Source of the DNA: Microcaldota archaeon
GTDB taxonomy: Archaea; Micrarchaeota; Micrarchaeia; Anstonellales; J096
Length of the DNA stretch: 64,000 nt
Assembly: GCA_015522475.1 (NCBI GenBank)
Contig: WAMF01000018.1
Location: forward strand, 88,833-152,832
Direction: 5' to 3'
Each line of letters begins with the position of its first letter. Positions within the stretch are counted from its first letter, which is position 1. Of the stretch, positions 1-64,000 are shown in pieces. Under the pieces are notes generated by a model. That model did not search any database. It was not told where the DNA came from and saw nothing but the letters and a program-made list of their open reading frames with translations. Both the position numbers and the translations under genes were made by a program.

Positions 1-1949
1 ATGTAATTTTTACCATTAACTTCTAAGCTCTTAACGATGTTGCTTATGCTGCCCGTCGGAGCGATGCTGAGGACAGCTATATTCCTCATGCCATATTTCT
101 CGACAAGTTTCCTAACAGAGGGCTCGATAGATTCGTTGAAGAAGGGGTTCTTCTTGTATTTATCCCAGTCGTATGTAGGAGCCGTGCCCTTTTCTTTAGC
201 CACCTTAGCTGAGCTCTCATAGGCTTTGTTTGCTATTCTCTTCATAACCTCTCCTATTACTTTTATGCCGTCTTCACTGTCATAGGCATAGCCTAGCTCC
301 ATGAGCATATCCGCTATAGCTACAACACCCATACCAATCCTTCTAGTGGCTTTAGCCCCTTCTACGCGCTGCTTCTCAAGAGGGTTTAAGTATATGTTCC
401 AAGAGATAATGTTATCGAGGAAGCGGTGGAGATGCTCGACGGCCCGCTCAAGTAGGCGCCACTTAATCTTAGCTTTAGACGTGAAAGGATGGTCAACCAT
501 CCTCGCTAGATTTATACTTGAAAGGTTGCAGCTACCACCATCCTCGAGAGGCACTTCCCCACATGGGTTCGTTGTGACTATAGGCTTGCCCACATAGTTG
601 CTTGGACTGTATCTAGTGACACGCGTCCAGAACATAATGCCGGGTTCCGCTGTCTTATAGTTGCTCTCTACAAACATGTTCCAGATCTTTCTAGCGTCGA
701 CGAGAACTTTTATCGAACCAACCTCTCCGCTCGCGAAGTAAAGTAAGTAGTCGCCACCCTGCCTTAGGGCCAAATCGTAATTATAGTTGGCTAGAGCTAC
801 ATGATAATCACCGTAGACGTCGCGCTTGTTTGCAGCCTTAAAGTCTTCCTTGTTTAGAGAAAAGCCATAGTTTTCTGCTATGTAAGCAGCCATCTCTTCG
901 AATGTATTGAAAGCTGCTAGGAACTCATACTGTTTGATGTCACGGGAGGGCATTTCTATAGAGTAATGTACGTTAGTGTAGTCTTGAAGGACATCTGTGC
1001 GCGTACCTTTTATGAGCTTCTTATATATGAGATATTTTCGACCATAGCGGTTTCTCTCGACGACAGCATGCATAAATTCGTCGCTGGCCTTTATACTTAT
1101 GTTGGCAAAGCGCACTTGCGTATTCTCCATGACAGTCTTTTCAATAAGTGCTAGCTGCTCTTCTGTGAACTTACTGCTCCATTTAAGCTGATCTCTTATC
1201 TGCTCAGTCGTCCAATTAGGGACTTGCTTCACTTTTATGAAGCTCTCTATATCGGGATGTTTTGCATCTAGCGTAAGCATAAGAGCTCCACGCCTTCCAC
1301 TCTGTCCTATGAGTCCTGTCGTTGTGGAATAAAGTTCCATAAAGCTTACAGCGCCAGTGCTTTCGTCGGCTGCATTGTGAACAACGGCTCCAGCGGGTCT
1401 TAACACCGCAAGATCTATGCCAATGCCTCCACCGTAGCTGTAGGTTCTTGCCGCTTCATAAGCGGCGTTGTATATGGATTCTATGCTATCATCTTTTATC
1501 ATAGCCACAAAACAGTTTGCCAGCGTCTTTGAGCGGTAAAAATCGCCGGCTCCTGCCAAAATTCTACCGCCGGGAATCCACAATCCGTCAAACAAGTCTT
1601 TGTAGAAAATTTCTGCCCACTCCTCTGCTTTACCGTCATCTTCAACAGCCGCTATAAAAGCAGCTACTCGCACAAACACATCTTCTGGCCTCTGCTCTAT
1701 AGGATTTTCTGAGAGATCTTTCAAGTAGTACTTACGCCTATATATGCTCTCTGCCAACTCGTTTCCGCCCAAATAGTTGGGATGTGTCGGCAACTCACCC
1801 TTAGCCATCTTTTGCCTCAAGTAGAGATAGAGGCGCTTGTATCGCTCAAGCCATTCCTTTGGCGCCTTTTTGTATAGAGCGCTTTCATGATCTAACATTT
1901 CGCGCAGTGCTGGAGGCACCGCGTCCTTTTCTACTAGTGCTTCTTTCAT
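1..1949 (-). CDS. nrdJ: Adenosylcobalamin-dependent (class II) ribonucleotide reductase, 3' end cut by window
   Basis: Reduces ribonucleotides to deoxyribonucleotides for DNA synthesis using a B12-derived thiyl radical. About 650 residues are visible; the C-terminus lies beyond base 1. Recognisable motifs are the substrate-site segment NPCGEVPL followed by a CNLSSINL segment, and IAPTGSIS near the window edge. An N-terminal ATP-cone-like stretch is not obvious. ATG at 1949 is chosen because GGGGG lies about 6 bases upstream; an in-frame ATG at 1955 would sit directly on that site. After APTGSIS the sequence reads NIVKSLEVNGKNY rather than the common short link to SSGIEP, which looks like a family-specific insertion. 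Class II rather than class I is inferred from overall resemblance. The enzyme is oxygen-independent. Confidence 0.9.
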   Translation of the reverse strand, partial: MKEALVEKDAVPPALREMLDHESALYKKAPKEWLERYKRLYLYLRQKMAKGELPTHPNYLGGNELAESIYRRKYYLKDLSENPIEQRPEDVFVRVAAFIAAVEDDGKAEEWAEIFYKDLFDGLWIPGGRILAGAGDFYRSKTLANCFVAMIKDDSIESIYNAAYEAARTYSYGGGIGIDLAVLRPAGAVVHNAADESTGAVSFMELYSTTTGLIGQSGRRGALMLTLDAKHPDIESFIKVKQVPNWTTEQIRDQLKWSSKFTEEQLALIEKTVMENTQVRFANISIKASDEFMHAVVERNRYGRKYLIYKKLIKGTRTDVLQDYTNVHYSIEMPSRDIKQYEFLAAFNTFEEMAAYIAENYGFSLNKEDFKAANKRDVYGDYHVALANYNYDLALRQGGDYLLYFASGEVGSIKVLVDARKIWNMFVESNYKTAEPGIMFWTRVTRYSPSNYVGKPIVTTNPCGEVPLEDGGSCNLSSINLARMVDHPFTSKAKIKWRLLERAVEHLHRFLDNIISWNIYLNPLEKQRVEGAKATRRIGMGVVAIADMLMELGYAYDSEDGIKVIGEVMKRIANKAYESSAKVAKEKGTAPTYDWDKYKKNPFFNESIEPSVRKLVEKYGMRNIAVLSIAPTGSISNIVKSLEVNGKNY

Positions 1950-1955
1950 GCTCAT

Positions 1956-2288
1956 CCCCCAACCAACTTAAGCCAGCTAACTTAAGCCAACCAGCTTAAA
2001 CGATCTATGCGCCTATTGCTGTGCCATCCTGCACCATCATTTTCCCGGCAGTTTCGCCTAGCTGCACAGCATTTTAGACGCGCATGTTTAGCGCGCGTTG
2101 AGCAGCTCAGCGTAGGCAGCTTAAGTCAAGCCACCTCTTTCCCTCTTTCGCTTCCAGACGACTTTGCAATCTTCAGCAACTCCGCTTCAGCTCTCGGTAA
2201 TCAAATCAGCCTCAAACTCTCCTTCAACAGTCCCTTTACCCTTTACTTCCTTACTCTCTTTAAGGCAATTATCTCGACCAATGCGCTT
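1956..2288. other. Non-coding stretch upstream of nrdJ
   Basis: This gap between the nrdJ start and the pilin-like gene holds the period-14 CTTAAG repeat next to nrdJ and presumably the nrdJ promoter (TTTAAG near 1995-2000). An open frame on the plus strand covers 2007-2381, but it has a random-looking Ser/Leu/Arg-rich composition, no ribosome binding site and overlaps the pilin-like gene, so it is not called. Nothing else recognised. Confidence 0.5.
1962..2000. repeat. Short tandem repeat upstream of nrdJ (period 14)
   Basis: The 11-base unit AACTTAAGCCA occurs at 1965-1975 and 1979-1989, with a degenerate third copy (CCAGCTTAAA) to 2000. Each copy holds a CTTAAG palindrome. A further AGCTTAAG lies near 2118-2125. 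The array sits between the nrdJ start and its presumed promoter, so it could be an operator, but nothing here matches an NrdR box that I can recognise. Confidence 0.5.
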
Positions 2289-2900
2289 CTAATGCATCGT
2301 CACAACTTTTGCCACGACGTGTCCCGTTATGTTGTATGGGCCAAAGCACGCGTCTGCCTTAGGGCAGGTCGTATACGTTAATACAATGTCCGCATTGAAC
2401 CTCTGGCCTTTTATCAAGCGCAGCTTGTTTGACGAGAGTGTGAAGATGTGCGACTCCCCAGGTTGCAACTCTATATCCAAGCCCGTCTGAAGACAATTAC
2501 ACAGGCGAGAGCTGTACTTTACTGCATTGATATGAACAGGACTACCAAAGTTGTTTGTGAGGTTTAAGAGGAGCTTGTCTACTTCTCCTTGATCTACCGC
2601 AGCGAAATTGTTGCATATAACTTGAGGGGGAAACATGCAGCTCTCCCTATAACTTTGGTTTATGTTTTGAAGGTAGACACCCAAAGCTGCAAGCACAATA
2701 ATAAGAACGAAAAGTGCCCAACCATATGTCATAACATACTCGACAGCGACTTGAGCCTTGTGGAACCCTCTGTGTTTGCCTTGCTCTCCTTGCTCTTCGT
2801 TAGAAATATGGAAGATTTTATTTTTCTCCTCAGATAAACTAGTATATCCTATATGCTCATTATGTTCACTTGAACAATTTGAAGGCCAAGCCCCTTCCAT
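2289..2900 (-). CDS. Type IV pilin-like protein with class III signal peptide
   Basis: Predicted membrane-anchored, extracytoplasmic pilin-like subunit of 203 residues. A hydrophilic N-terminal stretch of about 49 residues is followed by KA/QVAVEYVMTYGWALF and a hydrophobic segment (about residues 55-78). Q50 would be mature residue 1 and E54 mature residue 5, the pattern cut by archaeal prepilin peptidases (PibD/EppA). The remainder is a beta-rich, Cys-containing domain that would face outside. ATG at 2900 is chosen because GGTGG lies 5 bases upstream and a box A (CTTATAAACC, 2931-2940) predicts transcription starting near 2910; the in-frame ATG at 2915 would lie upstream of that. The long leader before the cleavage site is unusual. 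The structure it builds is unknown. Confidence 0.75.
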   Translation of the reverse strand: MEGAWPSNCSSEHNEHIGYTSLSEEKNKIFHISNEEQGEQGKHRGFHKAQVAVEYVMTYGWALFVLIIVLAALGVYLQNINQSYRESCMFPPQVICNNFAAVDQGEVDKLLLNLTNNFGSPVHINAVKYSSRLCNCLQTGLDIELQPGESHIFTLSSNKLRLIKGQRFNADIVLTYTTCPKADACFGPYNITGHVVAKVVTMH

Positions 2901-2930
2901 TAAATCCACCAACATATACTCTGCCCAATG

Positions 2931-2940
2931 GTTTATAAGG
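2931..2940 (-). promoter_or_regulatory. Box A promoter of the pilin-like gene
   Basis: CCTTATAAAC on the minus strand lies about 36 bases upstream of the ATG at 2900, so the predicted leader is about 10 bases and just includes the GGTGG site. Confidence 0.6.
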
Positions 2941-3235
2941 CTTTACTAGATAAGAGTGGCAGACTACGAAAACACTTTTAAACCTGCTGGGAAAACGTCG
3001 ATACGTCGGGAAAGCATGTCCACAAATCTTCGAAAGATAAAATAAAAAGGAAAAGAAGAAAAAGGGATAAAGGGACGAATAGAATGGATGAATAGAGCAA
3101 ATGAATGAATAAAACAAATAAGTAGTAGATAAATAAGAGGAAAATAAGAGGAGAGAAAATGATGAAAATAAATAAAAAAATAAATAATGGAGCATCTGAC
3201 GAAATATTACAGACTGGCAGAAACTGGCAGAAAAA
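2941..3235. other. Non-coding stretch with a 160-base polypurine tract
   Basis: From about 3031 to 3190 the plus strand is almost entirely A and G with scattered T, built of loosely repeated AATAGA/ATGAATA/ATAAATAA elements. On the minus strand this is a T/C-rich run immediately downstream of the stop at 3236, so it may act as a transcription terminator for the GNAT-like gene. A frame reads through it on the minus strand (to 3195), but its Phe/Ser/Leu/Tyr composition only reflects the pyrimidine bias. Confidence 0.55.
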
Positions 3236-4195
3236 TCAGTAAACCGCTTTACCTCTTTCCCAATCCCAACGGACAGTTGTTAACCCAGCAACACCTTGAG
3301 GGATGTCCGAATATGCAAGCAATATGTTATAGCCCCATGCCATAACATCGTCCGGCCTTGAGCTATGCAAAACTAGCGGCGTCTTTCCTAAGAGTACAAA
3401 CATAGCTCCATTGAATATATGAAAGTTTATGACGCTGTCCTTTGGCCTGTATATGCCCTTTTTCTCGTCGAATACAGCTTCCAAAACATAATGCTCGACT
3501 TCCTCTCTAGAAGGCTCTTTAGCATAGTACATGCGCAGACTTCGAGGGGCGCTGTACGGCATGATTAAATGTGTCGATGAGAAGCGATCGCGTGCATAGT
3601 TTATGAGGTAAGCGGCAAGCTTTGCCTTCTCAAGACGCTTATACAGCTCCTCAGACAGCTCATCCTTAAGAGAAGCCAAGCCGTTAACTATGGAAATGCA
3701 GTAAAGCACCTTTCTCCCATCGTGTGGAGACGGAAGCTCTTCCTTAAGAAAGTTGTAGCTGCGCGGGACGTCTGAATATGAACTCAGTCCCGCTTCAACT
3801 GTCGTCAGCATGGCCAAAGGCTTGCTCTCGTAGAGAAGGACTAGTTGTGTTTTAGGCCATCTCTCAGAAAAAGCGTCGAGTTCTTCTCTTGTTATGCCTA
3901 GCTTTCTAAAGCGCTCCTCTTCTTTTTTTCTCTCTTCTAGAGGCGTATTGGTTTTTTCAAAGGCCCTATGCAATCTGCTCATATTAGCCCATGAGGCCCT
4001 ATACATGAAAATGAGACGTTCGATGAAAGTGTCTCGCTCTCTGCCTTTTAAACTTTCAACAACGTCCTTATAGGTTGCGACGCGCAAATTAAGCAAAGGC
4101 TGCTTCTCGTGGCTTGTCTCCTTGGCCTTTAAGAATCCTTGTCCAAAAGGTGCCAAAGTTAAGACACCATCATGGCTTTGTTCAGAATTGCCCAT
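3236..4195 (-). CDS. GNAT-fold acyltransferase-like protein, probably degenerate
   Basis: 319 residues. The C-terminal half resembles long-form GNAT proteins: a tract THLIMPYSAPRSLRMYYAK, a segment DSVINFHIFNGAMFVLLG, and the closing DDVMAWGYNILLAYS correspond to blocks ending in GYNVLIxY in that group. The acetyl-CoA loop expected after the central strand (Q/R-x-x-G-x-G/A) is not visible; the position reads SIVNGLASLKDELSEEL. It may therefore bind a different ligand or be inactive. The N-terminal 90 residues are charged and helical. ATG at 4195 fits a leaderless transcript from the box A at 4218-4228; ATG at 4207 is possible. Substrate unknown. It is transcribed away from the Tat-signal-like gene. 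Confidence 0.55.
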   Translation of the reverse strand: MGNSEQSHDGVLTLAPFGQGFLKAKETSHEKQPLLNLRVATYKDVVESLKGRERDTFIERLIFMYRASWANMSRLHRAFEKTNTPLEERKKEEERFRKLGITREELDAFSERWPKTQLVLLYESKPLAMLTTVEAGLSSYSDVPRSYNFLKEELPSPHDGRKVLYCISIVNGLASLKDELSEELYKRLEKAKLAAYLINYARDRFSSTHLIMPYSAPRSLRMYYAKEPSREEVEHYVLEAVFDEKKGIYRPKDSVINFHIFNGAMFVLLGKTPLVLHSSRPDDVMAWGYNILLAYSDIPQGVAGLTTVRWDWERGKAVY

Positions 4196-4217
4196 ATTAA
4201 AATACATGTAGGAAAAG

Positions 4218-4228
4218 GTTTAAAAAGT
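4218..4228 (-). promoter_or_regulatory. Box A promoter of the GNAT-like gene
   Basis: CTTTTTAAACC on the minus strand is centred about 27 bases from the ATG at 4195, which implies a leaderless mRNA and decides the start. Confidence 0.6.
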
Positions 4229-4249
4229 ACACAGCCCATCTCCTCCATA

Positions 4250-4260
4250 AACTTTATTAA
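4250..4260 (+). promoter_or_regulatory. Box A promoter of the Tat-like protein gene
   Basis: ACTTTATTAAG lies about 35 bases upstream of ATG 4291, leaving a leader of about 10 bases. Confidence 0.45.
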
Positions 4261-4290
4261 GTCTTGCATGCCCAGCTTATTGTGGAAGCC

Positions 4291-4917
4291 ATGAAAGCAA
4301 CAAAGAAATACTCTCGAAGGGCATTTCTAGGAAAAATGGGAAAAGGTCTAGAATGGCTAGTAAAAACAGGTGCTTTCGCAAGCATAGCCCTATTCTTAGA
4401 AAGGAAGCCAAGGCCTCTTGAAGCTGCAAACGACAATAATAAGAAGGCCTTATTTTTGAAGCTATTTACGTCGCTGCAGAAGGAATTTAATAGAATGCCT
4501 AAGGAGAAGCTCATAAAGTTAGTTGCAGATAATATGTGGAAAGCTTATTTTCCAGAAGGGGGATCATGGGAAAAAGGTGTGAAGGACAGAGAGAAAGCTA
4601 TCTTAGAGTTTGCGGAAAATGTCGTTAAAGAGTTATTAGAGAAGGGACAAATAACAGAGATAAGGAAAAAGGAAAGACAGTTCAAAGGAATGGTTATGGA
4701 TTTGGCATCCTTGCTTACCATTAAAGAAGATACTGCTTCAATAGGCTTAGAAATAGGAAAATTGAGCCCCACAGTCAATCAACTGCTTGAAGAGATAAAA
4801 AGGCGTAAGCGTCTCTCTGAAAAAAGCCTCAAAAGCCTCATTTATCTTCAAAGCCTTCTGTGGGCTAATGCTCTAGCATATATGTATCTAAAAGATAAGA
4901 AGCCCAAAGAGAAATAG
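4291..4917 (+). CDS. Unknown protein with Tat-like signal sequence
   Basis: 208 residues, not recognised. The N-terminus has SRRAFLGK (residues 8-15), matching the twin-arginine consensus S/T-R-R-x-F-L-K, then a moderately hydrophobic stretch (WLVKTGAFASIALFL) and a possible cleavage site after PLEA. The rest is a charged, mostly helical domain with many Lys/Glu and no Cys. Together this suggests export in a folded state by the Tat system. No Tat translocase gene is in the window. ATG at 4291 has a weak GTGG upstream; a TTG at 4264 in the same frame is less likely because box A (ACTTTATTAAG, 4250-4260) predicts a start near 4281. The gene is more A/T-rich than its neighbours. Confidence 0.6.
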   Translation: MKATKKYSRRAFLGKMGKGLEWLVKTGAFASIALFLERKPRPLEAANDNNKKALFLKLFTSLQKEFNRMPKEKLIKLVADNMWKAYFPEGGSWEKGVKDREKAILEFAENVVKELLEKGQITEIRKKERQFKGMVMDLASLLTIKEDTASIGLEIGKLSPTVNQLLEEIKRRKRLSEKSLKSLIYLQSLLWANALAYMYLKDKKPKEK

Positions 4918-4983
4918 TAGGAAAAAGCAAAGATTGAGAAGGGACATAAAAAAGTGAAGAAAGTCCAACTAATCAGGATTAGA

Positions 4984-4990
4984 TTTAAAA
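4984..4990 (+). promoter_or_regulatory. Box A promoter of tRNA-Gly
   Basis: TTTAAAA is centred 44 bases upstream of the mature tRNA 5' end; transcription would start near 5013, giving an 18-base 5' leader for RNase P or a short trailer-type processing step. Confidence 0.5.
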
Positions 4991-5030
4991 GCAGAAGCCC
5001 CTTGTTAAATGCTCACTAAAGAACAGAGCA

Positions 5031-5101
5031 GCGCCAGTAGTCTAGTGGCAGGATATCAGCCTCCCACGCTGGGGACCCGGGTTCAAATCCCGGCTGGCGC
5101 A
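5031..5101 (+). tRNA. tRNA-Gly (anticodon CCC)
   Basis: Full cloverleaf: acceptor stem GCGCCAG/CTGGCGC, anticodon stem TCAGC/GCTGG with the 7-base loop CTCCCAC giving anticodon CCC (reads GGG), T arm CCGGG-TTCAAAT-CCCGG, and discriminator A at 5101. The 3' CCA is not encoded. A T-rich run (TCTCTTTTTATTTCC) follows and probably terminates transcription. The gene converges with the membrane protein gene on the other strand, with only 7 bases between them. Confidence 0.95.
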
Positions 5102-5108
5102 TCTCTTT

Positions 5109-5570
5109 TTATTTCCTTTTGGAAGGCTTATTCGGAGAGGGTTGCTGTGAACGCGCGGTCCTTTTATAGGCTGTGAGCCTGCGGGCTTTCAGGCTGCCTT
5201 CTGCATAATCCTCCACAAGAAAGAGATGCACAAGGAGAAGAATAAGAGGTACAGCTAAAAACAAGACCCAAGTATTGAGGTCGAAGTACCTAAATGTAGG
5301 CATCAAGCTGACAAAGGCATATACAAAGTAAACAAAATATAGGAGCACAACAATCCTGAGAAACCACAAACTGAGCCTTCCAAAAGCCTCCTTTTTTATG
5401 AATTTGTAGAGAGCAAAAAGAAGCTCAATCGTAAGAGCTGCAAGACCAAACATGAGATTTATGGCTAAGACTACAACTATGGCTAAACCTTGGGCCAAAC
5501 CCTCTCTTAAGCCAGCACCAAAGGCCTCACCAACCGCATCGCCTATACTTTTCAACGTCGTCTTAAGCAC
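5109..5570 (-). CDS. Small membrane protein of unknown function
   Basis: 153 residues with an amphipathic Gly/Ala-rich N-terminus (KSIGDAVGEAFGAGLREGLAQG), about three transmembrane segments (roughly residues 28-55, 68-90, 100-118) and a basic C-terminal tail. Not recognised. The start is GTG at 5570, with GAGGGGG six to ten bases upstream; no ATG is available near it. A possible box A (ATAAAAGG on the minus strand near 5648-5656) lies farther upstream. It converges with tRNA-Gly. Membrane location is inferred from hydrophobicity only. Confidence 0.6.
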   Translation of the reverse strand: MLKTTLKSIGDAVGEAFGAGLREGLAQGLAIVVVLAINLMFGLAALTIELLFALYKFIKKEAFGRLSLWFLRIVVLLYFVYFVYAFVSLMPTFRYFDLNTWVLFLAVPLILLLVHLFLVEDYAEGSLKARRLTAYKRTARSQQPSPNKPSKRK

Positions 5571-5793
5571 AACAACCCCCTCTTTGCCTCTTCCTATCTC
5601 CTTATTCCTTCTTGCCTCTTTTCTGTCCCTTTTTGCTTAATCACAAACCTTTTATCACCGCTCCTCTTCTCAACCTTGCCAACAGCCACTCCTTATTTTG
5701 TTTTCTACCCCTCTTTCTCTCTTTTTCTGCTGGCCTGTTGGCCTTGCCTTTCTAGGTCTCCCTACCTGCTCCCATCTGCTCCTATGTATAAGC
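5571..5793. other. Intergenic, pyrimidine-rich plus strand
   Basis: Holds the probable promoter of the membrane protein gene and a long C/T-rich run on the plus strand (about 5575-5635 and 5690-5780). No gene seen. Confidence 0.4.
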
Positions 5794-7797
5794 TCATATG
5801 TAGTAAGTGCAAGGCGCGTTATATACAGTAACATTCACTTTGCAGCGATAATCTATAGGTATGCTATTCTTATAGCCCGATGGATACTGAATTGTTCTGT
5901 ATTGGTCATCTGCAAGTACTGTAAGTAGATACGATGTTGAGTTGCCCTCTGCTATCTGATCAAAGAGCTCCGTATAGTCTGGGATGACAGAGAGATAAGC
6001 AGTCTCGCCCCCGTAGCCAAAAGCATGCTGGCCTATTTGCACGTTTGCCACTTGTATTAAGTTGTAGTAGTCCTCGTCTGTTTTTACAGCTGTATTTTCA
6101 TCACAGCCCAAGAGCTGGTTTGTGTAGAGATTAAAGCCGCAGAAAATGTCAGAGTAAGCTGGGAAGCCTGGAATGATGAGAAGAAGAGGTGGATTGGGAG
6201 AGCAGAGAGCCCCTGCCAAGCATAGGACTATTTTGTTGGCCGTCTTATTTTCAACAGGTGAGGGATCAGCAGCCCCTTCTGGATCCGCTACAGCTGTGAT
6301 GTTAAATATAGCCAAGTTGTCGAGAGGACATGTAAGTGTAAAGGGTATTTTGTAGTTGCCTGAGCCGTTCAAGGTGATAGGCACCCTCTCTAAGTCTGAA
6401 GGTGTTATATCTTTCCATTCTTCTCCATTTATACGCCCCCTTATCTTAAGTGTTGTATTGAAAGCACCTACACCGGGGTCTGGGACCACGCCTATGCTGA
6501 CATTGTAGTGGCCTCTAGCTGGTTGATCCTCTGGCTGGCCTTCCTCCTTTCTCAGTATATCAGGGCCTTGGATTATTACAGTGAGGTGAGGATGAGCTAT
6601 GGGAATATCTATACCTGCTATAACATCCGGCAGCTCAGTAGTACCATCACAAGCTGTCCTTGGATCTGGCTCGAGCGTCAGATTTACATGAACAGGCCCT
6701 GGCCCAGAACCTGTCCTGTTAATACGAACACGCACACCTTCTTCTTGCTGAGGAGCCACTTCTAAACCCACATCTAAAAGCTCTGCTGAAAAGCCTTCAC
6801 TTGCGTTAGCATCTATAACTTTGAGATTCGTATTACCTGTGTTATGCACATAGAGCAGCACATCAACAGGAAAATTAGAGAGCTCTGTTGGGTCAGAGCG
6901 AGTGATTTCAGCAGCTGGTTGCCTTTCTTCTCTAACAACAGCATACGAAAACACTGTGGATGAACTAGAATGTTGTGAGTTACCATAAGGAAGAAGTTTT
7001 CCGGAATACCTCTTTCCAGAGCTAGTGGTAGCTAGGGCCACGACAGCCAATTTCTCTATACGAACTGTCGATGATAATTGGCCTCTACCTTGAGAAGAGG
7101 GTGCAGTATATGTAAAACTCACAGGATTATCGCCTTCATAAACATTCTTAGAAGAGCCCGCAGTAGAAAAGCGAAGATAAAAAAGGGGGTTGATACTGAC
7201 ATCTATCCATTCGTAGTTGCCCTGACTATATTCCACTTTGCAATACCTATAAGTAGAAGAATCATCGGGGTGGATGCCTGTAATTGGAGGACTGCCTTTT
7301 AGAAACGTCATTGAATAGCCGGAGGTACTTGAATCTGAGAGATGCCTACTAAATGTATTTTGTAACCAATTGTCCCAAGAAGTTTCGTCGCTCTTACTCC
7401 ATGTAAGTGAAGAGGTAGGAGCACTTGTATGAGATGAAAGGCTTTGTGCTCCTGTATGAGCAAAAACACATTCTGTGGGATTACCTTGTTCAAGATTTGT
7501 TACCCTTTCTGAAATGGATATAGTAGCCCCTGGGCATACATGGATTTCTGAGGAGGTGGAATAAAGAAAGTCTGCCTCGTCAACTGAAAAAGCATATTGT
7601 GTAGTAAAAGAAATGGGAAGTGTAATATTGTAGTCAACAGTACCTCCAACCCGTATAGATAAGCTTGTAGAAGTACTCCCACTTCCTGCACTCACTGGTG
7701 CTGCATATATAAGAGCTGGTATAGCCAAAAGGAATAAAAAGAATATTCCAACTACCTTCTTCACATTTTTTAGAAGAAGAATCTCGCTTGTATTCAT
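5794..7797 (-). CDS. Exported protein of unknown function, partner of the giant protein upstream
   Basis: 667 residues. An N-terminal signal peptide (VVGIFFLFLLAIPALIYA, cut near APVSAGS) precedes a Ser/Thr-rich, beta-rich ectodomain with many N-x-S/T sequons and scattered Cys pairs. The middle (about residues 300-460) has alternating strands of Ig-like or CARDB-like character, including YVHNTGNTNLKV, which resembles the start of CARDB-type adhesion domains. No C-terminal membrane anchor is visible, so it may be secreted or held by a partner. ATG at 7797 is chosen because GAGGTGA lies 8 bases upstream, inside the 14-base gap after the giant protein's stop; a GTG at 7809 would overlap that site. 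The two genes are an operon. Function unknown. Confidence 0.7.
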   Translation of the reverse strand: MNTSEILLLKNVKKVVGIFFLFLLAIPALIYAAPVSAGSGSTSTSLSIRVGGTVDYNITLPISFTTQYAFSVDEADFLYSTSSEIHVCPGATISISERVTNLEQGNPTECVFAHTGAQSLSSHTSAPTSSLTWSKSDETSWDNWLQNTFSRHLSDSSTSGYSMTFLKGSPPITGIHPDDSSTYRYCKVEYSQGNYEWIDVSINPLFYLRFSTAGSSKNVYEGDNPVSFTYTAPSSQGRGQLSSTVRIEKLAVVALATTSSGKRYSGKLLPYGNSQHSSSSTVFSYAVVREERQPAAEITRSDPTELSNFPVDVLLYVHNTGNTNLKVIDANASEGFSAELLDVGLEVAPQQEEGVRVRINRTGSGPGPVHVNLTLEPDPRTACDGTTELPDVIAGIDIPIAHPHLTVIIQGPDILRKEEGQPEDQPARGHYNVSIGVVPDPGVGAFNTTLKIRGRINGEEWKDITPSDLERVPITLNGSGNYKIPFTLTCPLDNLAIFNITAVADPEGAADPSPVENKTANKIVLCLAGALCSPNPPLLLIIPGFPAYSDIFCGFNLYTNQLLGCDENTAVKTDEDYYNLIQVANVQIGQHAFGYGGETAYLSVIPDYTELFDQIAEGNSTSYLLTVLADDQYRTIQYPSGYKNSIPIDYRCKVNVTVYNAPCTYYI

Positions 7798-7811
7798 AAA
7801 CCACTTCACCT

Positions 7812-10800
7812 CTACTTAGATGGTCCTAATCCACCCTCACCTTCCTCCCTTTTAGGAACGTAAAATGTAATATTGAATGACCAAGTCGGCGGCATCTTCT
7901 TACCTAAATAGTACTGCTGGCCAAAGTCAACCGTCACATGCACGCCATTTATTAGAGGTGTTATTTCTACGTTGTAACCAGCCAACATACCTCCCTGAGT
8001 TGTAGCTCCTTGAGGAAGTGAGTTAAGCTGATTATATATAGAGTGGTATGCTAAATATATGCCTAAAAGAGTTAAATAAAAGGGTGGCAGACTATGGATA
8101 GGTGGAACAAGAACACGGAACCCTGCTTTCATGTAGCCATAATATTGTTGTGGATTCTTCAGGAAAGTCTCCATATCTACCTTATCTACCTTTTTCCCAT
8201 TATCTAGAACTACTTTTACTCCTCCACCAAACTGGACAAGTGCTTGAAGAACAGCACCATATAAATTAACAAATAATTGAGTATCAGAGCTAATGCCCCC
8301 TAGAGTAAGGCTCCCCAAATTCAATGAGGAGAGAAGCTCTGAAGTAGTTGCATACCCCTCTCTCTTGTTTATATAGTAAATCAAAGGTAGTGTCCCCATT
8401 TTACCATAAGAGAATAACAACTGTGTAGCTACATTGGCTCTTTCACCACTATAGGAGTAAGTAAAACCTACAGATCCTCCACCTTCACTTATACGGCCCT
8501 TCCATTTTTTCGAGAGCATGGCAAAGCCATACCAAATATTGGCTTTTATACCCAGCGTTGCATGAGGCCCTGCCTTTACTAAGCTAAGCTCGGCTCCCAC
8601 ATGAATCCTTCTTAGAAGGGTTTGTGCAGCTGCATTTAAATCATCCAAATCAGAATTTTCGTCTACATCAGAGAGCCTATAGAAGTACACCTTCTCTGCC
8701 TTTGTATCAACGTAGAGAAGAACATAACCTAGACTCCCTTTAAGGACAAATGTGTTAAATCTAGCATCATATGCAACGACAGGCATGGACACAAATGTGT
8801 TATGAAGGACTTTATCAACCCATGATCTTAAGTTGTTGTTTTCAGTGAAATCGTTTGCCAAAGTATTTGCAAAACAACCTTCTAAACCTTTGAATGGGCC
8901 ATCCTCTGCAAAAAACTCTTTTAGTATAAGCTTAGCATCAGCATCACTGCACGAACCCGAGGCACAATTAAGCAGAGCATCCAAAAAGGCATTTGCGTCA
9001 TCGGCATCCTCAAAGTACCCACCACTAACGAGACCAGACGGAGGAGTTTGGAACAAGAAATACGAGAGCTCCTCCCGAGCCGCATCTTTATACCCCTTCT
9101 TATATTCACTTACAATATCATCTAAAGTAACTGTGTCTTCTCGATTATCTGGATTGGAATATGTGACTGACCTTATATATTTGAATATAAATCCAACATA
9201 GGCTCTTCTATCTTGAGGTGTAAACTTTGTGTGATCCTTGTTTAAAAGGTCTTGTAGAGCGTAAAGCTCAGGAAGACTAAACTGTAGGTTGTACTGAGGC
9301 TCATACTCTTTAGTCTTCTTATCCTTTTTACTCTTATAATAGAACCTATTTTCAGACGGTTTTGCATACGCGTAACGCGGTGCTGCTGGCGAAGGAAGTG
9401 ATGGAACATTTACATTAGCTCGAGGGATATAGCCAATAGGTCCACTTATTCTCGTTGCGCTCCCTTTTGAAGGAGAGACTACAGGAGCAATAGTGATTGT
9501 AGCCGGTTGTGTGGATTCAACAGACCCAGAAAGCGGCTGTGTAGAGAGTGAAAAGTTTATATTCCCAGGAATTTTTGAAGGTAGGATTGTGGGATTGGAA
9601 GGGAATGCTCCAGAGTAGCCTATATTGTATGGCTGTTGGATAGCAAAAGGATAAGAAAGGCCAACAAACTCAGGATGTTTCTTTACATTATTGTATGCCT
9701 CTAACAGCACATCTAGAGGCAGATCTGCTCCATTGATCTCTTCAAACTTCTTACCCAGTCTTAGTGCTTGAAGATGGCGAGCGTATGCCACTGTATTAGC
9801 ATACAGTAGAGCCTCCTTACTAGTAGGAGGAAATAGAAGGAGACATCCATTTTTACATACGTCGGTTTTAGATGGTAATATTCTCTCAAGAATAATCCTC
9901 CTGGAATCTTTGATTTCCATGGGCTTCCCATCAGGCCCAAACATATAGTAATGTGCTTCCCCATTAGGCATTACTTGGAAAAGAAGGGCGCCTTCCTTCA
10001 AAGATTGGCTAAACACTTCATCTTCCTTAATTATCCTTCCAGCATCCTTTAATAGGCCCGCCTCCTTTAGACGGTCTAAGAGCTTTGTATTAAGTGCGCA
10101 ATTGCCATTTCCATCGCATCTAACTAATGCATCCAAACCCCATTTATTGTATAAAGAACTAGGTGAAGGGCCATACAGAGCATATTTGGGAATGGTGGTC
10201 TTTCCTCCTCCTCCAGCATAGGGCACTGCAACTTCCCCTCCAAGTTTAAGCAAGGTCTCCTGTAGAGAGAGGCCGGGTTTAGGTGATATAATACGGTATT
10301 TGCCTTTTTGCGAATATACTAAGCAGCAGATAACGGGCTTCTCCATAACAATTTTCTTTTCCTCCCCTTGAGGTGTTACAACTGTTTGTGTAACAGGCAT
10401 TGACTTTATAAAGAAGTAAAAGTCTTTTCCATCTTCAGATTTAAGGTGAATGTATGTTGATGCCTGGTATTTTTGTAAAATGGTGCCTATTTTAGTCTCT
10501 ACAAATTTAGGTGGAAGTTGAGATATCTGTCGAGAATCCAATGTCACAGGCACAACTTTGTTACCTACTTCGAAAGAACCTGTTAATTGAACTGTGTTTG
10601 CAAATTGTCCAATGGCTGGACATCTTTCGTTCAAGTCCAAGGGGTCTTGTGTTGAGTCGAGTGTATAACTACTTATAGAAGTAATTTGGCTCATCCTTTC
10701 TACTTCCATATACACGAGGTACTTTATAAGGGCTGTAATCTGGAATGGCCCAAAAGATAAGGCAAACACATATGCATTCAGCTTATTGTTATTGATATAT

Positions 10801-12959
10801 TCCATCACAGAAGACGAAAGAATGCCCTTTTTCTCGATTGTAGGCAAAAATATATTTCTAGCTTCTCTCCTCTTCTTATAAGCTGTATTACCCCATTGTT
10901 CTTCACCTTTTTTAGGTATAAAGTACTCTCCATAACTGAGCTCCAAAGCACTTATAGACAAGATAAGTTGAACCAGCCTTTCCTTCTTTAATTTTCTTGG
11001 AAGTTTGCCATATATGAGCTCATAAATCTTTTGCGAAAGCTTGAAATCGCCACCCATCCATGAGCCTCTAAAGTTGAGATAAAGAGGCGCCTCAGTATTG
11101 GCTTCAGATATATTGCCAACCACTTCTTTAAGAGGTATAAAACGAATATTTATCTCTGTCTTTTCCTCTGATGTGGCAACTTCAAGTTTCCCTGAAACAA
11201 GACCCGACGTCATATTAAATGTAATGGGGGTATAAAGGTTTCCCTTATCATCTGTTTTTACTAAAGGTGTAGAAACATTCTCGGGTAAGAATAATTGATT
11301 AAGCAAGGCTATGTTACCCTTATTTAAGACGGGTTTGCCATTCCGTACAGACCTAAGAAGAAAGCGCTTGTAGACATACTTTTTAACCTTGTTCCCTTCC
11401 TTCTTGAAAAAGAACACCTCTGCTGCCACGTTGCCATTTTTATCTGTATAAAAGCTCACAAATCCGGGCACTTTGTAAAAGCCACCTTGCTGTTTTTGAG
11501 GCAAAAGAATCCATCCACCATACGTATTTACAAACAAAAATTTATCCTGTTGTTTTTTGCCTATAAGTTCAAAAGCATCACCCGACGTAATATTTTTACC
11601 TGGCACACCCAGCTCCTTAGCTATACTTCCATTCCACATAGGCTTCATTATATTATTGAGATTGCTCTTGAAATTCTTGTAAGATTCTGAAATATTTTGG
11701 CTTATTGTCTCTATATAGTGAGTTGTCAATATAAGGATTGCCATCTCATCGAAAAAGCGGAAGAACTTTTCTGAAACTTCACTCACAAGCTTCCCGTTTT
11801 TCTTTTTTGTGACTGTAGGTGTAAGCCCATATTTCCCCGCCAGCTTCAGCACTTCGCTATAAAAGGTATATGTTGCATCTGGCCCTAAATAATCTTTTAG
11901 AAGAGCATATGCATCCTTTCCATTCTTTTTGTATTCTTTAAGTAGCCTTGAGAAGAAATAATACGTTTTCAACCCAGCAACAATTCTCCGTGACGAGGAT
12001 GCCGGATTATAAAGAAGCACAGCCATTACCATTGTCTTGGGACTTTGAAGAAGCTTTAAGAGATTCTCACGAGACCATCCACATTTCTTGCAGGCTCTTT
12101 CAAGCTCAATTATGTTGGGATCGTCAGTATTGTTGAGGAGTGACCTTACACGCTGATACAATACCCTATATCCTTTCTTAGCTGCTTCATGCAACTTTTT
12201 CTCTTTCCCTTCTAACTTTCGATTATTATAGTTTACAGCAGTTAGGTAATAATCTAAAAACAAGAAAAGGACACCCAATGAAAGTGAGTTATCTATATAT
12301 GGGAGCCACTGAGAAGATGCATTTGTGAATATACGATTTTGCGGCCCAAGATTATATAACTGTTTAAGGAATGGTGGAAGAGAACCTTCTTCCCCCACTT
12401 TAAAAAGGCGGATAGAATAATTACCTGAAACATGGGTAGAAACAGTAGTAGGAGCGTTTTCAACAGTGCCTCCAGCTGCATGATGGTGAGCACCCCTTTC
12501 TTCTCTCTTGCTCTGTAAGAAGCCCAACGACTCCAACGCAGAAAGTAGTTGAGGGGAAGAATAGGCTGATTTTTTATCTACAGTAACTCCTTTAGTTTGT
12601 ATTTTAAATACCATGCTCCCTATATCTACAGAAGTATCCTCTACTATAGAGGTAAGCAAAATCTTATATGTGTCCTTGTTATTTTTGTCCCTTGAAAAGG
12701 TAAGCTTCATAGTTAGCTTACCAGCTCCTTTTATTTCTCCCTCTATAATTAACGCTGAGCCTTTGATTTTTACAGAAGAGACCTTCATCACTTGCTTTCC
12801 GCCATCTGCATAGTTTATGACAAATTGCTTTTTCTCCTCTATTTTGCTCTTGACCATTCTTAAGAAAGCGCTTACCTTAAGTGTTTTCTGAACACCAGGA
12901 GCAGGAATAGTAGTTGTGTTGCCAGAGCTGCTTCCTCCGTTGTCTCCACCACTTGCCAT
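7812..12959 (-). CDS. Giant protein of unknown function (1715 residues)
   Basis: No signal peptide or transmembrane segment is visible. The N-terminus is Gly/Ser/Asn-rich (MASGGDNGGSSSGNTTT), then an alternating beta/helical region, a long helical region (about 190-460), and a segment around residues 660-740 with ALELSYGEY and SFGPFQI that weakly recalls lysozyme-fold enzymes. A Pro/Ser-rich linker lies at about 1130-1200, and the last 300 residues are Gly-rich amphipathic strands. Cys occurs in close pairs (CKKC, CDGNGNC, CKNGC, CASGSC), suggesting disulfides or metal sites. ATG at 12959 is chosen because GGTGG ends 4 bases upstream and the box A at 12986-12997 lies inside the longer reading frame that begins at 13016. 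It is the first gene of an operon with the exported protein. Not matched to any family I know. Confidence 0.7.
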   Translation of the reverse strand: MASGGDNGGSSSGNTTTIPAPGVQKTLKVSAFLRMVKSKIEEKKQFVINYADGGKQVMKVSSVKIKGSALIIEGEIKGAGKLTMKLTFSRDKNNKDTYKILLTSIVEDTSVDIGSMVFKIQTKGVTVDKKSAYSSPQLLSALESLGFLQSKREERGAHHHAAGGTVENAPTTVSTHVSGNYSIRLFKVGEEGSLPPFLKQLYNLGPQNRIFTNASSQWLPYIDNSLSLGVLFLFLDYYLTAVNYNNRKLEGKEKKLHEAAKKGYRVLYQRVRSLLNNTDDPNIIELERACKKCGWSRENLLKLLQSPKTMVMAVLLYNPASSSRRIVAGLKTYYFFSRLLKEYKKNGKDAYALLKDYLGPDATYTFYSEVLKLAGKYGLTPTVTKKKNGKLVSEVSEKFFRFFDEMAILILTTHYIETISQNISESYKNFKSNLNNIMKPMWNGSIAKELGVPGKNITSGDAFELIGKKQQDKFLFVNTYGGWILLPQKQQGGFYKVPGFVSFYTDKNGNVAAEVFFFKKEGNKVKKYVYKRFLLRSVRNGKPVLNKGNIALLNQLFLPENVSTPLVKTDDKGNLYTPITFNMTSGLVSGKLEVATSEEKTEINIRFIPLKEVVGNISEANTEAPLYLNFRGSWMGGDFKLSQKIYELIYGKLPRKLKKERLVQLILSISALELSYGEYFIPKKGEEQWGNTAYKKRREARNIFLPTIEKKGILSSSVMEYINNNKLNAYVFALSFGPFQITALIKYLVYMEVERMSQITSISSYTLDSTQDPLDLNERCPAIGQFANTVQLTGSFEVGNKVVPVTLDSRQISQLPPKFVETKIGTILQKYQASTYIHLKSEDGKDFYFFIKSMPVTQTVVTPQGEEKKIVMEKPVICCLVYSQKGKYRIISPKPGLSLQETLLKLGGEVAVPYAGGGGKTTIPKYALYGPSPSSLYNKWGLDALVRCDGNGNCALNTKLLDRLKEAGLLKDAGRIIKEDEVFSQSLKEGALLFQVMPNGEAHYYMFGPDGKPMEIKDSRRIILERILPSKTDVCKNGCLLLFPPTSKEALLYANTVAYARHLQALRLGKKFEEINGADLPLDVLLEAYNNVKKHPEFVGLSYPFAIQQPYNIGYSGAFPSNPTILPSKIPGNINFSLSTQPLSGSVESTQPATITIAPVVSPSKGSATRISGPIGYIPRANVNVPSLPSPAAPRYAYAKPSENRFYYKSKKDKKTKEYEPQYNLQFSLPELYALQDLLNKDHTKFTPQDRRAYVGFIFKYIRSVTYSNPDNREDTVTLDDIVSEYKKGYKDAAREELSYFLFQTPPSGLVSGGYFEDADDANAFLDALLNCASGSCSDADAKLILKEFFAEDGPFKGLEGCFANTLANDFTENNNLRSWVDKVLHNTFVSMPVVAYDARFNTFVLKGSLGYVLLYVDTKAEKVYFYRLSDVDENSDLDDLNAAAQTLLRRIHVGAELSLVKAGPHATLGIKANIWYGFAMLSKKWKGRISEGGGSVGFTYSYSGERANVATQLLFSYGKMGTLPLIYYINKREGYATTSELLSSLNLGSLTLGGISSDTQLFVNLYGAVLQALVQFGGGVKVVLDNGKKVDKVDMETFLKNPQQYYGYMKAGFRVLVPPIHSLPPFYLTLLGIYLAYHSIYNQLNSLPQGATTQGGMLAGYNVEITPLINGVHVTVDFGQQYYLGKKMPPTWSFNITFYVPKREEGEGGLGPSK

Positions 12960-12985
12960 TTTACCACCAAATATACTACTCAACC

Positions 12986-12997
12986 TATATTTAAAAA
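12986..12997 (-). promoter_or_regulatory. Box A promoter of the giant-protein operon
   Basis: CTTTTTAAATATAGG on the minus strand is centred about 32 bases upstream of ATG 12959. It lies within the frame if translation started at 13016, so it decides the start. Confidence 0.65.
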
Positions 12998-13244
12998 GGT
13001 TGCGTAGAGCCTTCATATAGAAACAAAGGCTTCATAGAATTCACGGAACTAGAAGTAGAAACCAAGAAGGAGAAAAAAGAAGTGCGTCCCTAAAACTCTA
13101 GAGCTGGCAGCCCAAAACACCACATTAAAGCGGCATCACCATCCTGTCAATAGGGCGTTTGTCGCCAACAACTTACGCCTAGCTCTAGCTCAAGTCATAA
13201 AACACAAATAAAAATACAGACAGTGGGCAAAACTTTATGATGCT

Positions 13245-13778
13245 TTATCTCTTGCCAAACTTCCCTTCATAAAGTGACTTGGCCTTTGAAAGCGCTTTTA
13301 AGGCCTCCTCTTTTTCATACCATCCACCCACCACAACCGTCTTGCCTTCTAAATCCTTATAGTGCTTAAAGAAGTGGGCTATTTCGTCGAGGATGGGTGA
13401 AGGCACATCAATGAGAGAGCCTGTTTGCCTATAGCTTGGGTCGCCAGTAGGCACAAGCAGCAATTTATCGTCGATGCCGTGCTCATCCTCCATATGAAGC
13501 ATGCCAATGACCCTCGCCTCAAGCACACAGCCTGTAAACGTCGGATGTCTCACAAGCACCATTGCATCAAGTGGATCGTCGTCTTCATACCATGTGCGTG
13601 GCACAAAGCCATAATCTACGGGATAGAAAAAAGGACTAAATAGAACGCGGTCCAGCCTAAAGACACCCTCTTCATATTCATACTCATACTTATTTCGGCT
13701 GCCCTTAGGCACTTCTACAACAACATTAACTATGTCGGCGATACCGTTTGCTATATCGTGGAGATAATTCAAGGCCAT
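13245..13778 (-). CDS. ppa: Inorganic pyrophosphatase, class A (soluble)
   Basis: Cytosolic enzyme that hydrolyses pyrophosphate to phosphate and so pulls biosynthetic reactions forward. 177 residues, the usual length. The signature D-D-D-P-L-D (residues 66-71) and the later EDEHGIDDK (about 97-105) supply the Mg-binding aspartates; the substrate-binding KYEYEYEEGVF and YPVDYGFVP blocks are intact. ATG at 13778 is chosen because box A (TTTAAA, 13800-13805) is 24-25 bases upstream, implying a leaderless mRNA. The gene is divergent from the PPM-phosphatase gene, and the same palindromic box could serve both. Confidence 0.95.
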   Translation of the reverse strand: MALNYLHDIANGIADIVNVVVEVPKGSRNKYEYEYEEGVFRLDRVLFSPFFYPVDYGFVPRTWYEDDDPLDAMVLVRHPTFTGCVLEARVIGMLHMEDEHGIDDKLLLVPTGDPSYRQTGSLIDVPSPILDEIAHFFKHYKDLEGKTVVVGGWYEKEEALKALSKAKSLYEGKFGKR

Positions 13779-13799
13779 GGAAAGAAGAGAAAAGAAACA

Positions 13800-13806
13800 T
13801 TTAAAA
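13800..13806. promoter_or_regulatory. Palindromic box A between ppa and the PPM phosphatase gene
   Basis: TTTAAAA: the TTTAAA core is self-complementary and is centred 24.5 bases from the ppa ATG (leaderless) and 38.5 bases from the ATG at 13841 (leader about 12 bases). It is the only clear box in the 62-base gap. Confidence 0.6.
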
Positions 13807-13840
13807 GAACATCCACTCAAAAGTAACTAAAGATGGTAGA

Positions 13841-15175
13841 ATGAGGTATACATCTATTGCGCCATCTCGGGTAATCGAAAGAGAAAAACAAATGGGTCAA
13901 AAGCTAGCCTTTATTATACAGCAGGAACTGAAGAAAATAGGTGCCTTAGATGGTGACTTAGGAAGCGCTGGTAGAAGGAAGAGTGGATTGAGGAAAATAA
14001 CTGTTTATCTATCACCCTACCACAAAACTGCTCAAATTTTAGGCCAACTTGAGGCGCTATCCCAAGCAACGAGGCTAAAAATTGGTATAGAGGAACATGC
14101 AAAGTCAGACACTCTCATATACATCGAAAATAAAAGAAGCCAGCTAGGCAATATCGCCCTTCTAATAAATCGCTATGGAGACATTGCGAAGGAAATATAC
14201 AACGCCGGCAGTCCTGCCAAAGATACGCCTCCAGATATAAGTCCCTGCAACGATAGAGAGGATGGGTTTGCTCTTTTCAGAATTTCAAATGAGCATATGG
14301 GTACTGAAGATGATTACAGAGGTATAGAGATAAGCGCAAAGTTGGTGGATAGAAAGGAGGTTATGTTTGTAAAGGACAAGAACATAAAAGCGCTAGTCAG
14401 AAAAGGCCATAAAGAAAACCTCGACGAAGTTTTTGCATACCGCTTTCCACCCTACATTGTGCTAGCGGTCGTGGATGGCATAAGCCTCGTCGAAATTGGG
14501 CCAGAAGTTATGAGCTGGGAAAAGAAGGTTACTAGAATGGAAGCTTTCAGGGACGTCATAAAAGACAATTCAGCTTACCTCGAAGAAGCGCTCGAAAATC
14601 CCACCGCTTATATTAAGTGTCTGATTCAGGACCTAAAAACGCGAATTGAAGCCATGGAACATATCGTAGAATGGGAAGAGGAAGGAGGTGTGCCTGCCGC
14701 TATAGTGCTAGCAATCATAAACCAAGAGAAGGAAAAAGGTCAGCTCTATTGGATGAGTGACGGCACGGCTATCTTGAGGAGATATGGATGTGCCTATTCG
14801 TTGATAATCAAAAGAGGAAAGAGCTCTGTAGAAGATGCATTTATAGCAAAGAAGCTCCGCCATAATTCACGGGTAATCATACCCTTCAAGTCAGAGGATA
14901 TATTGAACTTGGAAGGGGTTCCCCCTGTTGAATTCAGTATACATAAAGGAGACACTCTTTACCTCACATCAGATGGCATCGCAAGCCTATGGGATGAACT
15001 TTACAAAGACAGCAAACAGATGAATAACCAGTCATTAATTGTGCTACTTGACAAGATCATGGATATAAAAGGCAGAATTAAACTATCGGATAGGACTGGA
15101 GATGAAAGGGAAAGCCTAAGTGGACAGGTAAAAGAGATCGACGATATAAGCATATTAAAGTATACAAAAGGATAA
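13841..15175 (+). CDS. PPM/PP2C-type protein phosphatase-like protein
   Basis: 444 residues. The C-terminal half has a degenerate PPM layout in the right order: VVDGIS (D212-G213), a segment GQLYWMSDGTAILRR (about 301-314) like the strand carrying GDSR in PP2C, GDTLYLTSDGIASLW (S377-D378-G379), and EIDDISILKY near the C-terminus (about D437). These Asp positions would bind the two metal ions used for phosphoserine/threonine hydrolysis. The first 200 residues have no recognised domain. Spacing is closer to SpoIIE-type than to classical PP2C enzymes. No transmembrane segment. Target unknown; no kinase gene is nearby. Confidence 0.65.
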   Translation: MRYTSIAPSRVIEREKQMGQKLAFIIQQELKKIGALDGDLGSAGRRKSGLRKITVYLSPYHKTAQILGQLEALSQATRLKIGIEEHAKSDTLIYIENKRSQLGNIALLINRYGDIAKEIYNAGSPAKDTPPDISPCNDREDGFALFRISNEHMGTEDDYRGIEISAKLVDRKEVMFVKDKNIKALVRKGHKENLDEVFAYRFPPYIVLAVVDGISLVEIGPEVMSWEKKVTRMEAFRDVIKDNSAYLEEALENPTAYIKCLIQDLKTRIEAMEHIVEWEEEGGVPAAIVLAIINQEKEKGQLYWMSDGTAILRRYGCAYSLIIKRGKSSVEDAFIAKKLRHNSRVIIPFKSEDILNLEGVPPVEFSIHKGDTLYLTSDGIASLWDELYKDSKQMNNQSLIVLLDKIMDIKGRIKLSDRTGDERESLSGQVKEIDDISILKYTKG

Positions 15176-15270
15176 GATAAAAGGGACTGAGAATTTAGAG
15201 ATGATTTAGGCAGTCGCAAGTTTATAGGATATTAAGAGATATTAAGAATTAAAGGCCAGTAAGCCACAAC

Positions 15271-15280
15271 GTTTATAAAC
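15271..15280 (+). promoter_or_regulatory. Box A promoter of the PRC-barrel gene
   Basis: GTTTATAAAC is a perfect palindrome 36 bases upstream of ATG 15312; the predicted short leader contains GGGTG. Confidence 0.6.
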
Positions 15281-15311
15281 CTTGAGACAGAATAAAGGTT
15301 GGGTGTAAGCA

Positions 15312-15551
15312 ATGACAAAAAGGCTCTCTGAAATGTATGGTATGGATGTATTCACCGACAGTGGGAAGTTCCTAGGCACTGCTCAAGAGTTCCTCTTAGA
15401 CGTAGAAAAAGGGGTTGTCTCAAGAATCTTGCTGGATAGAGTTCCAAGCTCAAAAGAGCAACTCAAGCAGATACTTAAAGAAAAGAGTGTCAAGTACGAA
15501 AACATAAAGTCTGTAGAGGATGTTATTGTCGTAAAACACCAGACAAGCTGA
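15312..15551 (+). CDS. Small PRC-barrel domain protein
   Basis: 79 residues consisting of one PRC-barrel: MTKRLSEMYGMDVFTDSGKF with the typical G-x-V(F)-x(3)-G-x-x-L-G opening, then alternating strands ending in YENIKSVEDVIVV. PRC-barrels bind proteins or RNA (RimM) or, in haloarchaea, act in cell division (CdpB1/CdpB2 with SepF). The isolated small form is widespread in archaea, and division or RNA-related roles are both possible. GGGTG lies 7 bases upstream of the ATG. It is a stand-alone gene, converging with the dephospho-CoA kinase gene. Confidence 0.85.
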   Translation: MTKRLSEMYGMDVFTDSGKFLGTAQEFLLDVEKGVVSRILLDRVPSSKEQLKQILKEKSVKYENIKSVEDVIVVKHQTS

Positions 15552-15682
15552 TTTTTAGCGACGTGGTATAGGCTTTAGAGCTCTTAATTCATTTTCTCCT
15601 TTATTATTTTAATTTTAATACTTCATCTTGGCTATTACTTGCTGCTTAGCCATTTAGATCTTCTAACTCGATTTCTACTAAT

Positions 15683-16189
15683 TTAATCTTCTAGATTAAC
15701 GCCCAACATCTCTAAAATATACCTACTTATTGCCCTTGCTTTTAGGCCAGATATAGCCACTATGCCTTGATTCCTCAGTCCGTAATAAATGAGATGATCA
15801 GCTTCAGCATAAGCCATAAAGGCCAAACCCGCAAGATCCTCTTCACCCTCTATAAAAAGCGCACCCCCTTCCTTCATGAGGTGCTTCGCCAAGGGCAGAA
15901 GAGCCGTATTAAAATGATGGGCTGGATTTGGCAATGTTTTAGCCTTTGGGTAAGCTGAACTTATAATTCCTTTTTTGGATGCCTCTATAGACTTCCTCTC
16001 ATTCACAAAATCGTAAACAGCAACAAAGGGTTTAATGCCTGCTTTCAGCGTGGAGAGCACAACCGCATCGCCCACTCCAACAAGCCGCTTAGATTTAGAC
16101 AAGGAGAGAATGCTGTCCAAAGGACAGAGGCCTGAAAAAGGCTCTTTGAGTAGCTCCCTAATAGACGACGGAACCTCTAGGATAGACAT
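15683..16189 (-). CDS. GTP-dependent dephospho-CoA kinase (DUF359 family)
   Basis: Phosphorylates dephospho-CoA to coenzyme A using GTP, the last step of archaeal CoA synthesis. 168 residues, the usual length. Family blocks are present: VGVGDAVVLSTLKAGIKPFVAVYDFVNER, an N-P-A-H (usually N-P-A-G) segment, and GEEDLAGL followed by YYGLRNQGIVAI. The Asp residues in GD, YD and EED are the expected catalytic/metal-binding positions. The family assignment is from established work on Thermococcus (GTP-dependent DPCK). Terminal RBS not obvious; GGAAAAGATGATACA precedes ATG 16189. Confidence 0.85.
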   Translation of the reverse strand: MSILEVPSSIRELLKEPFSGLCPLDSILSLSKSKRLVGVGDAVVLSTLKAGIKPFVAVYDFVNERKSIEASKKGIISSAYPKAKTLPNPAHHFNTALLPLAKHLMKEGGALFIEGEEDLAGLAFMAYAEADHLIYYGLRNQGIVAISGLKARAISRYILEMLGVNLED

Positions 16190-16326
16190 TGTATCATCTT
16201 TTCCTACGTATGTTTACTTTCTGCTGACTTTTACTTCCTCATGAGAAGTCACTCCGCTTCCTGCCTCGCCATTAAAACCGCCATACAAACGCCTATTCTA
16301 TTTTATAGCCTTACCGCTTTTTCCAC

Positions 16327-16680
16327 TCAATCTCTCGAGAGATCTATGAGAGAGCCAAGAGCAACGATAACTGCCATGGAACCAAAGAAGAGCACAAGAG
16401 AATTGAAGAGCATTGTGAACAGCGTTATAACAAAGGGTGGCAGGGTAAAGTTTATGAGAAGATCTCTCAAGGCCACTGACGAAATAATAAGCGCAACTAT
16501 GGAAACGAGGAAACGAACAATCTCATCCACGTCGATGTTAAGGAAACCCACAATAAGGCCCAATAGTACAAGAAGATAACCTATTATCTCATTCGGGAAG
16601 AACATATTTATAAGGACAAGAAGCATGCCCAACCAAAAAGATACTATACCAGTTATACTTAATACTTCCTCTGTCTTCAT
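16327..16680 (-). CDS. Small polytopic membrane protein, unknown
   Basis: 117 residues with four predicted transmembrane segments (about 8-26, 31-48, 53-70 and 85-112) and almost no soluble part. Not recognised. The start is uncertain: ATG 16680 has GGTGA 4 bases upstream, ATG 16695 has GGAGGTGG 9 bases upstream, and ATG 16716 contains that site. A box-like CTTTATTTTTAATC lies near 16727-16740. The gene stands between the dephospho-CoA kinase and Lsm genes, same strand. Confidence 0.65.
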   Translation of the reverse strand: MKTEEVLSITGIVSFWLGMLLVLINMFFPNEIIGYLLVLLGLIVGFLNIDVDEIVRFLVSIVALIISSVALRDLLINFTLPPFVITLFTMLFNSLVLFFGSMAVIVALGSLIDLSRD

Positions 16681-16906
16681 AGTCTCACCAAACATCAACA
16701 AGTGCCACCTCCTCATGAAAAGAAAAGATTAAAAATAAAGGGGTTGCCCATTAAAACACGTTTTCGTAACAACAAATCCCTACGAGCTTGGCCCGCTCAA
16801 TTAGCATCACAACTGAGCTTAGAATACAAATACACTAAATGTTATCTCTATCCCACGACTAATCTAGCACTTATTAAATTCTGCTTCTGCTTGTCAAAAA
16901 CTCCAA

Positions 16907-17137
16907 TTACTCCATGTATACATAGACGATGGAGTCGCCGCGGATGAGCATCTTAGAGATTTGAGCATCTGAGAAGCTACCATCATCCTTCCTTTCCTTT
17001 ACGCTAAACAATTCTAAGTTCATGTGTATATCGTAGGAAATAAGCTTCCCCTTGAACACCTTGTTGCCCTTTATGGCAAGCACTACCTCTTTATTCAACA
17101 TCTCATTCAAGAGATCAAATGGCCGTTTGTCTGGCAT
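16907..17137 (-). CDS. Lsm/Sm-like archaeal RNA-binding protein
   Basis: 76 residues forming one Sm fold, which assembles into a heptameric ring binding U-rich RNA. Sm1 (VVLAIKGNKVFKGKLISYDIHMNLEL, about 18-43) has the conserved D-x-H-M-N-L, and Sm2 (IRGDSIVYV, about 66-74) has the R-G-D/N core. GGTGAAAAC precedes the ATG. It ends the long translation cluster but is separated from S24e by 311 bases, so it may have its own promoter. In many archaea lsm is followed by the L37e gene; no L37e is present here. Confidence 0.93.
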   Translation of the reverse strand: MPDKRPFDLLNEMLNKEVVLAIKGNKVFKGKLISYDIHMNLELFSVKERKDDGSFSDAQISKMLIRGDSIVYVYME

Positions 17138-17448
17138 GTTTTCACCTTCTATATTTTATTGCTTTTTTATTATTTCTTTCCTCTCCTTCCCTTCTTATTA
17201 TCTTCCCCTCGCCTTATTTTTTCACACTTCTTATTTTTACATGCTTATTTTTTACTTTCCATCCACTTTCTTTTTAACCTATCTACTTCTTTTTTATTTT
17301 CATATTTTCGCATCATCGAGTTAGTAGGTTATATAGAGGTCGTATAGAGTTGATATTTCATCACGTCCTTATCGTCCTTATTGCGCACTTTTGCCTGTTT
17401 TTGCTGCGAGCACTCTTCAGCTTTCGTCTTTCGCTTTCGTCTTTCCAT
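17138..17448. other. Non-coding stretch with long pyrimidine run
   Basis: From about 17155 to 17305 the plus strand is nearly all C and T, so the minus-strand leader of lsm would be purine-rich and unstructured. Plus-strand frames across it (17024-17347) are Phe/Leu/Tyr-rich artefacts of that bias. The lsm promoter is presumably inside (TTTTTAAC-type sequence near 17270-17280 read on the minus strand is not a clean box). No RNA gene recognised. Confidence 0.45.
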
Positions 17449-17766
17449 TTACCCTTTCTTTTCTCCTTCACCCTCCTTGCCACCTTCTTTTATTAAGCCC
17501 TCCCGCTTGAGAACATATTCTGGCTCGACTCTCTTTAAGGTATCTGGATTTGTGTAAGCAAAGACAGTTACACGGACAGTCTTCTTGCCTGTGAGTTGTT
17601 CTGCCTTCTTTATTACCGTAAGCTCTGGTTGAGAGCCAAGCTTTGCTACGACTGCTGCTTTAAGCTCTTCTCTCTTCGGTGTGGCGCCACTAAAGCTTAC
17701 TTCCAACAACAATTCCTTCCTTTCCAAAGGAAGGTTCTCTTTTTTTGTGAGAATTTCTACGTTCAT
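17449..17766 (-). CDS. rps24e: 30S ribosomal protein S24e
   Basis: Small-subunit protein of archaea and eukaryotes, 105 residues. Core blocks: EILTKKENLPLERKELLLEV, a central GATPKREELKAAVVAKLGS, and the closing VRVTVFAYTNPDTLKRVEPEYVLKREGL. The last 15 residues are a Gly/Glu/Lys tail. GAGGTG lies upstream of the ATG. It follows IF-5A by 72 bases in the same orientation. Confidence 0.93.
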   Translation of the reverse strand: MNVEILTKKENLPLERKELLLEVSFSGATPKREELKAAVVAKLGSQPELTVIKKAEQLTGKKTVRVTVFAYTNPDTLKRVEPEYVLKREGLIKEGGKEGEGEKKG

Positions 17767-17838
17767 ACATTCACCTCATGCCATGATGTTACGATGCCAG
17801 GATATCTCACGATGTTTTGCTTCCTCGCGTTCAGTCAG

Positions 17839-18243
17839 TTACTCCTTAAACACACGGAGAATTGCTCTTCGGCCCATGGCTTCCATGACTTCTACTTCTT
17901 TGCCTTCAGAAACTTGTCCCTTGAATTCATCTGGAATCACGACGTCGTATGTCTCATATGTATCCTTGTCCATGACTTGAGCAACGTTGCCTTCAACACT
18001 TATAACTTGTGCTGTGCTCTTCTTTATTACAGGCACCTCGACTGCGCCGTCGCTGGGAGTAAGCAACGTTTTCTTTTGGCCGTCGAAGATACCTATGGCA
18101 ACTATACGCATCTTAGCCGCCCCATGTTTTCCGGGCTTGCTCATATCTATAGAGACAACCTTACAGGGCACATCATCTATGACTACAAAACGCCCGACCT
18201 TTAACTTTTTTGCTTCCGTCTTGATTGTTTCACCTTCACTCAT
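17839..18243 (-). CDS. eif5a: Translation initiation/elongation factor IF-5A
   Basis: 134 residues. The modification loop SKPGKHGAAK places the hypusination lysine at K39. The N-terminal SH3-like domain and C-terminal OB fold are complete (VEVPVIKKSTAQVIS through AILRVFKE). It relieves ribosome stalling at poorly reactive peptidyl junctions and aids termination. GAGGTGAAAGG precedes ATG, and it is 17 bases from the L15e stop, so it lies in the same operon. Deoxyhypusine synthase is not in the window. Confidence 0.95.
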   Translation of the reverse strand: MSEGETIKTEAKKLKVGRFVVIDDVPCKVVSIDMSKPGKHGAAKMRIVAIGIFDGQKKTLLTPSDGAVEVPVIKKSTAQVISVEGNVAQVMDKDTYETYDVVIPDEFKGQVSEGKEVEVMEAMGRRAILRVFKE

Positions 18244-18260
18244 CCTTTCACCTCATCGCC

Positions 18261-18797
18261 TCAGGCCCTTTTTGCAGGCTTGTTTCTTTTCCTGTTTCTC
18301 AGGCCTCTGGCTTTTTTGCCAGCAGAGGTCAAGCCTCTAAAGGCTCGGCCCTTTCGTGAAGCCGCTTGTTGAATATGCTTTGGCACATTGGGATTAGCCC
18401 TCTCTGCTAGAATCACTTCATAAAACTTGTAATTGCCTGTCTCACCGACATAATAGGAATTTATGACTTCCATGTTTGTGTACTTCTTAGCTGCTCTCTG
18501 TTCGGCCATGGCTTGATGGTTCAAACCCGGCTGAATGTAGCGATAGTTATGTCTTGGATGCCTTCCGCCTTTTGGACTGCGTCTCTTGCGGAGGCCTTTC
18601 TTAACGCGCGCTCTAACGATGACGATGCCTTTAACTGCTTTGTAACCTAGAGATCTCGCCCTTATAACATTCGTAGGCTTTTCCACGCGCACAACGGGCG
18701 GCTCCTTACTCCACTGAGCTAGGCGCTCCCTGAAATACTGGGGCCTTTCCTTGTAGACCTCTTGAATAGACTTTTTAATATGCTTGTATGCTCCCAT
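18261..18797 (-). CDS. rpl15e: 50S ribosomal protein L15e
   Basis: 178 residues, the usual archaeal length. Typical blocks: YKHIKKSIQEVYKERPQYF at the N-terminus, RKRRSPKGGRHPRHNYRYIQPGLNHQAMAEQRA in the middle, and the basic GRAFRGLTSAGKKARGLR tail. Two tandem ATGs precede GAY (18800 and 18797); the second has GAGGTG at the better spacing. Part of the S3Ae-NAC-L15e-IF-5A run. Confidence 0.95.
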   Translation of the reverse strand: MGAYKHIKKSIQEVYKERPQYFRERLAQWSKEPPVVRVEKPTNVIRARSLGYKAVKGIVIVRARVKKGLRKRRSPKGGRHPRHNYRYIQPGLNHQAMAEQRAAKKYTNMEVINSYYVGETGNYKFYEVILAERANPNVPKHIQQAASRKGRAFRGLTSAGKKARGLRNRKRNKPAKRA

Positions 18798-18887
18798 CAT
18801 TACACCTCATAAACATAAATTTCACAAAAATCTCACAAATCCTTCGTCTTTGCACGTACACAACACACTCAACACAGCCATATAGTT

Positions 18888-19283
18888 CTATTGTTCTTGC
18901 CCGCTTTTTTCGTCCTCGCAGGGCCTCCCTTCTTCTACCTCAGCTTGGCTCTGGGTTTCTTGCTGCGCTTCTTGCGCCAAAAGAATTGCTTCTGCCACAT
19001 CCCCCTTTGCTTTCTTAAGAAAGTCCTCTGCAAGCTCGCGGGATATATGAGCTTCTTGACTAACAAGCTCTATATCATCCGAATTATACGATAACTCTTC
19101 TATATGTGAAGCGCTGATTTGAAACACCTTCTTACCCTGCATGTTCATCTCAACTACGTCGACGCCTTTGAGTAAGAGGTCTCCAGCGCTGCCCTTTATT
19201 ATAACTTCATCTGCATCTATACGCCTGGCCTTTATGCCCAGCTGTTTTAGCATGCGCTCCATACTTGCAGGGTCCAACATCAT
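18888..19283 (-). CDS. nac: Nascent polypeptide-associated complex protein (archaeal NAC)
   Basis: 131 residues. Ribosome-associated chaperone at the nascent chain exit. An N-terminal NAC domain (about 1-60: MERMLKQLGIKARRIDADEVIIKG... VFQISASHIEE) is followed by a UBA domain (about 72-107: DDIELVSQEAHISRELAEDFLKKAKGDVAEAILLA) and an acidic tail. Its start codon overlaps the S3Ae stop (ATGATG), indicating translational coupling, with GAGGAGG upstream. Confidence 0.93.
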   Translation of the reverse strand: MMLDPASMERMLKQLGIKARRIDADEVIIKGSAGDLLLKGVDVVEMNMQGKKVFQISASHIEELSYNSDDIELVSQEAHISRELAEDFLKKAKGDVAEAILLAQEAQQETQSQAEVEEGRPCEDEKSGQEQ

Positions 19284-19939
19284 GCTGAGGCCTCCTCCTG
19301 TTTATCCACTTTTGCTTCTGAGCTTTCTGAACTTCCTTCACCTCTGGCAGCTTCGAGCTCAGTCTTCTTTATGAGTAAGTGGCTAATGGGGGTTATCTTA
19401 TTCAACTCCTTGGCAATATCTGTTGCAAAGCTACCGTCGAGAATCTTCTTCATCAAATCGTAATAGTTGTATTTGGCTGCCCTCGCTTTTATCTCATCTT
19501 GGAGTGTCTTTCTCACATTCTTCTTCATTATGGCAGAGACTTTGCGGAACGTGACTACGACGGGTTTAACCCACACAACTTTCCCATCCTTCGTCGTCAC
19601 TTTGAAAGAATCGTGAAGTACACTCCTTCTTCGCCTAGCTATAGAGCGTAAGTAGCTGAAAGCTGTTGTGTGGCCTACGAGCTCGGTCATCACACGGTCT
19701 TCACCCACGTCGACAACACGAAGCTTCAACGTTATGTAATAACCCAAAGAGCCAACATCCCTTCCATAAAGGTCGACATAAGAAAGAGATATAACACGAT
19801 TAAAAAGATTATCGGGGTTCGAAGATATGATTTCGCCAACGTCCTTGCCTCCCAACTCCTTGGGAGCCATGACTTTATACGTACGCTTCAACTTCCACTT
19901 GTCTACTACTTTTTTAGCAGATTTTTTTCTTGATGCCAT
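19280..19939 (-). CDS. rps3ae: 30S ribosomal protein S3Ae (eS1)
   Basis: 219 residues. Core blocks: VVDKWKLKRTYKVMAPKELGGKDVGE, GHTTAFSYLRSIARRRRSVLHDSF and the KKNVRKTLQDEIKARAAKYNYYDLM helix. The last 25 residues are a Ser/Glu/Lys tail (about 200-219). ATG 19939 has GGAGGG upstream; a longer frame to 19969 lacks a site. It overlaps the NAC gene downstream. In many archaea a RecJ-like gene lies between S15 and S3Ae; here none does. Confidence 0.93.
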   Translation of the reverse strand: MASRKKSAKKVVDKWKLKRTYKVMAPKELGGKDVGEIISSNPDNLFNRVISLSYVDLYGRDVGSLGYYITLKLRVVDVGEDRVMTELVGHTTAFSYLRSIARRRRSVLHDSFKVTTKDGKVVWVKPVVVTFRKVSAIMKKNVRKTLQDEIKARAAKYNYYDLMKKILDGSFATDIAKELNKITPISHLLIKKTELEAARGEGSSESSEAKVDKQEEASA

Positions 19940-20076
19940 AATTTCCCTCCATCTTCTCAATTCTCTCATTTTATTTTATATTTTATTACCTTATTCATTC
20001 CTACTCATTCGATTACTTGATCTCTTTCACTCATCTCATTAAGCATGGGCGTGCATAGCTCTATAGTCAGCTCTCA

Positions 20077-20535
20077 TTACCTCACAAGGGCTTCTGCCTT
20101 CTCGACGCTGTATTTCCAGTCCTTCGGAATCAAGCCTTTCTTCTTGTAGTACGTCGCTAGCCTATGTATCTTCGAGAGGACATGCTCATATTTAACCTTG
20201 TTGTGCACGTCCTTTTTAGCACGAGAGAGGTGATGAGCCATAGCTACAGCTTTCTTTAGAAGATTGAGAAGGTCCTCCGGAAAAGCAGAGTAAAGCTTCT
20301 CCTCCCTCAGGAACTTGACAATAGTTGTGCCCGTTAAACCTTTAAATGACGGCACACCGTATTGATCTCTGAGGATCATACCTATTTCTGCCGTGCTGTG
20401 TCCTTGCCTCCAGAGTTTTCTGACGATGTCTCTGGCTTCGTCTGGAGACAACTCTGAGCTCGCTAACTTGCTATTCTTCCTATTCGGCCGCTTCGAGCCG
20501 CTCTTACCTTTCTTTTTTGAATGCAACTTTGCCAT
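20077..20535 (-). CDS. rps15: 30S ribosomal protein S15 (uS15)
   Basis: 152 residues with a basic, serine-rich N-terminal extension of about 30 residues and the archaeal-type S15 fold: SPDEARDIVRKLWRQGHSTAEIGMILRDQYGVPSFK, then KKKGLIPKDWKYSVEKAEALV at the end. GAGGGGAAAGC precedes the ATG. It binds the central domain of 16S rRNA early in assembly. The 107-base gap to S3Ae contains only AT-rich, pyrimidine-rich sequence. Confidence 0.95.
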   Translation of the reverse strand: MAKLHSKKKGKSGSKRPNRKNSKLASSELSPDEARDIVRKLWRQGHSTAEIGMILRDQYGVPSFKGLTGTTIVKFLREEKLYSAFPEDLLNLLKKAVAMAHHLSRAKKDVHNKVKYEHVLSKIHRLATYYKKKGLIPKDWKYSVEKAEALVR

Positions 20536-20615
20536 GCTTTCCCCTCATATAGAGATTAAATGACCATTACAACCATCGTTATCAGAACCTTTCACATCAT
20601 TTGAATCATTACCGT

Positions 20616-21275
20616 CTAGCGTTCATTTTTTGTTTCCACGTCAGAAGGGCTTGTTAGCTCCTCCAAAAATCCCTTGAATGCGTTCAAGGCCTTATATCTA
20701 TGGGACAGTTTTCTTTTTAAATGTTTATCTTCGGCAAAAGTTTTATCGTAGCCTTCTGGTATAAAAATGGGGTCGTACCCAAAGCCTTCTCTACCTCTTT
20801 TCTCGTCGCTGATCCTTCCTTTAACTATACCCTCAAATAGCTGCACGTGGCTCCCATCGTGCGTAAACGCGATTATTGCCTTAAAATGAGCTCTTCTCTC
20901 TTCGCCCTCGAAGCCGCTCATAAGCTTTAGAACGCCGTCGAGGCCCAACGTCTTATAGACCCACGAAGAGTATTGAGCAGGAAACCCCTTGTAAGCGTCG
21001 ATGAAAAGGCCGGAGTCCTCTACGAATAGGGGCTTTTTAACAAGGGCGAAAGCTTCTCTCGCCTTTTCTTTGGCAACCTCTTCAAGACGAGCGCGTGGCT
21101 CGCTCAATTCAGCTTCAAAAAAGCGTAACCTTATAGAGGGTAAAGCAGATGCCAAAAATGCTTGCACCTCTTCGAATTTATGCTTGTTTGAGCTTACGAA
21201 GTAGAGCTCGCCGCCTAAACTGGAAGAAAGATGAAGAGAACGCGTTGCTTTTGTCGACACAATTCCACCGCACAT
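20616..21275 (-). CDS. rdgB: XTP/dITP pyrophosphatase (HAM1/RdgB family)
   Basis: Removes non-canonical purine nucleotides (XTP, dITP) from the pool. About 210-219 residues. Signature blocks are present: SSNKHKFEEVQ (substrate loop), FVEDSGLFIDAYKGFPAQYSS (catalytic Asp), GFGYDPIFIPEGYDKTFAE and KLSHRYKAL. The start is uncertain: ATG 21275 is given, but GTG 21260 has GGTGG 4 bases upstream. Either leaves a longer than usual N-terminal tail before LYFVSSN. It sits between S15 and aIF1 on the same strand, a location seen near S15 in other archaea. Confidence 0.92.
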   Translation of the reverse strand: MCGGIVSTKATRSLHLSSSLGGELYFVSSNKHKFEEVQAFLASALPSIRLRFFEAELSEPRARLEEVAKEKAREAFALVKKPLFVEDSGLFIDAYKGFPAQYSSWVYKTLGLDGVLKLMSGFEGEERRAHFKAIIAFTHDGSHVQLFEGIVKGRISDEKRGREGFGYDPIFIPEGYDKTFAEDKHLKRKLSHRYKALNAFKGFLEELTSPSDVETKNER

Positions 21276-21347
21276 AAAACCTTATGTGATACCTAAAGCT
21301 CACCTAGAACCCACTCAGCAATCCCATTAATCGTTCATGCCACGCGC

Positions 21348-21659
21348 TCAGATTACCTCTATAAGGCTCTCTTTATAACCCATCTTAATGAGAAGCTCCT
21401 TTATCTTCTTTTTGTGGTCGCCCTGAAGGATAATTTTTTGATCCTTTATAGCGCCGCCGCAAGCAAGCTTCCGCTTAAGCTCCTTGAAGACATCTTTAAG
21501 CTCGCCCTTCTCTATACCCTCAACTACTGTGACGTATTTGTTAAATTTGGCCTTAGAAGTAGATACCTTTATACGCTGCGTAGCTTCCTCTCTCTTTATT
21601 GTGCCACAGACGCATAAGTCTTTAGGCAGGCCACATACAGGACAGATTTCTTCTACCAA
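21348..21659 (-). CDS. sui1: Translation initiation factor 1 (aIF1/SUI1)
   Basis: 103 residues. An N-terminal zinc-finger-like stretch (CPVCGLPKDLCVCG) precedes the SUI1 domain (about 25-103), including KKIKELLIKMGYKESLIEVI. It monitors start-codon selection on the 30S subunit. The start appears to be TTG at 21659, with GGTGGTG upstream. It follows L29, as in the classical archaeal S10-type cluster, but Rpp29 and S17 that normally come next are missing. Confidence 0.9.
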   Translation of the reverse strand: MVEEICPVCGLPKDLCVCGTIKREEATQRIKVSTSKAKFNKYVTVVEGIEKGELKDVFKELKRKLACGGAIKDQKIILQGDHKKKIKELLIKMGYKESLIEVI

Positions 21660-21722
21660 CTTTTACACACCACCGCAATGCTTATTTAATCTTTAATGGG
21701 ACAAGTTTTTAAGCCTTTTTGG

Positions 21723-21980
21723 TTAAGCCTTCTTGGTTTGAGCTGGTTTCCCTTTTTTGCTCTTTTTGACTTTAGCTTTACCGCTGCCAACACCATCGTG
21801 CTCATTTTTGGCCTTTTTCTCGCGCATGATGGTATAAAGCCTTGCTATATTCTTCTTTATGACTTTAGCTTTGGCCTTCTCAGTATCGGGCAGAGAAAGT
21901 AATGTTTTCTTGTATTCGTCGAGTTTCTTCATAAGCTCATCGTGAGAAAGACTCCTTAACTCTTCAAGTTTCTTCTTCAT
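21723..21980 (-). CDS. rpl29: 50S ribosomal protein L29 (uL29)
   Basis: 85 residues. The two-helix L29 core (KKKLEELRSLSHDELMKKLDEYKKTLLSL ... KKNIARLYTIMREKKAKNE) is followed by a Lys/Ala/Gly-rich tail of about 25 residues. It sits at the nascent chain exit tunnel rim. GGAGGCGG precedes the ATG. Adjacent to S3 in the standard order. Confidence 0.93.
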   Translation of the reverse strand: MKKKLEELRSLSHDELMKKLDEYKKTLLSLPDTEKAKAKVIKKNIARLYTIMREKKAKNEHDGVGSGKAKVKKSKKGKPAQTKKA

Positions 21981-21993
21981 GCTTCCGCCTCCA

Positions 21994-22761
21994 TCATGCC
22001 TTTTTCACTGAGTCCTTTTTTACAGGCTCTTTGACCCCTTTTTCTGTCTGCTCCTTCCTTCTTGCACCTGTTGCCTTTGCCTTCTTCAAAGCTGCGGCTC
22101 CACTTGCTCCGCTCGTCCCTTCTTCTTCATCTGCATTCTCTATTTCTTCAGCCTCTTTTTCGAAGAGCTCGGGCTTCACCAGCCTTAGAAGGTCTTTTGT
22201 TGCTATTCTGACAGTTATGCCTATGATTCCTGGCTTTGTGACTGCTGCATAGTGATATTCCTTGACAAACCTCGACGGGTCTCCAGCCTTAGGCACAAAC
22301 CCACTCACAACTTTTATGGAACGGGCCTTCGATCCCTTTGAGCCGAGCTTGCCTGCTGCTATAAGCTCAACGCCCATAGCTCCAGCAGACATGATGTGCT
22401 TCATAAGCCTATAAAGGATGCCTTTGACAGAGCCGCCTCGTTCTATGCTTAGTGCCGCTTTTTTGGCTACGATTCTTGGCTCGAGATAGGGGTTCTTAAC
22501 TTCAACGACGTTTATGCGCGGGTTCTCTATGCCAAAGTCTTTTTTAAGAACTGAGAGAATGTGCTGAATCTTTCTGCTCCTTCTGCTGACGAGCCTTCTT
22601 GGATCAAGCATCTCGATTGTTATGCGCGTCTCGATGGGCGATTTCTGGATGTGGAGGTCAGCAATCCATATGTGCTCAAGCTCTTTTTCCAAGAAATCCA
22701 TTATGAGCGCCTTCTTTACTTCGTCTTCTATAAACTTACGCCTTACACTTTCCATAACCAT
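21994..22761 (-). CDS. rps3: 30S ribosomal protein S3 (uS3)
   Basis: 255 residues. KH-type domain with ITIEMLDPRRLVSRRSRKIQHILSVLKKD, then the C-terminal domain with LIAAGKLGSKGSKARSIKVVSGFVPKAG. The last 45 residues are an Ala/Lys/Glu extension. GGAGGATG precedes ATG 22761. Part of the S10-type operon; mRNA entry site component. Confidence 0.95.
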   Translation of the reverse strand: MVMESVRRKFIEDEVKKALIMDFLEKELEHIWIADLHIQKSPIETRITIEMLDPRRLVSRRSRKIQHILSVLKKDFGIENPRINVVEVKNPYLEPRIVAKKAALSIERGGSVKGILYRLMKHIMSAGAMGVELIAAGKLGSKGSKARSIKVVSGFVPKAGDPSRFVKEYHYAAVTKPGIIGITVRIATKDLLRLVKPELFEKEAEEIENADEEEGTSGASGAAALKKAKATGARRKEQTEKGVKEPVKKDSVKKA

Positions 22762-22791
22762 GTTTTCATCCTCCTATTCATCCTCCTACCA

Positions 22792-23601
22792 CTATGCATT
22801 GGGCTTTTCAGGCTTCTCCTCCTGCTTCTTCTCAGCCTTCTTCTCGGCTTTCTTCTCGAGCCCTTTAGATTCAGATTCCGGCTTCGTCGCTCCCTCTTTC
22901 GCCTTCTCTGCATCTTTTGTCCCCTCTGCCTTCTTTGTCTTTTCTGCCTTTTCAGCTTTCTTGGCCTTCTCCGCTTTCTCTTGCTTCTCTGCCCTTTCGG
23001 GTTTCTCTACGACGATGTTGGCTCCTTTGCTCTTCTCTGCCTCCATCGCTTCCTTCATCTCGGCCTTCTTTTGGGCTGCTATCTCCATTGCACGCTTTTT
23101 GTGCTCCTCTTTGAGCTTCTTTACGCGCTCCTTTTCCTCTTCAGAAAGGGGCTGCGCAACAATGATCTCGACGCGAGAGAGCTCATAGTCGTGCCTTGTT
23201 CTTCTGCCTTTAGGTTGAAGCCTGTAGTATATGCGTTTCTTGTTGGCAGACGCGTGGTAAACCTTCAACTGTTCTTCGTTAGCGCCAAACATCACTGCAT
23301 TGGAGACGGCGTTTTTCAACACTGTCAACACAACCTTGGCAGCCTTTTTTGGATACCTGCCCTTTTTGCCGCCGAGCTCCTTCCTATGAGCTAGCTTCTT
23401 GTTGTGGCTCCTGTATAAGATGGGTCGCTTGCCTTCAGCAGCTTCCTCGAGGAGCCTAAGGGCGTAGTTCACAGGCTTTCTCCGTATGTTAGCGCAGACT
23501 TCTGCTAAATCTTTGAACGAGGCTGTAGATTCCTCGTAGTGCGCCTTGCCTACAATGAACTCATCCGACGAAGGGATGGGTGAGCTGAATGCCTTTGCCA
23601 T
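22792..23601 (-). CDS. rpl22: 50S ribosomal protein L22 (uL22) with long charged extension
   Basis: 269 residues, about 110 more than usual. Residues about 20-155 are a normal archaeal L22 (ANIRRKPVNYALRLLEEAAEGKRPI, HKKLAHRKELGG, RLQPKGRRTRHDYELSRVEIIV). Residues about 160-269 are Ala/Lys/Glu repeats of the AEKAKKAEKAEK type, likely a long helix or disordered arm on the ribosome surface. GAGGTG lies upstream. Confidence 0.95.
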   Translation of the reverse strand: MAKAFSSPIPSSDEFIVGKAHYEESTASFKDLAEVCANIRRKPVNYALRLLEEAAEGKRPILYRSHNKKLAHRKELGGKKGRYPKKAAKVVLTVLKNAVSNAVMFGANEEQLKVYHASANKKRIYYRLQPKGRRTRHDYELSRVEIIVAQPLSEEEKERVKKLKEEHKKRAMEIAAQKKAEMKEAMEAEKSKGANIVVEKPERAEKQEKAEKAKKAEKAEKTKKAEGTKDAEKAKEGATKPESESKGLEKKAEKKAEKKQEEKPEKPNA

Positions 23602-23613
23602 GTTAACACCTCA

Positions 23614-24027
23614 TCACTTAGCTGATATGAATTTACTACCTCTTGTAGCACCGATACCTGGATTAGAGTGTCTCTCGAAGCGTGTGCTGTAGCTGTATTC
23701 ACCTAAGCGGTGGCCTAATTTTTCAATGGTAATCTCTACAGGCTTCCACTCTTTGCCGTTGTACACGTGGAAAGTAATGCCAAGCCACTCTGGGATTATA
23801 ACCGCTTGCCTCACATGCGTCTTTATAGGTTTGCTTATCTTGCCCTTCTTTGCCAGCTTTCTAACCTTATCGACGAGCTGCCTGTACTGCACATTCTTAC
23901 CTTCAAGCATGCGAAGGATGGCTCGCCTGCTCCTTGCTTTGACGAGTTTGGCAAAATCCTCAAGAGGAAGTTTTTTAACTTCCTCCTCGGAAAGGCCTCT
24001 ATACACATCCCTAGCTATTTTTACCAT
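23614..24027 (-). CDS. rps19: 30S ribosomal protein S19 (uS19)
   Basis: 137 residues. Core blocks KTHVRQAVIIPEWLGITFHVYNGKEWKPVEITIEKLGHRLGEYS and HSNPGIGATRGSKF are intact. Its ATG shares one base with the L2 stop (TAATG), with GGAGGTG in the end of L2, so translation is coupled. Normal S10-operon position. Confidence 0.95.
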   Translation of the reverse strand: MVKIARDVYRGLSEEEVKKLPLEDFAKLVKARSRRAILRMLEGKNVQYRQLVDKVRKLAKKGKISKPIKTHVRQAVIIPEWLGITFHVYNGKEWKPVEITIEKLGHRLGEYSYSTRFERHSNPGIGATRGSKFISAK

Positions 24028-24770
24028 TAGTCAACACCTCCACTCTTTCTCACGCGCCTACCCGTCTGCTTAGCTCGTATATGGCCGACTTTCTGTCCTG
24101 GAGGCGCATGTTTGCTAACTGTAGTAGGCCTACCTTCATGGTGCTGCTTACCTCCGAATGGATGGTCAAACGGAGACATGCTAACACCACGCTGTTTAGG
24201 CCATAGGCGATTCTTGGCCTTGTGTTTATAGTAAGCATTGCCTGCTTTTAATAAAGGCTTTTGCTTTATCTCGCCGCCTGCCGGCACGCCGAGCTGAGCC
24301 CTTGCTTCTGCACTGACGGTGATGAGCTTTCCGCTGGGGAGTTTGAGCTGGACTTTTGATTGGTCGTGGGAGACGACGATGGCATAGGAGCCGCCAGCTC
24401 TAGCGATCTTTCCGCCGTCGCCGGGGATTTTTTCTATGTTGTATACATATGCGCCATCAGGCACTTCGTACAATGGCAGCACATTGCCCGGAGCGAAGCT
24501 CGCTTGTGCCCCCACTTCAACCTTGTCGCCAACAGCCATACCCTCTGCTGCTATAAGGGCTAATCTCTCTGCATTGTCTAGCTCAGCTACTGCTACTATA
24601 GCATTCCTAGCGGGATCGTCTATAAAGCCTATGATTTGGCCTCTTAGCAAACTCATCCTTTCTATGTCGTCGTAAGGCCTATACTTGACCGTGGCTTTAT
24701 ATCTATGACTAGGAGCTCTATAACGGGGTGTTCCCTTACCCCTCACCTGTTGTTTTAACCTCTTACCCAT
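24027..24770 (-). CDS. rpl2: 50S ribosomal protein L2 (uL2)
   Basis: 247 residues, normal length. Recognisable: GKGTPRYRAPSHRYKATVKYRPYD, VGAQASFAPGNVLPL, ARAGGSYAIVVSHDQSKVQLKLPSGK and the peptidyl-transferase-proximal RGVSMSPFDHPFGGKQHHEGRP with the conserved His. GAGGGTGATTGA precedes the ATG. Confidence 0.97.
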   Translation of the reverse strand: MGKRLKQQVRGKGTPRYRAPSHRYKATVKYRPYDDIERMSLLRGQIIGFIDDPARNAIVAVAELDNAERLALIAAEGMAVGDKVEVGAQASFAPGNVLPLYEVPDGAYVYNIEKIPGDGGKIARAGGSYAIVVSHDQSKVQLKLPSGKLITVSAEARAQLGVPAGGEIKQKPLLKAGNAYYKHKAKNRLWPKQRGVSMSPFDHPFGGKQHHEGRPTTVSKHAPPGQKVGHIRAKQTGRRVRKSGGVD

Positions 24771-24854
24771 TCAATCACCCTCATAAAATAGCCATATGGC
24801 CATACCACCTACTCCATTCTACTTCATATGTTCACTTGTATCTACTTACACCCT

Positions 24855-25100
24855 CTACACTATATTCAGCGACGTTGCAATCTCGTCGACGTTAACGTCC
24901 TTAGTAAACTTGACGTAAGCCACTTTTTTACTGTTGGCAACGTGTGTCCTTACACGCTCAACCTTCGCGCCTAGGAGCTTCTCTATCTCAGCTTTTATTT
25001 CGGGTTTTGTTGCCCTTATGTCTACGACAAAAGGAATGGTCCTTTCCTTTGTAGCCAGCTTAAGGGCTTTTTCTGTTCGTACAACACCTTGGATTATCAT
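24855..25100 (-). CDS. rpl23: 50S ribosomal protein L23 (uL23)
   Basis: 81 residues, standard archaeal size, starting MIIQGVVRTEKALKLATKERTIPF with the VRTHVANSKKVAYVKFTKD block. It lies at the tunnel exit and docks the signal recognition particle and NAC, which is encoded in the same run. GGAGGCG precedes the ATG. Confidence 0.95.
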   Translation of the reverse strand: MIIQGVVRTEKALKLATKERTIPFVVDIRATKPEIKAEIEKLLGAKVERVRTHVANSKKVAYVKFTKDVNVDEIATSLNIV

Positions 25101-25183
25101 GCTTTCGCCTCCACCTCTTCTATCATATCTTTCTTCCTCTATCCATATTATTCATATCTATCCATATCGTTCTATTTGTGTTA

Positions 25184-26113
25184 TTACTCCTTCCATCGCT
25201 CGTCCAATAGAGCAAGAGCCTTTTCCGTATAGACAGTGAGCCTACCCGGATGGCCACCTGGAGCAAAGTATTTCACTAGAAGTTCTGCTGCACTTATAGC
25301 GTCAACGCCCGGAACATTCCTAGCAGCCCTTATGAGAGCCTCTTCGTCAGGAGCGGCTACAACTAAGACCGTCTTAGGATGTTTCTTGTTTGGACCGCGC
25401 TTTGCTTTGGCCTTCTCTACATCTTCTGGGACAAGTGAAGAGATAAAAGCGAAAAATTCCTTTGTTTTTGATGGCAACTTTTCTGAAGAGAGAATGATAG
25501 GAAGCTCTTCTAAAGTCTCAGAGCCAGAAGCAGAAGCCTTTGAAGCCTTTAGCGAGATACGATGACCTCTAGCCTTAGCGAGCTCTGCGTCTGCTGTGGC
25601 AGCTATGGCGCTCCTTAAAGCTAGATCGTGCTCTTTTTTGTTTATCTTCTCGTAGATATTTTTCTCTGGCTTCGGTGGATGGGCTCTTCTACCACTTACC
25701 GCTGAAGGAATGTAGCGAACCCTGCCGGGCCTTCCGCCACCGAAGAACTCTCTAGGCAATCTCGATTGGCCTCTGTTTTTCAGTGTAGCGTATGCTTCTT
25801 TTCTACCCACATAACGAGCGCTCGTCTCTAATCCAGCCCATCTGTAGTTGCCTTTAGGCTGCTTCTCCCATGTCTCTTCTGCAAGCACGGCCCGTCTTAT
25901 GATTTCTTCCCTTACTTCTGTAGCAAATACGGCTGGAAGCTCTACTTCCTCCAATACCTTGCCATCCAATCCATAAACATGGGCTTTGCGGGACTTCGTC
26001 GGTTGAGCTGCCTCGCTAGATTTAGCCGTTGCTGCTACGTTAGCAGGTTTTGACTTTTCGGATTTTACTTTTTCAGCAGACTTAATGCCTGTGTTTTCAT
26101 TCTTCTTGACCAT
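25184..26113 (-). CDS. rpl4: 50S ribosomal protein L4 (uL4) with N-terminal extension
   Basis: 309 residues. The L4 domain begins at about residue 43 (KAHVYGLDGKVLEEVELPAVF) after a Lys/Ser/Ala-rich extension of about 42 residues. The tunnel loop GQSRLPREFFGGGRPGRVRYIPSAVSGRRAHPPK is present. The C-terminus ends with GGHPGRLTVYTEKALALLDERW. GGGGTGAG precedes the ATG. Confidence 0.95.
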   Translation of the reverse strand: MVKKNENTGIKSAEKVKSEKSKPANVAATAKSSEAAQPTKSRKAHVYGLDGKVLEEVELPAVFATEVREEIIRRAVLAEETWEKQPKGNYRWAGLETSARYVGRKEAYATLKNRGQSRLPREFFGGGRPGRVRYIPSAVSGRRAHPPKPEKNIYEKINKKEHDLALRSAIAATADAELAKARGHRISLKASKASASGSETLEELPIILSSEKLPSKTKEFFAFISSLVPEDVEKAKAKRGPNKKHPKTVLVVAAPDEEALIRAARNVPGVDAISAAELLVKYFAPGGHPGRLTVYTEKALALLDERWKE

Positions 26114-26174
26114 TTACTCACCCCTTTTCTCAAGCTACATGACAAACTGCATAAACTGCGCGTGCAAAGCCACC

Positions 26175-27149
26175 TCACACACGTATGAATGAAAGCTTTG
26201 GTTCAACCACTTCAGTGGGTTTGCGCATGGCCCACCTAAAGCGGACCACTCTCTTGATTGTGCCAGGAATGCTTCCCTTTATGACTACAAAATCGTTCTT
26301 GACAAGGCCGTAGTGTGGCCAACCGCCTGCTGGATTAATAGACTCTGCCTTCTCTGCCTTGCCAACCTTCAACAGCCACTTGTTGAGCTCTGTTCTCTTG
26401 TGAAGGCCCATCTGACCTGCTTGTGGGGCTGTGTATTGAACATAGCCGGGCTTGAATGGGCCGAGAGTACCGACGTGCCTCACCTTACCTGTTGCCTTTC
26501 TGCGCTGCTTAGCCACGCCGAATCGCTTAACAGGGCCTTGCCAGCCTTTGCCTTTTGTGACTGCTATAACATCTACAAACATGCCGGGTTTAAGCACGTC
26601 AGCCACTTTGAGCTCCTTCCCTAGCAAAGAAAGCGCGTAGCTGGCTTTTTCTTCGAGGGAACTGCCCCCAAGAGCGAGTTCCATGCGCTCGACGTGCTTC
26701 TTGCCCGTCGGTGTAAGAGTTGGTTGAGCAAACGCAAGCAGTTTAACGTCTGTGAAAGACTCGGGCGCGTTGCCCTCCTTAGCTTCCTTGCTTTCCTTAC
26801 CAGCTGTGCTGGATGCTCTTGCTTTCTTTGCACCTAGCCTTTTAATGACGTCAGCGTCGTCTGTCAGCACATCCTTTGAATAGCCATTGTTGTAAAAGCG
26901 AGCTCCATATACGACGAGAGACGGTGTTTCAACAACTGTGACACCTCCAAGCACTTCCATGCCCTTTGTAGGCCCTGGCCTCTCTTCTGTCCAAGCTGCT
27001 GTGGCCATACCTACTTTATAGCCTGCAAAGCCTAAAACGGCCTTTTCACTGACGTCTGGCCATGCATTTATGCGCTGGATTTTTGGCTTAGCTCTCTTGC
27101 GAGGCCTGAAAGACATAGAGCCTCTCCTAGGTTTTCTTATATCTACCAT
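26175..27149 (-). CDS. rpl3: 50S ribosomal protein L3 (uL3)
   Basis: 324 residues. Blocks: KPRRGSMSFRPRKRAKPKIQRINAWPD, FAGYKVGMATA, GKGWQGPVKRFGVAKQRRKATGKVRHVGTLGPFKPGYVQYTAPQAGQMGLHKRTE. Residues about 112-135 are a low-complexity Lys/Ala/Glu insertion. ATG 27149 has GGGTGATT upstream; ATG 27161 is also in frame. It is the first gene of the S10-type operon and has an unusually long, hairpin-rich leader (27150-27257). Confidence 0.97.
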   Translation of the reverse strand: MVDIRKPRRGSMSFRPRKRAKPKIQRINAWPDVSEKAVLGFAGYKVGMATAAWTEERPGPTKGMEVLGGVTVVETPSLVVYGARFYNNGYSKDVLTDDADVIKRLGAKKARASSTAGKESKEAKEGNAPESFTDVKLLAFAQPTLTPTGKKHVERMELALGGSSLEEKASYALSLLGKELKVADVLKPGMFVDVIAVTKGKGWQGPVKRFGVAKQRRKATGKVRHVGTLGPFKPGYVQYTAPQAGQMGLHKRTELNKWLLKVGKAEKAESINPAGGWPHYGLVKNDFVVIKGSIPGTIKRVVRFRWAMRKPTEVVEPKLSFIRV

Positions 27150-27165
27150 ATAATCACCCACGTTG

Positions 27166-27210
27166 CCCTCAAACGAGGGACGTCACTCCTTGCCCACTTC
27201 TGCAGCGGGC
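27166..27210 (-). promoter_or_regulatory. Two hairpins in the rpl3 leader
   Basis: Read on the minus strand, the leader contains GCCCGC-TGCAGAA-GTGGGC (six pairs, one G-U, at 27210-27192) and CCCTC-GTTT-GAGGG (27179-27166), the second ending seven bases before the GGGTGAT site. Most leaders in this window are short or absent, so this long structured one may hold a feedback-regulation site; that is inference. Confidence 0.45.
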
Positions 27211-27280
27211 TATTCCACACCTAGAATATCCAATCTTGCAGAGAGGCAAGAAGTATGTGCTGTAACTCTTTGCCAATATG

Positions 27281-27287
27281 TTTAAAA
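27281..27287 (-). promoter_or_regulatory. Box A promoter of the ribosomal cluster
   Basis: GCTTTTTAAACATA on the minus strand; transcription would begin near 27257, giving a leader of about 108 bases before rpl3. It is the only clear box between 27162 and 27439. Confidence 0.5.
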
Positions 27288-27439
27288 AGCATGGGGTCGG
27301 GCAAAGACACGACACCACAACTCGGCCTTGTAAAGAACAAGAGCATCTAGAAGCATCTAGAAAAGTAGCTTTCCATAGAAAACAGAAACAAAAAACGCGG
27401 TTAAAGTCACAGAGCCTTCGTAAAATATATGTGGGCTTT

Positions 27440-27667
27440 TCATTCTGGGAAAAACAGAAGTATCATCCCACCTAGAAAGACAAGAGTCCCTATAGGAGCT
27501 AACACTGGGTGATCTGTTGCCATAAGTAAAATGCCACCTATTATCGCTGTATAGGTAGATACCATAAGTACCTTCCATCCTGCTATACCACCTTCATCCT
27601 TTAGCCGCTCTCCAGTCTTTTTGAAGAGCGTCGTAAACTTTTGGATAAGGCCTTTCTTCTGTGTCAT
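27440..27667 (-). CDS. Small two-segment membrane protein, unknown
   Basis: 75 residues: a basic N-terminus (QKFTTLFKKTGERLKDEGGIAG) and two hydrophobic segments (about 28-50 and 56-72). Not recognised. It lies 15 bases downstream of the 78-residue basic protein gene and is probably cotranscribed. The start has no strong ribosome binding site; the gene is supported mainly by its composition and context. Confidence 0.5.
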   Translation of the reverse strand: MTQKKGLIQKFTTLFKKTGERLKDEGGIAGWKVLMVSTYTAIIGGILLMATDHPVLAPIGTLVFLGGMILLFFPE

Positions 27668-27682
27668 CTGTGTTGTTTGTGC

Positions 27683-27919
27683 CTATGGCGCTTCAAGCTT
27701 AGTCTTTTCCATCGATGCTCTCGATGGTTTTAAGATGCTTTGCTCTTCTACGCCATTCACGGCTCGTTGTGTCAAGGGCCCTATGCTAGAGAATGGCCTT
27801 TTCAGTATTTTCACAGGGTGGCCCTTCTTTCTCTTCAGGCGTCCTGCACCACGTTCTGCACCTGCTTCCACATATCTCAGTTTTTTAGTCTTTATATACT
27901 TCCATTCGTTCGCGTTCAT
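27683..27919 (-). CDS. Small basic protein, unknown
   Basis: 78 residues, rich in Lys and Arg (KYIKTKKLRYVEAGAERGAGRLKRKKGHPVKILKRPF), likely nucleic-acid-binding. Not recognised. ATG 27919 has a good site, GAGGTGAGGAAA, and a box A (TTTTTTAAAC, 27955-27964) predicts a leader of about 12 bases that includes it. The upstream in-frame ATG at 27928 would lie on the binding site. First of a two-gene operon with the small membrane protein. Confidence 0.55.
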   Translation of the reverse strand: MNANEWKYIKTKKLRYVEAGAERGAGRLKRKKGHPVKILKRPFSSIGPLTQRAVNGVEEQSILKPSRASMEKTKLEAP

Positions 27920-27954
27920 TTTCCTCACCTCAATTATACAGTAGGTACAAACAG

Positions 27955-27964
27955 TTTAAAAAAC
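27955..27964 (-). promoter_or_regulatory. Box A promoter of the small basic protein gene
   Basis: GTTTTTTAAAC on the minus strand, centred about 38 bases upstream of ATG 27919; a short leader with GAGGTGAG follows. Confidence 0.5.
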
Positions 27965-28152
27965 CACAGCTTATAACTAAAAAGCCCTATCATTCGAAAC
28001 CGACCTCTAAGAATACGCGTATAATTCAATGTGCCAAAATGTGCTGAGGTGTGCGAAAAACGAAAAGGAACTTTCTTCGGAAAAGGATTAAAAGGCCTTT
28101 TCGCGAGATGTGGAGGAACCAATTTTTATTCAATAAGTATCTCGTACTCAGC

Positions 28153-29706
28153 TCACATACAGAGACTATCTAGAGCAGTGTATATATTGGCCACCAATTC
28201 TTCTTTGTCATATTGAGCTTGGCTGAACAAGTTTTTCCTTTTTGCTCTACTCCTATCCACCCGTTGAGCGAACTCCTTAGCACCTTTTTCAACTATGTTT
28301 CTTATCGTTGGTCTCCACACATCGATATCATTATTTCTTAATAGCGGTGCTACATCCAACCAAAACTCATTTTCTAAGCCTATCTCTGCGATCAGCTCTA
28401 CTGCACCTACTTGTTGATCTTCGTTTTTGTGCAGCTTCTTCTTTATTATTGCCTTTAATCGTTCCTTTTCCTCTTCACTCATTTTCTCTTTGTAGAAGGT
28501 CCTCACGAGGATTGTCGTCCTTACCACTGGTTTTTGAAGTACCGTATTTGGAGTACCTCTCATTCCGGGGATAAGGTACGGTGAAGGTGTGTATGTCTCT
28601 TTCTTCCAATAACCTTTAGTGTAGGGCAGCTTAGGCCATATATCTTCAGCTAGGAAGCCCACCACGCTCTTTGTCTCGGTGAGAAGGCTTATTAGCTCTG
28701 GGATAAATTCTCTCTTATTCAATGCTCTGATGAGCACTGGAAGCTTTTCCCTAACCTTAGCCTCGTTGTTGGTAATGTTCTCTTTCACATAGCTCTCCAT
28801 CTCCTCCGCGACTTCTTTACTGGGGGTGTAATTTCCATATTCATCTAGGAGAATATCTAAGGCTTCAGCCAGCTTATATATTACATCACCACCTATTTGT
28901 GGCTTTTCCTTCAATAATCTTTGTATGAGTGGCTCTATATATGCTTTGTCTTTCAGCTGCGTGGTGAACTTAACTAGGTATCTAAGCTTATAGGAAGCCC
29001 CTTTCTCTAAGAAGCGCTTCGCGTAAGCTACTACTTCTTTTTTATCCTCTTCGTTGAGTACTGACTTTACACTCTCTAAATTAACATTATTGAGGTCCAT
29101 TGCGGATGCCTTTCCTAACATTTTCTTCAAATCTTCTTTCAACTCGCCATTTACATCTCTTTCTCTTAAAGCTTTTCTCATTTTTTCCTCGGCTGTAGTC
29201 AAGTAGTAAAGGAAGTAAGGCAACAGGTCGTGCCCGTAGAACTCTACAACTGTTCTACTCCCCCAATACTCGTCAAGAGCGTCGTGAAAGATGGAATCCT
29301 CCAACTTAGTTTTTATGAAAGCCCTTTTGAGCTCTTCTACATTTGCGAAGCGCTTTTCTGGAGAGCGAAGGGCCGCCTTTATGATGGGTAAAGCCCACCC
29401 ATTCAGCCCCTTGCTTTTCAGCTCTTCTTTTTTCTCAACAATATCCTTTAACGTGCTGGATCTACCCTGACTTTCATCATAAAAAGCAACGTTCATATCT
29501 TTTATAGCGTTGATGAGTTCAATGAGCCTAGCTTCCTCCTCAATGTAGTGTTTATAGAGGTGTTTGGCTACTCTCGATAAGCTCCTTCCACCCTCTCTCA
29601 ATATCCTCTTTGCTTCTTTCCTAACCTCCTCGCTTACTAAGGGCTGCTTTTTCTCTTGCCCTTTCTTTCCTTTAGCCTTTATTAGCTCCTTTACTCTCTC
29701 CTTCAT
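28153..29706 (-). CDS. Large alpha-helical repeat-like protein, unknown
   Basis: 517 residues, almost wholly helical with regularly spaced hydrophobic helices (for example LRYLVKFTTQLKDKAYIEPLIQRLL and LPVLIRALNKREFIPELISLL), which suggests a HEAT/ARM-like solenoid; no family was recognised. A very basic N-terminus (KERVKELIKAKGKKGQEKKQ) may bind nucleic acid. It begins 34 bases inside the 3' end of lysS with a strong GGAGGAG site, so translation is coupled to LysRS. A role tied to lysyl-tRNA or the ribosome is possible but unproven. Confidence 0.65.
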   Translation of the reverse strand: MKERVKELIKAKGKKGQEKKQPLVSEEVRKEAKRILREGGRSLSRVAKHLYKHYIEEEARLIELINAIKDMNVAFYDESQGRSSTLKDIVEKKEELKSKGLNGWALPIIKAALRSPEKRFANVEELKRAFIKTKLEDSIFHDALDEYWGSRTVVEFYGHDLLPYFLYYLTTAEEKMRKALRERDVNGELKEDLKKMLGKASAMDLNNVNLESVKSVLNEEDKKEVVAYAKRFLEKGASYKLRYLVKFTTQLKDKAYIEPLIQRLLKEKPQIGGDVIYKLAEALDILLDEYGNYTPSKEVAEEMESYVKENITNNEAKVREKLPVLIRALNKREFIPELISLLTETKSVVGFLAEDIWPKLPYTKGYWKKETYTPSPYLIPGMRGTPNTVLQKPVVRTTILVRTFYKEKMSEEEKERLKAIIKKKLHKNEDQQVGAVELIAEIGLENEFWLDVAPLLRNNDIDVWRPTIRNIVEKGAKEFAQRVDRSRAKRKNLFSQAQYDKEELVANIYTALDSLCM

Positions 29707-31186
29707 GCTTCTCCTCCTTACTAGGTCTTAGCTGTGGGAAGGGAATGACGTCGCGGATGCTCTGTCTGTTTGTCATGAGCATGACAAGCCTGTCGATGCC
29801 TATACCGAGGCCGCCGGCAGGGGGCATGCCATATTCCAAAGCCTCTAGGAAATCGCGGTCATTGGGCTGATACTCGTCTGTATGCTTAGCCCTCTCTGCT
29901 TCTTGCTCTTCGAAGAGCTTCCTCTGCAGTAGGGGGTCGTTGAGCTCACTGTAAGCGTTCGCCATCTCCACGCCGTTAATGTAGAGCTCGAAGCGCTCGA
30001 CTAGGGCGGGGTCTTCGCGGTGCAGCTTGCAGAGAGGCGTCGTCTCCTTCGGATGGTCTGTGACGAAAGTTGGCTGTATGAGCTTGTCTTCACACGTCGC
30101 CTCGAAGAGCTCCGCTATGGCTAAACCTCTATTGTAATAGGGCATTTCTATCTCGTGTTGAGCCAGCAATTCCTTAATCTCGTCGTAGCTGAGCCTATCC
30201 ACGTCGATTTTAGCGATGTCCTTCAACGCTTGCTTCATAGGCAGGCGTTTCCATGGCCTGCTTAAATCTATCTCCTTGTCGCCGTAGGTTATAACAGTGG
30301 AGTCGTAGAGCTCCAACGCCACGCGCTCGAATATCTCTTCCGTGAGCTCCATAACGTCGTTGTAGTCCCAATAAGCCGCGTATGCCTCGAAGGTGTTGAA
30401 TTCGGGATTATGCGTTCTGTCAACGTCTTCGTTGCGGAAGGCCTTCGTTAGGGCATAGACGCGCTCGAATCCGCCGACGAGGAGCTTCTTCAAGTAAAGC
30501 TCGGGTGAGATGCTTAGGAAGAGGTCGCGCTTCCATGCATAGGAGTAAGTTTTGAAGGGCTTTGCATAGGCCCCACCGTAGACCGGCTGTAGTATAGGAA
30601 TATCCATCTCTAAAAAGCCCTTTTCCTCCATAATCTCGCGGATGATCTTGAAGATCTTGGCCTTTTTCTTGAATACCTCTCTGCTTTCTGGGTTGACGAT
30701 GAGGTCTACATAACGTCGTCTGTAACGCTCGTCTCTATCCTCCAAGCCGTGCCACTTCTCTGGCAGTGGACGGAGGCTCTTACTCAATATGATTAACTCT
30801 TTTACCATGAGGGAAAGCTCGCCTCTCTTCGTGCGGAACACAAAGCCTTCTACCCCAACTATGTCGCCGACGTCCAAGTACTTTTTGACGATCTCCGCGC
30901 TTTTCTCGTCTGTCTCGCCCTTTTTCACGACTAACTGCAGTTTTCCCTCACCGTCTAACAGCGTGAGGAATACGAGTTTGCCGAAGTCCCTTCTTGCTAC
31001 GATTCTGCCCGCTAGCCTAAATGTTGCCTCCCTTTTCTCCTCCTCAGTCCCTAAGTCGGCGAACTCCTTCTTTATGGTTGAGGTATGAGCATTGGGCTCA
31101 AAGCGATAGGGGTAGGGTTCAATACCAGCGTTTATGAGCGCCTCTAACTTCTTGCGTCTAGCTGCCATCAAATCTTCTAAGGCCAT
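29672..31186 (-). CDS. lysS: Lysyl-tRNA synthetase, class II
   Basis: 504 residues. N-terminal OB-fold anticodon domain (about 50-150) and class II core: motif 1 area FLEMDIPILQPVYGGA, motif 2 FRNEDVDRTHNPEFNTFEAY, motif 3 GGLGIGIDRLVMLMTN. Class II LysRS in archaea is less common than the class I form, so this is informative about lineage. ATG 31186 has GGTGGTGAG upstream (31207 also in frame but without a site). It overlaps the helical protein gene downstream by 35 bases. Confidence 0.96.
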   Translation of the reverse strand: MALEDLMAARRKKLEALINAGIEPYPYRFEPNAHTSTIKKEFADLGTEEEKREATFRLAGRIVARRDFGKLVFLTLLDGEGKLQLVVKKGETDEKSAEIVKKYLDVGDIVGVEGFVFRTKRGELSLMVKELIILSKSLRPLPEKWHGLEDRDERYRRRYVDLIVNPESREVFKKKAKIFKIIREIMEEKGFLEMDIPILQPVYGGAYAKPFKTYSYAWKRDLFLSISPELYLKKLLVGGFERVYALTKAFRNEDVDRTHNPEFNTFEAYAAYWDYNDVMELTEEIFERVALELYDSTVITYGDKEIDLSRPWKRLPMKQALKDIAKIDVDRLSYDEIKELLAQHEIEMPYYNRGLAIAELFEATCEDKLIQPTFVTDHPKETTPLCKLHREDPALVERFELYINGVEMANAYSELNDPLLQRKLFEEQEAERAKHTDEYQPNDRDFLEALEYGMPPAGGLGIGIDRLVMLMTNRQSIRDVIPFPQLRPSKEEKHEGESKGANKG

Positions 31187-31207
31187 ACACTCACCACCTT
31201 TCCACAA

Positions 31208-31425
31208 GACGTAGAAGAGAAAAGATTAAAAGGAGGTCACATGTGCAAACGAGAAAGAAAGTGTAATAGGAAAAGCCAAATAAAAAAATGAGAGAGGTGC
31301 TTGCAATCATAGGAGTGGAAAGTCAGAGATTGGCAAAAACTAACCTTTCTTAAACGTTTAACTCTTTTTTATCAGCCTTGAACTTCTAGACGAAGGTTGC
31401 ACATTATTTTTGCCTTTTTTGGCTT
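31208..31425. other. Intergenic region upstream of lysS
   Basis: Contains the probable lysS box A (CTTTTAATC on the minus strand, near 31223-31232) and a T-rich run near 31360-31420 (plus strand). No gene seen. Confidence 0.4.
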
Positions 31426-31683
31426 TCAGTGAAGATGGAGTTGGTTTTGATAAAACATCTTCCAAAGCCAAGATGGCTGCCTCATCTCAGCGTAAAAAGC
31501 TTTATCCTTGAGCGATTTTGCATATTCTTCAAACACTGCATTCCAAAGTACCTTCTTCGGAGAGTCATAGACGGCCAGATATAGAACCTCGACGGTCTCC
31601 TTCAGATCACTCTTGCTTATATTTCCAGACTTATATTCTACAAAAGCCTCTTTCGTCATCCTAAATACTTGTTCTTCATCCAT
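31426..31683 (-). CDS. Small helical protein, unknown
   Basis: 85 residues, helical, acidic and aromatic (QVFRMTKEAFVEYKSG, SLKDKAFYAEMRQPSWLWKMFYQNQLHLH). Not recognised. GAGGTGG lies 8 bases before ATG 31683. It is 27 bases downstream of the 100-residue gene and probably in the same transcript. Confidence 0.55.
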   Translation of the reverse strand: MDEEQVFRMTKEAFVEYKSGNISKSDLKETVEVLYLAVYDSPKKVLWNAVFEEYAKSLKDKAFYAEMRQPSWLWKMFYQNQLHLH

Positions 31684-31710
31684 TTAACCACCTCTACAAT
31701 CTGCTTGTGT

Positions 31711-32013
31711 TCAGCGTTTGGGTCTACGAATTATTACTGGTACATTAGATTTAAGCTTCCTGCCCCCAAATTCAAGATTTGAACCATTTATTGCCTGTCT
31801 TATGCCAGAAAAACCAAGCACTTCGCCGTCGTAACCTTCCTTTATATATTTCAAGAGTGTTCTTTTTACATTATTTAAGCCGATTTTGTCTAACTCCTCA
31901 ATTAAAGGCTGGATATTACCTTCTGATTTAGATGCATAGAGAAGATATAAAGCTCCTGCAAGCTCTTTAGCAAAGCCTTTCCCACAATTTTTAGAAGTGT
32001 TTGGTTCTTCCAT
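31711..32013 (-). CDS. Small protein, unknown
   Basis: 100 residues: a helical first half (KELAGALYLLYASKSEGNIQPLIEELDKIGLNNVKRTLLKYIKEG) and a basic C-terminus (GGRKLKSNVPVIIRRPKR). Not recognised. The start ATG is 27 bases downstream of a palindromic box A, so the mRNA is predicted to be leaderless. Probably an operon with the 85-residue gene. Confidence 0.6.
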   Translation of the reverse strand: MEEPNTSKNCGKGFAKELAGALYLLYASKSEGNIQPLIEELDKIGLNNVKRTLLKYIKEGYDGEVLGFSGIRQAINGSNLEFGGRKLKSNVPVIIRRPKR

Positions 32014-32036
32014 TTTTGAGCTAGTGCTACAAAGTG

Positions 32037-32044
32037 TTTATAAA
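32037..32044 (-). promoter_or_regulatory. Palindromic box A
   Basis: TTTATAAA centred 27.5 bases upstream of ATG 32013, indicating a leaderless transcript of the two small genes. Confidence 0.6.
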
Positions 32045-32119
32045 CATACACGTTTGACCTAACATAGTCCCAAAACGGGCCTAAAAATAAGAGTCAAAAC
32101 AAGACCACAAGAAGGAAAG

Positions 32120-32191
32120 CGCCTCGGCCGGGACTCGAACCCGGGTCTGCGGCTCGACAGGCCGCCATGCTAGCCCTTACACCACCGAGGC
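32120..32191 (-). tRNA. tRNA-Asp (anticodon GTC)
   Basis: Cloverleaf read on the minus strand: acceptor GCCTCGG/CCGAGGC, anticodon stem GCGGC/GCCGC with loop CTGTCGA giving GTC, T arm CCGGG-TTCGAGT-CCCGG, discriminator G. CCA is not encoded. A box may lie in the AT-rich stretch at 32255-32290. Confidence 0.95.
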
Positions 32192-32358
32192 TCAAATTAA
32201 GCCAATGCCAAGACTCAAACACACAAGCCTTGGGACATACCTATCCTCTTATTAGACCCTTATTAAAAAGGGAATAAATTTTAAAAAAGGACTGTATGGA
32301 GCACGCGACATACGATACATACGATAAAACATCAAAAAGCGCCAGAGCAGATTGCAGC
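32192..32358. other. Intergenic region between tRNA-Asp and aEF1-beta
   Basis: Contains a weak inverted repeat (CCCTTATTAAAAAGGG, 32257-32272) that could fold into a small hairpin and end the aEF1-beta transcript, and an AT-rich box-like run (TTTTTAAAATTTA) near 32278-32290. Confidence 0.35.
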
Positions 32359-32604
32359 TTATACAAGCGTCACATCTTCAACAGTCACGGATGAAACACC
32401 TGGTATTTCTTCTATCTCAGATTCAATGTCGCTGCCTTCTTCATCCTTTCTTACGATCATAATTTTCAACGCTTTAGCCCCAAAACCGATATCCTCTTCA
32501 CGCGCATCCTTGACGTTGTACTTCGCCTTTATAGCAGAAAACACATCCTGCAACTTCTCTTGGTCTTCAGGGATAACCCTCAATATAATAGCAACATCTC
32601 CCAT
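32359..32604 (-). CDS. ef1b: Translation elongation factor 1-beta (aEF1B)
   Basis: 81 residues, the short archaeal form. Nucleotide exchange factor that recycles EF1A-GDP. Blocks: MGDVAIILRVIPEDQEKLQDVFSAIKAKY, DIGFGAKALKIMIVRKDEEGSDIESEIEEIPGVSSVTV. GAGGTGGAG lies upstream. The upstream 83-base gap shares a palindromic box with the divergent 80-residue gene. Confidence 0.95.
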   Translation of the reverse strand: MGDVAIILRVIPEDQEKLQDVFSAIKAKYNVKDAREEDIGFGAKALKIMIVRKDEEGSDIESEIEEIPGVSSVTVEDVTLV

Positions 32605-32683
32605 AACTCCACCTCTTAAGTTTTTAGCCATTGCAGCTGTACATAGCTACATTCAAAGCTTCTTAACCTTCTCGGCCAATAAG

Positions 32684-32691
32684 TTTATAAA
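32684..32691. promoter_or_regulatory. Palindromic box A between aEF1-beta and a small gene
   Basis: TTTATAAA is centred 25.5 bases from ATG 32713 (leaderless) and about 84 bases from the aEF1-beta ATG, so it may serve both directions. Confidence 0.5.
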
Positions 32692-32712
32692 GGTTGGAGA
32701 TCATAGAAGACT

Positions 32713-32955
32713 ATGGCAAGGTTGAGCGCCGTAAAAAAACTCTACCAATTAAGTGAAAGATTTACTCCTTCTAAACATAGAGAAGCTATAAAGCTCTTTC
32801 AGACGCTCAACCGAAGACGCACGCCATTAAGGGACGAGGAAAAACATCTTCTAGAAGAAGCGCTCAGAAACATGCGATTGGCACTCCTCCTAAAAGGGAA
32901 AGAAGACGAGTTCCTAAGAATAAGCGAATACAAAAAGCTCCTTGAAAACGCATAA
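32713..32955 (+). CDS. Small helical protein, unknown
   Basis: 80 residues, fully helical, basic N-terminus and acidic middle (MARLSAVKKLYQLSERFTPSKHREAIKLFQTLNRRRTPLRDEEKHLLEEALRNM). Not recognised. The leaderless start is decided by the box A 25 bases upstream. No cotranscribed gene follows; the next 256 bases are non-coding. Confidence 0.6.
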   Translation: MARLSAVKKLYQLSERFTPSKHREAIKLFQTLNRRRTPLRDEEKHLLEEALRNMRLALLLKGKEDEFLRISEYKKLLENA

Positions 32956-33211
32956 ATAACTACAAAGCAGAAAACACAAAAGAGAGCAATAGGAGGAATA
33001 GAAATAAGACAAAATGATCGAAAGTAGAAGACCAAAAACCCACCAAACAAAAACCAAGACACATATTCTTTGTTTGGTCCGCAGGCTATTTATCGTCCAC
33101 GTCTCCTGCAAACGACTTAATATCTACAACACAACACACTGTTTATACAAAATTTCATATAAAAAGAAAAAAGCCAAAATTAAAGGCAAAAGATAAAAAA
33201 GGAAGAGGAGT

Positions 33212-33589
33212 TCACCTTCTCCTCTTCTTAGATTTCTTCTTGCTGCTCTTTTTCTTCTTAGCAGCTTTCTTCTTCCTCTTTGGTTTCTTCTTTGCCTTCT
33301 TCTTTGCCTTTCTCTTCTTTGGCTTCTTCTTGGCGGCTTTCTTCTTTCTGCGCTTTCTTCGAGCGCCCTTCTTGCCGCCCCTGTTCATCTTAGCTCTGTA
33401 TACATAGCCATCCTTGCCGACATAGTAGAGGTAACCTGTCTCCTTAGAGATTCTCTCGCTGCTTACTCTATGCTTTCTACCTCTCTTGTTGTGCTTCATG
33501 GGCACAGCCCATACATAGCCGTCGCGGCCGACATAGTAGAGGTATCCATCCTCCCTATGTATTCTTTCATGTCCTACTTTCACACCCAT
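33212..33589 (-). CDS. Histone H1-like basic protein with duplicated GYLYYVGxDGYV motif
   Basis: 125 residues. Two copies of a 24-residue unit, ERIxxExGYLYYVGxDGYVxxxxM, occupy residues 8-31 and 45-68, each likely a small beta hairpin or strand motif. Residues 72-125 are a Lys/Ala/Arg tail like eukaryotic H1 or bacterial H1-like proteins, so the protein probably compacts DNA or binds RNA. GAGGTG precedes ATG 33589, and a box A (33637-33647) predicts a leader that begins with a stem-loop. Standalone gene. Confidence 0.7.
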   Translation of the reverse strand: MGVKVGHERIHREDGYLYYVGRDGYVWAVPMKHNKRGRKHRVSSERISKETGYLYYVGKDGYVYRAKMNRGGKKGARRKRRKKKAAKKKPKKRKAKKKAKKKPKRKKKAAKKKKSSKKKSKKRRR

Positions 33590-33599
33590 AGTTTACACC

Positions 33600-33617
33600 T
33601 CGACGAGTTATCGTCGA
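33600..33617 (-). promoter_or_regulatory. 5'-terminal hairpin abutting the ribosome binding site
   Basis: Minus-strand TCGACGA-TAAC-TCGTCGA, a perfect 7-base-pair stem with a 4-base loop. Box A at 33637-33647 places transcription start near 33615, so the hairpin is at the very 5' end. Its last two bases begin the GAGGTG site. Possible translational control or mRNA stabilisation. Confidence 0.5.
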
Positions 33618-33636
33618 TTGAATGAGGAAGCATAAG

Positions 33637-33647
33637 GTTTAAAAAGC
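33637..33647 (-). promoter_or_regulatory. Box A promoter of the H1-like gene
   Basis: CTTTTTAAACC on the minus strand, about 52 bases upstream of ATG 33589; leader about 26 bases. Confidence 0.6.
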
Positions 33648-33700
33648 TATCGGAAATTTTGCCGTCGAAGCCCTCTCGAGCAAAAAAAGAAAAACAAAGC

Positions 33701-34381
33701 CTACACATCTAAAACCTTCTTTATCTCGTCTATAGGAATGGATGTCGTCAGTATCGGCACGCGCTCCCTCTCAGAAATTTTTAAGGCTAGTTCATCCACT
33801 TTTCCCAAGCCATGAAGTATGACCGCTTTCGGCTTAGCCTCGCTTACACGTATGACAATAAGGGGGCTTCTACCTGTACTCACGTCTAAGAATATAAATG
33901 CCTTATCCATAGCATGCATGCCCAAAAGTTTGAAGAGGTCATCGGGCATGTCAAGCATAACTCTAACGCTGTGAAGAAGCACGTAGCCATAGACGCGTGT
34001 TGTATCGAGCAAATCTTCGTTTGTTAGAACCTTCGCCTTGAGCATCTCAGCAAGCTCTCGAAGGGTAATGCTTGTAGAAAAATCGTGAACTTCAAAATAC
34101 TCTGAATGGTCTTCTTTTGCCTCTGTCAGCTTCTTGATTATATGGCCGCCTCTCTTTTGGTCTATTTCAAACAATGCCTCGACGAACCGTTTTATCACCT
34201 TAATGCCTGGATTAGGCCTCCTCCCACTTTCATAATCGCTTATTGTAGACGGCGAAACTTTAAGATATTTGGCTAGCTCCGACTGGTAAACTTCAAAAAC
34301 CTCTCGCCATTTACGCATAGCTAACCCCGGATTCTCTGCTAGCACAATATCTCCAACCATCATGGCCTTCAGTTTTTTCAT
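33701..34381 (-). CDS. Helix-turn-helix transcriptional regulator (COG1709-like)
   Basis: 226 residues. N-terminal XRE-type helix-turn-helix (about 20-75): LAMRKWREVFEVYQSELAKYLKVSPSTISDYESGRRPNPG. The remainder is an alpha/beta domain ending in SIPIDEIKKVLDV, the layout of the archaeal COG1709 predicted regulators. The ATG overlaps the preceding stop by 4 bases (ATGA) with GGTGGT upstream, so translation is coupled. Third gene of an operon with two unknown proteins. Confidence 0.75.
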   Translation of the reverse strand: MKKLKAMMVGDIVLAENPGLAMRKWREVFEVYQSELAKYLKVSPSTISDYESGRRPNPGIKVIKRFVEALFEIDQKRGGHIIKKLTEAKEDHSEYFEVHDFSTSITLRELAEMLKAKVLTNEDLLDTTRVYGYVLLHSVRVMLDMPDDLFKLLGMHAMDKAFIFLDVSTGRSPLIVIRVSEAKPKAVILHGLGKVDELALKISERERVPILTTSIPIDEIKKVLDV

Positions 34382-35640
34382 GGATGTACCACCACACCAA
34401 CATCTTTCTTAAAGAACTCTACAGAATAACTCTCCTTGAATGCTGCAGGAGGTATATCTTCCTCCCATTCGCTGTAAGAATACTTCACTTCAATATGCTT
34501 ATTGTCATGCCTATAAGCTACGCTTATATCTGAAGCATCTGTCTTTTTAAGCCTAACAGTCCGGAGAAGCTCACCCGTCTCTTCTTCGACAACTAAAGAA
34601 TCCTTTGTTATGGAAAGATAGAGCTTTCCTGTAGATGGCAAGCTTAAGACGACTGTAGCGAGGTCACTAACAATTTTATCTTTGATCTTCACATAGTCTA
34701 TACCTTCAAGCCAGTCTTTATTGAAGAGAGTTGGCTCCACAATAACTTCCCTTGTCAAAAAGCGGGATTTTTCGGAGAAACGCTCGTATACCTGCCTTAC
34801 ACGACCGCCCACATTCATAGCAAACTTAAAGCCGTCTTTCAAACCAATGACAAAATCAGCTAAGTAGAGAGCACGCGCTTTCTCGAGCGCAGGTAAGGAC
34901 GAAGAAAGCTCTGCGAAGAGGGGTGAGAAAAGTGTAGATGGTGAAGGAAAGAAGTTCTTGCCAGACGAAAGTCCGCCAAAGGCTTTACCAAACTTGGCTT
35001 TTGCTTGCGCCAACGCAACGACGACATTCGAGCTAGCCCTAAAGGAGATTGGTTTCCATCCAAAAAGCTCGTCTCCAACTTCTGCATAGATTGCTCTTGC
35101 CTTCGAAGGATTGAGAGGGACATAGGGCTTTGCATACTTTCCAAAGAGCTTTTCCATGAACCTATCCCTGCCAAGATGAAGCATGAAGGATTTGGAGTAA
35201 GGGGGATGTTTAATGGGCCACTTTTTGTCTTCGAAAATAAGTGCATCCTTGGTGCCTCCAACTACAGCTATTTCTGCATTGTCGCCGAAGAGATCCAAAA
35301 AAGGCTTTTTCACCTCACTCCATACATAAGCTGTATAAGTTGCGTCGTGGCAAGAAGGTTCGAGTGTCTCCACAAAAGAAATGAGAAGGTCTGACAAATA
35401 AAGCCCAACGGGATCTGCTAAATTGGCTAAGCTGACGATCCTCTGGCCCCTGCCTTCTTTAGCCTCTGACGGCAGCTCGTTGACAAGAGAAGCATCTACA
35501 AGTCCTGTCGGTGGCAAAATTTCGCCAAATATAGCCTTGAGCCTCTTGTATATATCCTCTATTTGGCCTTCAGTCTCAGCTTTGCCTTCGTTTTTGGCTC
35601 CTTCTCCATGCTGCCCATCCTTAGCCGTACGTCTAGACAA
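34378..35640 (-). CDS. Unknown protein, operon member
   Basis: 420 residues, mixed alpha/beta, not recognised. A Lys/Glu-rich N-terminal arm of about 25 residues precedes the main domain (blocks LLISFVETLEPSCHDATYTAYVWSEVKK and DNAEIAVVGGTKDALIF); Cys is rare. TTG at 35640 is the start, with a near-perfect GAGGTGAT just upstream; ATG is not available in frame nearby. The previous gene's stop TGA lies inside this binding site. Second gene of the operon. Confidence 0.65.
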   Translation of the reverse strand: MSRRTAKDGQHGEGAKNEGKAETEGQIEDIYKRLKAIFGEILPPTGLVDASLVNELPSEAKEGRGQRIVSLANLADPVGLYLSDLLISFVETLEPSCHDATYTAYVWSEVKKPFLDLFGDNAEIAVVGGTKDALIFEDKKWPIKHPPYSKSFMLHLGRDRFMEKLFGKYAKPYVPLNPSKARAIYAEVGDELFGWKPISFRASSNVVVALAQAKAKFGKAFGGLSSGKNFFPSPSTLFSPLFAELSSSLPALEKARALYLADFVIGLKDGFKFAMNVGGRVRQVYERFSEKSRFLTREVIVEPTLFNKDWLEGIDYVKIKDKIVSDLATVVLSLPSTGKLYLSITKDSLVVEEETGELLRTVRLKKTDASDISVAYRHDNKHIEVKYSYSEWEEDIPPAAFKESYSVEFFKKDVGVVVHP

Positions 35641-35644
35641 AACA

Positions 35645-36385
35645 TCACCTCATACAGTCTATGATATCTTTTATATACGCCTCATCCAGGGCGCCGAAGA
35701 GGAATATGAGCTCCTTAACTTTGTCTAAGAGGAGAAAAAATTCCCTGTGGTTCTTTGTGCGATGCGTAGCTTCCCTTAGCGCATACATAAGCTCCTTCAT
35801 CTGCGACGGAGAAAATGCTGCCATAAGTAGAGAAGGCAGAACAGCCTTGACAAAAAGCTCCCGTGTTAAAGGGTCGCTATTTTCAAGAATGGCCCCAAGG
35901 GTTTTGAATCCTTGGGAAAAGGAAAGTGTGGTTATAAGAGCTTTTACTTTATCTCTATCTTGGGAGAGTACTTTGAGCAAAAGGGATCGCATATCTGAAA
36001 TCTTGCCTATATGCCGCGTTATTATAGCTAAATTAAAGTTTCTATTGATGTAAAAGTTGTAGAGGGCTGGATTCTTTGCCATCTTCTTTAGAAGTGTCGA
36101 GAGCTGTGGCGAGAGCTCACTCACCCTTTTCGCAACCGCTGGTTTAAAAATGTCTGTCTCAGCGAATAGAATAGAGTAAAGCTGCCGTCTTTGAGCTGGC
36201 GTAAGCTCATCTACGGACAGAAGAAGGTTGGAAATGTCGCTTACGCAGGACTTGTATTCAGAAGCAAGTTTTTTGGGCGAGGAGCTTTTGACACCGGCTT
36301 GCTTTGCCTCTTCGTACAGCTTAAGTAACTCAGCATTTAGCTCCTTTTTTCTCTTAGGCGTCTTGACCTGCTTCTCTACAGTCAC
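35645..36385 (-). CDS. Helical protein of unknown function, operon leader
   Basis: 246 residues, mainly helical (LRHGYAEEAKQAG-type repeats absent; typical tracts are ELNAELLKLYEEAKQAGVKSSSPKK and RQLYSILFAETDIFKPAVAKR). Not recognised. GTG 36385 is chosen because a palindromic box A at 36406-36413 is 24-25 bases upstream; the frame remains open to 36517 inside the aminopeptidase gene, so it does not extend there. First gene of a three-gene operon ending in the COG1709-like regulator. Confidence 0.6.
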   Translation of the reverse strand: MTVEKQVKTPKRKKELNAELLKLYEEAKQAGVKSSSPKKLASEYKSCVSDISNLLLSVDELTPAQRRQLYSILFAETDIFKPAVAKRVSELSPQLSTLLKKMAKNPALYNFYINRNFNLAIITRHIGKISDMRSLLLKVLSQDRDKVKALITTLSFSQGFKTLGAILENSDPLTRELFVKAVLPSLLMAAFSPSQMKELMYALREATHRTKNHREFFLLLDKVKELIFLFGALDEAYIKDIIDCMR

Positions 36386-36405
36386 GGGCCTATTTCCGCC
36401 TCTCC

Positions 36406-36413
36406 ATTTAAAT
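36406..36413. promoter_or_regulatory. Single palindromic box A serving two divergent genes
   Basis: ATTTAAAT, a perfect palindrome, is centred 28.5 bases from the methionine aminopeptidase ATG (36438, plus) and 24.5 bases from the GTG at 36385 (minus). Both distances fit leaderless initiation, so one TATA element can direct both transcripts. Confidence 0.7.
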
Positions 36414-36437
36414 ACTTTAGCCTTTAAAAGAGCTTGG

Positions 36438-37340
36438 ATGGACGAAGTTAACAAAAAGCTAAGCTCTATGACAACAGAGACCATCAAAAAGGTGAGAGCA
36501 GTTGTCAAGCCGGGCAAGAAGCTCGTGGAGATTGCCGAAGAGGTAGAAAGCTTTATACATGAGCTAGGAGCAGTGCCAGCCTTCCCCGTAAATATAAGTA
36601 TAACGGAGATTGCTGCCCATTACACACCGAGTGCATACGACGAGCGTGAGCTGCCTGAAAGGGCATTGACAAAGGTGGACTTCGGCTTAGCCTACAAAGG
36701 GCAGATAAGCGACAATTCTATAAGCTTTGATTTCACCAACGAATACACTGAGCTTATAGAGGCAAGTAGAGCCGCTTTACGAGCAGCCGTCGAGAGAGTT
36801 AAACCAGGAGTTGAAGTGGCAGAGGTAAGCAAAGCCATAGAAGACACTATCAAAGAGAGGGGCCTAAAACCCATATCCAACCTTACAGGCCATAAAATAG
36901 AAGGGCTTATTCTCCATGCAGGTGTATCTATACCAAACGTTTACAGCCATGTCCATTATAGATTCAAAGAAGGAGACAAATTTGCCATAGAACCTTTTGT
37001 GACAACAACTAAAGGCGAAGGCCGAGTTGTTGACTTGAATGAGGCCGAGATATACTCTTACATAGGCGATGCTCATCTCCGCTTAAACGAGAGCCGGCTT
37101 TTGCTTGAGCACGTGAAAAAGGAATATGGTCCTCTTCCCTTTGCTGAGCGCTGGATATCACCTCTCATAAAAAGCAGGCTCATGTTCAAAGCCGCCATAA
37201 AAGAATTACTGAGCCAACATGCATTCGCCGCTTATCCCGTCCTTAAAGAAGCGCGCGGCGAGCCCGTAGCACAGACAGAAGTGACTATAATTGTAGAAAA
37301 AGATGGGGCCCATGTTTTGGGAGAAGGCATCATCGACTAA
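36438..37340 (+). CDS. map: Methionine aminopeptidase, type II
   Basis: 300 residues. Removes N-terminal methionine from new proteins in the cytosol. Metal ligands in order: D81 (KVDFG), D92 (GQISD), H152 (LTGHKI), E185 (AIEPF) and E281 (VAQTEV); substrate His61 in AAHYTP. The insertion typical of type II enzymes is present between about 195 and 260. ATG 36438 is fixed by the leaderless spacing to the box A. It fits with the translation genes around it. Confidence 0.94.
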   Translation: MDEVNKKLSSMTTETIKKVRAVVKPGKKLVEIAEEVESFIHELGAVPAFPVNISITEIAAHYTPSAYDERELPERALTKVDFGLAYKGQISDNSISFDFTNEYTELIEASRAALRAAVERVKPGVEVAEVSKAIEDTIKERGLKPISNLTGHKIEGLILHAGVSIPNVYSHVHYRFKEGDKFAIEPFVTTTKGEGRVVDLNEAEIYSYIGDAHLRLNESRLLLEHVKKEYGPLPFAERWISPLIKSRLMFKAAIKELLSQHAFAAYPVLKEARGEPVAQTEVTIIVEKDGAHVLGEGIID

Positions 37341-37448
37341 GGCAAAGAGGAGGAGGCACAAATAAGCTATTAATGCATATATCCAATAAGATGGAAAAGA
37401 ATACAAAGTTGCAAAGATATGAAAATTCTAGAAGCCCACTAAGGCCTC

Positions 37449-38558
37449 TTATGCTTGCTTAAGCCGACTAAGCTGATCCACAAGTTCTCTATATGTAAGT
37501 AAGTGTAGTATAGGCTTGCCAAAGAGCTCGTTGTCATCCGCTAAGCGAAGGCAGGCCGTGTCAATATAAACATCGAAGCTGTTGAAGTTTTCCAGCCCCT
37601 CTCTTGTAAATGTATTTGCCACCAATATGGCGGCTTGCTTACCCAGAGCCTCAAGTTCCCGCTTTATGTTTCTGGCGATGGCTATGCGGGACTGACCGGG
37701 CTTTGTCGAGAGAAGAATGCCAAAGCGCTCCGCCTGAATCGCTGCAGCTAAGGCGGCTTTCTGCCTTTTTCTGAGCCTTTCTATTTCAGCCCTTACATCC
37801 TTTGCTTTTCCCGTCATAGGATCAACAACAAACACGGCTTTTTTCTCCAAGGATTGCGTCGAGAGAGATAAAGCAGTGGCATGAAACAAGCCATCAGCCC
37901 ATATGAAATAAGCTTCTGCCTCTTTATCTAGAGCATTGGGATCACAACCCAAAATCTGCCCTGGCAGAAACGTATAGCTGCCTTTTTTATAAGTCACGCG
38001 CACGCCTCTTCCCTCGAGCTCCTCCACAATATCGTCGAAATAATGTATGTGCTGAGCCGTTGTGGCAAGAGAGACACACTTAAATTTTGAGCTCACAAAG
38101 TCCGCGAATGTAGAGATGGCGGCGATGTTTGGCTTAGCTCTGTAAGGGATGAATTCAACGCGAATGCCTTCACACACACCAATATATTCTGTCTCTGGAA
38201 GAACAGCCTCTAATTCTCCTTCATCTCTTCCTTCGCCTTTTCTCCCCGCTTCTTCTTTCTCTACATTCTCCAATTTTCCCCTTACAGCTCTAGGCCGCTC
38301 TTTGAAGCAAGGCAGAGGAAAGGGTAAGTGGCCAAAATGTATGAGTGTTTTTGCGCCTATGCGCTTGGCCTCATCAATAGCCAAATCGCAAGCGCCAAAG
38401 GAGAGGCCTGCAAACAAATAGACTTCATAGCCTTCTTTCTCTAAGCGCGTGGCATACGCCAAAGCCTCTTGCTTCAGGCCTTCTGGGAATTGCAGTAAAA
38501 TGGGTGAGTATGAGCGCCCTTTTAGATAAGCCGTTTTTTCCTTTGCCTTCTTGTTCAC
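37449..38558 (-). CDS. dph2: Diphthamide synthesis enzyme Dph2 (radical 4Fe-4S)
   Basis: 369 residues. Transfers the aminocarboxypropyl group of S-adenosylmethionine to the target histidine of elongation factor 2. The three cluster-binding cysteines are visible: C57 (FGACD), C205 (ILGCD) and C336 (DTACLR). Residues about 90-125 are a Lys/Glu/Gly-rich insertion. The start is GTG 38558 preceded by GGGGCGAT. It follows S7/S12, close to the usual neighbourhood of EF-2, although EF-2 itself is not here. Confidence 0.93.
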   Translation of the reverse strand: MNKKAKEKTAYLKGRSYSPILLQFPEGLKQEALAYATRLEKEGYEVYLFAGLSFGACDLAIDEAKRIGAKTLIHFGHLPFPLPCFKERPRAVRGKLENVEKEEAGRKGEGRDEGELEAVLPETEYIGVCEGIRVEFIPYRAKPNIAAISTFADFVSSKFKCVSLATTAQHIHYFDDIVEELEGRGVRVTYKKGSYTFLPGQILGCDPNALDKEAEAYFIWADGLFHATALSLSTQSLEKKAVFVVDPMTGKAKDVRAEIERLRKRQKAALAAAIQAERFGILLSTKPGQSRIAIARNIKRELEALGKQAAILVANTFTREGLENFNSFDVYIDTACLRLADDNELFGKPILHLLTYRELVDQLSRLKQA

Positions 38559-38689
38559 AACATCGCCCCAGCATGTAAAGGGAGAAAAAGATTATAATTG
38601 AAGGGTAAAAAAGAAGCGCCAAAATAAAAAGATGAAGGCCAAAGAAGAAAAGAAAAGGGAAGGAAAACAAATACCTCTCCTTTGGGAGA

Positions 38690-39295
38690 TTACCTGGCTG
38701 CCTTTGCCATTCTCTCTATTTCATCCTTTCTCTTTATGGCATAACTGTTGTGGACGTCGTTGTCAGCAGCAGCTATGATCTCATCAGCTAGCGTCTCCTC
38801 AAGTTGCTTGTTTGTGTTAAATGCTTTCATCAAAGCAGATAATGAAAGATTTCTCAAAGCAATGTCGATGCGGCGAGTAGCTGACAAATCAACAGAAATC
38901 TGGTAGTTAACACCACCCATCTGCACTCTTGTAACACCTTCCCGAGGAGCAGAATTCTCGACGGCATTTACAAGAACTTGTATAGGATTCTTCTTTGTCC
39001 TCTTGGCTACAATGTCAAAGCTCTTCTCGACAACCTTCATAGCATGGAGTTTTTTGCCTTGGAGTCTGCCGTGCGTCCTTATAACCTTCCCACCGACTTT
39101 TTCACCGGTTCCTCCACGCATGAGCTTGTTTATGAGCCTCTCGACTAGGTTAACCTTTATCTTCTGAAGACCTCTCTTCGCATGCCTTCCAAAAGAGTGG
39201 GGCACAGACAAAGGCTTCAGAGAAACAACCTGCTCTATACTTGAGTCAGTAAACTTGACACCTTCATAATCCCATTTTCCAAACAACTTTGCCAT
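38690..39295 (-). CDS. rps7: 30S ribosomal protein S7 (uS7)
   Basis: 201 residues, the archaeal length. Blocks: LFGKWDYEGVKFTDSSIEQ, HSFGRHAKRGLQKIKVNLVERLINKLMRGG, and AVENSAPREGVTRVQMGGVNYQ. ATG 39295 has GGTGATTG upstream. It follows S12 as in the str-type cluster; fusA is absent. Confidence 0.96.
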   Translation of the reverse strand: MAKLFGKWDYEGVKFTDSSIEQVVSLKPLSVPHSFGRHAKRGLQKIKVNLVERLINKLMRGGTGEKVGGKVIRTHGRLQGKKLHAMKVVEKSFDIVAKRTKKNPIQVLVNAVENSAPREGVTRVQMGGVNYQISVDLSATRRIDIALRNLSLSALMKAFNTNKQLEETLADEIIAAADNDVHNSYAIKRKDEIERMAKAAR

Positions 39296-39411
39296 ACAAT
39301 CACCTTTTTTCAACCTTCCATAATCCTTCTTGCATTATCCTTCTTTTTTTGTCTTATTTCCTCTCGTGGCTTCTGATACTTCCAAGCTACTAGGCTAAGC
39401 TCTTCAGCTCA

Positions 39412-39858
39412 TTACCTCTTAGGCTTCTCCCTCTTGCCCTTTCTCATGGCTTGGAGGTCCACACCGTTGACGCTGACTATTTTGTAACGCACACCAGGAA
39501 TAGAACCCATCTGACCTTTCTGAGAACCGCCAAGGCCCGCTATAACAACCTCATCGTGCTCGTTTATGTACGTTATGGCTTTGTCCCTAGGGGCGTGCGC
39601 TGTGACAACTCTGCCGTTCTTCTTAAGCTGAACCTTTACACACTTTATAAGACCTGAGTGGGGCTGCTTCTGCTCTAGGACAACCTTTTCTATAACAATG
39701 CCAGAAGCCATAGGAGCTCCTTGAAGAGCATCATACTTCTTCTTCAGTTTGAGCTTCTTGGCCTTCCAGCGCTTGCTGAGCCACTTGTACTTTCTGCGTT
39801 TTCTGGCTAGATTCCTACCTGCATACTCGCCATTAGCACCTTTACTTCTCTTACTCAT
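39412..39858 (-). CDS. rps12: 30S ribosomal protein S12 (uS12)
   Basis: 148 residues. Decoding-centre protein; HAPRDKAITYINEHDEVVIAGLGGSQKGQMGSIPGVRYKIVSVNGV and the QKQPHSGLIKCVKVQL motif. GAGGGATATTC precedes ATG 39858, with a box A at 39900-39911. Divergent from the ValRS gene. Confidence 0.97.
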   Translation of the reverse strand: MSKRSKGANGEYAGRNLARKRRKYKWLSKRWKAKKLKLKKKYDALQGAPMASGIVIEKVVLEQKQPHSGLIKCVKVQLKKNGRVVTAHAPRDKAITYINEHDEVVIAGLGGSQKGQMGSIPGVRYKIVSVNGVDLQAMRKGKREKPKR

Positions 39859-39899
39859 GAATATCCCTCACGATTGTGTGCCAAGATTTAGCAGGAAAA

Positions 39900-39911
39900 G
39901 ATTTTAAATAG
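39900..39911 (-). promoter_or_regulatory. Box A promoter of rps12
   Basis: CTATTTAAAATC on the minus strand, about 47 bases upstream of ATG 39858; leader of about 20 bases that carries GAGGGA. Confidence 0.55.
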
Positions 39912-39996
39912 TTGGGGTAGGGCCATTAGTTTTATGAATTACAGCCTGCCCGCTTTATCCAAACTAACTCCATCCCTGCCCTCTTTGCCACAACCC

Positions 39997-40004
39997 TTTA
40001 AAGA
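39997..40004 (+). promoter_or_regulatory. Box A promoter of valS
   Basis: CTTTAAAG is centred 25.5 bases upstream of ATG 40026, so valS is predicted leaderless. Confidence 0.6.
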
Positions 40005-40025
40005 CTTATCGACAAAAAAGAGGCC

Positions 40026-42437
40026 ATGGAAGGTAACAACTCAGCTTCATTGGAGAAAAGGCTAGAGCGCTACGACAAAAAGATAGAAGAGGAGCTCGTC
40101 GAGCAGTGGGAGAAGGAAGCTCTCTATAGGTTTGTAGATGATGGTAAAGCGCCAGTATACGTAATTGATTCTCCTCCTCCTTTCACGTCTGGTAAGCTCC
40201 ACATGGGGCATATTCTCTCTTTCACAATGTTCGACATCGTAGCCCGTTTTAAACGCATGAGTGGATACCACGTGCTCTACGCACAGGGTTGGGATACGCA
40301 GGGCTTTCCTACAGAAGTGAAAGTCGAGAGAAAGTATGGACGCTTGCCCAGAGAGCAATTCATAGAAAAATGTCACGAATGGACGCGCGAATACATGGAA
40401 TACATGCGACAGCAGGCAAAACGCTTCGGCTTCTCAGCCGATTGGACGCGCGAATATGCGACGCTCAAACCAGAGTATCACAAAAAAGTGCAGCTCTCTC
40501 TCATAGAGATGTACAAAAAAGGCGACGTGTACACGGCTGAGCACCCTGTTTATTGGTGTCCTCATTGCCATTCTGCTTTGGCTAAGGCTGAGCTCGAGGA
40601 GGCTGAAAAAGAAGGTACATTGTGGGACTTGCGGTTCGAAGTGGAGGGAAAGCCCCTTGTGGTTGCTACGACGAGGCCAGAGTTGTTGCACGCTGTCGTG
40701 GCTGTTGCTGTTCATCCGGACGACGAGCGCTACAAAAACCTCATAGGCAAAACAGTAAAAACGCCCTTAGGCAAAGAGGTTCCTCTCATAGCTGATAAAG
40801 ACGTTGACATGGAGTTCGGCACGGGCGTCGTCATGATTGCTACATTCGGCGATAAACAGGATGTTGTTTGGATGTACAGGCACAAACTGCCATATATAAA
40901 AGCCATGGATGAAAACGGCAGGCTCATAAATGCGGGTGAATTTAACGGCCTCAAAGTGGATGAAGCAAAGAAAGCCGTCATAGAAAAACTGAAAGCAGAG
41001 GGCAAAGTGCTCGGCGAGAAAAAGCTGAAACAGGTCGTAAAAATCCACGACCGTTGCAAAAGGCCTGTCGAGCTTCTCATGAGCAAACAGTGGTTCGCCA
41101 AACTCTTGCCGTATAAAGACGAAATAAAAAAAGCAGCTCAGGAGATAGAGTGGCATCCGGACTTTGGTATATACTACTTACTCGATTGGCTTAATACCCT
41201 AGAATGGGATTGGGTTATAAGCAGGCAAAGGTACTTTGGCACGCCTCTGCCCTTTTATGTCTGCCCTAAGTGTGGACATACGGTGGCAGCAGACGAAGAT
41301 GAGTTGCCTTTTTATCCCGAAAACGCAAAGCCCAAGAAATGTCCAAAATGCGGGGCTGAGATGAAGCCAGAAGAAGCGGTGGCAGATTGTTGGGTTGACT
41401 CAAGCATAACACCTCTCATCGTGGCTCGATGGCCCGAAGACGGCTGGAAAAAATACTATCCAAGTGACTTGAGGCCACAAGGTATAGAAATCGTGAGGAC
41501 GTGGGCCTTTTACACAATATACAGGGGCCTTCGCCTAACGGGAGAGAAACCCTTCAAGCACGTTTTGCTCCATGGCCACGTCATGGGGCCAGATGGTAAA
41601 AAGATGAGTAAAAGCCTCGGCAACGTCGTAGATCCTAAAGAGCTACTTGAAAAATACAGTGCAGATGCCATAAGATTATGGGTGGCTTTCAGCGGTAGCC
41701 TCGAGAAAGACAGGCCTTTTAAATACGACCAAGTAAAGAGAATGCAGAGCCTCGTCAATAAGATATGGAATGCCTCGCGTTTTGTTGAGATGGTTACAGA
41801 GGACTACGAAGGGGAGAACGAGGAAAAGGAAGAAGGAAAAGAGAAGATAGAGCTCACACCTACAGACAAATGGATCTTAAGCAGGCTTAACAAAGTTATG
41901 GAGGAGTATGTGCCAGCAATGGAAGAGTTTGACTTTTATAAAGCTGTTACTGCGTTGACAAACTTTTTCTGGGGAGAATTCTGCGACAACTACTTGGAAT
42001 TTGTGAAATACCGCGTTTACAACGACGTGAGTAAAAAGGCAGCCCAAAAGACACTCAAAACTGTGTTAAAGGCAGTGCTAAAGCTGTATGCGCCGTTTGC
42101 GCCGTTTGCAACCGACTACATATATCGACATATGTTTGGAAAAACACTGCATAAAGGACCTATGCCAGACAAGCAAAGCTTCGTCTTCGACGAAAAGAGT
42201 ATGAAATGGGGCAGCGACTTGAAGGGAGTGGCTGAGCTCATAAGAAAGAAAAAGAAAGAACTTAACCTCTCTATGAAAGCTGCTTTAGAAGAAATAGAGC
42301 TCAACGGCGAAGGCATGAGCGAAGACGAGAAAGAATATTTAGAGAATGAAATGAAGTCCATATTCAACGTTGAGCATGTGAAATGGGTCGTAAGCACAGA
42401 CAAAACAAACAAAGATGAACATGCAGAAAAGCCATAG
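40026..42437 (+). CDS. valS: Valyl-tRNA synthetase
   Basis: 803 residues. Class I synthetase: HMGH at about 59-62, a CP1 editing domain with ATTRPEL (about 215), a zinc ribbon with CPKCGH (about 413) and CPKCGA (about 441), KMSKS at about 525-530, and a C-terminal helical anticodon domain. It lacks the long bacterial C-terminal coiled coil, normal for archaeal enzymes. Aspects FTSGKLHMGHILSFTMFDIVARFKRMSGYHV and the Asp-rich GEGENEEKEEG linker near 600 are visible. Leaderless, from the box A at 39997-40004. Confidence 0.96.
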   Translation: MEGNNSASLEKRLERYDKKIEEELVEQWEKEALYRFVDDGKAPVYVIDSPPPFTSGKLHMGHILSFTMFDIVARFKRMSGYHVLYAQGWDTQGFPTEVKVERKYGRLPREQFIEKCHEWTREYMEYMRQQAKRFGFSADWTREYATLKPEYHKKVQLSLIEMYKKGDVYTAEHPVYWCPHCHSALAKAELEEAEKEGTLWDLRFEVEGKPLVVATTRPELLHAVVAVAVHPDDERYKNLIGKTVKTPLGKEVPLIADKDVDMEFGTGVVMIATFGDKQDVVWMYRHKLPYIKAMDENGRLINAGEFNGLKVDEAKKAVIEKLKAEGKVLGEKKLKQVVKIHDRCKRPVELLMSKQWFAKLLPYKDEIKKAAQEIEWHPDFGIYYLLDWLNTLEWDWVISRQRYFGTPLPFYVCPKCGHTVAADEDELPFYPENAKPKKCPKCGAEMKPEEAVADCWVDSSITPLIVARWPEDGWKKYYPSDLRPQGIEIVRTWAFYTIYRGLRLTGEKPFKHVLLHGHVMGPDGKKMSKSLGNVVDPKELLEKYSADAIRLWVAFSGSLEKDRPFKYDQVKRMQSLVNKIWNASRFVEMVTEDYEGENEEKEEGKEKIELTPTDKWILSRLNKVMEEYVPAMEEFDFYKAVTALTNFFWGEFCDNYLEFVKYRVYNDVSKKAAQKTLKTVLKAVLKLYAPFAPFATDYIYRHMFGKTLHKGPMPDKQSFVFDEKSMKWGSDLKGVAELIRKKKKELNLSMKAALEEIELNGEGMSEDEKEYLENEMKSIFNVEHVKWVVSTDKTNKDEHAEKP

Positions 42438-42562
42438 GTTTAAAACGATTTTGGCAGATGAAAGGTCTACAATCGCATAGCTAGCCGCGTGCCACTAATC
42501 CATTAATCTGACGGGCTGCCGGTTAGCACAAAGATGTAAAAAAAAAGTATGAGGTGTGTCTC

Positions 42563-42712
42563 ATGGCAAAATTCCCTGAAGCTGAATATGAATTTAATCA
42601 TGTGCTCATATGCCAAAAATGCAAAGCGCGCAATCCAGCCAATGCTAAGCGATGTAGACGCTGTGGCAGCACAGATCTGCGCAAAAAGAGAAAGATAGCT
42701 AAGAAGAAGTAA
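42563..42712 (+). CDS. rpl40e: 50S ribosomal protein L40e
   Basis: 49 residues; short enough to be missed by length cutoffs. CQKC and CRRC form the zinc-binding pair in the order MAKFPEAEYEFNHVLICQKCKARNPANAKRCRRCGS, followed by KKRKIAKKK. GAGGTGTGTCTC gives a strong site 4 bases before ATG. It lies 125 bases after valS on the same strand; the gap holds no gene. Confidence 0.93.
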   Translation: MAKFPEAEYEFNHVLICQKCKARNPANAKRCRRCGSTDLRKKRKIAKKK

Positions 42713-42862
42713 GCCTAACAAACACACGGGCTTCCTATTATTCTTCATTGCTTTATTTCATGTTATTTTTCTTTTTATTTTCTTCTCCTCTTGCTACTTG
42801 ATGTTTGCTGTCTATCTTATTTTATGGAGCAGCCGCGGATGGAACTCTCGATTCGTTGAAAT

Positions 42863-44665
42863 TTATGAAGAGAAAATGAAGGTTAACGGCTCTTTTTTGT
42901 CTAGAGCAAAAAAGCCCATGCGCTCAAATTGGATAACTTCACGCGGCTTTAAGTCTAGCACATTTTTCTCTGCATAACCCCGTTTTATTTCAAGGCTATT
43001 CTCTATAAAGTTGCCTTCTTTGTCAACGGAAGGTAAAGGAAAGGTGAGCCCAGCCTCGACAGCAAAGTTTGCAGGAACCCATTGAATTTTTGGCAAACCC
43101 TTGTGCTCTCCACCTGTTATCTCTAATACGGGCCCTCTTCCTTCTTTACCCTTTTCTTCAGTTTTTCCATCAGCTTTTCTCACAATAGCATTAGCCAAAT
43201 CTTTCAGCCGAATAATTTCTCCATCTACGAAGTTTTCCCAGTCCCTTCTTGAAATGAATAAACCTTCACCTGTAGAAAGAGGAAGAGTTCTGTATTCGTC
43301 TCTGGAGGGGTGCTTCTTAAGCTTAACAAGTTTTGGGAGAACACCATCGTCGTCTTGAATGCTTACCTTTACGGGATCCTCAACAAAGAAGTAGCGGTTT
43401 GCCTTACTGTCTAAGAGTTTTCTATTCTCTTTAAAGAGCAAACTAAGGTCCGCTTTGTTTTCCTGCTTTCCAAGCCCAAAGCTCAACGCAAAGCGCTTTA
43501 TAGCTAAAGGCTGCATACCCCTCCTTCTTAGAGCCCTAAGTGTTAAAAGACGCGGATCATCCCAGCCCATGAGCTTGCCCTCTAAGACTAGCTCGCGGAT
43601 TTTCCGCTTACTTGTGAGATAACCCTCTGCCTTAAGGCGCGAAATGTGTATAAGAACAATATCTCCATAGCCTAAGTCCTTTAGGATACGATGATAGAGC
43701 TCGGCCCTTAACTCATATTCCTTACTTCTTATGGCGTAAGTCACACCCTCTTCAGCATCGACAACAGGAGCTGCAAAATCGTACGAGGGCCAGACAGTGA
43801 ATTTATTCCCTAACCTATAATGTTCCGCTTCTATAATGCGCATAAGTGTAGGGTCTCGCATAGCTGTATTAGGAGACGAAAGCTCACCCTTATAGCGCAG
43901 CACCGCCTGCCCTTCCTTAAAATGGCCAGAAATCATCTTATCAAATAGCTCTAGGGCCTCTTCAGGATCTTGATTTCTATGTGGGCAGGGTTTGCCTTTC
44001 TGTCGAAGCTCCCTTATCTTCTCAGACGGGCATGTGCAAACATATGCTCTGCCAGCTTCTATAAGTTGTCTAGCTTTTGCATAAAGAAGCTCCAAGTAGT
44101 CAGATGTATGGCTGACGACATTTGGCTCTATACCCAGCCATTGTAAGTCTCCTTTTATAGCTGCTTCGTATTCTGTTTTGGCCAGCTTTGGATTTGTGTC
44201 GTCGAAGCGGAGCCTAAAAACGCCACCCCTCTCCTTAGCAGCTACATAGCTAAGAAACGCAGCCTTTGCATGGCCCAGATGAAGATAGCCAGAGGGCTCT
44301 GGAGCAAATCTCGTGACTACGACACTCTTCGTGCCTCTCGCCTTGTTTGAACCGGCAGCCTCTTTGTTTTCAGACAGAGAAGGCAAAGGAGGCAAAGCCA
44401 CTTCATAGGATTTCTTTTCTTCTCTTGTGTGGTGAAGCAAGGTAGAGAGATTTCGTGCCAGCTCCTCTAGCTTGTTTCGCGGGAGCCTGTTGACTTCTTC
44501 GACGACGTCCTCAATAAGCTTAAGAAGAGCTTCGCGCCTCTCTGCTGATCGCTCTTCTGGATGCGTAGCTAGAATCTTACCCAAAATGGGCTTAGCCGCT
44601 GCCTTTCCATACTTAAGTGCATTCATAACAGCATAAGCCTTGCATTCTTCTTCCAAACGTGTCAT
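42863..44665 (-). CDS. gltX: Glutamyl-tRNA synthetase, archaeal type
   Basis: 600 residues. Class I: HLGHA in FAPEPSGYLHLGHAKAAFLSYVAAKERGGVFRLRFDDTN (about 117-150), a KMSKS-like SKRKI (about 357), and a beta-rich anticodon domain. The archaeal/eukaryotic type charges both Glu and Gln tRNA, which then needs GatDE to make Gln-tRNA; GatDE is not in the window. The N-terminal 100 residues are helical, as is typical. The start at ATG 44665 lacks a strong binding site. Confidence 0.93.
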   Translation of the reverse strand: MTRLEEECKAYAVMNALKYGKAAAKPILGKILATHPEERSAERREALLKLIEDVVEEVNRLPRNKLEELARNLSTLLHHTREEKKSYEVALPPLPSLSENKEAAGSNKARGTKSVVVTRFAPEPSGYLHLGHAKAAFLSYVAAKERGGVFRLRFDDTNPKLAKTEYEAAIKGDLQWLGIEPNVVSHTSDYLELLYAKARQLIEAGRAYVCTCPSEKIRELRQKGKPCPHRNQDPEEALELFDKMISGHFKEGQAVLRYKGELSSPNTAMRDPTLMRIIEAEHYRLGNKFTVWPSYDFAAPVVDAEEGVTYAIRSKEYELRAELYHRILKDLGYGDIVLIHISRLKAEGYLTSKRKIRELVLEGKLMGWDDPRLLTLRALRRRGMQPLAIKRFALSFGLGKQENKADLSLLFKENRKLLDSKANRYFFVEDPVKVSIQDDDGVLPKLVKLKKHPSRDEYRTLPLSTGEGLFISRRDWENFVDGEIIRLKDLANAIVRKADGKTEEKGKEGRGPVLEITGGEHKGLPKIQWVPANFAVEAGLTFPLPSVDKEGNFIENSLEIKRGYAEKNVLDLKPREVIQFERMGFFALDKKEPLTFIFSS

Positions 44666-44892
44666 GCTTTCAGCCTTGTTAATAGAACATTTTCGTCACA
44701 TTGTCACGTCATGCTCAGTTATGCTTAGTTTAACAGGTTCGTAAGATGGCGCCATAAAGCTCTTAAAAGCCCATCAGCCCAAAACCCACTCACTACAGCA
44801 TGCAATGGAAACCTACTCCTTATATACAAGCAATATTACAACACATACAAACGCATACGACATTGACGTCCAGTTTCACCTTGCTCACATAC
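44666..44892. other. Intergenic region between gltX and the coiled-coil gene
   Basis: Contains the gltX promoter region (TTAACAAGG-like, weak). No gene or RNA recognised. Confidence 0.35.
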
Positions 44893-46611
44893 TCATTTAC
44901 CGCTCCCCTCTTTACTATTCTTCTTGCCTCTGTTCCCTTCGTTCCCCTTATTCTTGTCCTGAACACCCCACAGCTTAAGGAGCATATCCTTTATTTTTTC
45001 TTTCTTCTCTTCAATCTTTGACTCGTTTATGTCGCTTTCACCTCCTTCCCCTTCTGCGGAAGCAGTTGTTGCAAAGAGATTTAAGAGTTCAACCTCCTTA
45101 AGCAAAATGCTGGCGCTCCTCTCAAGCTGAGCAAGCTCTGCCCTCAAAGAATGTAGATTCTCTGACTGCTTTTCAACGCGCTCAATGTCCGCAATGACAG
45201 CCTTAAGCTTATCCACTTTACCCATCAAAGAAGGCTCATTTAAAGACTGTTTAAGAGCTTCCAACTGCTTATTGAAGGCCTTCTCCTTCGCGTCGAGTTT
45301 TGTAGAAAGGTCGTCGAATTTATTGATGGTTTGTGTCAAAGACTGCGAGTATTTTTCCAAGCTAGATACAATTTTATCCTTTATACGGCCATAACTTTTG
45401 TAAGACTCTATTTCAGCATCAATAGTAGCTAGAAAGTCACCAATTTCCTTGGCAAGCTTTTCCTTATTTGCTACAACTTTCTTCGTCAATACGTCGAGGT
45501 CCGCCAATAGACGGTCTATGTTGTTAAATTCCTTTATGGCCTCCTTTATATCACCAAAGCTCTCGAGTTTTTTGGACGCGTCTTCGAGCTTCACCTCAAG
45601 CTTATCGAGCTCATCTTTGCCAGGGAGCTCAACCGTCGAGAGAGAGGTTTGTAAAGAATCCAAGCTTTCTATAAGTGTCGACACATCTGATTCAAGCTCA
45701 TGCTTCTTCTCAAGAAGCACTTCCAGCTTTTCCGGCGTTTCCGCGTTTGTTTTCAGCTCTGCAAGAATTTCTTGGGCGTCCTTCTTTTTCTCGTCTATCT
45801 GCTTAGAGATTTCAAGCATGAGATTGGCTATGTTGTCGTAGTGGACAGAACGAAACTCCCTTATTTGGCTCTCAATCTCATAGATTTCGTCTGCAACCCT
45901 TTCAAGTTCGTCGAGCTTTGCCCTATCTACTTTAACGGATTCTAGCTCCCTTTTGGCAGCAACTAGCTTGTTGTTTATTTCTGTGAGCTGGTTAAGCAGC
46001 TTGTCCACTTCTGCCTTGGCTGAGAGCACTCTTTTGTACTTCTCATCGATCTTTGAATTCTTTATGTGATTAAGCAGCTCTTCAGCTTCTGTCTTTGTAA
46101 CAGCGATGTCGTCTTGTATACTTAAAACTTCTGAAGAGAGCTTTTTTAACTCCGATTTCATAGAAAGCATGGCTGTAAGCGTGTCGTTGAGATTACTAAA
46201 GCGTGAGAGAATGTCCCTCAACTCCTTAACAATGGGATCTACAGAAGACAAAGCCTTTTTAACAACAGCCTCAACTTCAGCACTCTTTTTTGTCTCTGAC
46301 GTGATTTTAGACTCGAGTTCCGCCCCTTTTTCCAGGACAGCTTTCTTTTCCTTCTCAAGCTTCACCCTCTCCATGGTGAGCTCTTCCGGCGTCTTGCCTT
46401 TCCACTTGACGATGACCTTGTATATGCCGTATTTTATCTCTACAATACCCTCTGTCTGTAGAATGGTAGCCCAATCTTCGAGAGTAGAAACAGGTATGTT
46501 CAGTTTTTGAGAAGCATAATTCAAGTCGACTTCGCCCTCGTCCTTTACGAGCTTTATGAATGTATCTATGGGCGTTGACACAAGCAAGTCGGCAAAATTT
46601 TTCTCTCCCAT
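44893..46611 (-). CDS. Winged-helix/long coiled-coil protein, unknown
   Basis: 572 residues. The N-terminal 70 residues form a winged-helix-like unit (IDTFIKLVKDEGEVDLNYASQKLNIPVSTLEDWATILQTEGIVEIKYGIYKVIVKW) followed by about 430 residues of heptad-rich coiled coil (LTAMLSMKSELKKLSSEVLSIQDDIAVTK to LKAVIADIERVEKQ), then an acidic, Gly/Asn/Lys tail. This layout occurs in uncharacterised proteins of small archaea. ATG 46611 is chosen because box A (CCTTTATTAA, 46635-46642) is 27 bases upstream; a GTG at 46614 directly precedes it. Paired with the divergent winged-helix protein. Confidence 0.65.
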   Translation of the reverse strand: MGEKNFADLLVSTPIDTFIKLVKDEGEVDLNYASQKLNIPVSTLEDWATILQTEGIVEIKYGIYKVIVKWKGKTPEELTMERVKLEKEKKAVLEKGAELESKITSETKKSAEVEAVVKKALSSVDPIVKELRDILSRFSNLNDTLTAMLSMKSELKKLSSEVLSIQDDIAVTKTEAEELLNHIKNSKIDEKYKRVLSAKAEVDKLLNQLTEINNKLVAAKRELESVKVDRAKLDELERVADEIYEIESQIREFRSVHYDNIANLMLEISKQIDEKKKDAQEILAELKTNAETPEKLEVLLEKKHELESDVSTLIESLDSLQTSLSTVELPGKDELDKLEVKLEDASKKLESFGDIKEAIKEFNNIDRLLADLDVLTKKVVANKEKLAKEIGDFLATIDAEIESYKSYGRIKDKIVSSLEKYSQSLTQTINKFDDLSTKLDAKEKAFNKQLEALKQSLNEPSLMGKVDKLKAVIADIERVEKQSENLHSLRAELAQLERSASILLKEVELLNLFATTASAEGEGGESDINESKIEEKKEKIKDMLLKLWGVQDKNKGNEGNRGKKNSKEGSGK

Positions 46612-46634
46612 CACTGCCTATTTAAAGAATTAGG

Positions 46635-46642
46635 TTAATAAA
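46635..46642. promoter_or_regulatory. Box A between the divergent winged-helix genes
   Basis: TTAATAAA/TTTATTAA, centred 27.5 bases from ATG 46611; also about 43 bases upstream of ATG 46682, where the leader would carry GGAG. Confidence 0.45.
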
Positions 46643-46681
46643 GGTTTACATTCCAAAAGCCAGAGAGGAGCGTGAAGCCCC

Positions 46682-48028
46682 ATGAAGATAAAACGCAAAG
46701 AAAGAAGTCATTTAGAACGTTTTAAAAATCAGGCCAGACTCAGCAAGATGTTTGGAAAGAAGTCTATAATTGTTTACAATGCAGTCCCAAAAGAAACTCC
46801 TAAAGACGAAGATGAGATTATAGACGAGCTTGCAAAGAAAGGCTTAGACAAAGAGTTTGTTGAGAAAGTGCTCGACTTCATGGAAAAGGAGGGCGTAGCA
46901 ATAACTGTTGAAGAAGAGCAAGCGGTTGCAGCTAAAAAGCCTGTCCAGCCAGCAGGTGCAGAAGCTATAAGCGTAAAGCCTGAAAAAATAAAGCCTGAGA
47001 CAATTGCCGGCTCAGAAGAAGAGGTAACACCACCTTCTAAGCCAGAGAATGAAGAAGAGATTTCCTTTGAAGAAGAAACGCCTTCAACACCCAGCGGCGA
47101 GACGAGCGAAACAACTGAGATCACACCCGAAGAAATAAAACCTGTTGGTGTGGAAACAACCAAGCCTTCAAAACCTTCTGAAGAGATCCAATTCGAAAAT
47201 GAAGGCGAGCTGCCTGCGACTTCTGGCGAAGAGGGTGGCGAGGAAAGTGGAGAGGCCATTCCTCCCGGCTATACCGACGTAGAAGCAGATATATACAAAA
47301 AGTTTGGAGATGTAGGTGCTGAAGTATACAGAGCTGCTAAAGAAGGTGTGAGCGTACAGAACATCATGGTAGAGCACAACCTCTCTGAAGACGAAGTTAA
47401 ACAGATTATGGACTTCCTCCAGAGCAAAGGCTACCTTGCACCCACAGAAGCTACTGGCGAAGAAGCGGAGAGTGAAGAAGAGGAAGAGTCAAGATTTGCC
47501 CCCCTCTCAAGTGAGATTGAAGAGACAAGTAAGTTGGTTAAGCCCACGGAAAAGGAGGGTGTGCTCGCTATAAAAATGAAAAAGATGGGCTTCACTCAAA
47601 AATTGGGTGCTAAATTCGGCGTGGTTATGAAGTTTAAGAAGAGAGGGCGGATTGTTTTTGATTTGCTCAGCGATGGCAACGAGCACGACGAAATAGAGAT
47701 TATAAGAAGAACAAAGGTGCCTGTAGATGTAGTTGAAAAAATTATAAACTACTTAAAGGCTCAAAAGCTTATAACAACGCGCCTTCTTAACAGAGCTGAA
47801 ATACGAAGGAAATTTGGCTACGACTCCTTAACGGTTTACAGAAAGTACGGTAAGAAAGGTGTTATAATGTACGACTTCGTAGGCAGGGATTTCAGCTTAA
47901 AGCAAATCGCGACACTTGCTGGTATAAAAGACAAAGACTTAGTCTTCAACATATTCGTCTTTATACACAAACTCTTAGGTATAGATATGCCCATAGATAA
48001 AGACCTAATTATGAAGCAGCTTGAATAG
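46682..48028 (+). CDS. Protein with four repeated winged-helix-like units, unknown
   Basis: 448 residues. The unit K-F/Y-G-x-x-x-x-x-x-x-x-V-x(6)-I-x(10)-V-x-x-I-x-x-F appears about four times: residues about 23-75 (MFGKKSIIVYNAVP...), 207-255 (KFGDVGAEVYRAAKEGV), 306-360 (KFGVVMKFKKRGRIVFDLLSDG) and 378-440 (KYGKKGVIMYDFVGRDFSLKQIATLAG). Units are joined by a Pro/Glu/Ser/Thr-rich linker of about 120 residues. Multiple winged helices suggest DNA binding or scaffolding. It is divergent from the coiled-coil protein with one winged helix, suggesting a functional pair. Confidence 0.6.
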   Translation: MKIKRKERSHLERFKNQARLSKMFGKKSIIVYNAVPKETPKDEDEIIDELAKKGLDKEFVEKVLDFMEKEGVAITVEEEQAVAAKKPVQPAGAEAISVKPEKIKPETIAGSEEEVTPPSKPENEEEISFEEETPSTPSGETSETTEITPEEIKPVGVETTKPSKPSEEIQFENEGELPATSGEEGGEESGEAIPPGYTDVEADIYKKFGDVGAEVYRAAKEGVSVQNIMVEHNLSEDEVKQIMDFLQSKGYLAPTEATGEEAESEEEEESRFAPLSSEIEETSKLVKPTEKEGVLAIKMKKMGFTQKLGAKFGVVMKFKKRGRIVFDLLSDGNEHDEIEIIRRTKVPVDVVEKIINYLKAQKLITTRLLNRAEIRRKFGYDSLTVYRKYGKKGVIMYDFVGRDFSLKQIATLAGIKDKDLVFNIFVFIHKLLGIDMPIDKDLIMKQLE

Positions 48029-48256
48029 AGTATAAGTAGATGTAGGGGTTGGAGGAACGTAAATGAGAATACAGCGGATGCCAAGTAGAAACCAACATAT
48101 TAAAGAGTGTATTTAAAAGGCTGAAAAAAGTTATCAGAATAAAAAAGAAAAAGAGCCGAGACATATGGCTTTTGCTATCCCTTTGTGCTTAGTAGTAGAT
48201 AATAGTAGGAAGGGAAGTGTGTAGGCTCCAAAACCATTAAGCCTATGAGGCGGTGG
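48029..48256. other. Intergenic region between converging genes
   Basis: A 17-residue frame with GGAGGAACG upstream (ATG 48063) is too short to call. No hairpin or RNA gene recognised; converging genes end here. Confidence 0.35.
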
Positions 48257-48967
48257 CTACGGAGTGTCAAGGAGTGCTTCAGCGTTCTCCCACATGCTAG
48301 TTGGCCTATAACCGACTACAACAACAAAAGCATGGTTCCCATTGGACGAGGTTTTGGCTTGAAGAATGTTGGCAAGTTTTTGAGCCAAAGCTGTTTTATT
48401 AGAGGGCAAAACTATGATGTAAGTAGGCGTACCTTGCACATTCCATGCTCTAGCTAGAGCTTCGTCTTCAGCAATTCTTGAAGAAGGAAGCTGACCCTCC
48501 ATACAAAGCTTGTAAGCAGTGTAATTTTTTACCGTGCTCTCCATCGCCGTATCTATAGCTGTAGTCGAAAGTTGTTCCTCTGGAAGGGTGAAGAGCTTAT
48601 CGTGGGCTTGCCAGAACACACCTTGTTGAGCTGCACATTCTGCAGCCATGGCCATGTACTTAGCAAATTGATGGAAGGGCAGAGGATAGTTTTTGAATAC
48701 AACTGCATAATCTTTTCCTCCCTTTGGCTCGGTGACAAAGCCTTTCCTGCAATAGGGACATTGAAAGTCAGAAAAGACAAAGATGACCCTTCCAGAAGAG
48801 ATATTTCCTCTATATGGTGAGTCCTTAATAAACGTAGACAAATTCGCTGTTGAAGACAAAGAAGATGATGAAGACGCACTTTGCGGTTGAGATGTGCAAC
48901 CCGTTACAAACAGCACTAGCAAAAATAGAGACGAGATTACAGCAACATACTTCATATCATTTCCCAT
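48257..48967 (-). CDS. DsbA-like thioredoxin-fold lipoprotein
   Basis: 236 residues. A lipoprotein signal (SSLFLLVLFVTGC, lipid at Cys24) anchors it to the outer face of the membrane. The active site is C70-P-Y-C73 in VFSDFQCPYC, and the cis-proline is P181 in GTPTYIIV. It resembles the DsbA/thioredoxin-like family that introduces or isomerises disulfides in exported proteins. ATG 48967 has GGTGA upstream. It follows the membrane protein gene by 38 bases and lies about 1 kb from a Cys-rich giant surface protein. Confidence 0.85.
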   Translation of the reverse strand: MGNDMKYVAVISSLFLLVLFVTGCTSQPQSASSSSSLSSTANLSTFIKDSPYRGNISSGRVIFVFSDFQCPYCRKGFVTEPKGGKDYAVVFKNYPLPFHQFAKYMAMAAECAAQQGVFWQAHDKLFTLPEEQLSTTAIDTAMESTVKNYTAYKLCMEGQLPSSRIAEDEALARAWNVQGTPTYIIVLPSNKTALAQKLANILQAKTSSNGNHAFVVVVGYRPTSMWENAEALLDTP

Positions 48968-49005
48968 AATTTCACCTTGAATTTAAAGTATGCATCGCAT
49001 TACCA

Positions 49006-49725
49006 TTAGCTTAGAGGGTACCTATCCATATATAGATGAGCGCCGAATATGACGGAGAAAGGCAAAAGAATAAACGCGACTATGAGAAAAGAGATGTAAG
49101 AGCCAATACCATAACCGAAAAGCAAGAGAGAAAAAGCGTGTTCAATAACAAAGAGAGAAAAGAGCACCGCAAACCATATTAAAGGAAGTGATGGCTTTCG
49201 TTGAATAAGAGATAAGGATTTATTTATTGCAAGCGAAAGTGAATAATTGTCAATCACAACAGAAAAAGGCACAAAGAGGAATGTCATGAATACCAAAAAG
49301 CTGAAGAGATGGAGAAGGACTAGATGATTAACGACAAGAGAGAAGACTTGTATAAGAAAGCTAAACGCAAAAAACAACGTAAATACAAGGCCTACTGCAA
49401 AGCTATTTTCTAGAAAACGCTCCTCGAGAAGCTTGAAGGACAATGAGCTCATAGTTCTCTTTGCCTTCACATGCGCCGCTATGAGAACAAAGGACAAAGT
49501 AAAGAGAGCTAAGCTTAATAGCACAGCTACAAGCGAGATAAGCAAGTCAAGAGGATTAGCAGCTAGAATATCAGAAGTGCGGAGGAAAAGCCCGCCCATC
49601 GCCAAATATGTGGGTCTCGATATAAAGATTAAGAGAAGCAAGCCAAGCGCAGCAGGAATGGCATTGATAAGAAGAGGTTTCCACAACCTCCCAAAGTCCG
49701 AAACAGACTCTATGAAAGCCCTCAC
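49006..49725 (-). CDS. Polytopic membrane protein, unknown
   Basis: 239 residues with about six transmembrane segments and short loops. Not recognised. The start is GTG 49725; no ATG in frame nearby. It is probably cotranscribed with the DsbA-like lipoprotein, so it could be a DsbB-like partner, but no CxxC pair is visible, so that is unsupported. Confidence 0.55.
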   Translation of the reverse strand: MRAFIESVSDFGRLWKPLLINAIPAALGLLLLIFISRPTYLAMGGLFLRTSDILAANPLDLLISLVAVLLSLALFTLSFVLIAAHVKAKRTMSSLSFKLLEERFLENSFAVGLVFTLFFAFSFLIQVFSLVVNHLVLLHLFSFLVFMTFLFVPFSVVIDNYSLSLAINKSLSLIQRKPSLPLIWFAVLFSLFVIEHAFSLLLFGYGIGSYISFLIVAFILLPFSVIFGAHLYMDRYPLS

Positions 49726-50014
49726 AGTATCACATCCAACCTTTATGAACCTCTAAGCCTAAGCCATAGGCCAACAACACCACCTGCAACTGCAGAAACA
49801 CTATGTCTTGACAGAGGGAGTTTAAAAAAGTTAGGGTTACCTCCAAAAGAAGGTTCAGAGAGCGCTCTTCATCAATATTTAAACCTTTTCTTTTTCATTG
49901 TTATTTACTGATCTAAATGCCCATTTATTCCTCACCACTTCCTCCAGTTTTATCTTCAGACAAATTTAATCATCAAAGCATTACTTGTCCATTTCAGCCC
50001 ACTCATTCCAATGT
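49726..50014. other. Intergenic region downstream of the giant surface protein
   Basis: Holds the promoter of the membrane protein gene (CATAAAGG near 49742-49750, weak). A pyrimidine-rich stretch at about 49880-49990 lies just after the giant protein's stop and may terminate its transcript. No gene recognised. Confidence 0.35.
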
Positions 50015-53000
50015 TCACTCCCTTTGAATGTTAAGCTTGTTCTTCGTAAAACGAACTATTACTAAGATGATAAGAAGGACTAATATTAAGAGAAGGAGGC
50101 TGCCAACTATAAATACTGGATTCGTGATATCTAAAGGTAAATTCTCCTTCTTAGCTACAGAAACACTAACGCTGTCAATAGCAGAGCTTGCCTTTATAAC
50201 AACTCTATATTTCCCTTTAGGTAAAAGAAGCTGGACTTGACCCTTACCTTTAGCTGTAGAGACAAGCGTATTGCCTAAATAAAGCTCAGCTGTGAACTCT
50301 GTGCCATTCGCAAGCATGGGCTTTATAACGACAGGTACTGTTTCTGAAGTGGAGAGTGGCACACTAACATTGTAGATTTTTTTGGCATTTCCGCCAGTTT
50401 CTGACTTGTACACAACCTTTGTTGTTTGCAGTGATGCTAGAGGTTTAGGTGAGACATATTGATAGATGCCCGGAGAGCGGGGTACATAGCTGCCTTTTCC
50501 TTGAGAGTCCGTTGTGAATGTATAACTGGCGTTCGGCCCAACGGCTGTTATTCTTAGAGCTGGAATAGGATTGCCTTCATCGTCATAGACATAGACAGTC
50601 ACAACATAATCAACATATGCAAGAGAAGGCGCCACAACATTGACTTTCGAATTGGCTCCTAAAATAGGTGCACCTCCAGACGAACCTTCACCAGACAGAG
50701 ATGTGCCGGGCTTAGTCGCATTCGACGTTTGGTTGGCTGTCTGATTGGCAGTTTGATTCGCAGTTACGTTTGTCTGATTGGCTGGAGTGGAACATAAGGT
50801 TATGCTTTTTGTCTTCATAGCAGCCTTGTAACCCGACTTTTGAGCTACGAACGTGTATGTGCCGTTCTCTGTAAGTATGAATTCCACTGTACCATCTGAG
50901 CTTGTTGCTTTGCTTTGTTTGCTACCAGAGGGCGCATCTGCTTCCACATCAGCTCCTTCAACGGCTAAGCTGCTAGACGTGACCTTAGCCTCTAATGCAT
51001 TGTCGGGGCAAGTAAGATCACCCAAGCTTAAGTATAACTGAGGCTTCGGCTTTTCTTTGGGTGGAGCTGGATAACAACTAGCGGACGTAGCAGCACATAA
51101 CTCGTTGCCGTATTCTAATATAACACCTCTGCTGCACGTGAATGCTGGCTCTAGAGTTTTTGTCCCTGTTATGTTGTTAGCGTCTGTTATTGAGAGGTTA
51201 ACAGCGTAATAGGCGCTTGAAGGAACGGTTGCTGTGCCTTGGCATGTAGCGTTTGTATTGTTTATTGAACATGGAACGGTTGCTGAGCCAACTGCGCCGT
51301 TGTTGTTGAAGAATATTACGATTAAAGTTGTGTTGTTAGTAAAGCCATTTTCTGAATAGGCAGAAACGTTGAAGTTTATTGTTTGAGATGTGTTGAAGTG
51401 GTTGTGGTTTAACAGGGTTGTGCCGTTGTTTAATGTGATTTCTGGCACACGATAAGAATCAAACGTGTATGAGCCTGCCCGGACATTGCCCCCGTTATCG
51501 TAGACCTCATAGTTCACAGCGTGTGAACCTGTTTGCAAGTTGCCCACAAAGAGTGTGCAGTTTAGAGCTGTTTGCGTTCCAGAGCCATCTATGTCAAATG
51601 TGCAATGGTCTATACCCGATGAATCATTGGCTCTTATCTGTAGGGTTACGTTGTTTGCGTAGATTGTAGAGTTTGGATAGACGCTGGTTACTGTCGGTGG
51701 AGTTGTATCTGTTGATAGGTAGGTAGGAGCGTGGTATATGGCGTTGACGTTTCCTCCTTCCGGCAAAGCCATTAAGTCAATGGTGTAACTGCCGTTTGAA
51801 GTGTTGGTTAACATAGCCAGGTTTAAGGCTAAGTTGCCAGTAAAGTTGTCTGAGTGGGCCTTGAGTGTATTAGGTGCTGAGGTTACCTTTGTGAAGTTCG
51901 TCGTTGTGCCTGTCATGTACGTATTGTTGTCGCTCATATTTGCGTTGAGTTGGCCGAGTGGATGGTTGGATGTACCAACGTATAGGTCGAGAACGGCGTT
52001 GTTTAACCCTGTCTTTGAGAAGTTCACTGTGAAGTTATCGCCGTTCTTGACGAAGTCTGTCCATTGGACGAGAATGCCGTTTATCGTTGTTGAGCGGTAG
52101 TGAGGATATGTGTTTGAGTGGGTGATGCACCAGAACGTGTTTACACAGTCGGGGTCTGCACAGTCTGTCTTTCCATCCCTATCGTTGTCTATGCCATCTC
52201 TACAACCACCGGGGGCTGCTGTTTCTGTTGTGTATTTGGCTGGGCAGTCGGGGTCTGCTGAATCGATTAGGCCGTCTCCGTCGTTGTCGAAGCCGTCGTT
52301 GCAGTAATTGCTTTCGTTCTGAGCAGCTACATGGCCATAGATATCCACGGGCTTGCCGTAACAGTCGGGGTCTTGGGCATCTATTAAGCCATCGTGGTCA
52401 TCATCGTAGCCGTTCATGCAGCTGTCATCAGCTATGTCTTCATGGGAAGGACAGGGCCTACAATTTCCACCCTTGCCCGCGCAGTCGCTGTCTGCACAGT
52501 CCATCTTGCCATCGGCGTCGTTATCGAATGCATCAGAGCAGCTCTTCTCATGACCGTATTCACATTTTTGTAGGCCTATGGCGTTACCTACTAAGCCATT
52601 ACAGTCGGGGTCTGCACAGTCTATGCCTGTTGAGTTATTAACTAAGCCGAGGTTTCTCCATGCCCATTTATTAATATCGTAGGTTTCCCATGTCCTTGGT
52701 ATGAATTTATCTAAATCATTGTCTTTGCCATCAGCACACCAGTAACCCGTTGCATTGCTATTGTGCAATACCCCATCAGGACTTGTAGCCTCTGTTAATG
52801 GGCAGGCAAGAGCACTAACGTTGATGTTGTTGGGATCGGCTAAGCTGCCATTCTTGTATCTTAAACGGCAGTCGTAGTCTTGGCAGTCTGTGTAGCCGTC
52901 TTCGTCATTATCGAAGCCGTCTGTACAATTTATTTCTTCGCCGAATTGGCAGACGTGGCCTGCCGCGTCAACAGCTCCATTACAGTTGGGGTCTCTACAA

Positions 53001-56000
53001 TCTATTAACTGAATAGCGTCGCTTGGTGGAATGGGGTGTGTGTAATGAGCTGGGCCGAGCTCCCAATCTTTGCCTACATCGAGCTCTTGCTTGCTTATCT
53101 GAACAGAGTCGTTCTTCCATAAGCCATAGTCGTGGTCGTTGTTTATACCATCGAAGCAGCTCTGTGATGGTGGAATGCCAGGAACAGCTCCTTCGTCAGC
53201 TGGACAGCCTGCGGAGGTGTTGCCAAAGCAATCCATGTCCTCGCAGTCTGTATAGCCGTCTCCGTCGTTGTCGAAGCCGTCTGTGCAGTTTAGCTCGTGC
53301 CTGTATTGACAGTAAACAGGCTTTCCGTTGACTACTGCTGCTGCCATGCCATTACAGTCGGGATCCCTACAATCTGTTGAATCATTCCAGAAGAAGTAAT
53401 CGCCGCTTATTAAACTGTCGAGGTCGTTGTCTATGCCATCGTTACACCATGTGTGAATGGAGTAACCATCGGCATTTTCTACGTGGTCGCTCTCGTTGAT
53501 TATGGCTGAGTTGTTAACTTGGAAGTTTGTTAGATAACCGCCGGCCATTGTGTTGCCATCTATATCCCTAGCAGCTTCTATGCCCGAGTAAGTGCCTTCT
53601 GCTACTGTTGAGGGTATTAAAACTGTTAAGAGCTCGCTTAGATAAGTAGGCGAACCCGCATAGTTATCCTCATAAGCGACGAGAGAAGAGCAATTTTCTG
53701 TACAGCCCGTTGGGCCTATGGCTTTGTTCGCTAATTGCCTGTTCGTTGTGGAAGCATCTGTGACATTGAACTCTGCTGGGAAATTCTTGAGCGTCATAGT
53801 TAAGCTCTTGCCCAATATGTTGCCTGCATTGTAGAACTTAACCTTTAATTTTTGGCCTGGCCTGACGTATTCGGTGTAATAGACTTGAACATCCTGGCTG
53901 GGGTGGTCACAATAGCCATCTCCGTTGTTATCTGTGCCGAGACAGAAGCGGCAGACGTTGTTAACACAAGGGTCTATGAGCGGCACAGAAGAGGAGATGT
54001 TGCGCTGATGCCTTATAACAAAGTAGATAGAACAGTCGGGGTCCGCTGCGTCTATCTTGCCATCTCCGTCATTATCTATGCCATCAAAGCAATTAGTTTC
54101 TGTATTTAAGCCTATGCTCAAATCAAAGGCATGCACGACATCTGCTGACCAATCACAATTTACCTCGCTGAAATACCAACCCGCTAAGCCTGACCAGCAG
54201 CGGAAGGCTCTACTAGCGTCTGTTAGCGTCCAGCTCTGCTTGGGCTTGTAGTGGATGAGCGTCCATGTGTGCATTGTGAACATTGGTGTACCATCATCGT
54301 CTAGATATGTATAATTTATAGTTACATTGTACTGCCCCTCGGGTCTTGTGTTGTTTTCAGATATGTTGTACAACACATGAATCCAATAATAATAGTTAAG
54401 CCCAAATGGAGCTGGCTCTGAGACATATAATACTTTTGATGCATTAAAATTGCTGTCTACAGAGGAAAAGTCTACAGATACATTTATATTGTCGGATTGG
54501 AATAACGTAGAATACAAAGTTATGTTAATTGTATCTCCTTGAGAGTAATAAACCTGAGATGGTGCTGGCAGGTAAATGTCAACAGGTACTTGTGTACTCT
54601 TCCAGAAAGTTAAGAGTGTCATATTGGAACAATTAGCTTCATAAACAAAGTGATGGGTATAATAATTGGGGTTATTGATTATATCGTAAACAGCTCCAGT
54701 GTGGAAAAAGTTTATCATAGAGCCCAGAGTAGATTCATACTCCGGGATATATTGAGAAAAGTTAAGCTGAGAATAGAAGCGCGGAAGAAATGTGTTATTC
54801 AATCGTATGTCGCAAGGAACATCTCCTGTGTAGTCACTATATGCGTATGTTATGAAAAGAGGTGATGATGAGTAGCTCATGTAGAACCAGGAAGTGGGAT
54901 AATTTTTTGCGTTAAATGGCCCTCTAAAGTAGGTCTCCGGAACAATGCCAACTGTATATGTGCCAGGCTCAGTTATTGTGAAGTTCACAAAAGGTAAGTA
55001 ATGGCCCGGTGGCAAAGTAGTGTAGATCGTATCAGAGGAAGCAAAGGAGAAGGGGTCTTGGGTAAAATGATTCGTACGAAAGACGTTAACACTATATTTA
55101 TTATTTGGGTCCTCTATGTCATACAAATCATATAAGTCTTTGATGGGGATGCGGCTCCTAACGAACAGAGAAGCATTTATGCCAGAATTAAGAGCAACCA
55201 CCGATGCCCCGTTAGAGGAAGCATTACCTACCATGATCTCACTAGAAGTGAGTGTATTATTCCACGAACTAAGGTTGGCTGTGAAGCTTTGGACGAAGTA
55301 ATTTAAGCCAAACTTCCCCATATAGTAATTATGGTAAATAAAGGGCGCCACATTGTAATTATATAAATAATAGGGCAGCCCTGTAGCTGACCAATCAAAT
55401 AAGTAAGCACCATTGGATGCATTGAACACACCAGAACCAACAAATAAATAAGAACCATACTTCCCAACACCACCGATATACCCTGAAGAGACATTTTCCT
55501 TATCAGACGTAACGTTCCAGAGAACAGAATGTGAAGAGAGATTATAAGCATACAGATTAACAATGTCGGAATCGGAAGGAGTGGGGATTACCTTAGCTAC
55601 AAAAAGGATGTCACCATCCAACTTAAAGTAAATGCGAGCATATCCACCGTCTGCAGGATTAGTAACATTGTCGTGAAATACTAATTGTCCATCAGAATCC
55701 TTTAGAACCTTGAGATAGCTCGTGGAGCCATTTACATAGTGGAAAACAACCCAAGAGTGTGCTGCATCAAATGATTGAATACTTGAATTGTTCAAAAAGA
55801 TATTCCAAAGAATTCCTCCCGTAGAACGATTCACAGCAAATATATCTTGATACATATCGCTGAAGATATCTGCATTATACGAAGGTTTGCCAACAGGAGC
55901 AGACCATTTGCCAAAGGTGGCTGGTTTAGAAGTTGTCCAGAGCACACCTGTATCAATAGAGGCTCTGCTGAAATTACCATCTGGTTTGAAGACATAAAAG

Positions 56001-59000
56001 GTTCTGGCGCTATCGTTTATGATATAACCAGCTCCTATGCAAGATGTATGTGAGTAGGTGGTGGTTCCTGATATTGTGGAGGTAGCGCCATTGGAGATTT
56101 TATTACAAATAACACGCGAAGTATAAACACCCTGAGAACTTCTACTACATATAACAGTGCAAACTTTATCATCAACTTGGAATAAGTTCCCCATCCAGAT
56201 ATCATCCCCTCCAGCATTATAAGTTTTTAACCACAGCGTACTTCTTGAGGAAAGATTATATGCCCTAAAAGAGACTTGATCAGTATTATACCTACTACTA
56301 CCATGATTGGCAGTCATGAAGGCTATATCTTGATAACGCCCTCTTCCAGGAATTAAATCAACATTATAACCTTCTGAGTAATTCACAATAACAGCACTAT
56401 CATTAAGCTGCCTTATAACGAATCTCTCAGGATCAAAGTAAGAAGTACTTTGTACACCATATTCCAAACCATCATACACGTAAGAGGTATGAGTACGATC
56501 AAAACCCAATCTACTCCTTCTACTAGGATCATACGTCAAATTGAGGAAAAAAGGCACACTTACTGTGGAGAGATTAGCAAATGATACATCCTGCAAATTG
56601 AACGTTACAGAATGGGCCGCGTCTTGGTAATCAATGTATTTACCACTTGAAGGTATAAGGATATTGCTATCTTCTATAGTTACCAAGGAGTTAAGAGGAG
56701 AGTTAATCCCAAAAGCAGATGGATTTATGGCTAGAATGTCACCAAGTATAGGTGGCTGCGCTAAGGTATAAATATGCCTAAATGTAGCTTCTGTGTCTTC
56801 GATAGATCCGATAGCATAATAGACGTTTTCACAATTTACATTATCTATTAATCCACTATGAACACCAAAGCCTTGGAGAGCGCAGATGTAAGCACCGTTT
56901 ACAGACACGTTGCTAATGTTCGTATTAAAGGATTGGATACCCTGCACTGTCACAGTGCCGGGATCATACTCGGCTGCCAAACCCACACCACCAAACAAGG
57001 AAAGGGGATGATCAGCTTTCACAAAGATGTTTTCAGCCTTTGAGTTATTGGAGTTGACATATATGAAACCAAGGCCATTAGGAGAGCCAAGATTTTCAGA
57101 TGTATATGCATAGATGTTTTTGAAAGTGCAGTTGTGGCAATTATAAATAGCATAGCCAGAATAAACTCTGAAATCATAGCACTTAAGATTCTCACCTGTG
57201 ATATTGTAGTGGTATGACATATCAGATGGCGAGTCACCATAATCACTGAAGAAACACGCGTAATAGCCATTGTTGTCTAAAAAGTGAACGCTTATATTAT
57301 TCATGGCAATGTTTGAAGTATTGTCAACAAGAGTAACGCCCCATCCCTCTGTGCTGTGCGAGTACGTCACATCAATTAGAATGTCGGAAAGATTACCCCC
57401 ATCAACATCTCGAAGGTCAATACCATCATCATCAAAGGTAAGGATGGTAGAATTTGTAACATATGCATCGTTGCCATGTGAGAATTCTAAGCCACTTCCA
57501 TTAGAGTAGATATTGGAAAGGTAAACATCTGAAAAGTTAGAATAGTCGAACATTATTTCTGGGTTCCCGTCTTTATACAATGAGACATTTTCTAACGTTA
57601 TGTTTTGGGATTTGTAGAGTGGCTCAGAAAGAACACCTCTTCTATGCAATTCGGCATTGGATAGCTCGATGTTCTTTGCATCGTCAAAAATGAACTGTGT
57701 ATTATTTGCCCATACATTTGTAAGTGAGCCAGATTGGCCATGGAACCTGAAAAGGCCAACGGTTGAGTTGTCGAATGTCATGTTAGAAAGAGTGATTTCT
57801 GCATTAGAGTCACTTACATTAGAATAAATCGCGTAAGCTCCGCCCACAAAGTCTCCGCCAATGACATTGCCAATAGGCTCATCAGCGAGGTATATGCCAT
57901 ACGTGTTGTTATTGAAAGTTGTGTTCTCCACTGTTAAATTGAAAGCCGCTGGCAGATAAACGGCATAGGTGTTGTTGAAGATCTGCTTGGCATCGGTCAG
58001 GGTCACGTTGGAGTTGTCAATTTTCAAGGCTTTAATGTTGTGCGTGAGGTTAACGCCACTTATATTCGCCGAGGAGTGGACTGTGTTTATAGCCAGCTCC
58101 GCATCACTAATTGTTGTGTTGGTTAAATTGACATCGCTGTGGTAGAGGAAGACACTACCCATGCACGTTGTGTTTGGCATCACAGTAAGCACAGGATTAA
58201 CATCGTTGTGTTTTCCGACATCTATATCCAGAGTAGAATTAACTATCACAACAGCACCCACCTCATTCTCAGATATATAAGTCTTGCCATCGCCTGTTTG
58301 CCCATTGGAGAAGTAGTAAAGGGGCTTACCCTCCACAGTTGTATTAGAAACATTTAGCAAGTAATGGGCCAAAGCTGTGCCCTCAACACAGAGCTCTGGG
58401 GTTGAGGTAGATGATAAAATGCTATTATTTAGTTTTCCCTTCAATGTATTGACAAGCTGAAGGGAATAATTACTCACTTTTACTGAAGTGTCCTCCAATG
58501 AAAAGCCATCCAAACTGTCAACATATATACCTCTTCCTGAAGACAAATTAATATTTATATCTCTTAAAGTTATATTCTTAAAAGCCAAACCATTATAAGG
58601 TGTGATTTCCACGGCTGGAATAGAGGAGGACAAATTGCCTTCTATCGTCACATTACACAATTCAAAGTTATAAGAGGCTCTATCTCCCGCATAATATGTC
58701 CTCTCAGGCCCTATAGCAACAGCAGAGTAACTTTCACTTTCATTTACAGCAACAGATACATTGGCAAATGTTGTGTTTGAGACACCTTTCGCGTAGATTC
58801 CTCTCACGGTGGGATAGTATACCGAAACGTTATGGAAAGTTATGTTGTGACAACCTCCATGGAACGATATACCTGTTCCTGGATGGATGATTGTAGTGTT
58901 TTCAACATAGATATCATAACAATTACTGCCCCAACCCCCAATTGGGTAAGAGGTGTCATAAACCAAATTATTCTCAATTATCCAGTTGGGTGTATCGCCT

Positions 59001-61222
59001 GCAGAGAATAGATAGTGGGCTCTATGTACTTCGTTCGAAGTTATGTTACAACCGGCGCTTCCCTCAAAGTACATAATAACAACAAGGGTGTTATTAAAGA
59101 AGTTATCATGAAGACTACAGGGGCCACTACCTCCCCTTCTATAGAAAATATATCTCTCACCAGATCCCGATGCTTGTATATCTCTAAAGACATTGTGAGA
59201 TACATTTAAGTCCGAATTCGCAGTAGGAGAAAGATTAAAAATATATTTAAAGCCAGTGATATTCTTAAAAGTGTTGTTGATGAGCTTCAAACTATACGGA
59301 GAACCTGTTGCACCTATATTAAATAAAATGTCATAGGAGTATGCTGTAACATTATGTATCGTAGTATTAATTATAGAGAGTCCCATTACAGAATCAGCAA
59401 ACCTAGTCAACGGCCCTGAGACTTCACTGTTTAAGAGTTGTGAATCTAAGCCAACTCTATAAAATAAGTTCACAAACGATGTAGTGGAAAAGTTGCACTT
59501 ATCAAAAGTTCCAGTGGAATAGTTTAGGTCAAATATATAAGCAGAAGAAGATGAAGGCATAAAAGAAACATTCGAACCATTACAGTTAAAGACCACGTTA
59601 GTTGCATTAAAGAAGAAAAAAGGATTGCCAGATTGAGAGAGCGTATAATTCCCAGGACACAGCGTCACGTTATCGTTAATGTAGAGCGTCCCGCTGTCAT
59701 TCACAACCTTGTCGCCCCAGGTGCCAGCATTATTTAGATCCACACAACAGGGCTCACTATCCGCTTGAACGTTGTTATTTGTACCTCTATCTGTTAGGTT
59801 ACCCCAGTTGTCTACACCTGTCGTGTTTACAGTGGCGTTGCCCAAATAATAAGAAACATTGCTAGCACCACAGAACCGATTGTAGGAGATTGTGTTGTTC
59901 ACAGAATAAAGATTGCCATTGTCCGAAAGATCCATGAAGTGAATACCGTAAGTTGGTTGGGAAGACATGACCTTATTTGAGAGAATGGAAGTGTAATTTG
60001 CATTATAAACTTCAATTGGGATAGGATGTTGACCTCCTGAAATGTTTCTGAACGTATTGTTGTGAACCATTGAGGCATTTATTCTATCTAAATACAAGCC
60101 ATACCCATCAGGATTAGCTGAAGTTGATGTGTAGTCATTATCTTTTACCGTCAGATTGTTTATCTTGGAAAAAAACATAAGACCTCCTATAAGGGAATTA
60201 TTTGCTACACTCACATTATAAGCAAGTGCATCATTAGTAGAGGGTCCTAAAAGATATATGGATTCACTTAAGGTAGTGTTAGTATAAGTACCAATTACGT
60301 TGTTAAAGACAGAAATGTTGTGCCCTATGTCATACAAGTATATCGCAATGAAGCTATTCGACCCCTGAGAACTCACAGAAATATTGTTGTTGAAAATTGT
60401 AGTGTCATTTACCTCTGAAAATTGTATGGCTAAGCTAGGACCACCCATAACATTGACGAAGTTGTGTCCTATTTTGACATTTTGCAAAGAGGTGCCTCGA
60501 ATTGCATTACAATTACAGGAGGCAAAGGAGAACGTGAAACTGTTTCCCGAAATATTTATAAGGGAGGAGTCACTATATACTCCTAATTGATCTGCACAAG
60601 TAGTGAAGGAATTATTGGCTATATCTACTTGGGTAGATGCCTCTAACTCAGCAAATACAAGATGATCAGAAGAAGAAATGTTACTATCTAATGACGGATC
60701 ATGGCTGAGGTTATTTCCAATTAAGGTACATTCCTTTGAATTGCTGATGTAAATGTATCCCGCGGAACGATTAATATCGTCACTTCGTGTGTGATAAAAT
60801 GTAGAGTTAGAAATATCACATTCTGTTATATTATCAAAATCCACATATGAACCTTTACCTTCCAAATAGTAATCCTGGATGGTGCAATTTCTAATAGATA
60901 TATTTGAAAGATCTTTTGCCTTGATTGCATAATAATAACCACTGTCATTGCTTGGCGGTTCAATTGTAGAACCCGCACAATCGAGGACGACGTCGCTAAC
61001 ATTGAAGATAAGGGCTGCATGAGTAGACGCAGAATCATTCGCTCCTACTTTATATGTATCGGTGCATAGCGTTACATTTCCATTAATATAGAAGGTTCCA
61101 TAAGCATCTTGGGTTATATTTGTCCCCCACGTCGAGCTATCTGAGAGGTTCACACAAGCAGAGAAGCTGAAACTAGCAAAAGCCAAAAAAAGCAAAACAA
61201 GCACTAGGAAGCGAGCTCGCAT
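50015..61222 (-). CDS. Giant cell-surface protein with beta-helix, propeller-like and MopE-type repeats (3735 residues)
   Basis: Signal peptide (RFLVLVLLFLAFASFSFSA) and a C-terminal membrane anchor (about 3700-3722, then KNKLNIQRE) make it a surface protein. Residues about 25-1550 are right-handed parallel beta-helix repeats with Asn/Ser-rich N-x-S/T sequons and clusters like FNNTY. Residues about 1600-1985 contain LYAYNLSSHSVLWNV-type strands like PQQ-dependent propellers. Residues about 2376-3028 hold ten Cys/Asp repeats of the DGIDNDGDGKIDAADPDC kind. Ig-like domains and a TANQTANQTANQTSN tract follow. The ATG at 61222 is leaderless relative to box A at 61244-61250. No adhesin or enzyme function can be assigned. 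Confidence 0.85.
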   Translation of the reverse strand: MRARFLVLVLLFLAFASFSFSACVNLSDSSTWGTNITQDAYGTFYINGNVTLCTDTYKVGANDSASTHAALIFNVSDVVLDCAGSTIEPPSNDSGYYYAIKAKDLSNISIRNCTIQDYYLEGKGSYVDFDNITECDISNSTFYHTRSDDINRSAGYIYISNSKECTLIGNNLSHDPSLDSNISSSDHLVFAELEASTQVDIANNSFTTCADQLGVYSDSSLINISGNSFTFSFASCNCNAIRGTSLQNVKIGHNFVNVMGGPSLAIQFSEVNDTTIFNNNISVSSQGSNSFIAIYLYDIGHNISVFNNVIGTYTNTTLSESIYLLGPSTNDALAYNVSVANNSLIGGLMFFSKINNLTVKDNDYTSTSANPDGYGLYLDRINASMVHNNTFRNISGGQHPIPIEVYNANYTSILSNKVMSSQPTYGIHFMDLSDNGNLYSVNNTISYNRFCGASNVSYYLGNATVNTTGVDNWGNLTDRGTNNNVQADSEPCCVDLNNAGTWGDKVVNDSGTLYINDNVTLCPGNYTLSQSGNPFFFFNATNVVFNCNGSNVSFMPSSSSAYIFDLNYSTGTFDKCNFSTTSFVNLFYRVGLDSQLLNSEVSGPLTRFADSVMGLSIINTTIHNVTAYSYDILFNIGATGSPYSLKLINNTFKNITGFKYIFNLSPTANSDLNVSHNVFRDIQASGSGERYIFYRRGGSGPCSLHDNFFNNTLVVIMYFEGSAGCNITSNEVHRAHYLFSAGDTPNWIIENNLVYDTSYPIGGWGSNCYDIYVENTTIIHPGTGISFHGGCHNITFHNVSVYYPTVRGIYAKGVSNTTFANVSVAVNESESYSAVAIGPERTYYAGDRASYNFELCNVTIEGNLSSSIPAVEITPYNGLAFKNITLRDININLSSGRGIYVDSLDGFSLEDTSVKVSNYSLQLVNTLKGKLNNSILSSTSTPELCVEGTALAHYLLNVSNTTVEGKPLYYFSNGQTGDGKTYISENEVGAVVIVNSTLDIDVGKHNDVNPVLTVMPNTTCMGSVFLYHSDVNLTNTTISDAELAINTVHSSANISGVNLTHNIKALKIDNSNVTLTDAKQIFNNTYAVYLPAAFNLTVENTTFNNNTYGIYLADEPIGNVIGGDFVGGAYAIYSNVSDSNAEITLSNMTFDNSTVGLFRFHGQSGSLTNVWANNTQFIFDDAKNIELSNAELHRRGVLSEPLYKSQNITLENVSLYKDGNPEIMFDYSNFSDVYLSNIYSNGSGLEFSHGNDAYVTNSTILTFDDDGIDLRDVDGGNLSDILIDVTYSHSTEGWGVTLVDNTSNIAMNNISVHFLDNNGYYACFFSDYGDSPSDMSYHYNITGENLKCYDFRVYSGYAIYNCHNCTFKNIYAYTSENLGSPNGLGFIYVNSNNSKAENIFVKADHPLSLFGGVGLAAEYDPGTVTVQGIQSFNTNISNVSVNGAYICALQGFGVHSGLIDNVNCENVYYAIGSIEDTEATFRHIYTLAQPPILGDILAINPSAFGINSPLNSLVTIEDSNILIPSSGKYIDYQDAAHSVTFNLQDVSFANLSTVSVPFFLNLTYDPSRRSRLGFDRTHTSYVYDGLEYGVQSTSYFDPERFVIRQLNDSAVIVNYSEGYNVDLIPGRGRYQDIAFMTANHGSSRYNTDQVSFRAYNLSSRSTLWLKTYNAGGDDIWMGNLFQVDDKVCTVICSRSSQGVYTSRVICNKISNGATSTISGTTTYSHTSCIGAGYIINDSARTFYVFKPDGNFSRASIDTGVLWTTSKPATFGKWSAPVGKPSYNADIFSDMYQDIFAVNRSTGGILWNIFLNNSSIQSFDAAHSWVVFHYVNGSTSYLKVLKDSDGQLVFHDNVTNPADGGYARIYFKLDGDILFVAKVIPTPSDSDIVNLYAYNLSSHSVLWNVTSDKENVSSGYIGGVGKYGSYLFVGSGVFNASNGAYLFDWSATGLPYYLYNYNVAPFIYHNYYMGKFGLNYFVQSFTANLSSWNNTLTSSEIMVGNASSNGASVVALNSGINASLFVRSRIPIKDLYDLYDIEDPNNKYSVNVFRTNHFTQDPFSFASSDTIYTTLPPGHYLPFVNFTITEPGTYTVGIVPETYFRGPFNAKNYPTSWFYMSYSSSPLFITYAYSDYTGDVPCDIRLNNTFLPRFYSQLNFSQYIPEYESTLGSMINFFHTGAVYDIINNPNYYTHHFVYEANCSNMTLLTFWKSTQVPVDIYLPAPSQVYYSQGDTINITLYSTLFQSDNINVSVDFSSVDSNFNASKVLYVSEPAPFGLNYYYWIHVLYNISENNTRPEGQYNVTINYTYLDDDGTPMFTMHTWTLIHYKPKQSWTLTDASRAFRCWSGLAGWYFSEVNCDWSADVVHAFDLSIGLNTETNCFDGIDNDGDGKIDAADPDCSIYFVIRHQRNISSSVPLIDPCVNNVCRFCLGTDNNGDGYCDHPSQDVQVYYTEYVRPGQKLKVKFYNAGNILGKSLTMTLKNFPAEFNVTDASTTNRQLANKAIGPTGCTENCSSLVAYEDNYAGSPTYLSELLTVLIPSTVAEGTYSGIEAARDIDGNTMAGGYLTNFQVNNSAIINESDHVENADGYSIHTWCNDGIDNDLDSLISGDYFFWNDSTDCRDPDCNGMAAAVVNGKPVYCQYRHELNCTDGFDNDGDGYTDCEDMDCFGNTSAGCPADEGAVPGIPPSQSCFDGINNDHDYGLWKNDSVQISKQELDVGKDWELGPAHYTHPIPPSDAIQLIDCRDPNCNGAVDAAGHVCQFGEEINCTDGFDNDEDGYTDCQDYDCRLRYKNGSLADPNNINVSALACPLTEATSPDGVLHNSNATGYWCADGKDNDLDKFIPRTWETYDINKWAWRNLGLVNNSTGIDCADPDCNGLVGNAIGLQKCEYGHEKSCSDAFDNDADGKMDCADSDCAGKGGNCRPCPSHEDIADDSCMNGYDDDHDGLIDAQDPDCYGKPVDIYGHVAAQNESNYCNDGFDNDGDGLIDSADPDCPAKYTTETAAPGGCRDGIDNDRDGKTDCADPDCVNTFWCITHSNTYPHYRSTTINGILVQWTDFVKNGDNFTVNFSKTGLNNAVLDLYVGTSNHPLGQLNANMSDNNTYMTGTTTNFTKVTSAPNTLKAHSDNFTGNLALNLAMLTNTSNGSYTIDLMALPEGGNVNAIYHAPTYLSTDTTPPTVTSVYPNSTIYANNVTLQIRANDSSGIDHCTFDIDGSGTQTALNCTLFVGNLQTGSHAVNYEVYDNGGNVRAGSYTFDSYRVPEITLNNGTTLLNHNHFNTSQTINFNVSAYSENGFTNNTTLIVIFFNNNGAVGSATVPCSINNTNATCQGTATVPSSAYYAVNLSITDANNITGTKTLEPAFTCSRGVILEYGNELCAATSASCYPAPPKEKPKPQLYLSLGDLTCPDNALEAKVTSSSLAVEGADVEADAPSGSKQSKATSSDGTVEFILTENGTYTFVAQKSGYKAAMKTKSITLCSTPANQTNVTANQTANQTANQTSNATKPGTSLSGEGSSGGAPILGANSKVNVVAPSLAYVDYVVTVYVYDDEGNPIPALRITAVGPNASYTFTTDSQGKGSYVPRSPGIYQYVSPKPLASLQTTKVVYKSETGGNAKKIYNVSVPLSTSETVPVVIKPMLANGTEFTAELYLGNTLVSTAKGKGQVQLLLPKGKYRVVIKASSAIDSVSVSVAKKENLPLDITNPVFIVGSLLLLILVLLIILVIVRFTKNKLNIQRE
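52139..54100 (-). repeat. Ten Cys/Asp-rich calcium- or metal-binding repeats (MopE type)
   Basis: Each repeat reads C-x-D-G-x-D-N-D-x-D-G-x-x-D-x-x-D-x-D-C or a close variant. About nine further copies follow the first (NCFDGIDNDGDGKIDAADPDC), some interrupted by 20-60 residue inserts. The spacing of Asp is like thrombospondin type 3/MopE putative metal-binding motifs. Two cysteines per repeat suggest intradomain disulfides. Confidence 0.75.
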
Positions 61223-61243
61223 GCTCCTTTTTCTCTCGGAGGC

Positions 61244-61250
61244 TTTAAAA
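61244..61250 (-). promoter_or_regulatory. Box A promoter of the giant surface protein gene
   Basis: TTTTAAA on the minus strand is centred about 25 bases upstream of ATG 61222, so the transcript is predicted leaderless; it also lies in the 57-base gap between two surface protein genes, showing separate transcription. Confidence 0.6.
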
Positions 61251-61279
61251 GCGTTTCGTTGTGGGCTGGTTGAAGGAGA

Positions 61280-64000
61280 TTAAGCTGCGGTTTTCTCCTT
61301 CTTCCACCACTTCTTAGCCAAAGCGTATATCGCCACTACAAGAACTGCTGCTACAATAAATGCGCCACCGATAGTATAAGCATTTATGGGCAGGGTTAAA
61401 AAGCCTGGCGTAGCGACTTCTAAAGATAAGCCGTTTATTTCTTTAACAGATTGAACATCAACCGTATATTGGCCTTTAGGAAGATCTGCTAGAGTGAGAG
61501 TTCCATTGGCTTCTTTTTCAAATATAAGCTTATTACTAAGGTAAACACGGACTTTATATGTGCCATTTATTTTGGGCTTTACAAAGACTGTTGATTTCTT
61601 TTCTACAACAAGAGGCACTTTTTTCTCATATAACTGGCCATTTTGTGATGCGTTTTCTGCTGGCGAAGCTGATGATTCTCCTAAAGGTTGTGGGGGCTTT
61701 ACTTCTATAGTTGAGGTGGATTTTATAGGAATGTCTGAGCTTATTAGATATGTGCCGGGCTCTGTTGGTATGAATCTGGCTACACCTTCTTTGTTTGTTT
61801 TTAGCCGTGTTGATTTGCCTTCATAGTTCGCATAGAGTGTTATATTTGAAGCTGGTGTGCCACCTTGATACACTACATATATTTCTGCTGTTTGGTTTAG
61901 TTTTATTTGGCTGGGTGCTTGTATGATGATGGCTTTCTTTGATGGGCTTATAATAGGAGGCCGTTCTTTCCCTGTTTTTGGCTTGCTATTTATATCTAAC
62001 GTTGTGCTTACCTCTTTACTGCAGCATTTAAGCCTTATGGTATATGTACCCAACTCTTGAACTCTGTACATAAATGGATTTGTTGTTACGGCTAATGTTT
62101 TCGTTTCTCCCGTGGGTTGCTTTATGTATAATATGGGTTTTGCTTCATCTATTGTGAGCTTTTTGTCTCCTTTCTTTAATGTGAGCTCTATTATGATTTC
62201 TCCTGATAGGTTATTGTATGTAGCTAATAAGAAGACTGTCGTTTTGGGCTGTGGTGTAGGCTTAGATGGAGCTAAGCTTAGCTTAAGCGTCTGCTTTTTG
62301 TAGTTAGATTTGGACAACGTGTAGTAGTATGTGCCTGCTTTGTTTATTGTGAACTCTGCTGTTCCCTTGCAGTTTGTGTATGTTACTTCTGTACTGTCGT
62401 CGAATTTTTGGAGGATTCTGACGTCTTCTAGTGACTTGTCTCTATAGGTTATTGTGAATGTGAGCTTATTGTCTTCAAAGGTGTAATCTACGGAGAAGTG
62501 TTTTGTCTTTTTGTGGCTTGGTGGTTTTGGAATTGCTTTTGTTGTGAAGTTGTATGGCTTGATTATGCAGTTATGGGCTTTATCGCAGAAGGTTATTGTT
62601 AGGTTGTAGGTTGTTGATGCTGTGAGGTTTGTTAGGTTGATTGTGTGTCGTGTTGAGTAGGTTGTAGAGTTGTAAGTTGTGTTTTGGAAGTTGAAGGTGT
62701 AGATGGTTGGTTCTGATGTGTTCATTGTTAATTGGGCTGCGTCTGTTGTGGTTGTGCTATTTATTGTAGCGTTGGGCTTTGTTAAGTCGATGGTTATGTG
62801 TAGCATCGCTGTGGTTAGATGGCCGAGAGAATCGTTGGCGTAGATCTTTATTGTGTGGTTGCCTTCTGTTAGCGTTAAGGTTGTGTTGGCTGTGAATGTT
62901 TGATTTGAGCCGTTGTCGATTTGGTAGAGCGTTGTGTCGGGGTCTGCGTCGTTTATAGAGAGGTTCAGCCAGATGGTTGTTGTGTTGTAGTAGGCCCAAT
63001 GCGCGGGCGAGGAGATGTTTATGAACGGAGCCTCTGTGTCTATAAAGATATTTCGTGTTTCCGTTGTGTTCTCGTTGCCATAGGAGTCGGTACATTTGGC
63101 GTAGAAGGTGTGGTTGCCGTCGGGTATGTTTGTTTTATTTATCCAATAATACGTGCCTTCGTGGTTGGGGAAGGGCTCTGGGTTATTGTCGAAGTAGAGC
63201 TGAGCTATTGTTGAACTTTCATCTAAACAGCTTATATTGACGAAAACCCAGTTCTGCGAATAGTTGCCGGATTCTGTTGTACTATTAGCAAAGGATATAT
63301 TTGGCGGCACTACATCGATTAAATGGATGGTTCGCGTCTCTGTTGAGTTGCATAGGCCAGCGGTTGAGCAGGATGTTGCGTTTAGATGATATATGCCATA
63401 AGACAAATTGTTGAATTCATTATAGCAAGCAGGTGTTGTGCATGTGAAATTAGCTGCCAATGAAGAAGAGTTATATAGATATATTGTAACATTGGTCAAT
63501 GTTGCATCTCGTACATACACAGAAACATTTGCTTCAATCGAATGTGACGCAAGACTTGAATCATTAGCTGGGGTGGGCGAAACAAAGCTAGGAATTACAC
63601 GGATGCAGCCTGTCGTGTTTGTGTGGAAGTCTGGGTTGCTGCCCAAGTCCGTTAGGTTGCCGATATTGTTATCGCCGATGTTATTGTTTGAATTAGCGTC
63701 GAAGTAAAAGCCTGCTTGGCTCGCTTGGCAGCTCGTGACGTTTGTTATGTTTGCGCCGGATGTGCTTTGGAGGTAGATGCCGTATGTGTTGTTTAAAATT
63801 GTGGTGGAGAGAATATTTAAGTTAGGAACGCTTTTAACATACACCCCCTTATCACCCGATAAATTTATCGTGCTATTAATGATTGTGACATTGTTGCTTC
63901 CAGAATCTAAGAATATGCCGTATTGGGTGGAGTTGTGTATATGGAGGTTAGATAGTTTGGCGTTTTTTAGTTTTGCAGTTATGCCTCTTGAGCTGTTTAA
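61280..64000 (-). CDS. Second giant surface protein, N-terminal part beyond the window
   Basis: About 907 residues visible; the frame is open to base 64000. The first part continues beta-helix repeats (SNNVTIINSTINL), then several Ig-like/cadherin-like domains (for example FINISSPAHWAYYNTTTIWLNLSINDADP), a Lys/Thr-rich region, and a membrane anchor (about residues 868-890) before KKWWKKEKTAA. The closing 120 residues resemble those of the 3735-residue protein (KPKINGTYKVRVYLSNKLIFEKEANG versus KPMLANGTEFTAELYLGNTLV), so the two are paralogues in tandem. Strongly Asn/Thr-rich. Adhesion or S-layer-type role inferred. Confidence 0.8.
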   Translation of the reverse strand, partial: LNSSRGITAKLKNAKLSNLHIHNSTQYGIFLDSGSNNVTIINSTINLSGDKGVYVKSVPNLNILSTTILNNTYGIYLQSTSGANITNVTSCQASQAGFYFDANSNNNIGDNNIGNLTDLGSNPDFHTNTTGCIRVIPSFVSPTPANDSSLASHSIEANVSVYVRDATLTNVTIYLYNSSSLAANFTCTTPACYNEFNNLSYGIYHLNATSCSTAGLCNSTETRTIHLIDVVPPNISFANSTTESGNYSQNWVFVNISCLDESSTIAQLYFDNNPEPFPNHEGTYYWINKTNIPDGNHTFYAKCTDSYGNENTTETRNIFIDTEAPFINISSPAHWAYYNTTTIWLNLSINDADPDTTLYQIDNGSNQTFTANTTLTLTEGNHTIKIYANDSLGHLTTAMLHITIDLTKPNATINSTTTTDAAQLTMNTSEPTIYTFNFQNTTYNSTTYSTRHTINLTNLTASTTYNLTITFCDKAHNCIIKPYNFTTKAIPKPPSHKKTKHFSVDYTFEDNKLTFTITYRDKSLEDVRILQKFDDSTEVTYTNCKGTAEFTINKAGTYYYTLSKSNYKKQTLKLSLAPSKPTPQPKTTVFLLATYNNLSGEIIIELTLKKGDKKLTIDEAKPILYIKQPTGETKTLAVTTNPFMYRVQELGTYTIRLKCCSKEVSTTLDINSKPKTGKERPPIISPSKKAIIIQAPSQIKLNQTAEIYVVYQGGTPASNITLYANYEGKSTRLKTNKEGVARFIPTEPGTYLISSDIPIKSTSTIEVKPPQPLGESSASPAENASQNGQLYEKKVPLVVEKKSTVFVKPKINGTYKVRVYLSNKLIFEKEANGTLTLADLPKGQYTVDVQSVKEINGLSLEVATPGFLTLPINAYTIGGAFIVAAVLVVAIYALAKKWWKKEKTAA

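Follow-up and report, generated by a model that had tools for sequence, protein, structure and literature searches.

What is a protein of 1715 residues that lacks a signal peptide doing directly ahead of one predicted to be exported? The question is raised by a gene pair in the 64,000-nucleotide stretch of DNA analyzed here (the window), which belongs to a 910 kb genome of 88% completeness (G000). A first-pass annotation had recognized no known family in the large protein and had proposed, from its exported neighbor and its paired cysteines, either non-classical export or a toxin or adhesin with a carrier.

The large gene and its predicted secreted partner

The coordinates of the features discussed are given in Table 1. 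The large gene lies in an open frame that spans positions 7812-13016 of the reverse strand and yields 1715 aa from the ATG at 12959. This ATG is favored as the start because a TATA-like sequence, TTTTTAAATATA, ends 26 nt ahead of it; the counterpart gene of genome G001 has a TATA-like box at a nearly equal distance. Since the frame extends upstream of this ATG by 24 residues at most (1739 in total), it hides no signal peptide. The N-terminus of the 1715-aa form scores low as well (best 15-residue hydropathy mean of 0.60 within the first 60 residues), so frame and hydropathy agree with the description of a 1715-residue protein without signal peptide. Signal peptides throughout this work were judged by N-terminal hydropathy only. 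An assembly artefact is unlikely, because the protein is recorded identically on two contigs.

The view that the protein belongs to no known family was borne out: searches of Pfam, NCBIfam, PHROGs and PADLOC gave matches at chance level only, and PDB sequences gave none (best E 0.17). The Ig family was likewise absent from it in a Pfam-type domain search. In a set of 5.8 billion proteins it matched only itself among 7992 candidates scored, whose lengths were limited to 0.55-1.75 of that of the query, and when a two-row alignment of the C-terminus served as query, none of the 7997 candidates scored reached E <= 1. Nor were counterparts in relatives found by similarity searches that started from the 1715-aa sequence.

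Its composition is as had been described. Five neighboring cysteine spacings are of six residues or fewer, against 0.46 expected, a number reached in 2 of 20000 random placements, and cysteine pairs are present in the large proteins of both G000 and G001. The reported Pro/Ser linker and Gly-rich beta C-terminus correspond to 12% Pro and 10% Ser in residues 1051-1200 and to 17% Gly in residues 1651-1715; alternating hydrophobic and polar residues are enriched in the last 300 residues (1 of 1000 shuffles), as they can also be in Ig-type proteins. What had been called a helical core is recovered as a probably helical region. Two further impressions gained by eye, internal repeats and a lysozyme-like motif (Glu at about 672-674, SFGPFQ at 735), were discarded, the former being not significant and the latter finding no support in Pfam or PDB sequences.

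The partner gene starts with an ATG at 7797, 14 nt behind the stop of the large gene. Its product has a hydrophobic N-terminus (15-residue hydropathy mean of 2.86) that fits a Sec signal peptide by hydropathy, and the claimed pairing with an exported protein thus stands as a prediction. Structure models of the two proteins were both poor over most or all of their length. The Ig part of the partner had block pLDDT values of 71-93 over residues 291-400 and 52-73 over residues 401-530; for residues 1200-1715 of the large protein the mean was 42.5 and no barrel was seen. A fold search with the partner model returned varied Ig-like and other beta-rich chains at low TM-scores. No CARDB match was listed at E <= 1 for the window partner in the Pfam-type search. 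That of G001 gave E 0.042, those of G006, G009 and G010 lay above the cut-off, and profile comparison related the window-type partner to the partners of G004, G006, G008 and G009 with 98% probability.

Table 1. Positions of the gene pair, its parts and the neighboring membrane protein gene in the window
Feature	Positions	Strand	Basis
Three-TM protein, 153 aa	5109..5570	-	37% identical to G001 protein in same place
Predicted secreted partner, 667 aa	5794..7797	-	ORF, hydropathy, profile searches
C-terminal pentapeptide CTYYI of partner (Cys at -5, Ile at -1)	5797..5811	-	Sequence, comparison
C-terminal domain of partner with six invariant cysteines	5797..6240	-	Alignment, profile; model of low confidence
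Ig/CARDB-like domains of partner	6223..6930	-	Structure model, fold search, profiles
Predicted signal peptide of partner (limits by eye)	7699..7797	-	Hydropathy
Large signal-less protein, 1715 aa	7812..12959	-	ORF calling, family searches, hydropathy
Beta-signal-like motif DFGQQYYL, about 37 residues before end	7905..7928	-	Motif scan
Candidate C-terminal module, residues about 1285-1715, beta-rich toward end	7815..9107	-	Weak homology evidence
Pro/Ser-rich linker, residues about 1105-1215 (limits by eye)	9315..9647	-	Composition
Probably helical region, residues about 190-450	11610..12392	-	Helix-moment z 2.44, 250-residue window from residue 151
TATA-like box TTTTTAAATATA ahead of large gene	12997-12986	-	Sequence

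The pair in related genomes

Used as a single sequence, the 667-aa partner matched 3 of 99 genomes, its own included. The exact end APCTYYI followed by a stop occurs in 3 of the 301 genomes of the phylum, again including its own, and a three-row partner profile found matches in 17 of these 301. A seven-row alignment of the partner end contains seven invariant cysteines and an invariant last Ile; six invariant cysteines lie behind the CARDB part (Cys57, 63, 84, 96, 183 and 194 in first-row numbering). A profile of this C-terminal domain was matched to the model end in 9 of the 10 genomes of family f1, with no match in the remaining one (G003). It matched 32 genomes; the other 23 match the CARDB front part only, reaching position 92 of the 161 of the model and in one case 122, and the loci of 6 of these 23 were inspected. 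Ten listed partners, which represent five lineages and not ten independent ones, all have Cys at -5 and Ile, Leu or Met at -1 (CTYYI, CRKRI, CEDYL, CNYYI, CRYYM) and a mean Cys content of 2.45%. Not counted among them are the partner of G007, whose front is incomplete and which ends in CRERI, and that of G081, whose frames are broken. The partner of G010 ends right behind a CARDB repeat, and its last Cys may, by eye, not be at the equivalent position.

The side upstream of the partner could be read in five of the nine family genomes with the end domain (G000, G001, G005, G006 and G009). All five contain there, 14-37 nt from the partner, a large ORF without a family above cut-off, of 620 to 1715 aa with one cut at a length of at least 1518; for G001 the distance is counted to the ATG and would be 3 nt from an earlier TTG. 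G005, of a further genus, has a 535-aa partner ending in CRYYM and a 772-aa signal-less protein 17 nt upstream. Two further families of the order have similar pairs, with 1077 and 870 aa at a spacing of 14 nt in G010 and 794 and 699 aa at 0 nt in G015. The arrangement is thus kept in relatives, as the first-pass annotation had suggested be checked. When all 17 loci of the three-row profile were viewed by eye, four were found at a contig edge (G002, G004, G008 and G277) and seven had a large ORF directly upstream (G000, G001, G006, G009, G010, G015 and G081, the last with 524 aa ahead of broken partner frames). The other six of the 13 readable loci (G028, G034, G046, G068, G276 and G289) were counted as CARDB proteins lacking such a neighbor, which weighs against the two-partner reading proposed below. 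Of these six, G034 does have a 933-aa signal-bearing ORF ahead of the CARDB protein within a run of like ORFs, in G046 the upstream ORF has 446 aa, and in G276 the contig edge truncates it at 286 aa.

The genes that flank the pair differ among genomes, being inorganic pyrophosphatase and tRNA-Gly genes in the window and other genes at L005 and L102. Behind the partner, G001 has in the same place a relative of the three-TM protein. Among 59 genomes no convincing relative was found elsewhere, with none at E <= 1 in G005, G006, G009 or G010; a match in G002 was judged false by eye, as it is antisense to another ORF and contains a stop. In G006 and G009 other membrane-type ORFs follow the partner. 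The part of the three-TM protein in the system is uncertain, because the distance from the partner to its gene is 223 nt in the window and 9 nt in G001. Two other ORFs of this genome were noted in passing. One, at 13841-15175 (+) of the window, encodes 444 aa with a C-terminus that by eye is PP2C-type phosphatase-like, without a Pfam match above cut-off; the other, at L037:13785-14984 (-), encodes a 399-aa protein with a long helical stretch, without a family above cut-off or, by eye, a signal peptide.

The large proteins differ widely. Their lengths are 1715 (G000), 620 (G001), 772 (G005), 1241 (G006), at least 1518 (G009, at a contig edge), 1077 (G010), 794 (G015) and 524 aa (G081), and those of G006 and G009 are the only clearly homologous pair of the eight (29% identity over 990 residues, E 1e-85). 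In BLAST and hhalign the remaining comparisons scored no better, or little better, than decoys, and several shuffle tests likewise gave no homology. Between G000 and G001 an SRP54-like protein (named by eye) is 70% identical and the partner about 30%, and the large proteins reach a best E of 0.27. We note that in G006 two adjacent ORFs of 366 and 1241 aa (L059:2-1102 and 1136-4861) both resemble one G009 protein, within which the N-terminal part is seemingly repeated, and that in G005 a 1279-aa ORF without a family (L102:7089-10928, reverse strand) overlaps the 772-aa ORF by four bases. The latter, whose N-terminal hydropathy is borderline (1.41), is perhaps the N-terminal part of the giant as a separate gene.

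Traces of a common C-terminus were looked for by several comparisons. A window scan of G000 against G001 gave best scores within the shuffled maxima. Residues 201-420 of the G001 protein place best within the candidate C-terminal module of G000 (residues about 1285-1715), nearly flush with the C-terminus; in 200 shuffles the score was reached by 10, the place by 12 and both by none. When the segment compared stopped 200 residues short of the C-terminus, the proteins of G000, G001 and G005 ranked each other first in 6 of 6 cases (4 to 22 placements each), with a mean rank fraction of 0.374 over 47 comparisons of large proteins, and the last 220 residues gave no clear placement signal (0.436 over 54 comparisons). 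The three-way alignment of these proteins has 27 identical columns against 16.7 in shuffles, a count that 1 of 100 shuffles equaled; when 24 other windows of G000 were used instead, no more than 25 such columns were obtained. A profile of the G000 and G001 proteins did not find that of G005. Residues 1-200 of the G001 counterpart gave no usable match to the 1715-aa protein (39 of 150 shuffles as good), and a G006/G009 repeat-module profile scored at decoy level against the other large proteins. What the large proteins have in common is thus their position and, to a slight degree, a C-terminus rich in beta character. Of the two proteins it is the partner that is conserved and the giant that is hypervariable, which is not visible from the window alone.

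Possible locations of the large protein

We consider it likely that the predicted secreted partner and the large protein cooperate on the cell surface and form an archaeal system that has not been described before. The explanation that we favor, at a probability of roughly 45%, is a surface module of two partners that is specific to this lineage, with a large half that is hypervariable and an Ig/CARDB half that is conserved. The overall interpretation of the first-pass annotation proved too narrow: the lack of a family, the predicted exported partner and the kept arrangement stood, and cysteine pairs proved no argument for export by themselves. Such pairs may also form inside the cell, because each of the three congeneric genomes encodes a relative of protein disulfide oxidoreductase (in G002 with TIGR02187 above cut-off, in G000 and G001 as relatives). 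In the sister genus, moreover, the number of cysteines in the large proteins is 0-2.

That oxidoreductase makes cytoplasmic disulfides plausible and so also fits a rather unlikely alternative, in which the large protein remains in the cytoplasm and supports an envelope complex from the inner face, as a scaffold or in the manner of a chaperone, and the three-TM protein would link it to the secreted partner. In its favor, a signal peptide is absent from all four large proteins of families f1 and f2 with complete N-termini (G000, G001, G005 and G010), and a three-TM neighbor is present in two genomes. N-glycosylation sites point the same way. The genome encodes an STT3 homologue, and such sites number 255 against 108 expected in six exported proteins and 16 against 21 in 18 cytosolic ones (sets chosen by eye); in the eight large proteins they are not enriched (52 against 55.7) and are thus at the cytosolic level. 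As an argument these sites are weak across the family, since three of four sister-genus partners lie below expectation and only that of G006 above. Against a cytoplasmic scaffold, faster change than in an exposed partner is not expected, four of the genomes searched, as stated above, gave no match to the three-TM protein at E <= 1, and the G015 counterpart, an order-level relative in the giant's place, has a signal-like N-terminus (hydropathy 2.07). The composition score of the 1715-aa protein (-0.11) lies between those of the same cytosolic (-0.50 or lower) and exported (0.14 or higher) sets and is neutral as to location.

The window contains a further giant, which is a surface protein as judged from its sequence: a protein of 3735 aa (50015-61222, reverse strand) with, by eye, a signal peptide and a C-terminal TM segment. 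It has seven stretches of acidic double-disulfide repeats (NF033662); a carboxypeptidase-regulatory-like domain scored above cut-off and a beta-helix did not reach it, and glycosylation sites number 168 where 66 would be expected. Directly upstream of its gene (61280-63844, reverse strand) lies that of an 854-aa Ig-domain protein, with Big_13 above cut-off and OmpL47-like matches below.

A more specific form of the surface reading concerns the tails of the large proteins. The beta-signal of outer-membrane proteins follows the pattern polar-x-Gly-x-x-hydrophobic-x-hydrophobic, which NVGFTLHF (G001), RLGLNINF (G009) and KAGVIYEI (G005) fit. A motif of this kind is present in the last 40 residues of six of the eight large proteins, G015 and G081 being the exceptions, and in none of ten partners, a count made post hoc in which G006 and G009 are related. 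Shuffled tails gave a mean of 1.7 and reached six in 3 of 5000 trials, in a test devised after the tails had been seen. The copies in G000 and G010 lie farthest from the C-terminus in the set, that of G000 at 37 residues. Beta-alternation scores say nothing on a barrel, because those of the eight large proteins (z 0.24 to 4.17) overlap those of four E. coli outer-membrane controls (0.28 to 4.17; OmpF 0.54, OmpX 0.28) and those of partners go up to 5.57. The signal peptide that is a hallmark of outer-membrane proteins is absent from the 1715-aa protein by frame and hydropathy. It seems improbable that Micrarchaeota of this order have a two-partner envelope system of their own in which the giants end in an outer-membrane-type beta module with beta-signal and sit in an outer layer with the disulfide-rich Ig partner and its Cys-x-x-x-Ile/Leu/Met end tag.

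Quite improbable is delivery of the large protein as an effector into a host or competitor, with the partner as adhesin or carrier. Hypervariability, a C-terminal module that is possibly common to proteins whose N-terminal parts differ greatly in length, and a partner of adhesin-like Ig/CARDB kind would fit such a role. Against it, Pfam, NCBIfam, PHROGs and PADLOC gave no toxin or enzyme family for the 1715-aa protein, Pfam and NCBIfam gave none above cut-off for its counterparts, and injection machinery was not noticed next to the pair. That an orphan reading frame merely shares a promoter with the partner would agree with large proteins of different genera being without demonstrable homology, and is made very improbable by the tight spacing, the differing neighbors and the presence of a large ORF in 5/5 family genomes and in G010, G015 and G081 (in the last by eye, with broken frames). 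Finally, an element integrated at tRNA-Gly (5031-5101) was rejected, because a stretch of 13 bases of the tRNA recurs nowhere else in the window and relatives have different genes around the pair, as were a viral origin, the large protein having no relative in viral contigs or phages (the plasmid search covered the neighboring pyrophosphatase only), and a defence system, with one chance-level match (E 0.51) for the small TM protein.

A putative two-partner surface module

The gene order, its tight spacing, the missing signal peptide, the recurrence of the pair, the conserved partner domain with its end tag and the nearly unalignable large proteins are direct observations. A two-partner surface module could work as follows. 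The partner would pass through Sec, fold with disulfides and then serve as dock or clamp for the large protein, the Cys-x-x-x-Ile end acting as a recognition tag. The large proteins would be diverged or exchanged versions of one component and would reach the envelope, and the beta-rich C-terminal module would hold them there, possibly as a membrane beta-barrel or else clamped by the partner. The long variable N-terminal part may face a host or neighbor cell and change under an arms race.

Bacterial two-partner secretion systems and autotransporters likewise have a large protein with a dedicated second one, and their C-terminal beta module with an outer-membrane-type end motif may have a parallel in the tails of the giants. 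The module described here differs from them in its archaeal host, in the missing signal peptide and in that no Omp85/POTRA or passenger family was detected; with Pfam, neither FHA-type cargo nor an Omp85 transporter family (TpsA/TpsB) was found in the window proteins or their counterparts.

Among archaeal systems VARTIG of the Thermococcales is similar. According to the consulted sections of its description (PMC8416519), it is a hypervariable module in a putative operon, its secreted protein has Ig/CARDB domains, a short motif at the C-terminus is conserved, and a role in membrane or secretion is predicted. These are likenesses to the pair studied here, whose predicted secreted partner has Ig/CARDB-like domains, and the VARTIG authors found no closely resembling module elsewhere. 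By the same sections, the Ig protein of VARTIG is large, first in the operon and varies at its C-terminus, whereas here the Ig partner is second with a conserved C-terminal domain, and it is a protein without Ig match that stands before it and varies. The end motifs differ as well, being DNNxxxGG in VARTIG and Cys-x-x-x-Ile/Leu/Met here; DNNxxxGG is absent from the ten partners. For the micrarchaeon Mia14, of the same phylum, strain-specific secreted CARDB/PKD surface proteins with CARDB-like adhesion modules are reported; the sections consulted (PMC5498576) describe neither pairing with a large signal-less protein nor a six-cysteine end domain. In titles and opening lines of abstracts on Micrarchaeota envelopes, secretion and outer membrane, on giants and beta-barrels of DPANN archaea, on non-classical secretion and on archaeal outer-membrane beta-barrels, no such module is described.

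How tiny DPANN archaea recognize and hold their hosts is presented as an open question in the part of the literature consulted (PMC11329633). The conserved partner, with its six-cysteine domain and end tag, provides a searchable anchor that leads to the hypervariable protein. If the outer-layer form of the two-partner reading were true, archaea would have an equivalent of the outer-membrane display of bacteria, one that in this family works without a signal peptide. A review reports, in the part consulted, an inner and an outer membrane in ARMAN-type cells by cryo-tomography (PMC4243693), and a beta-barrel in the large protein, if real, would touch the question of whether such cells have a true outer membrane.
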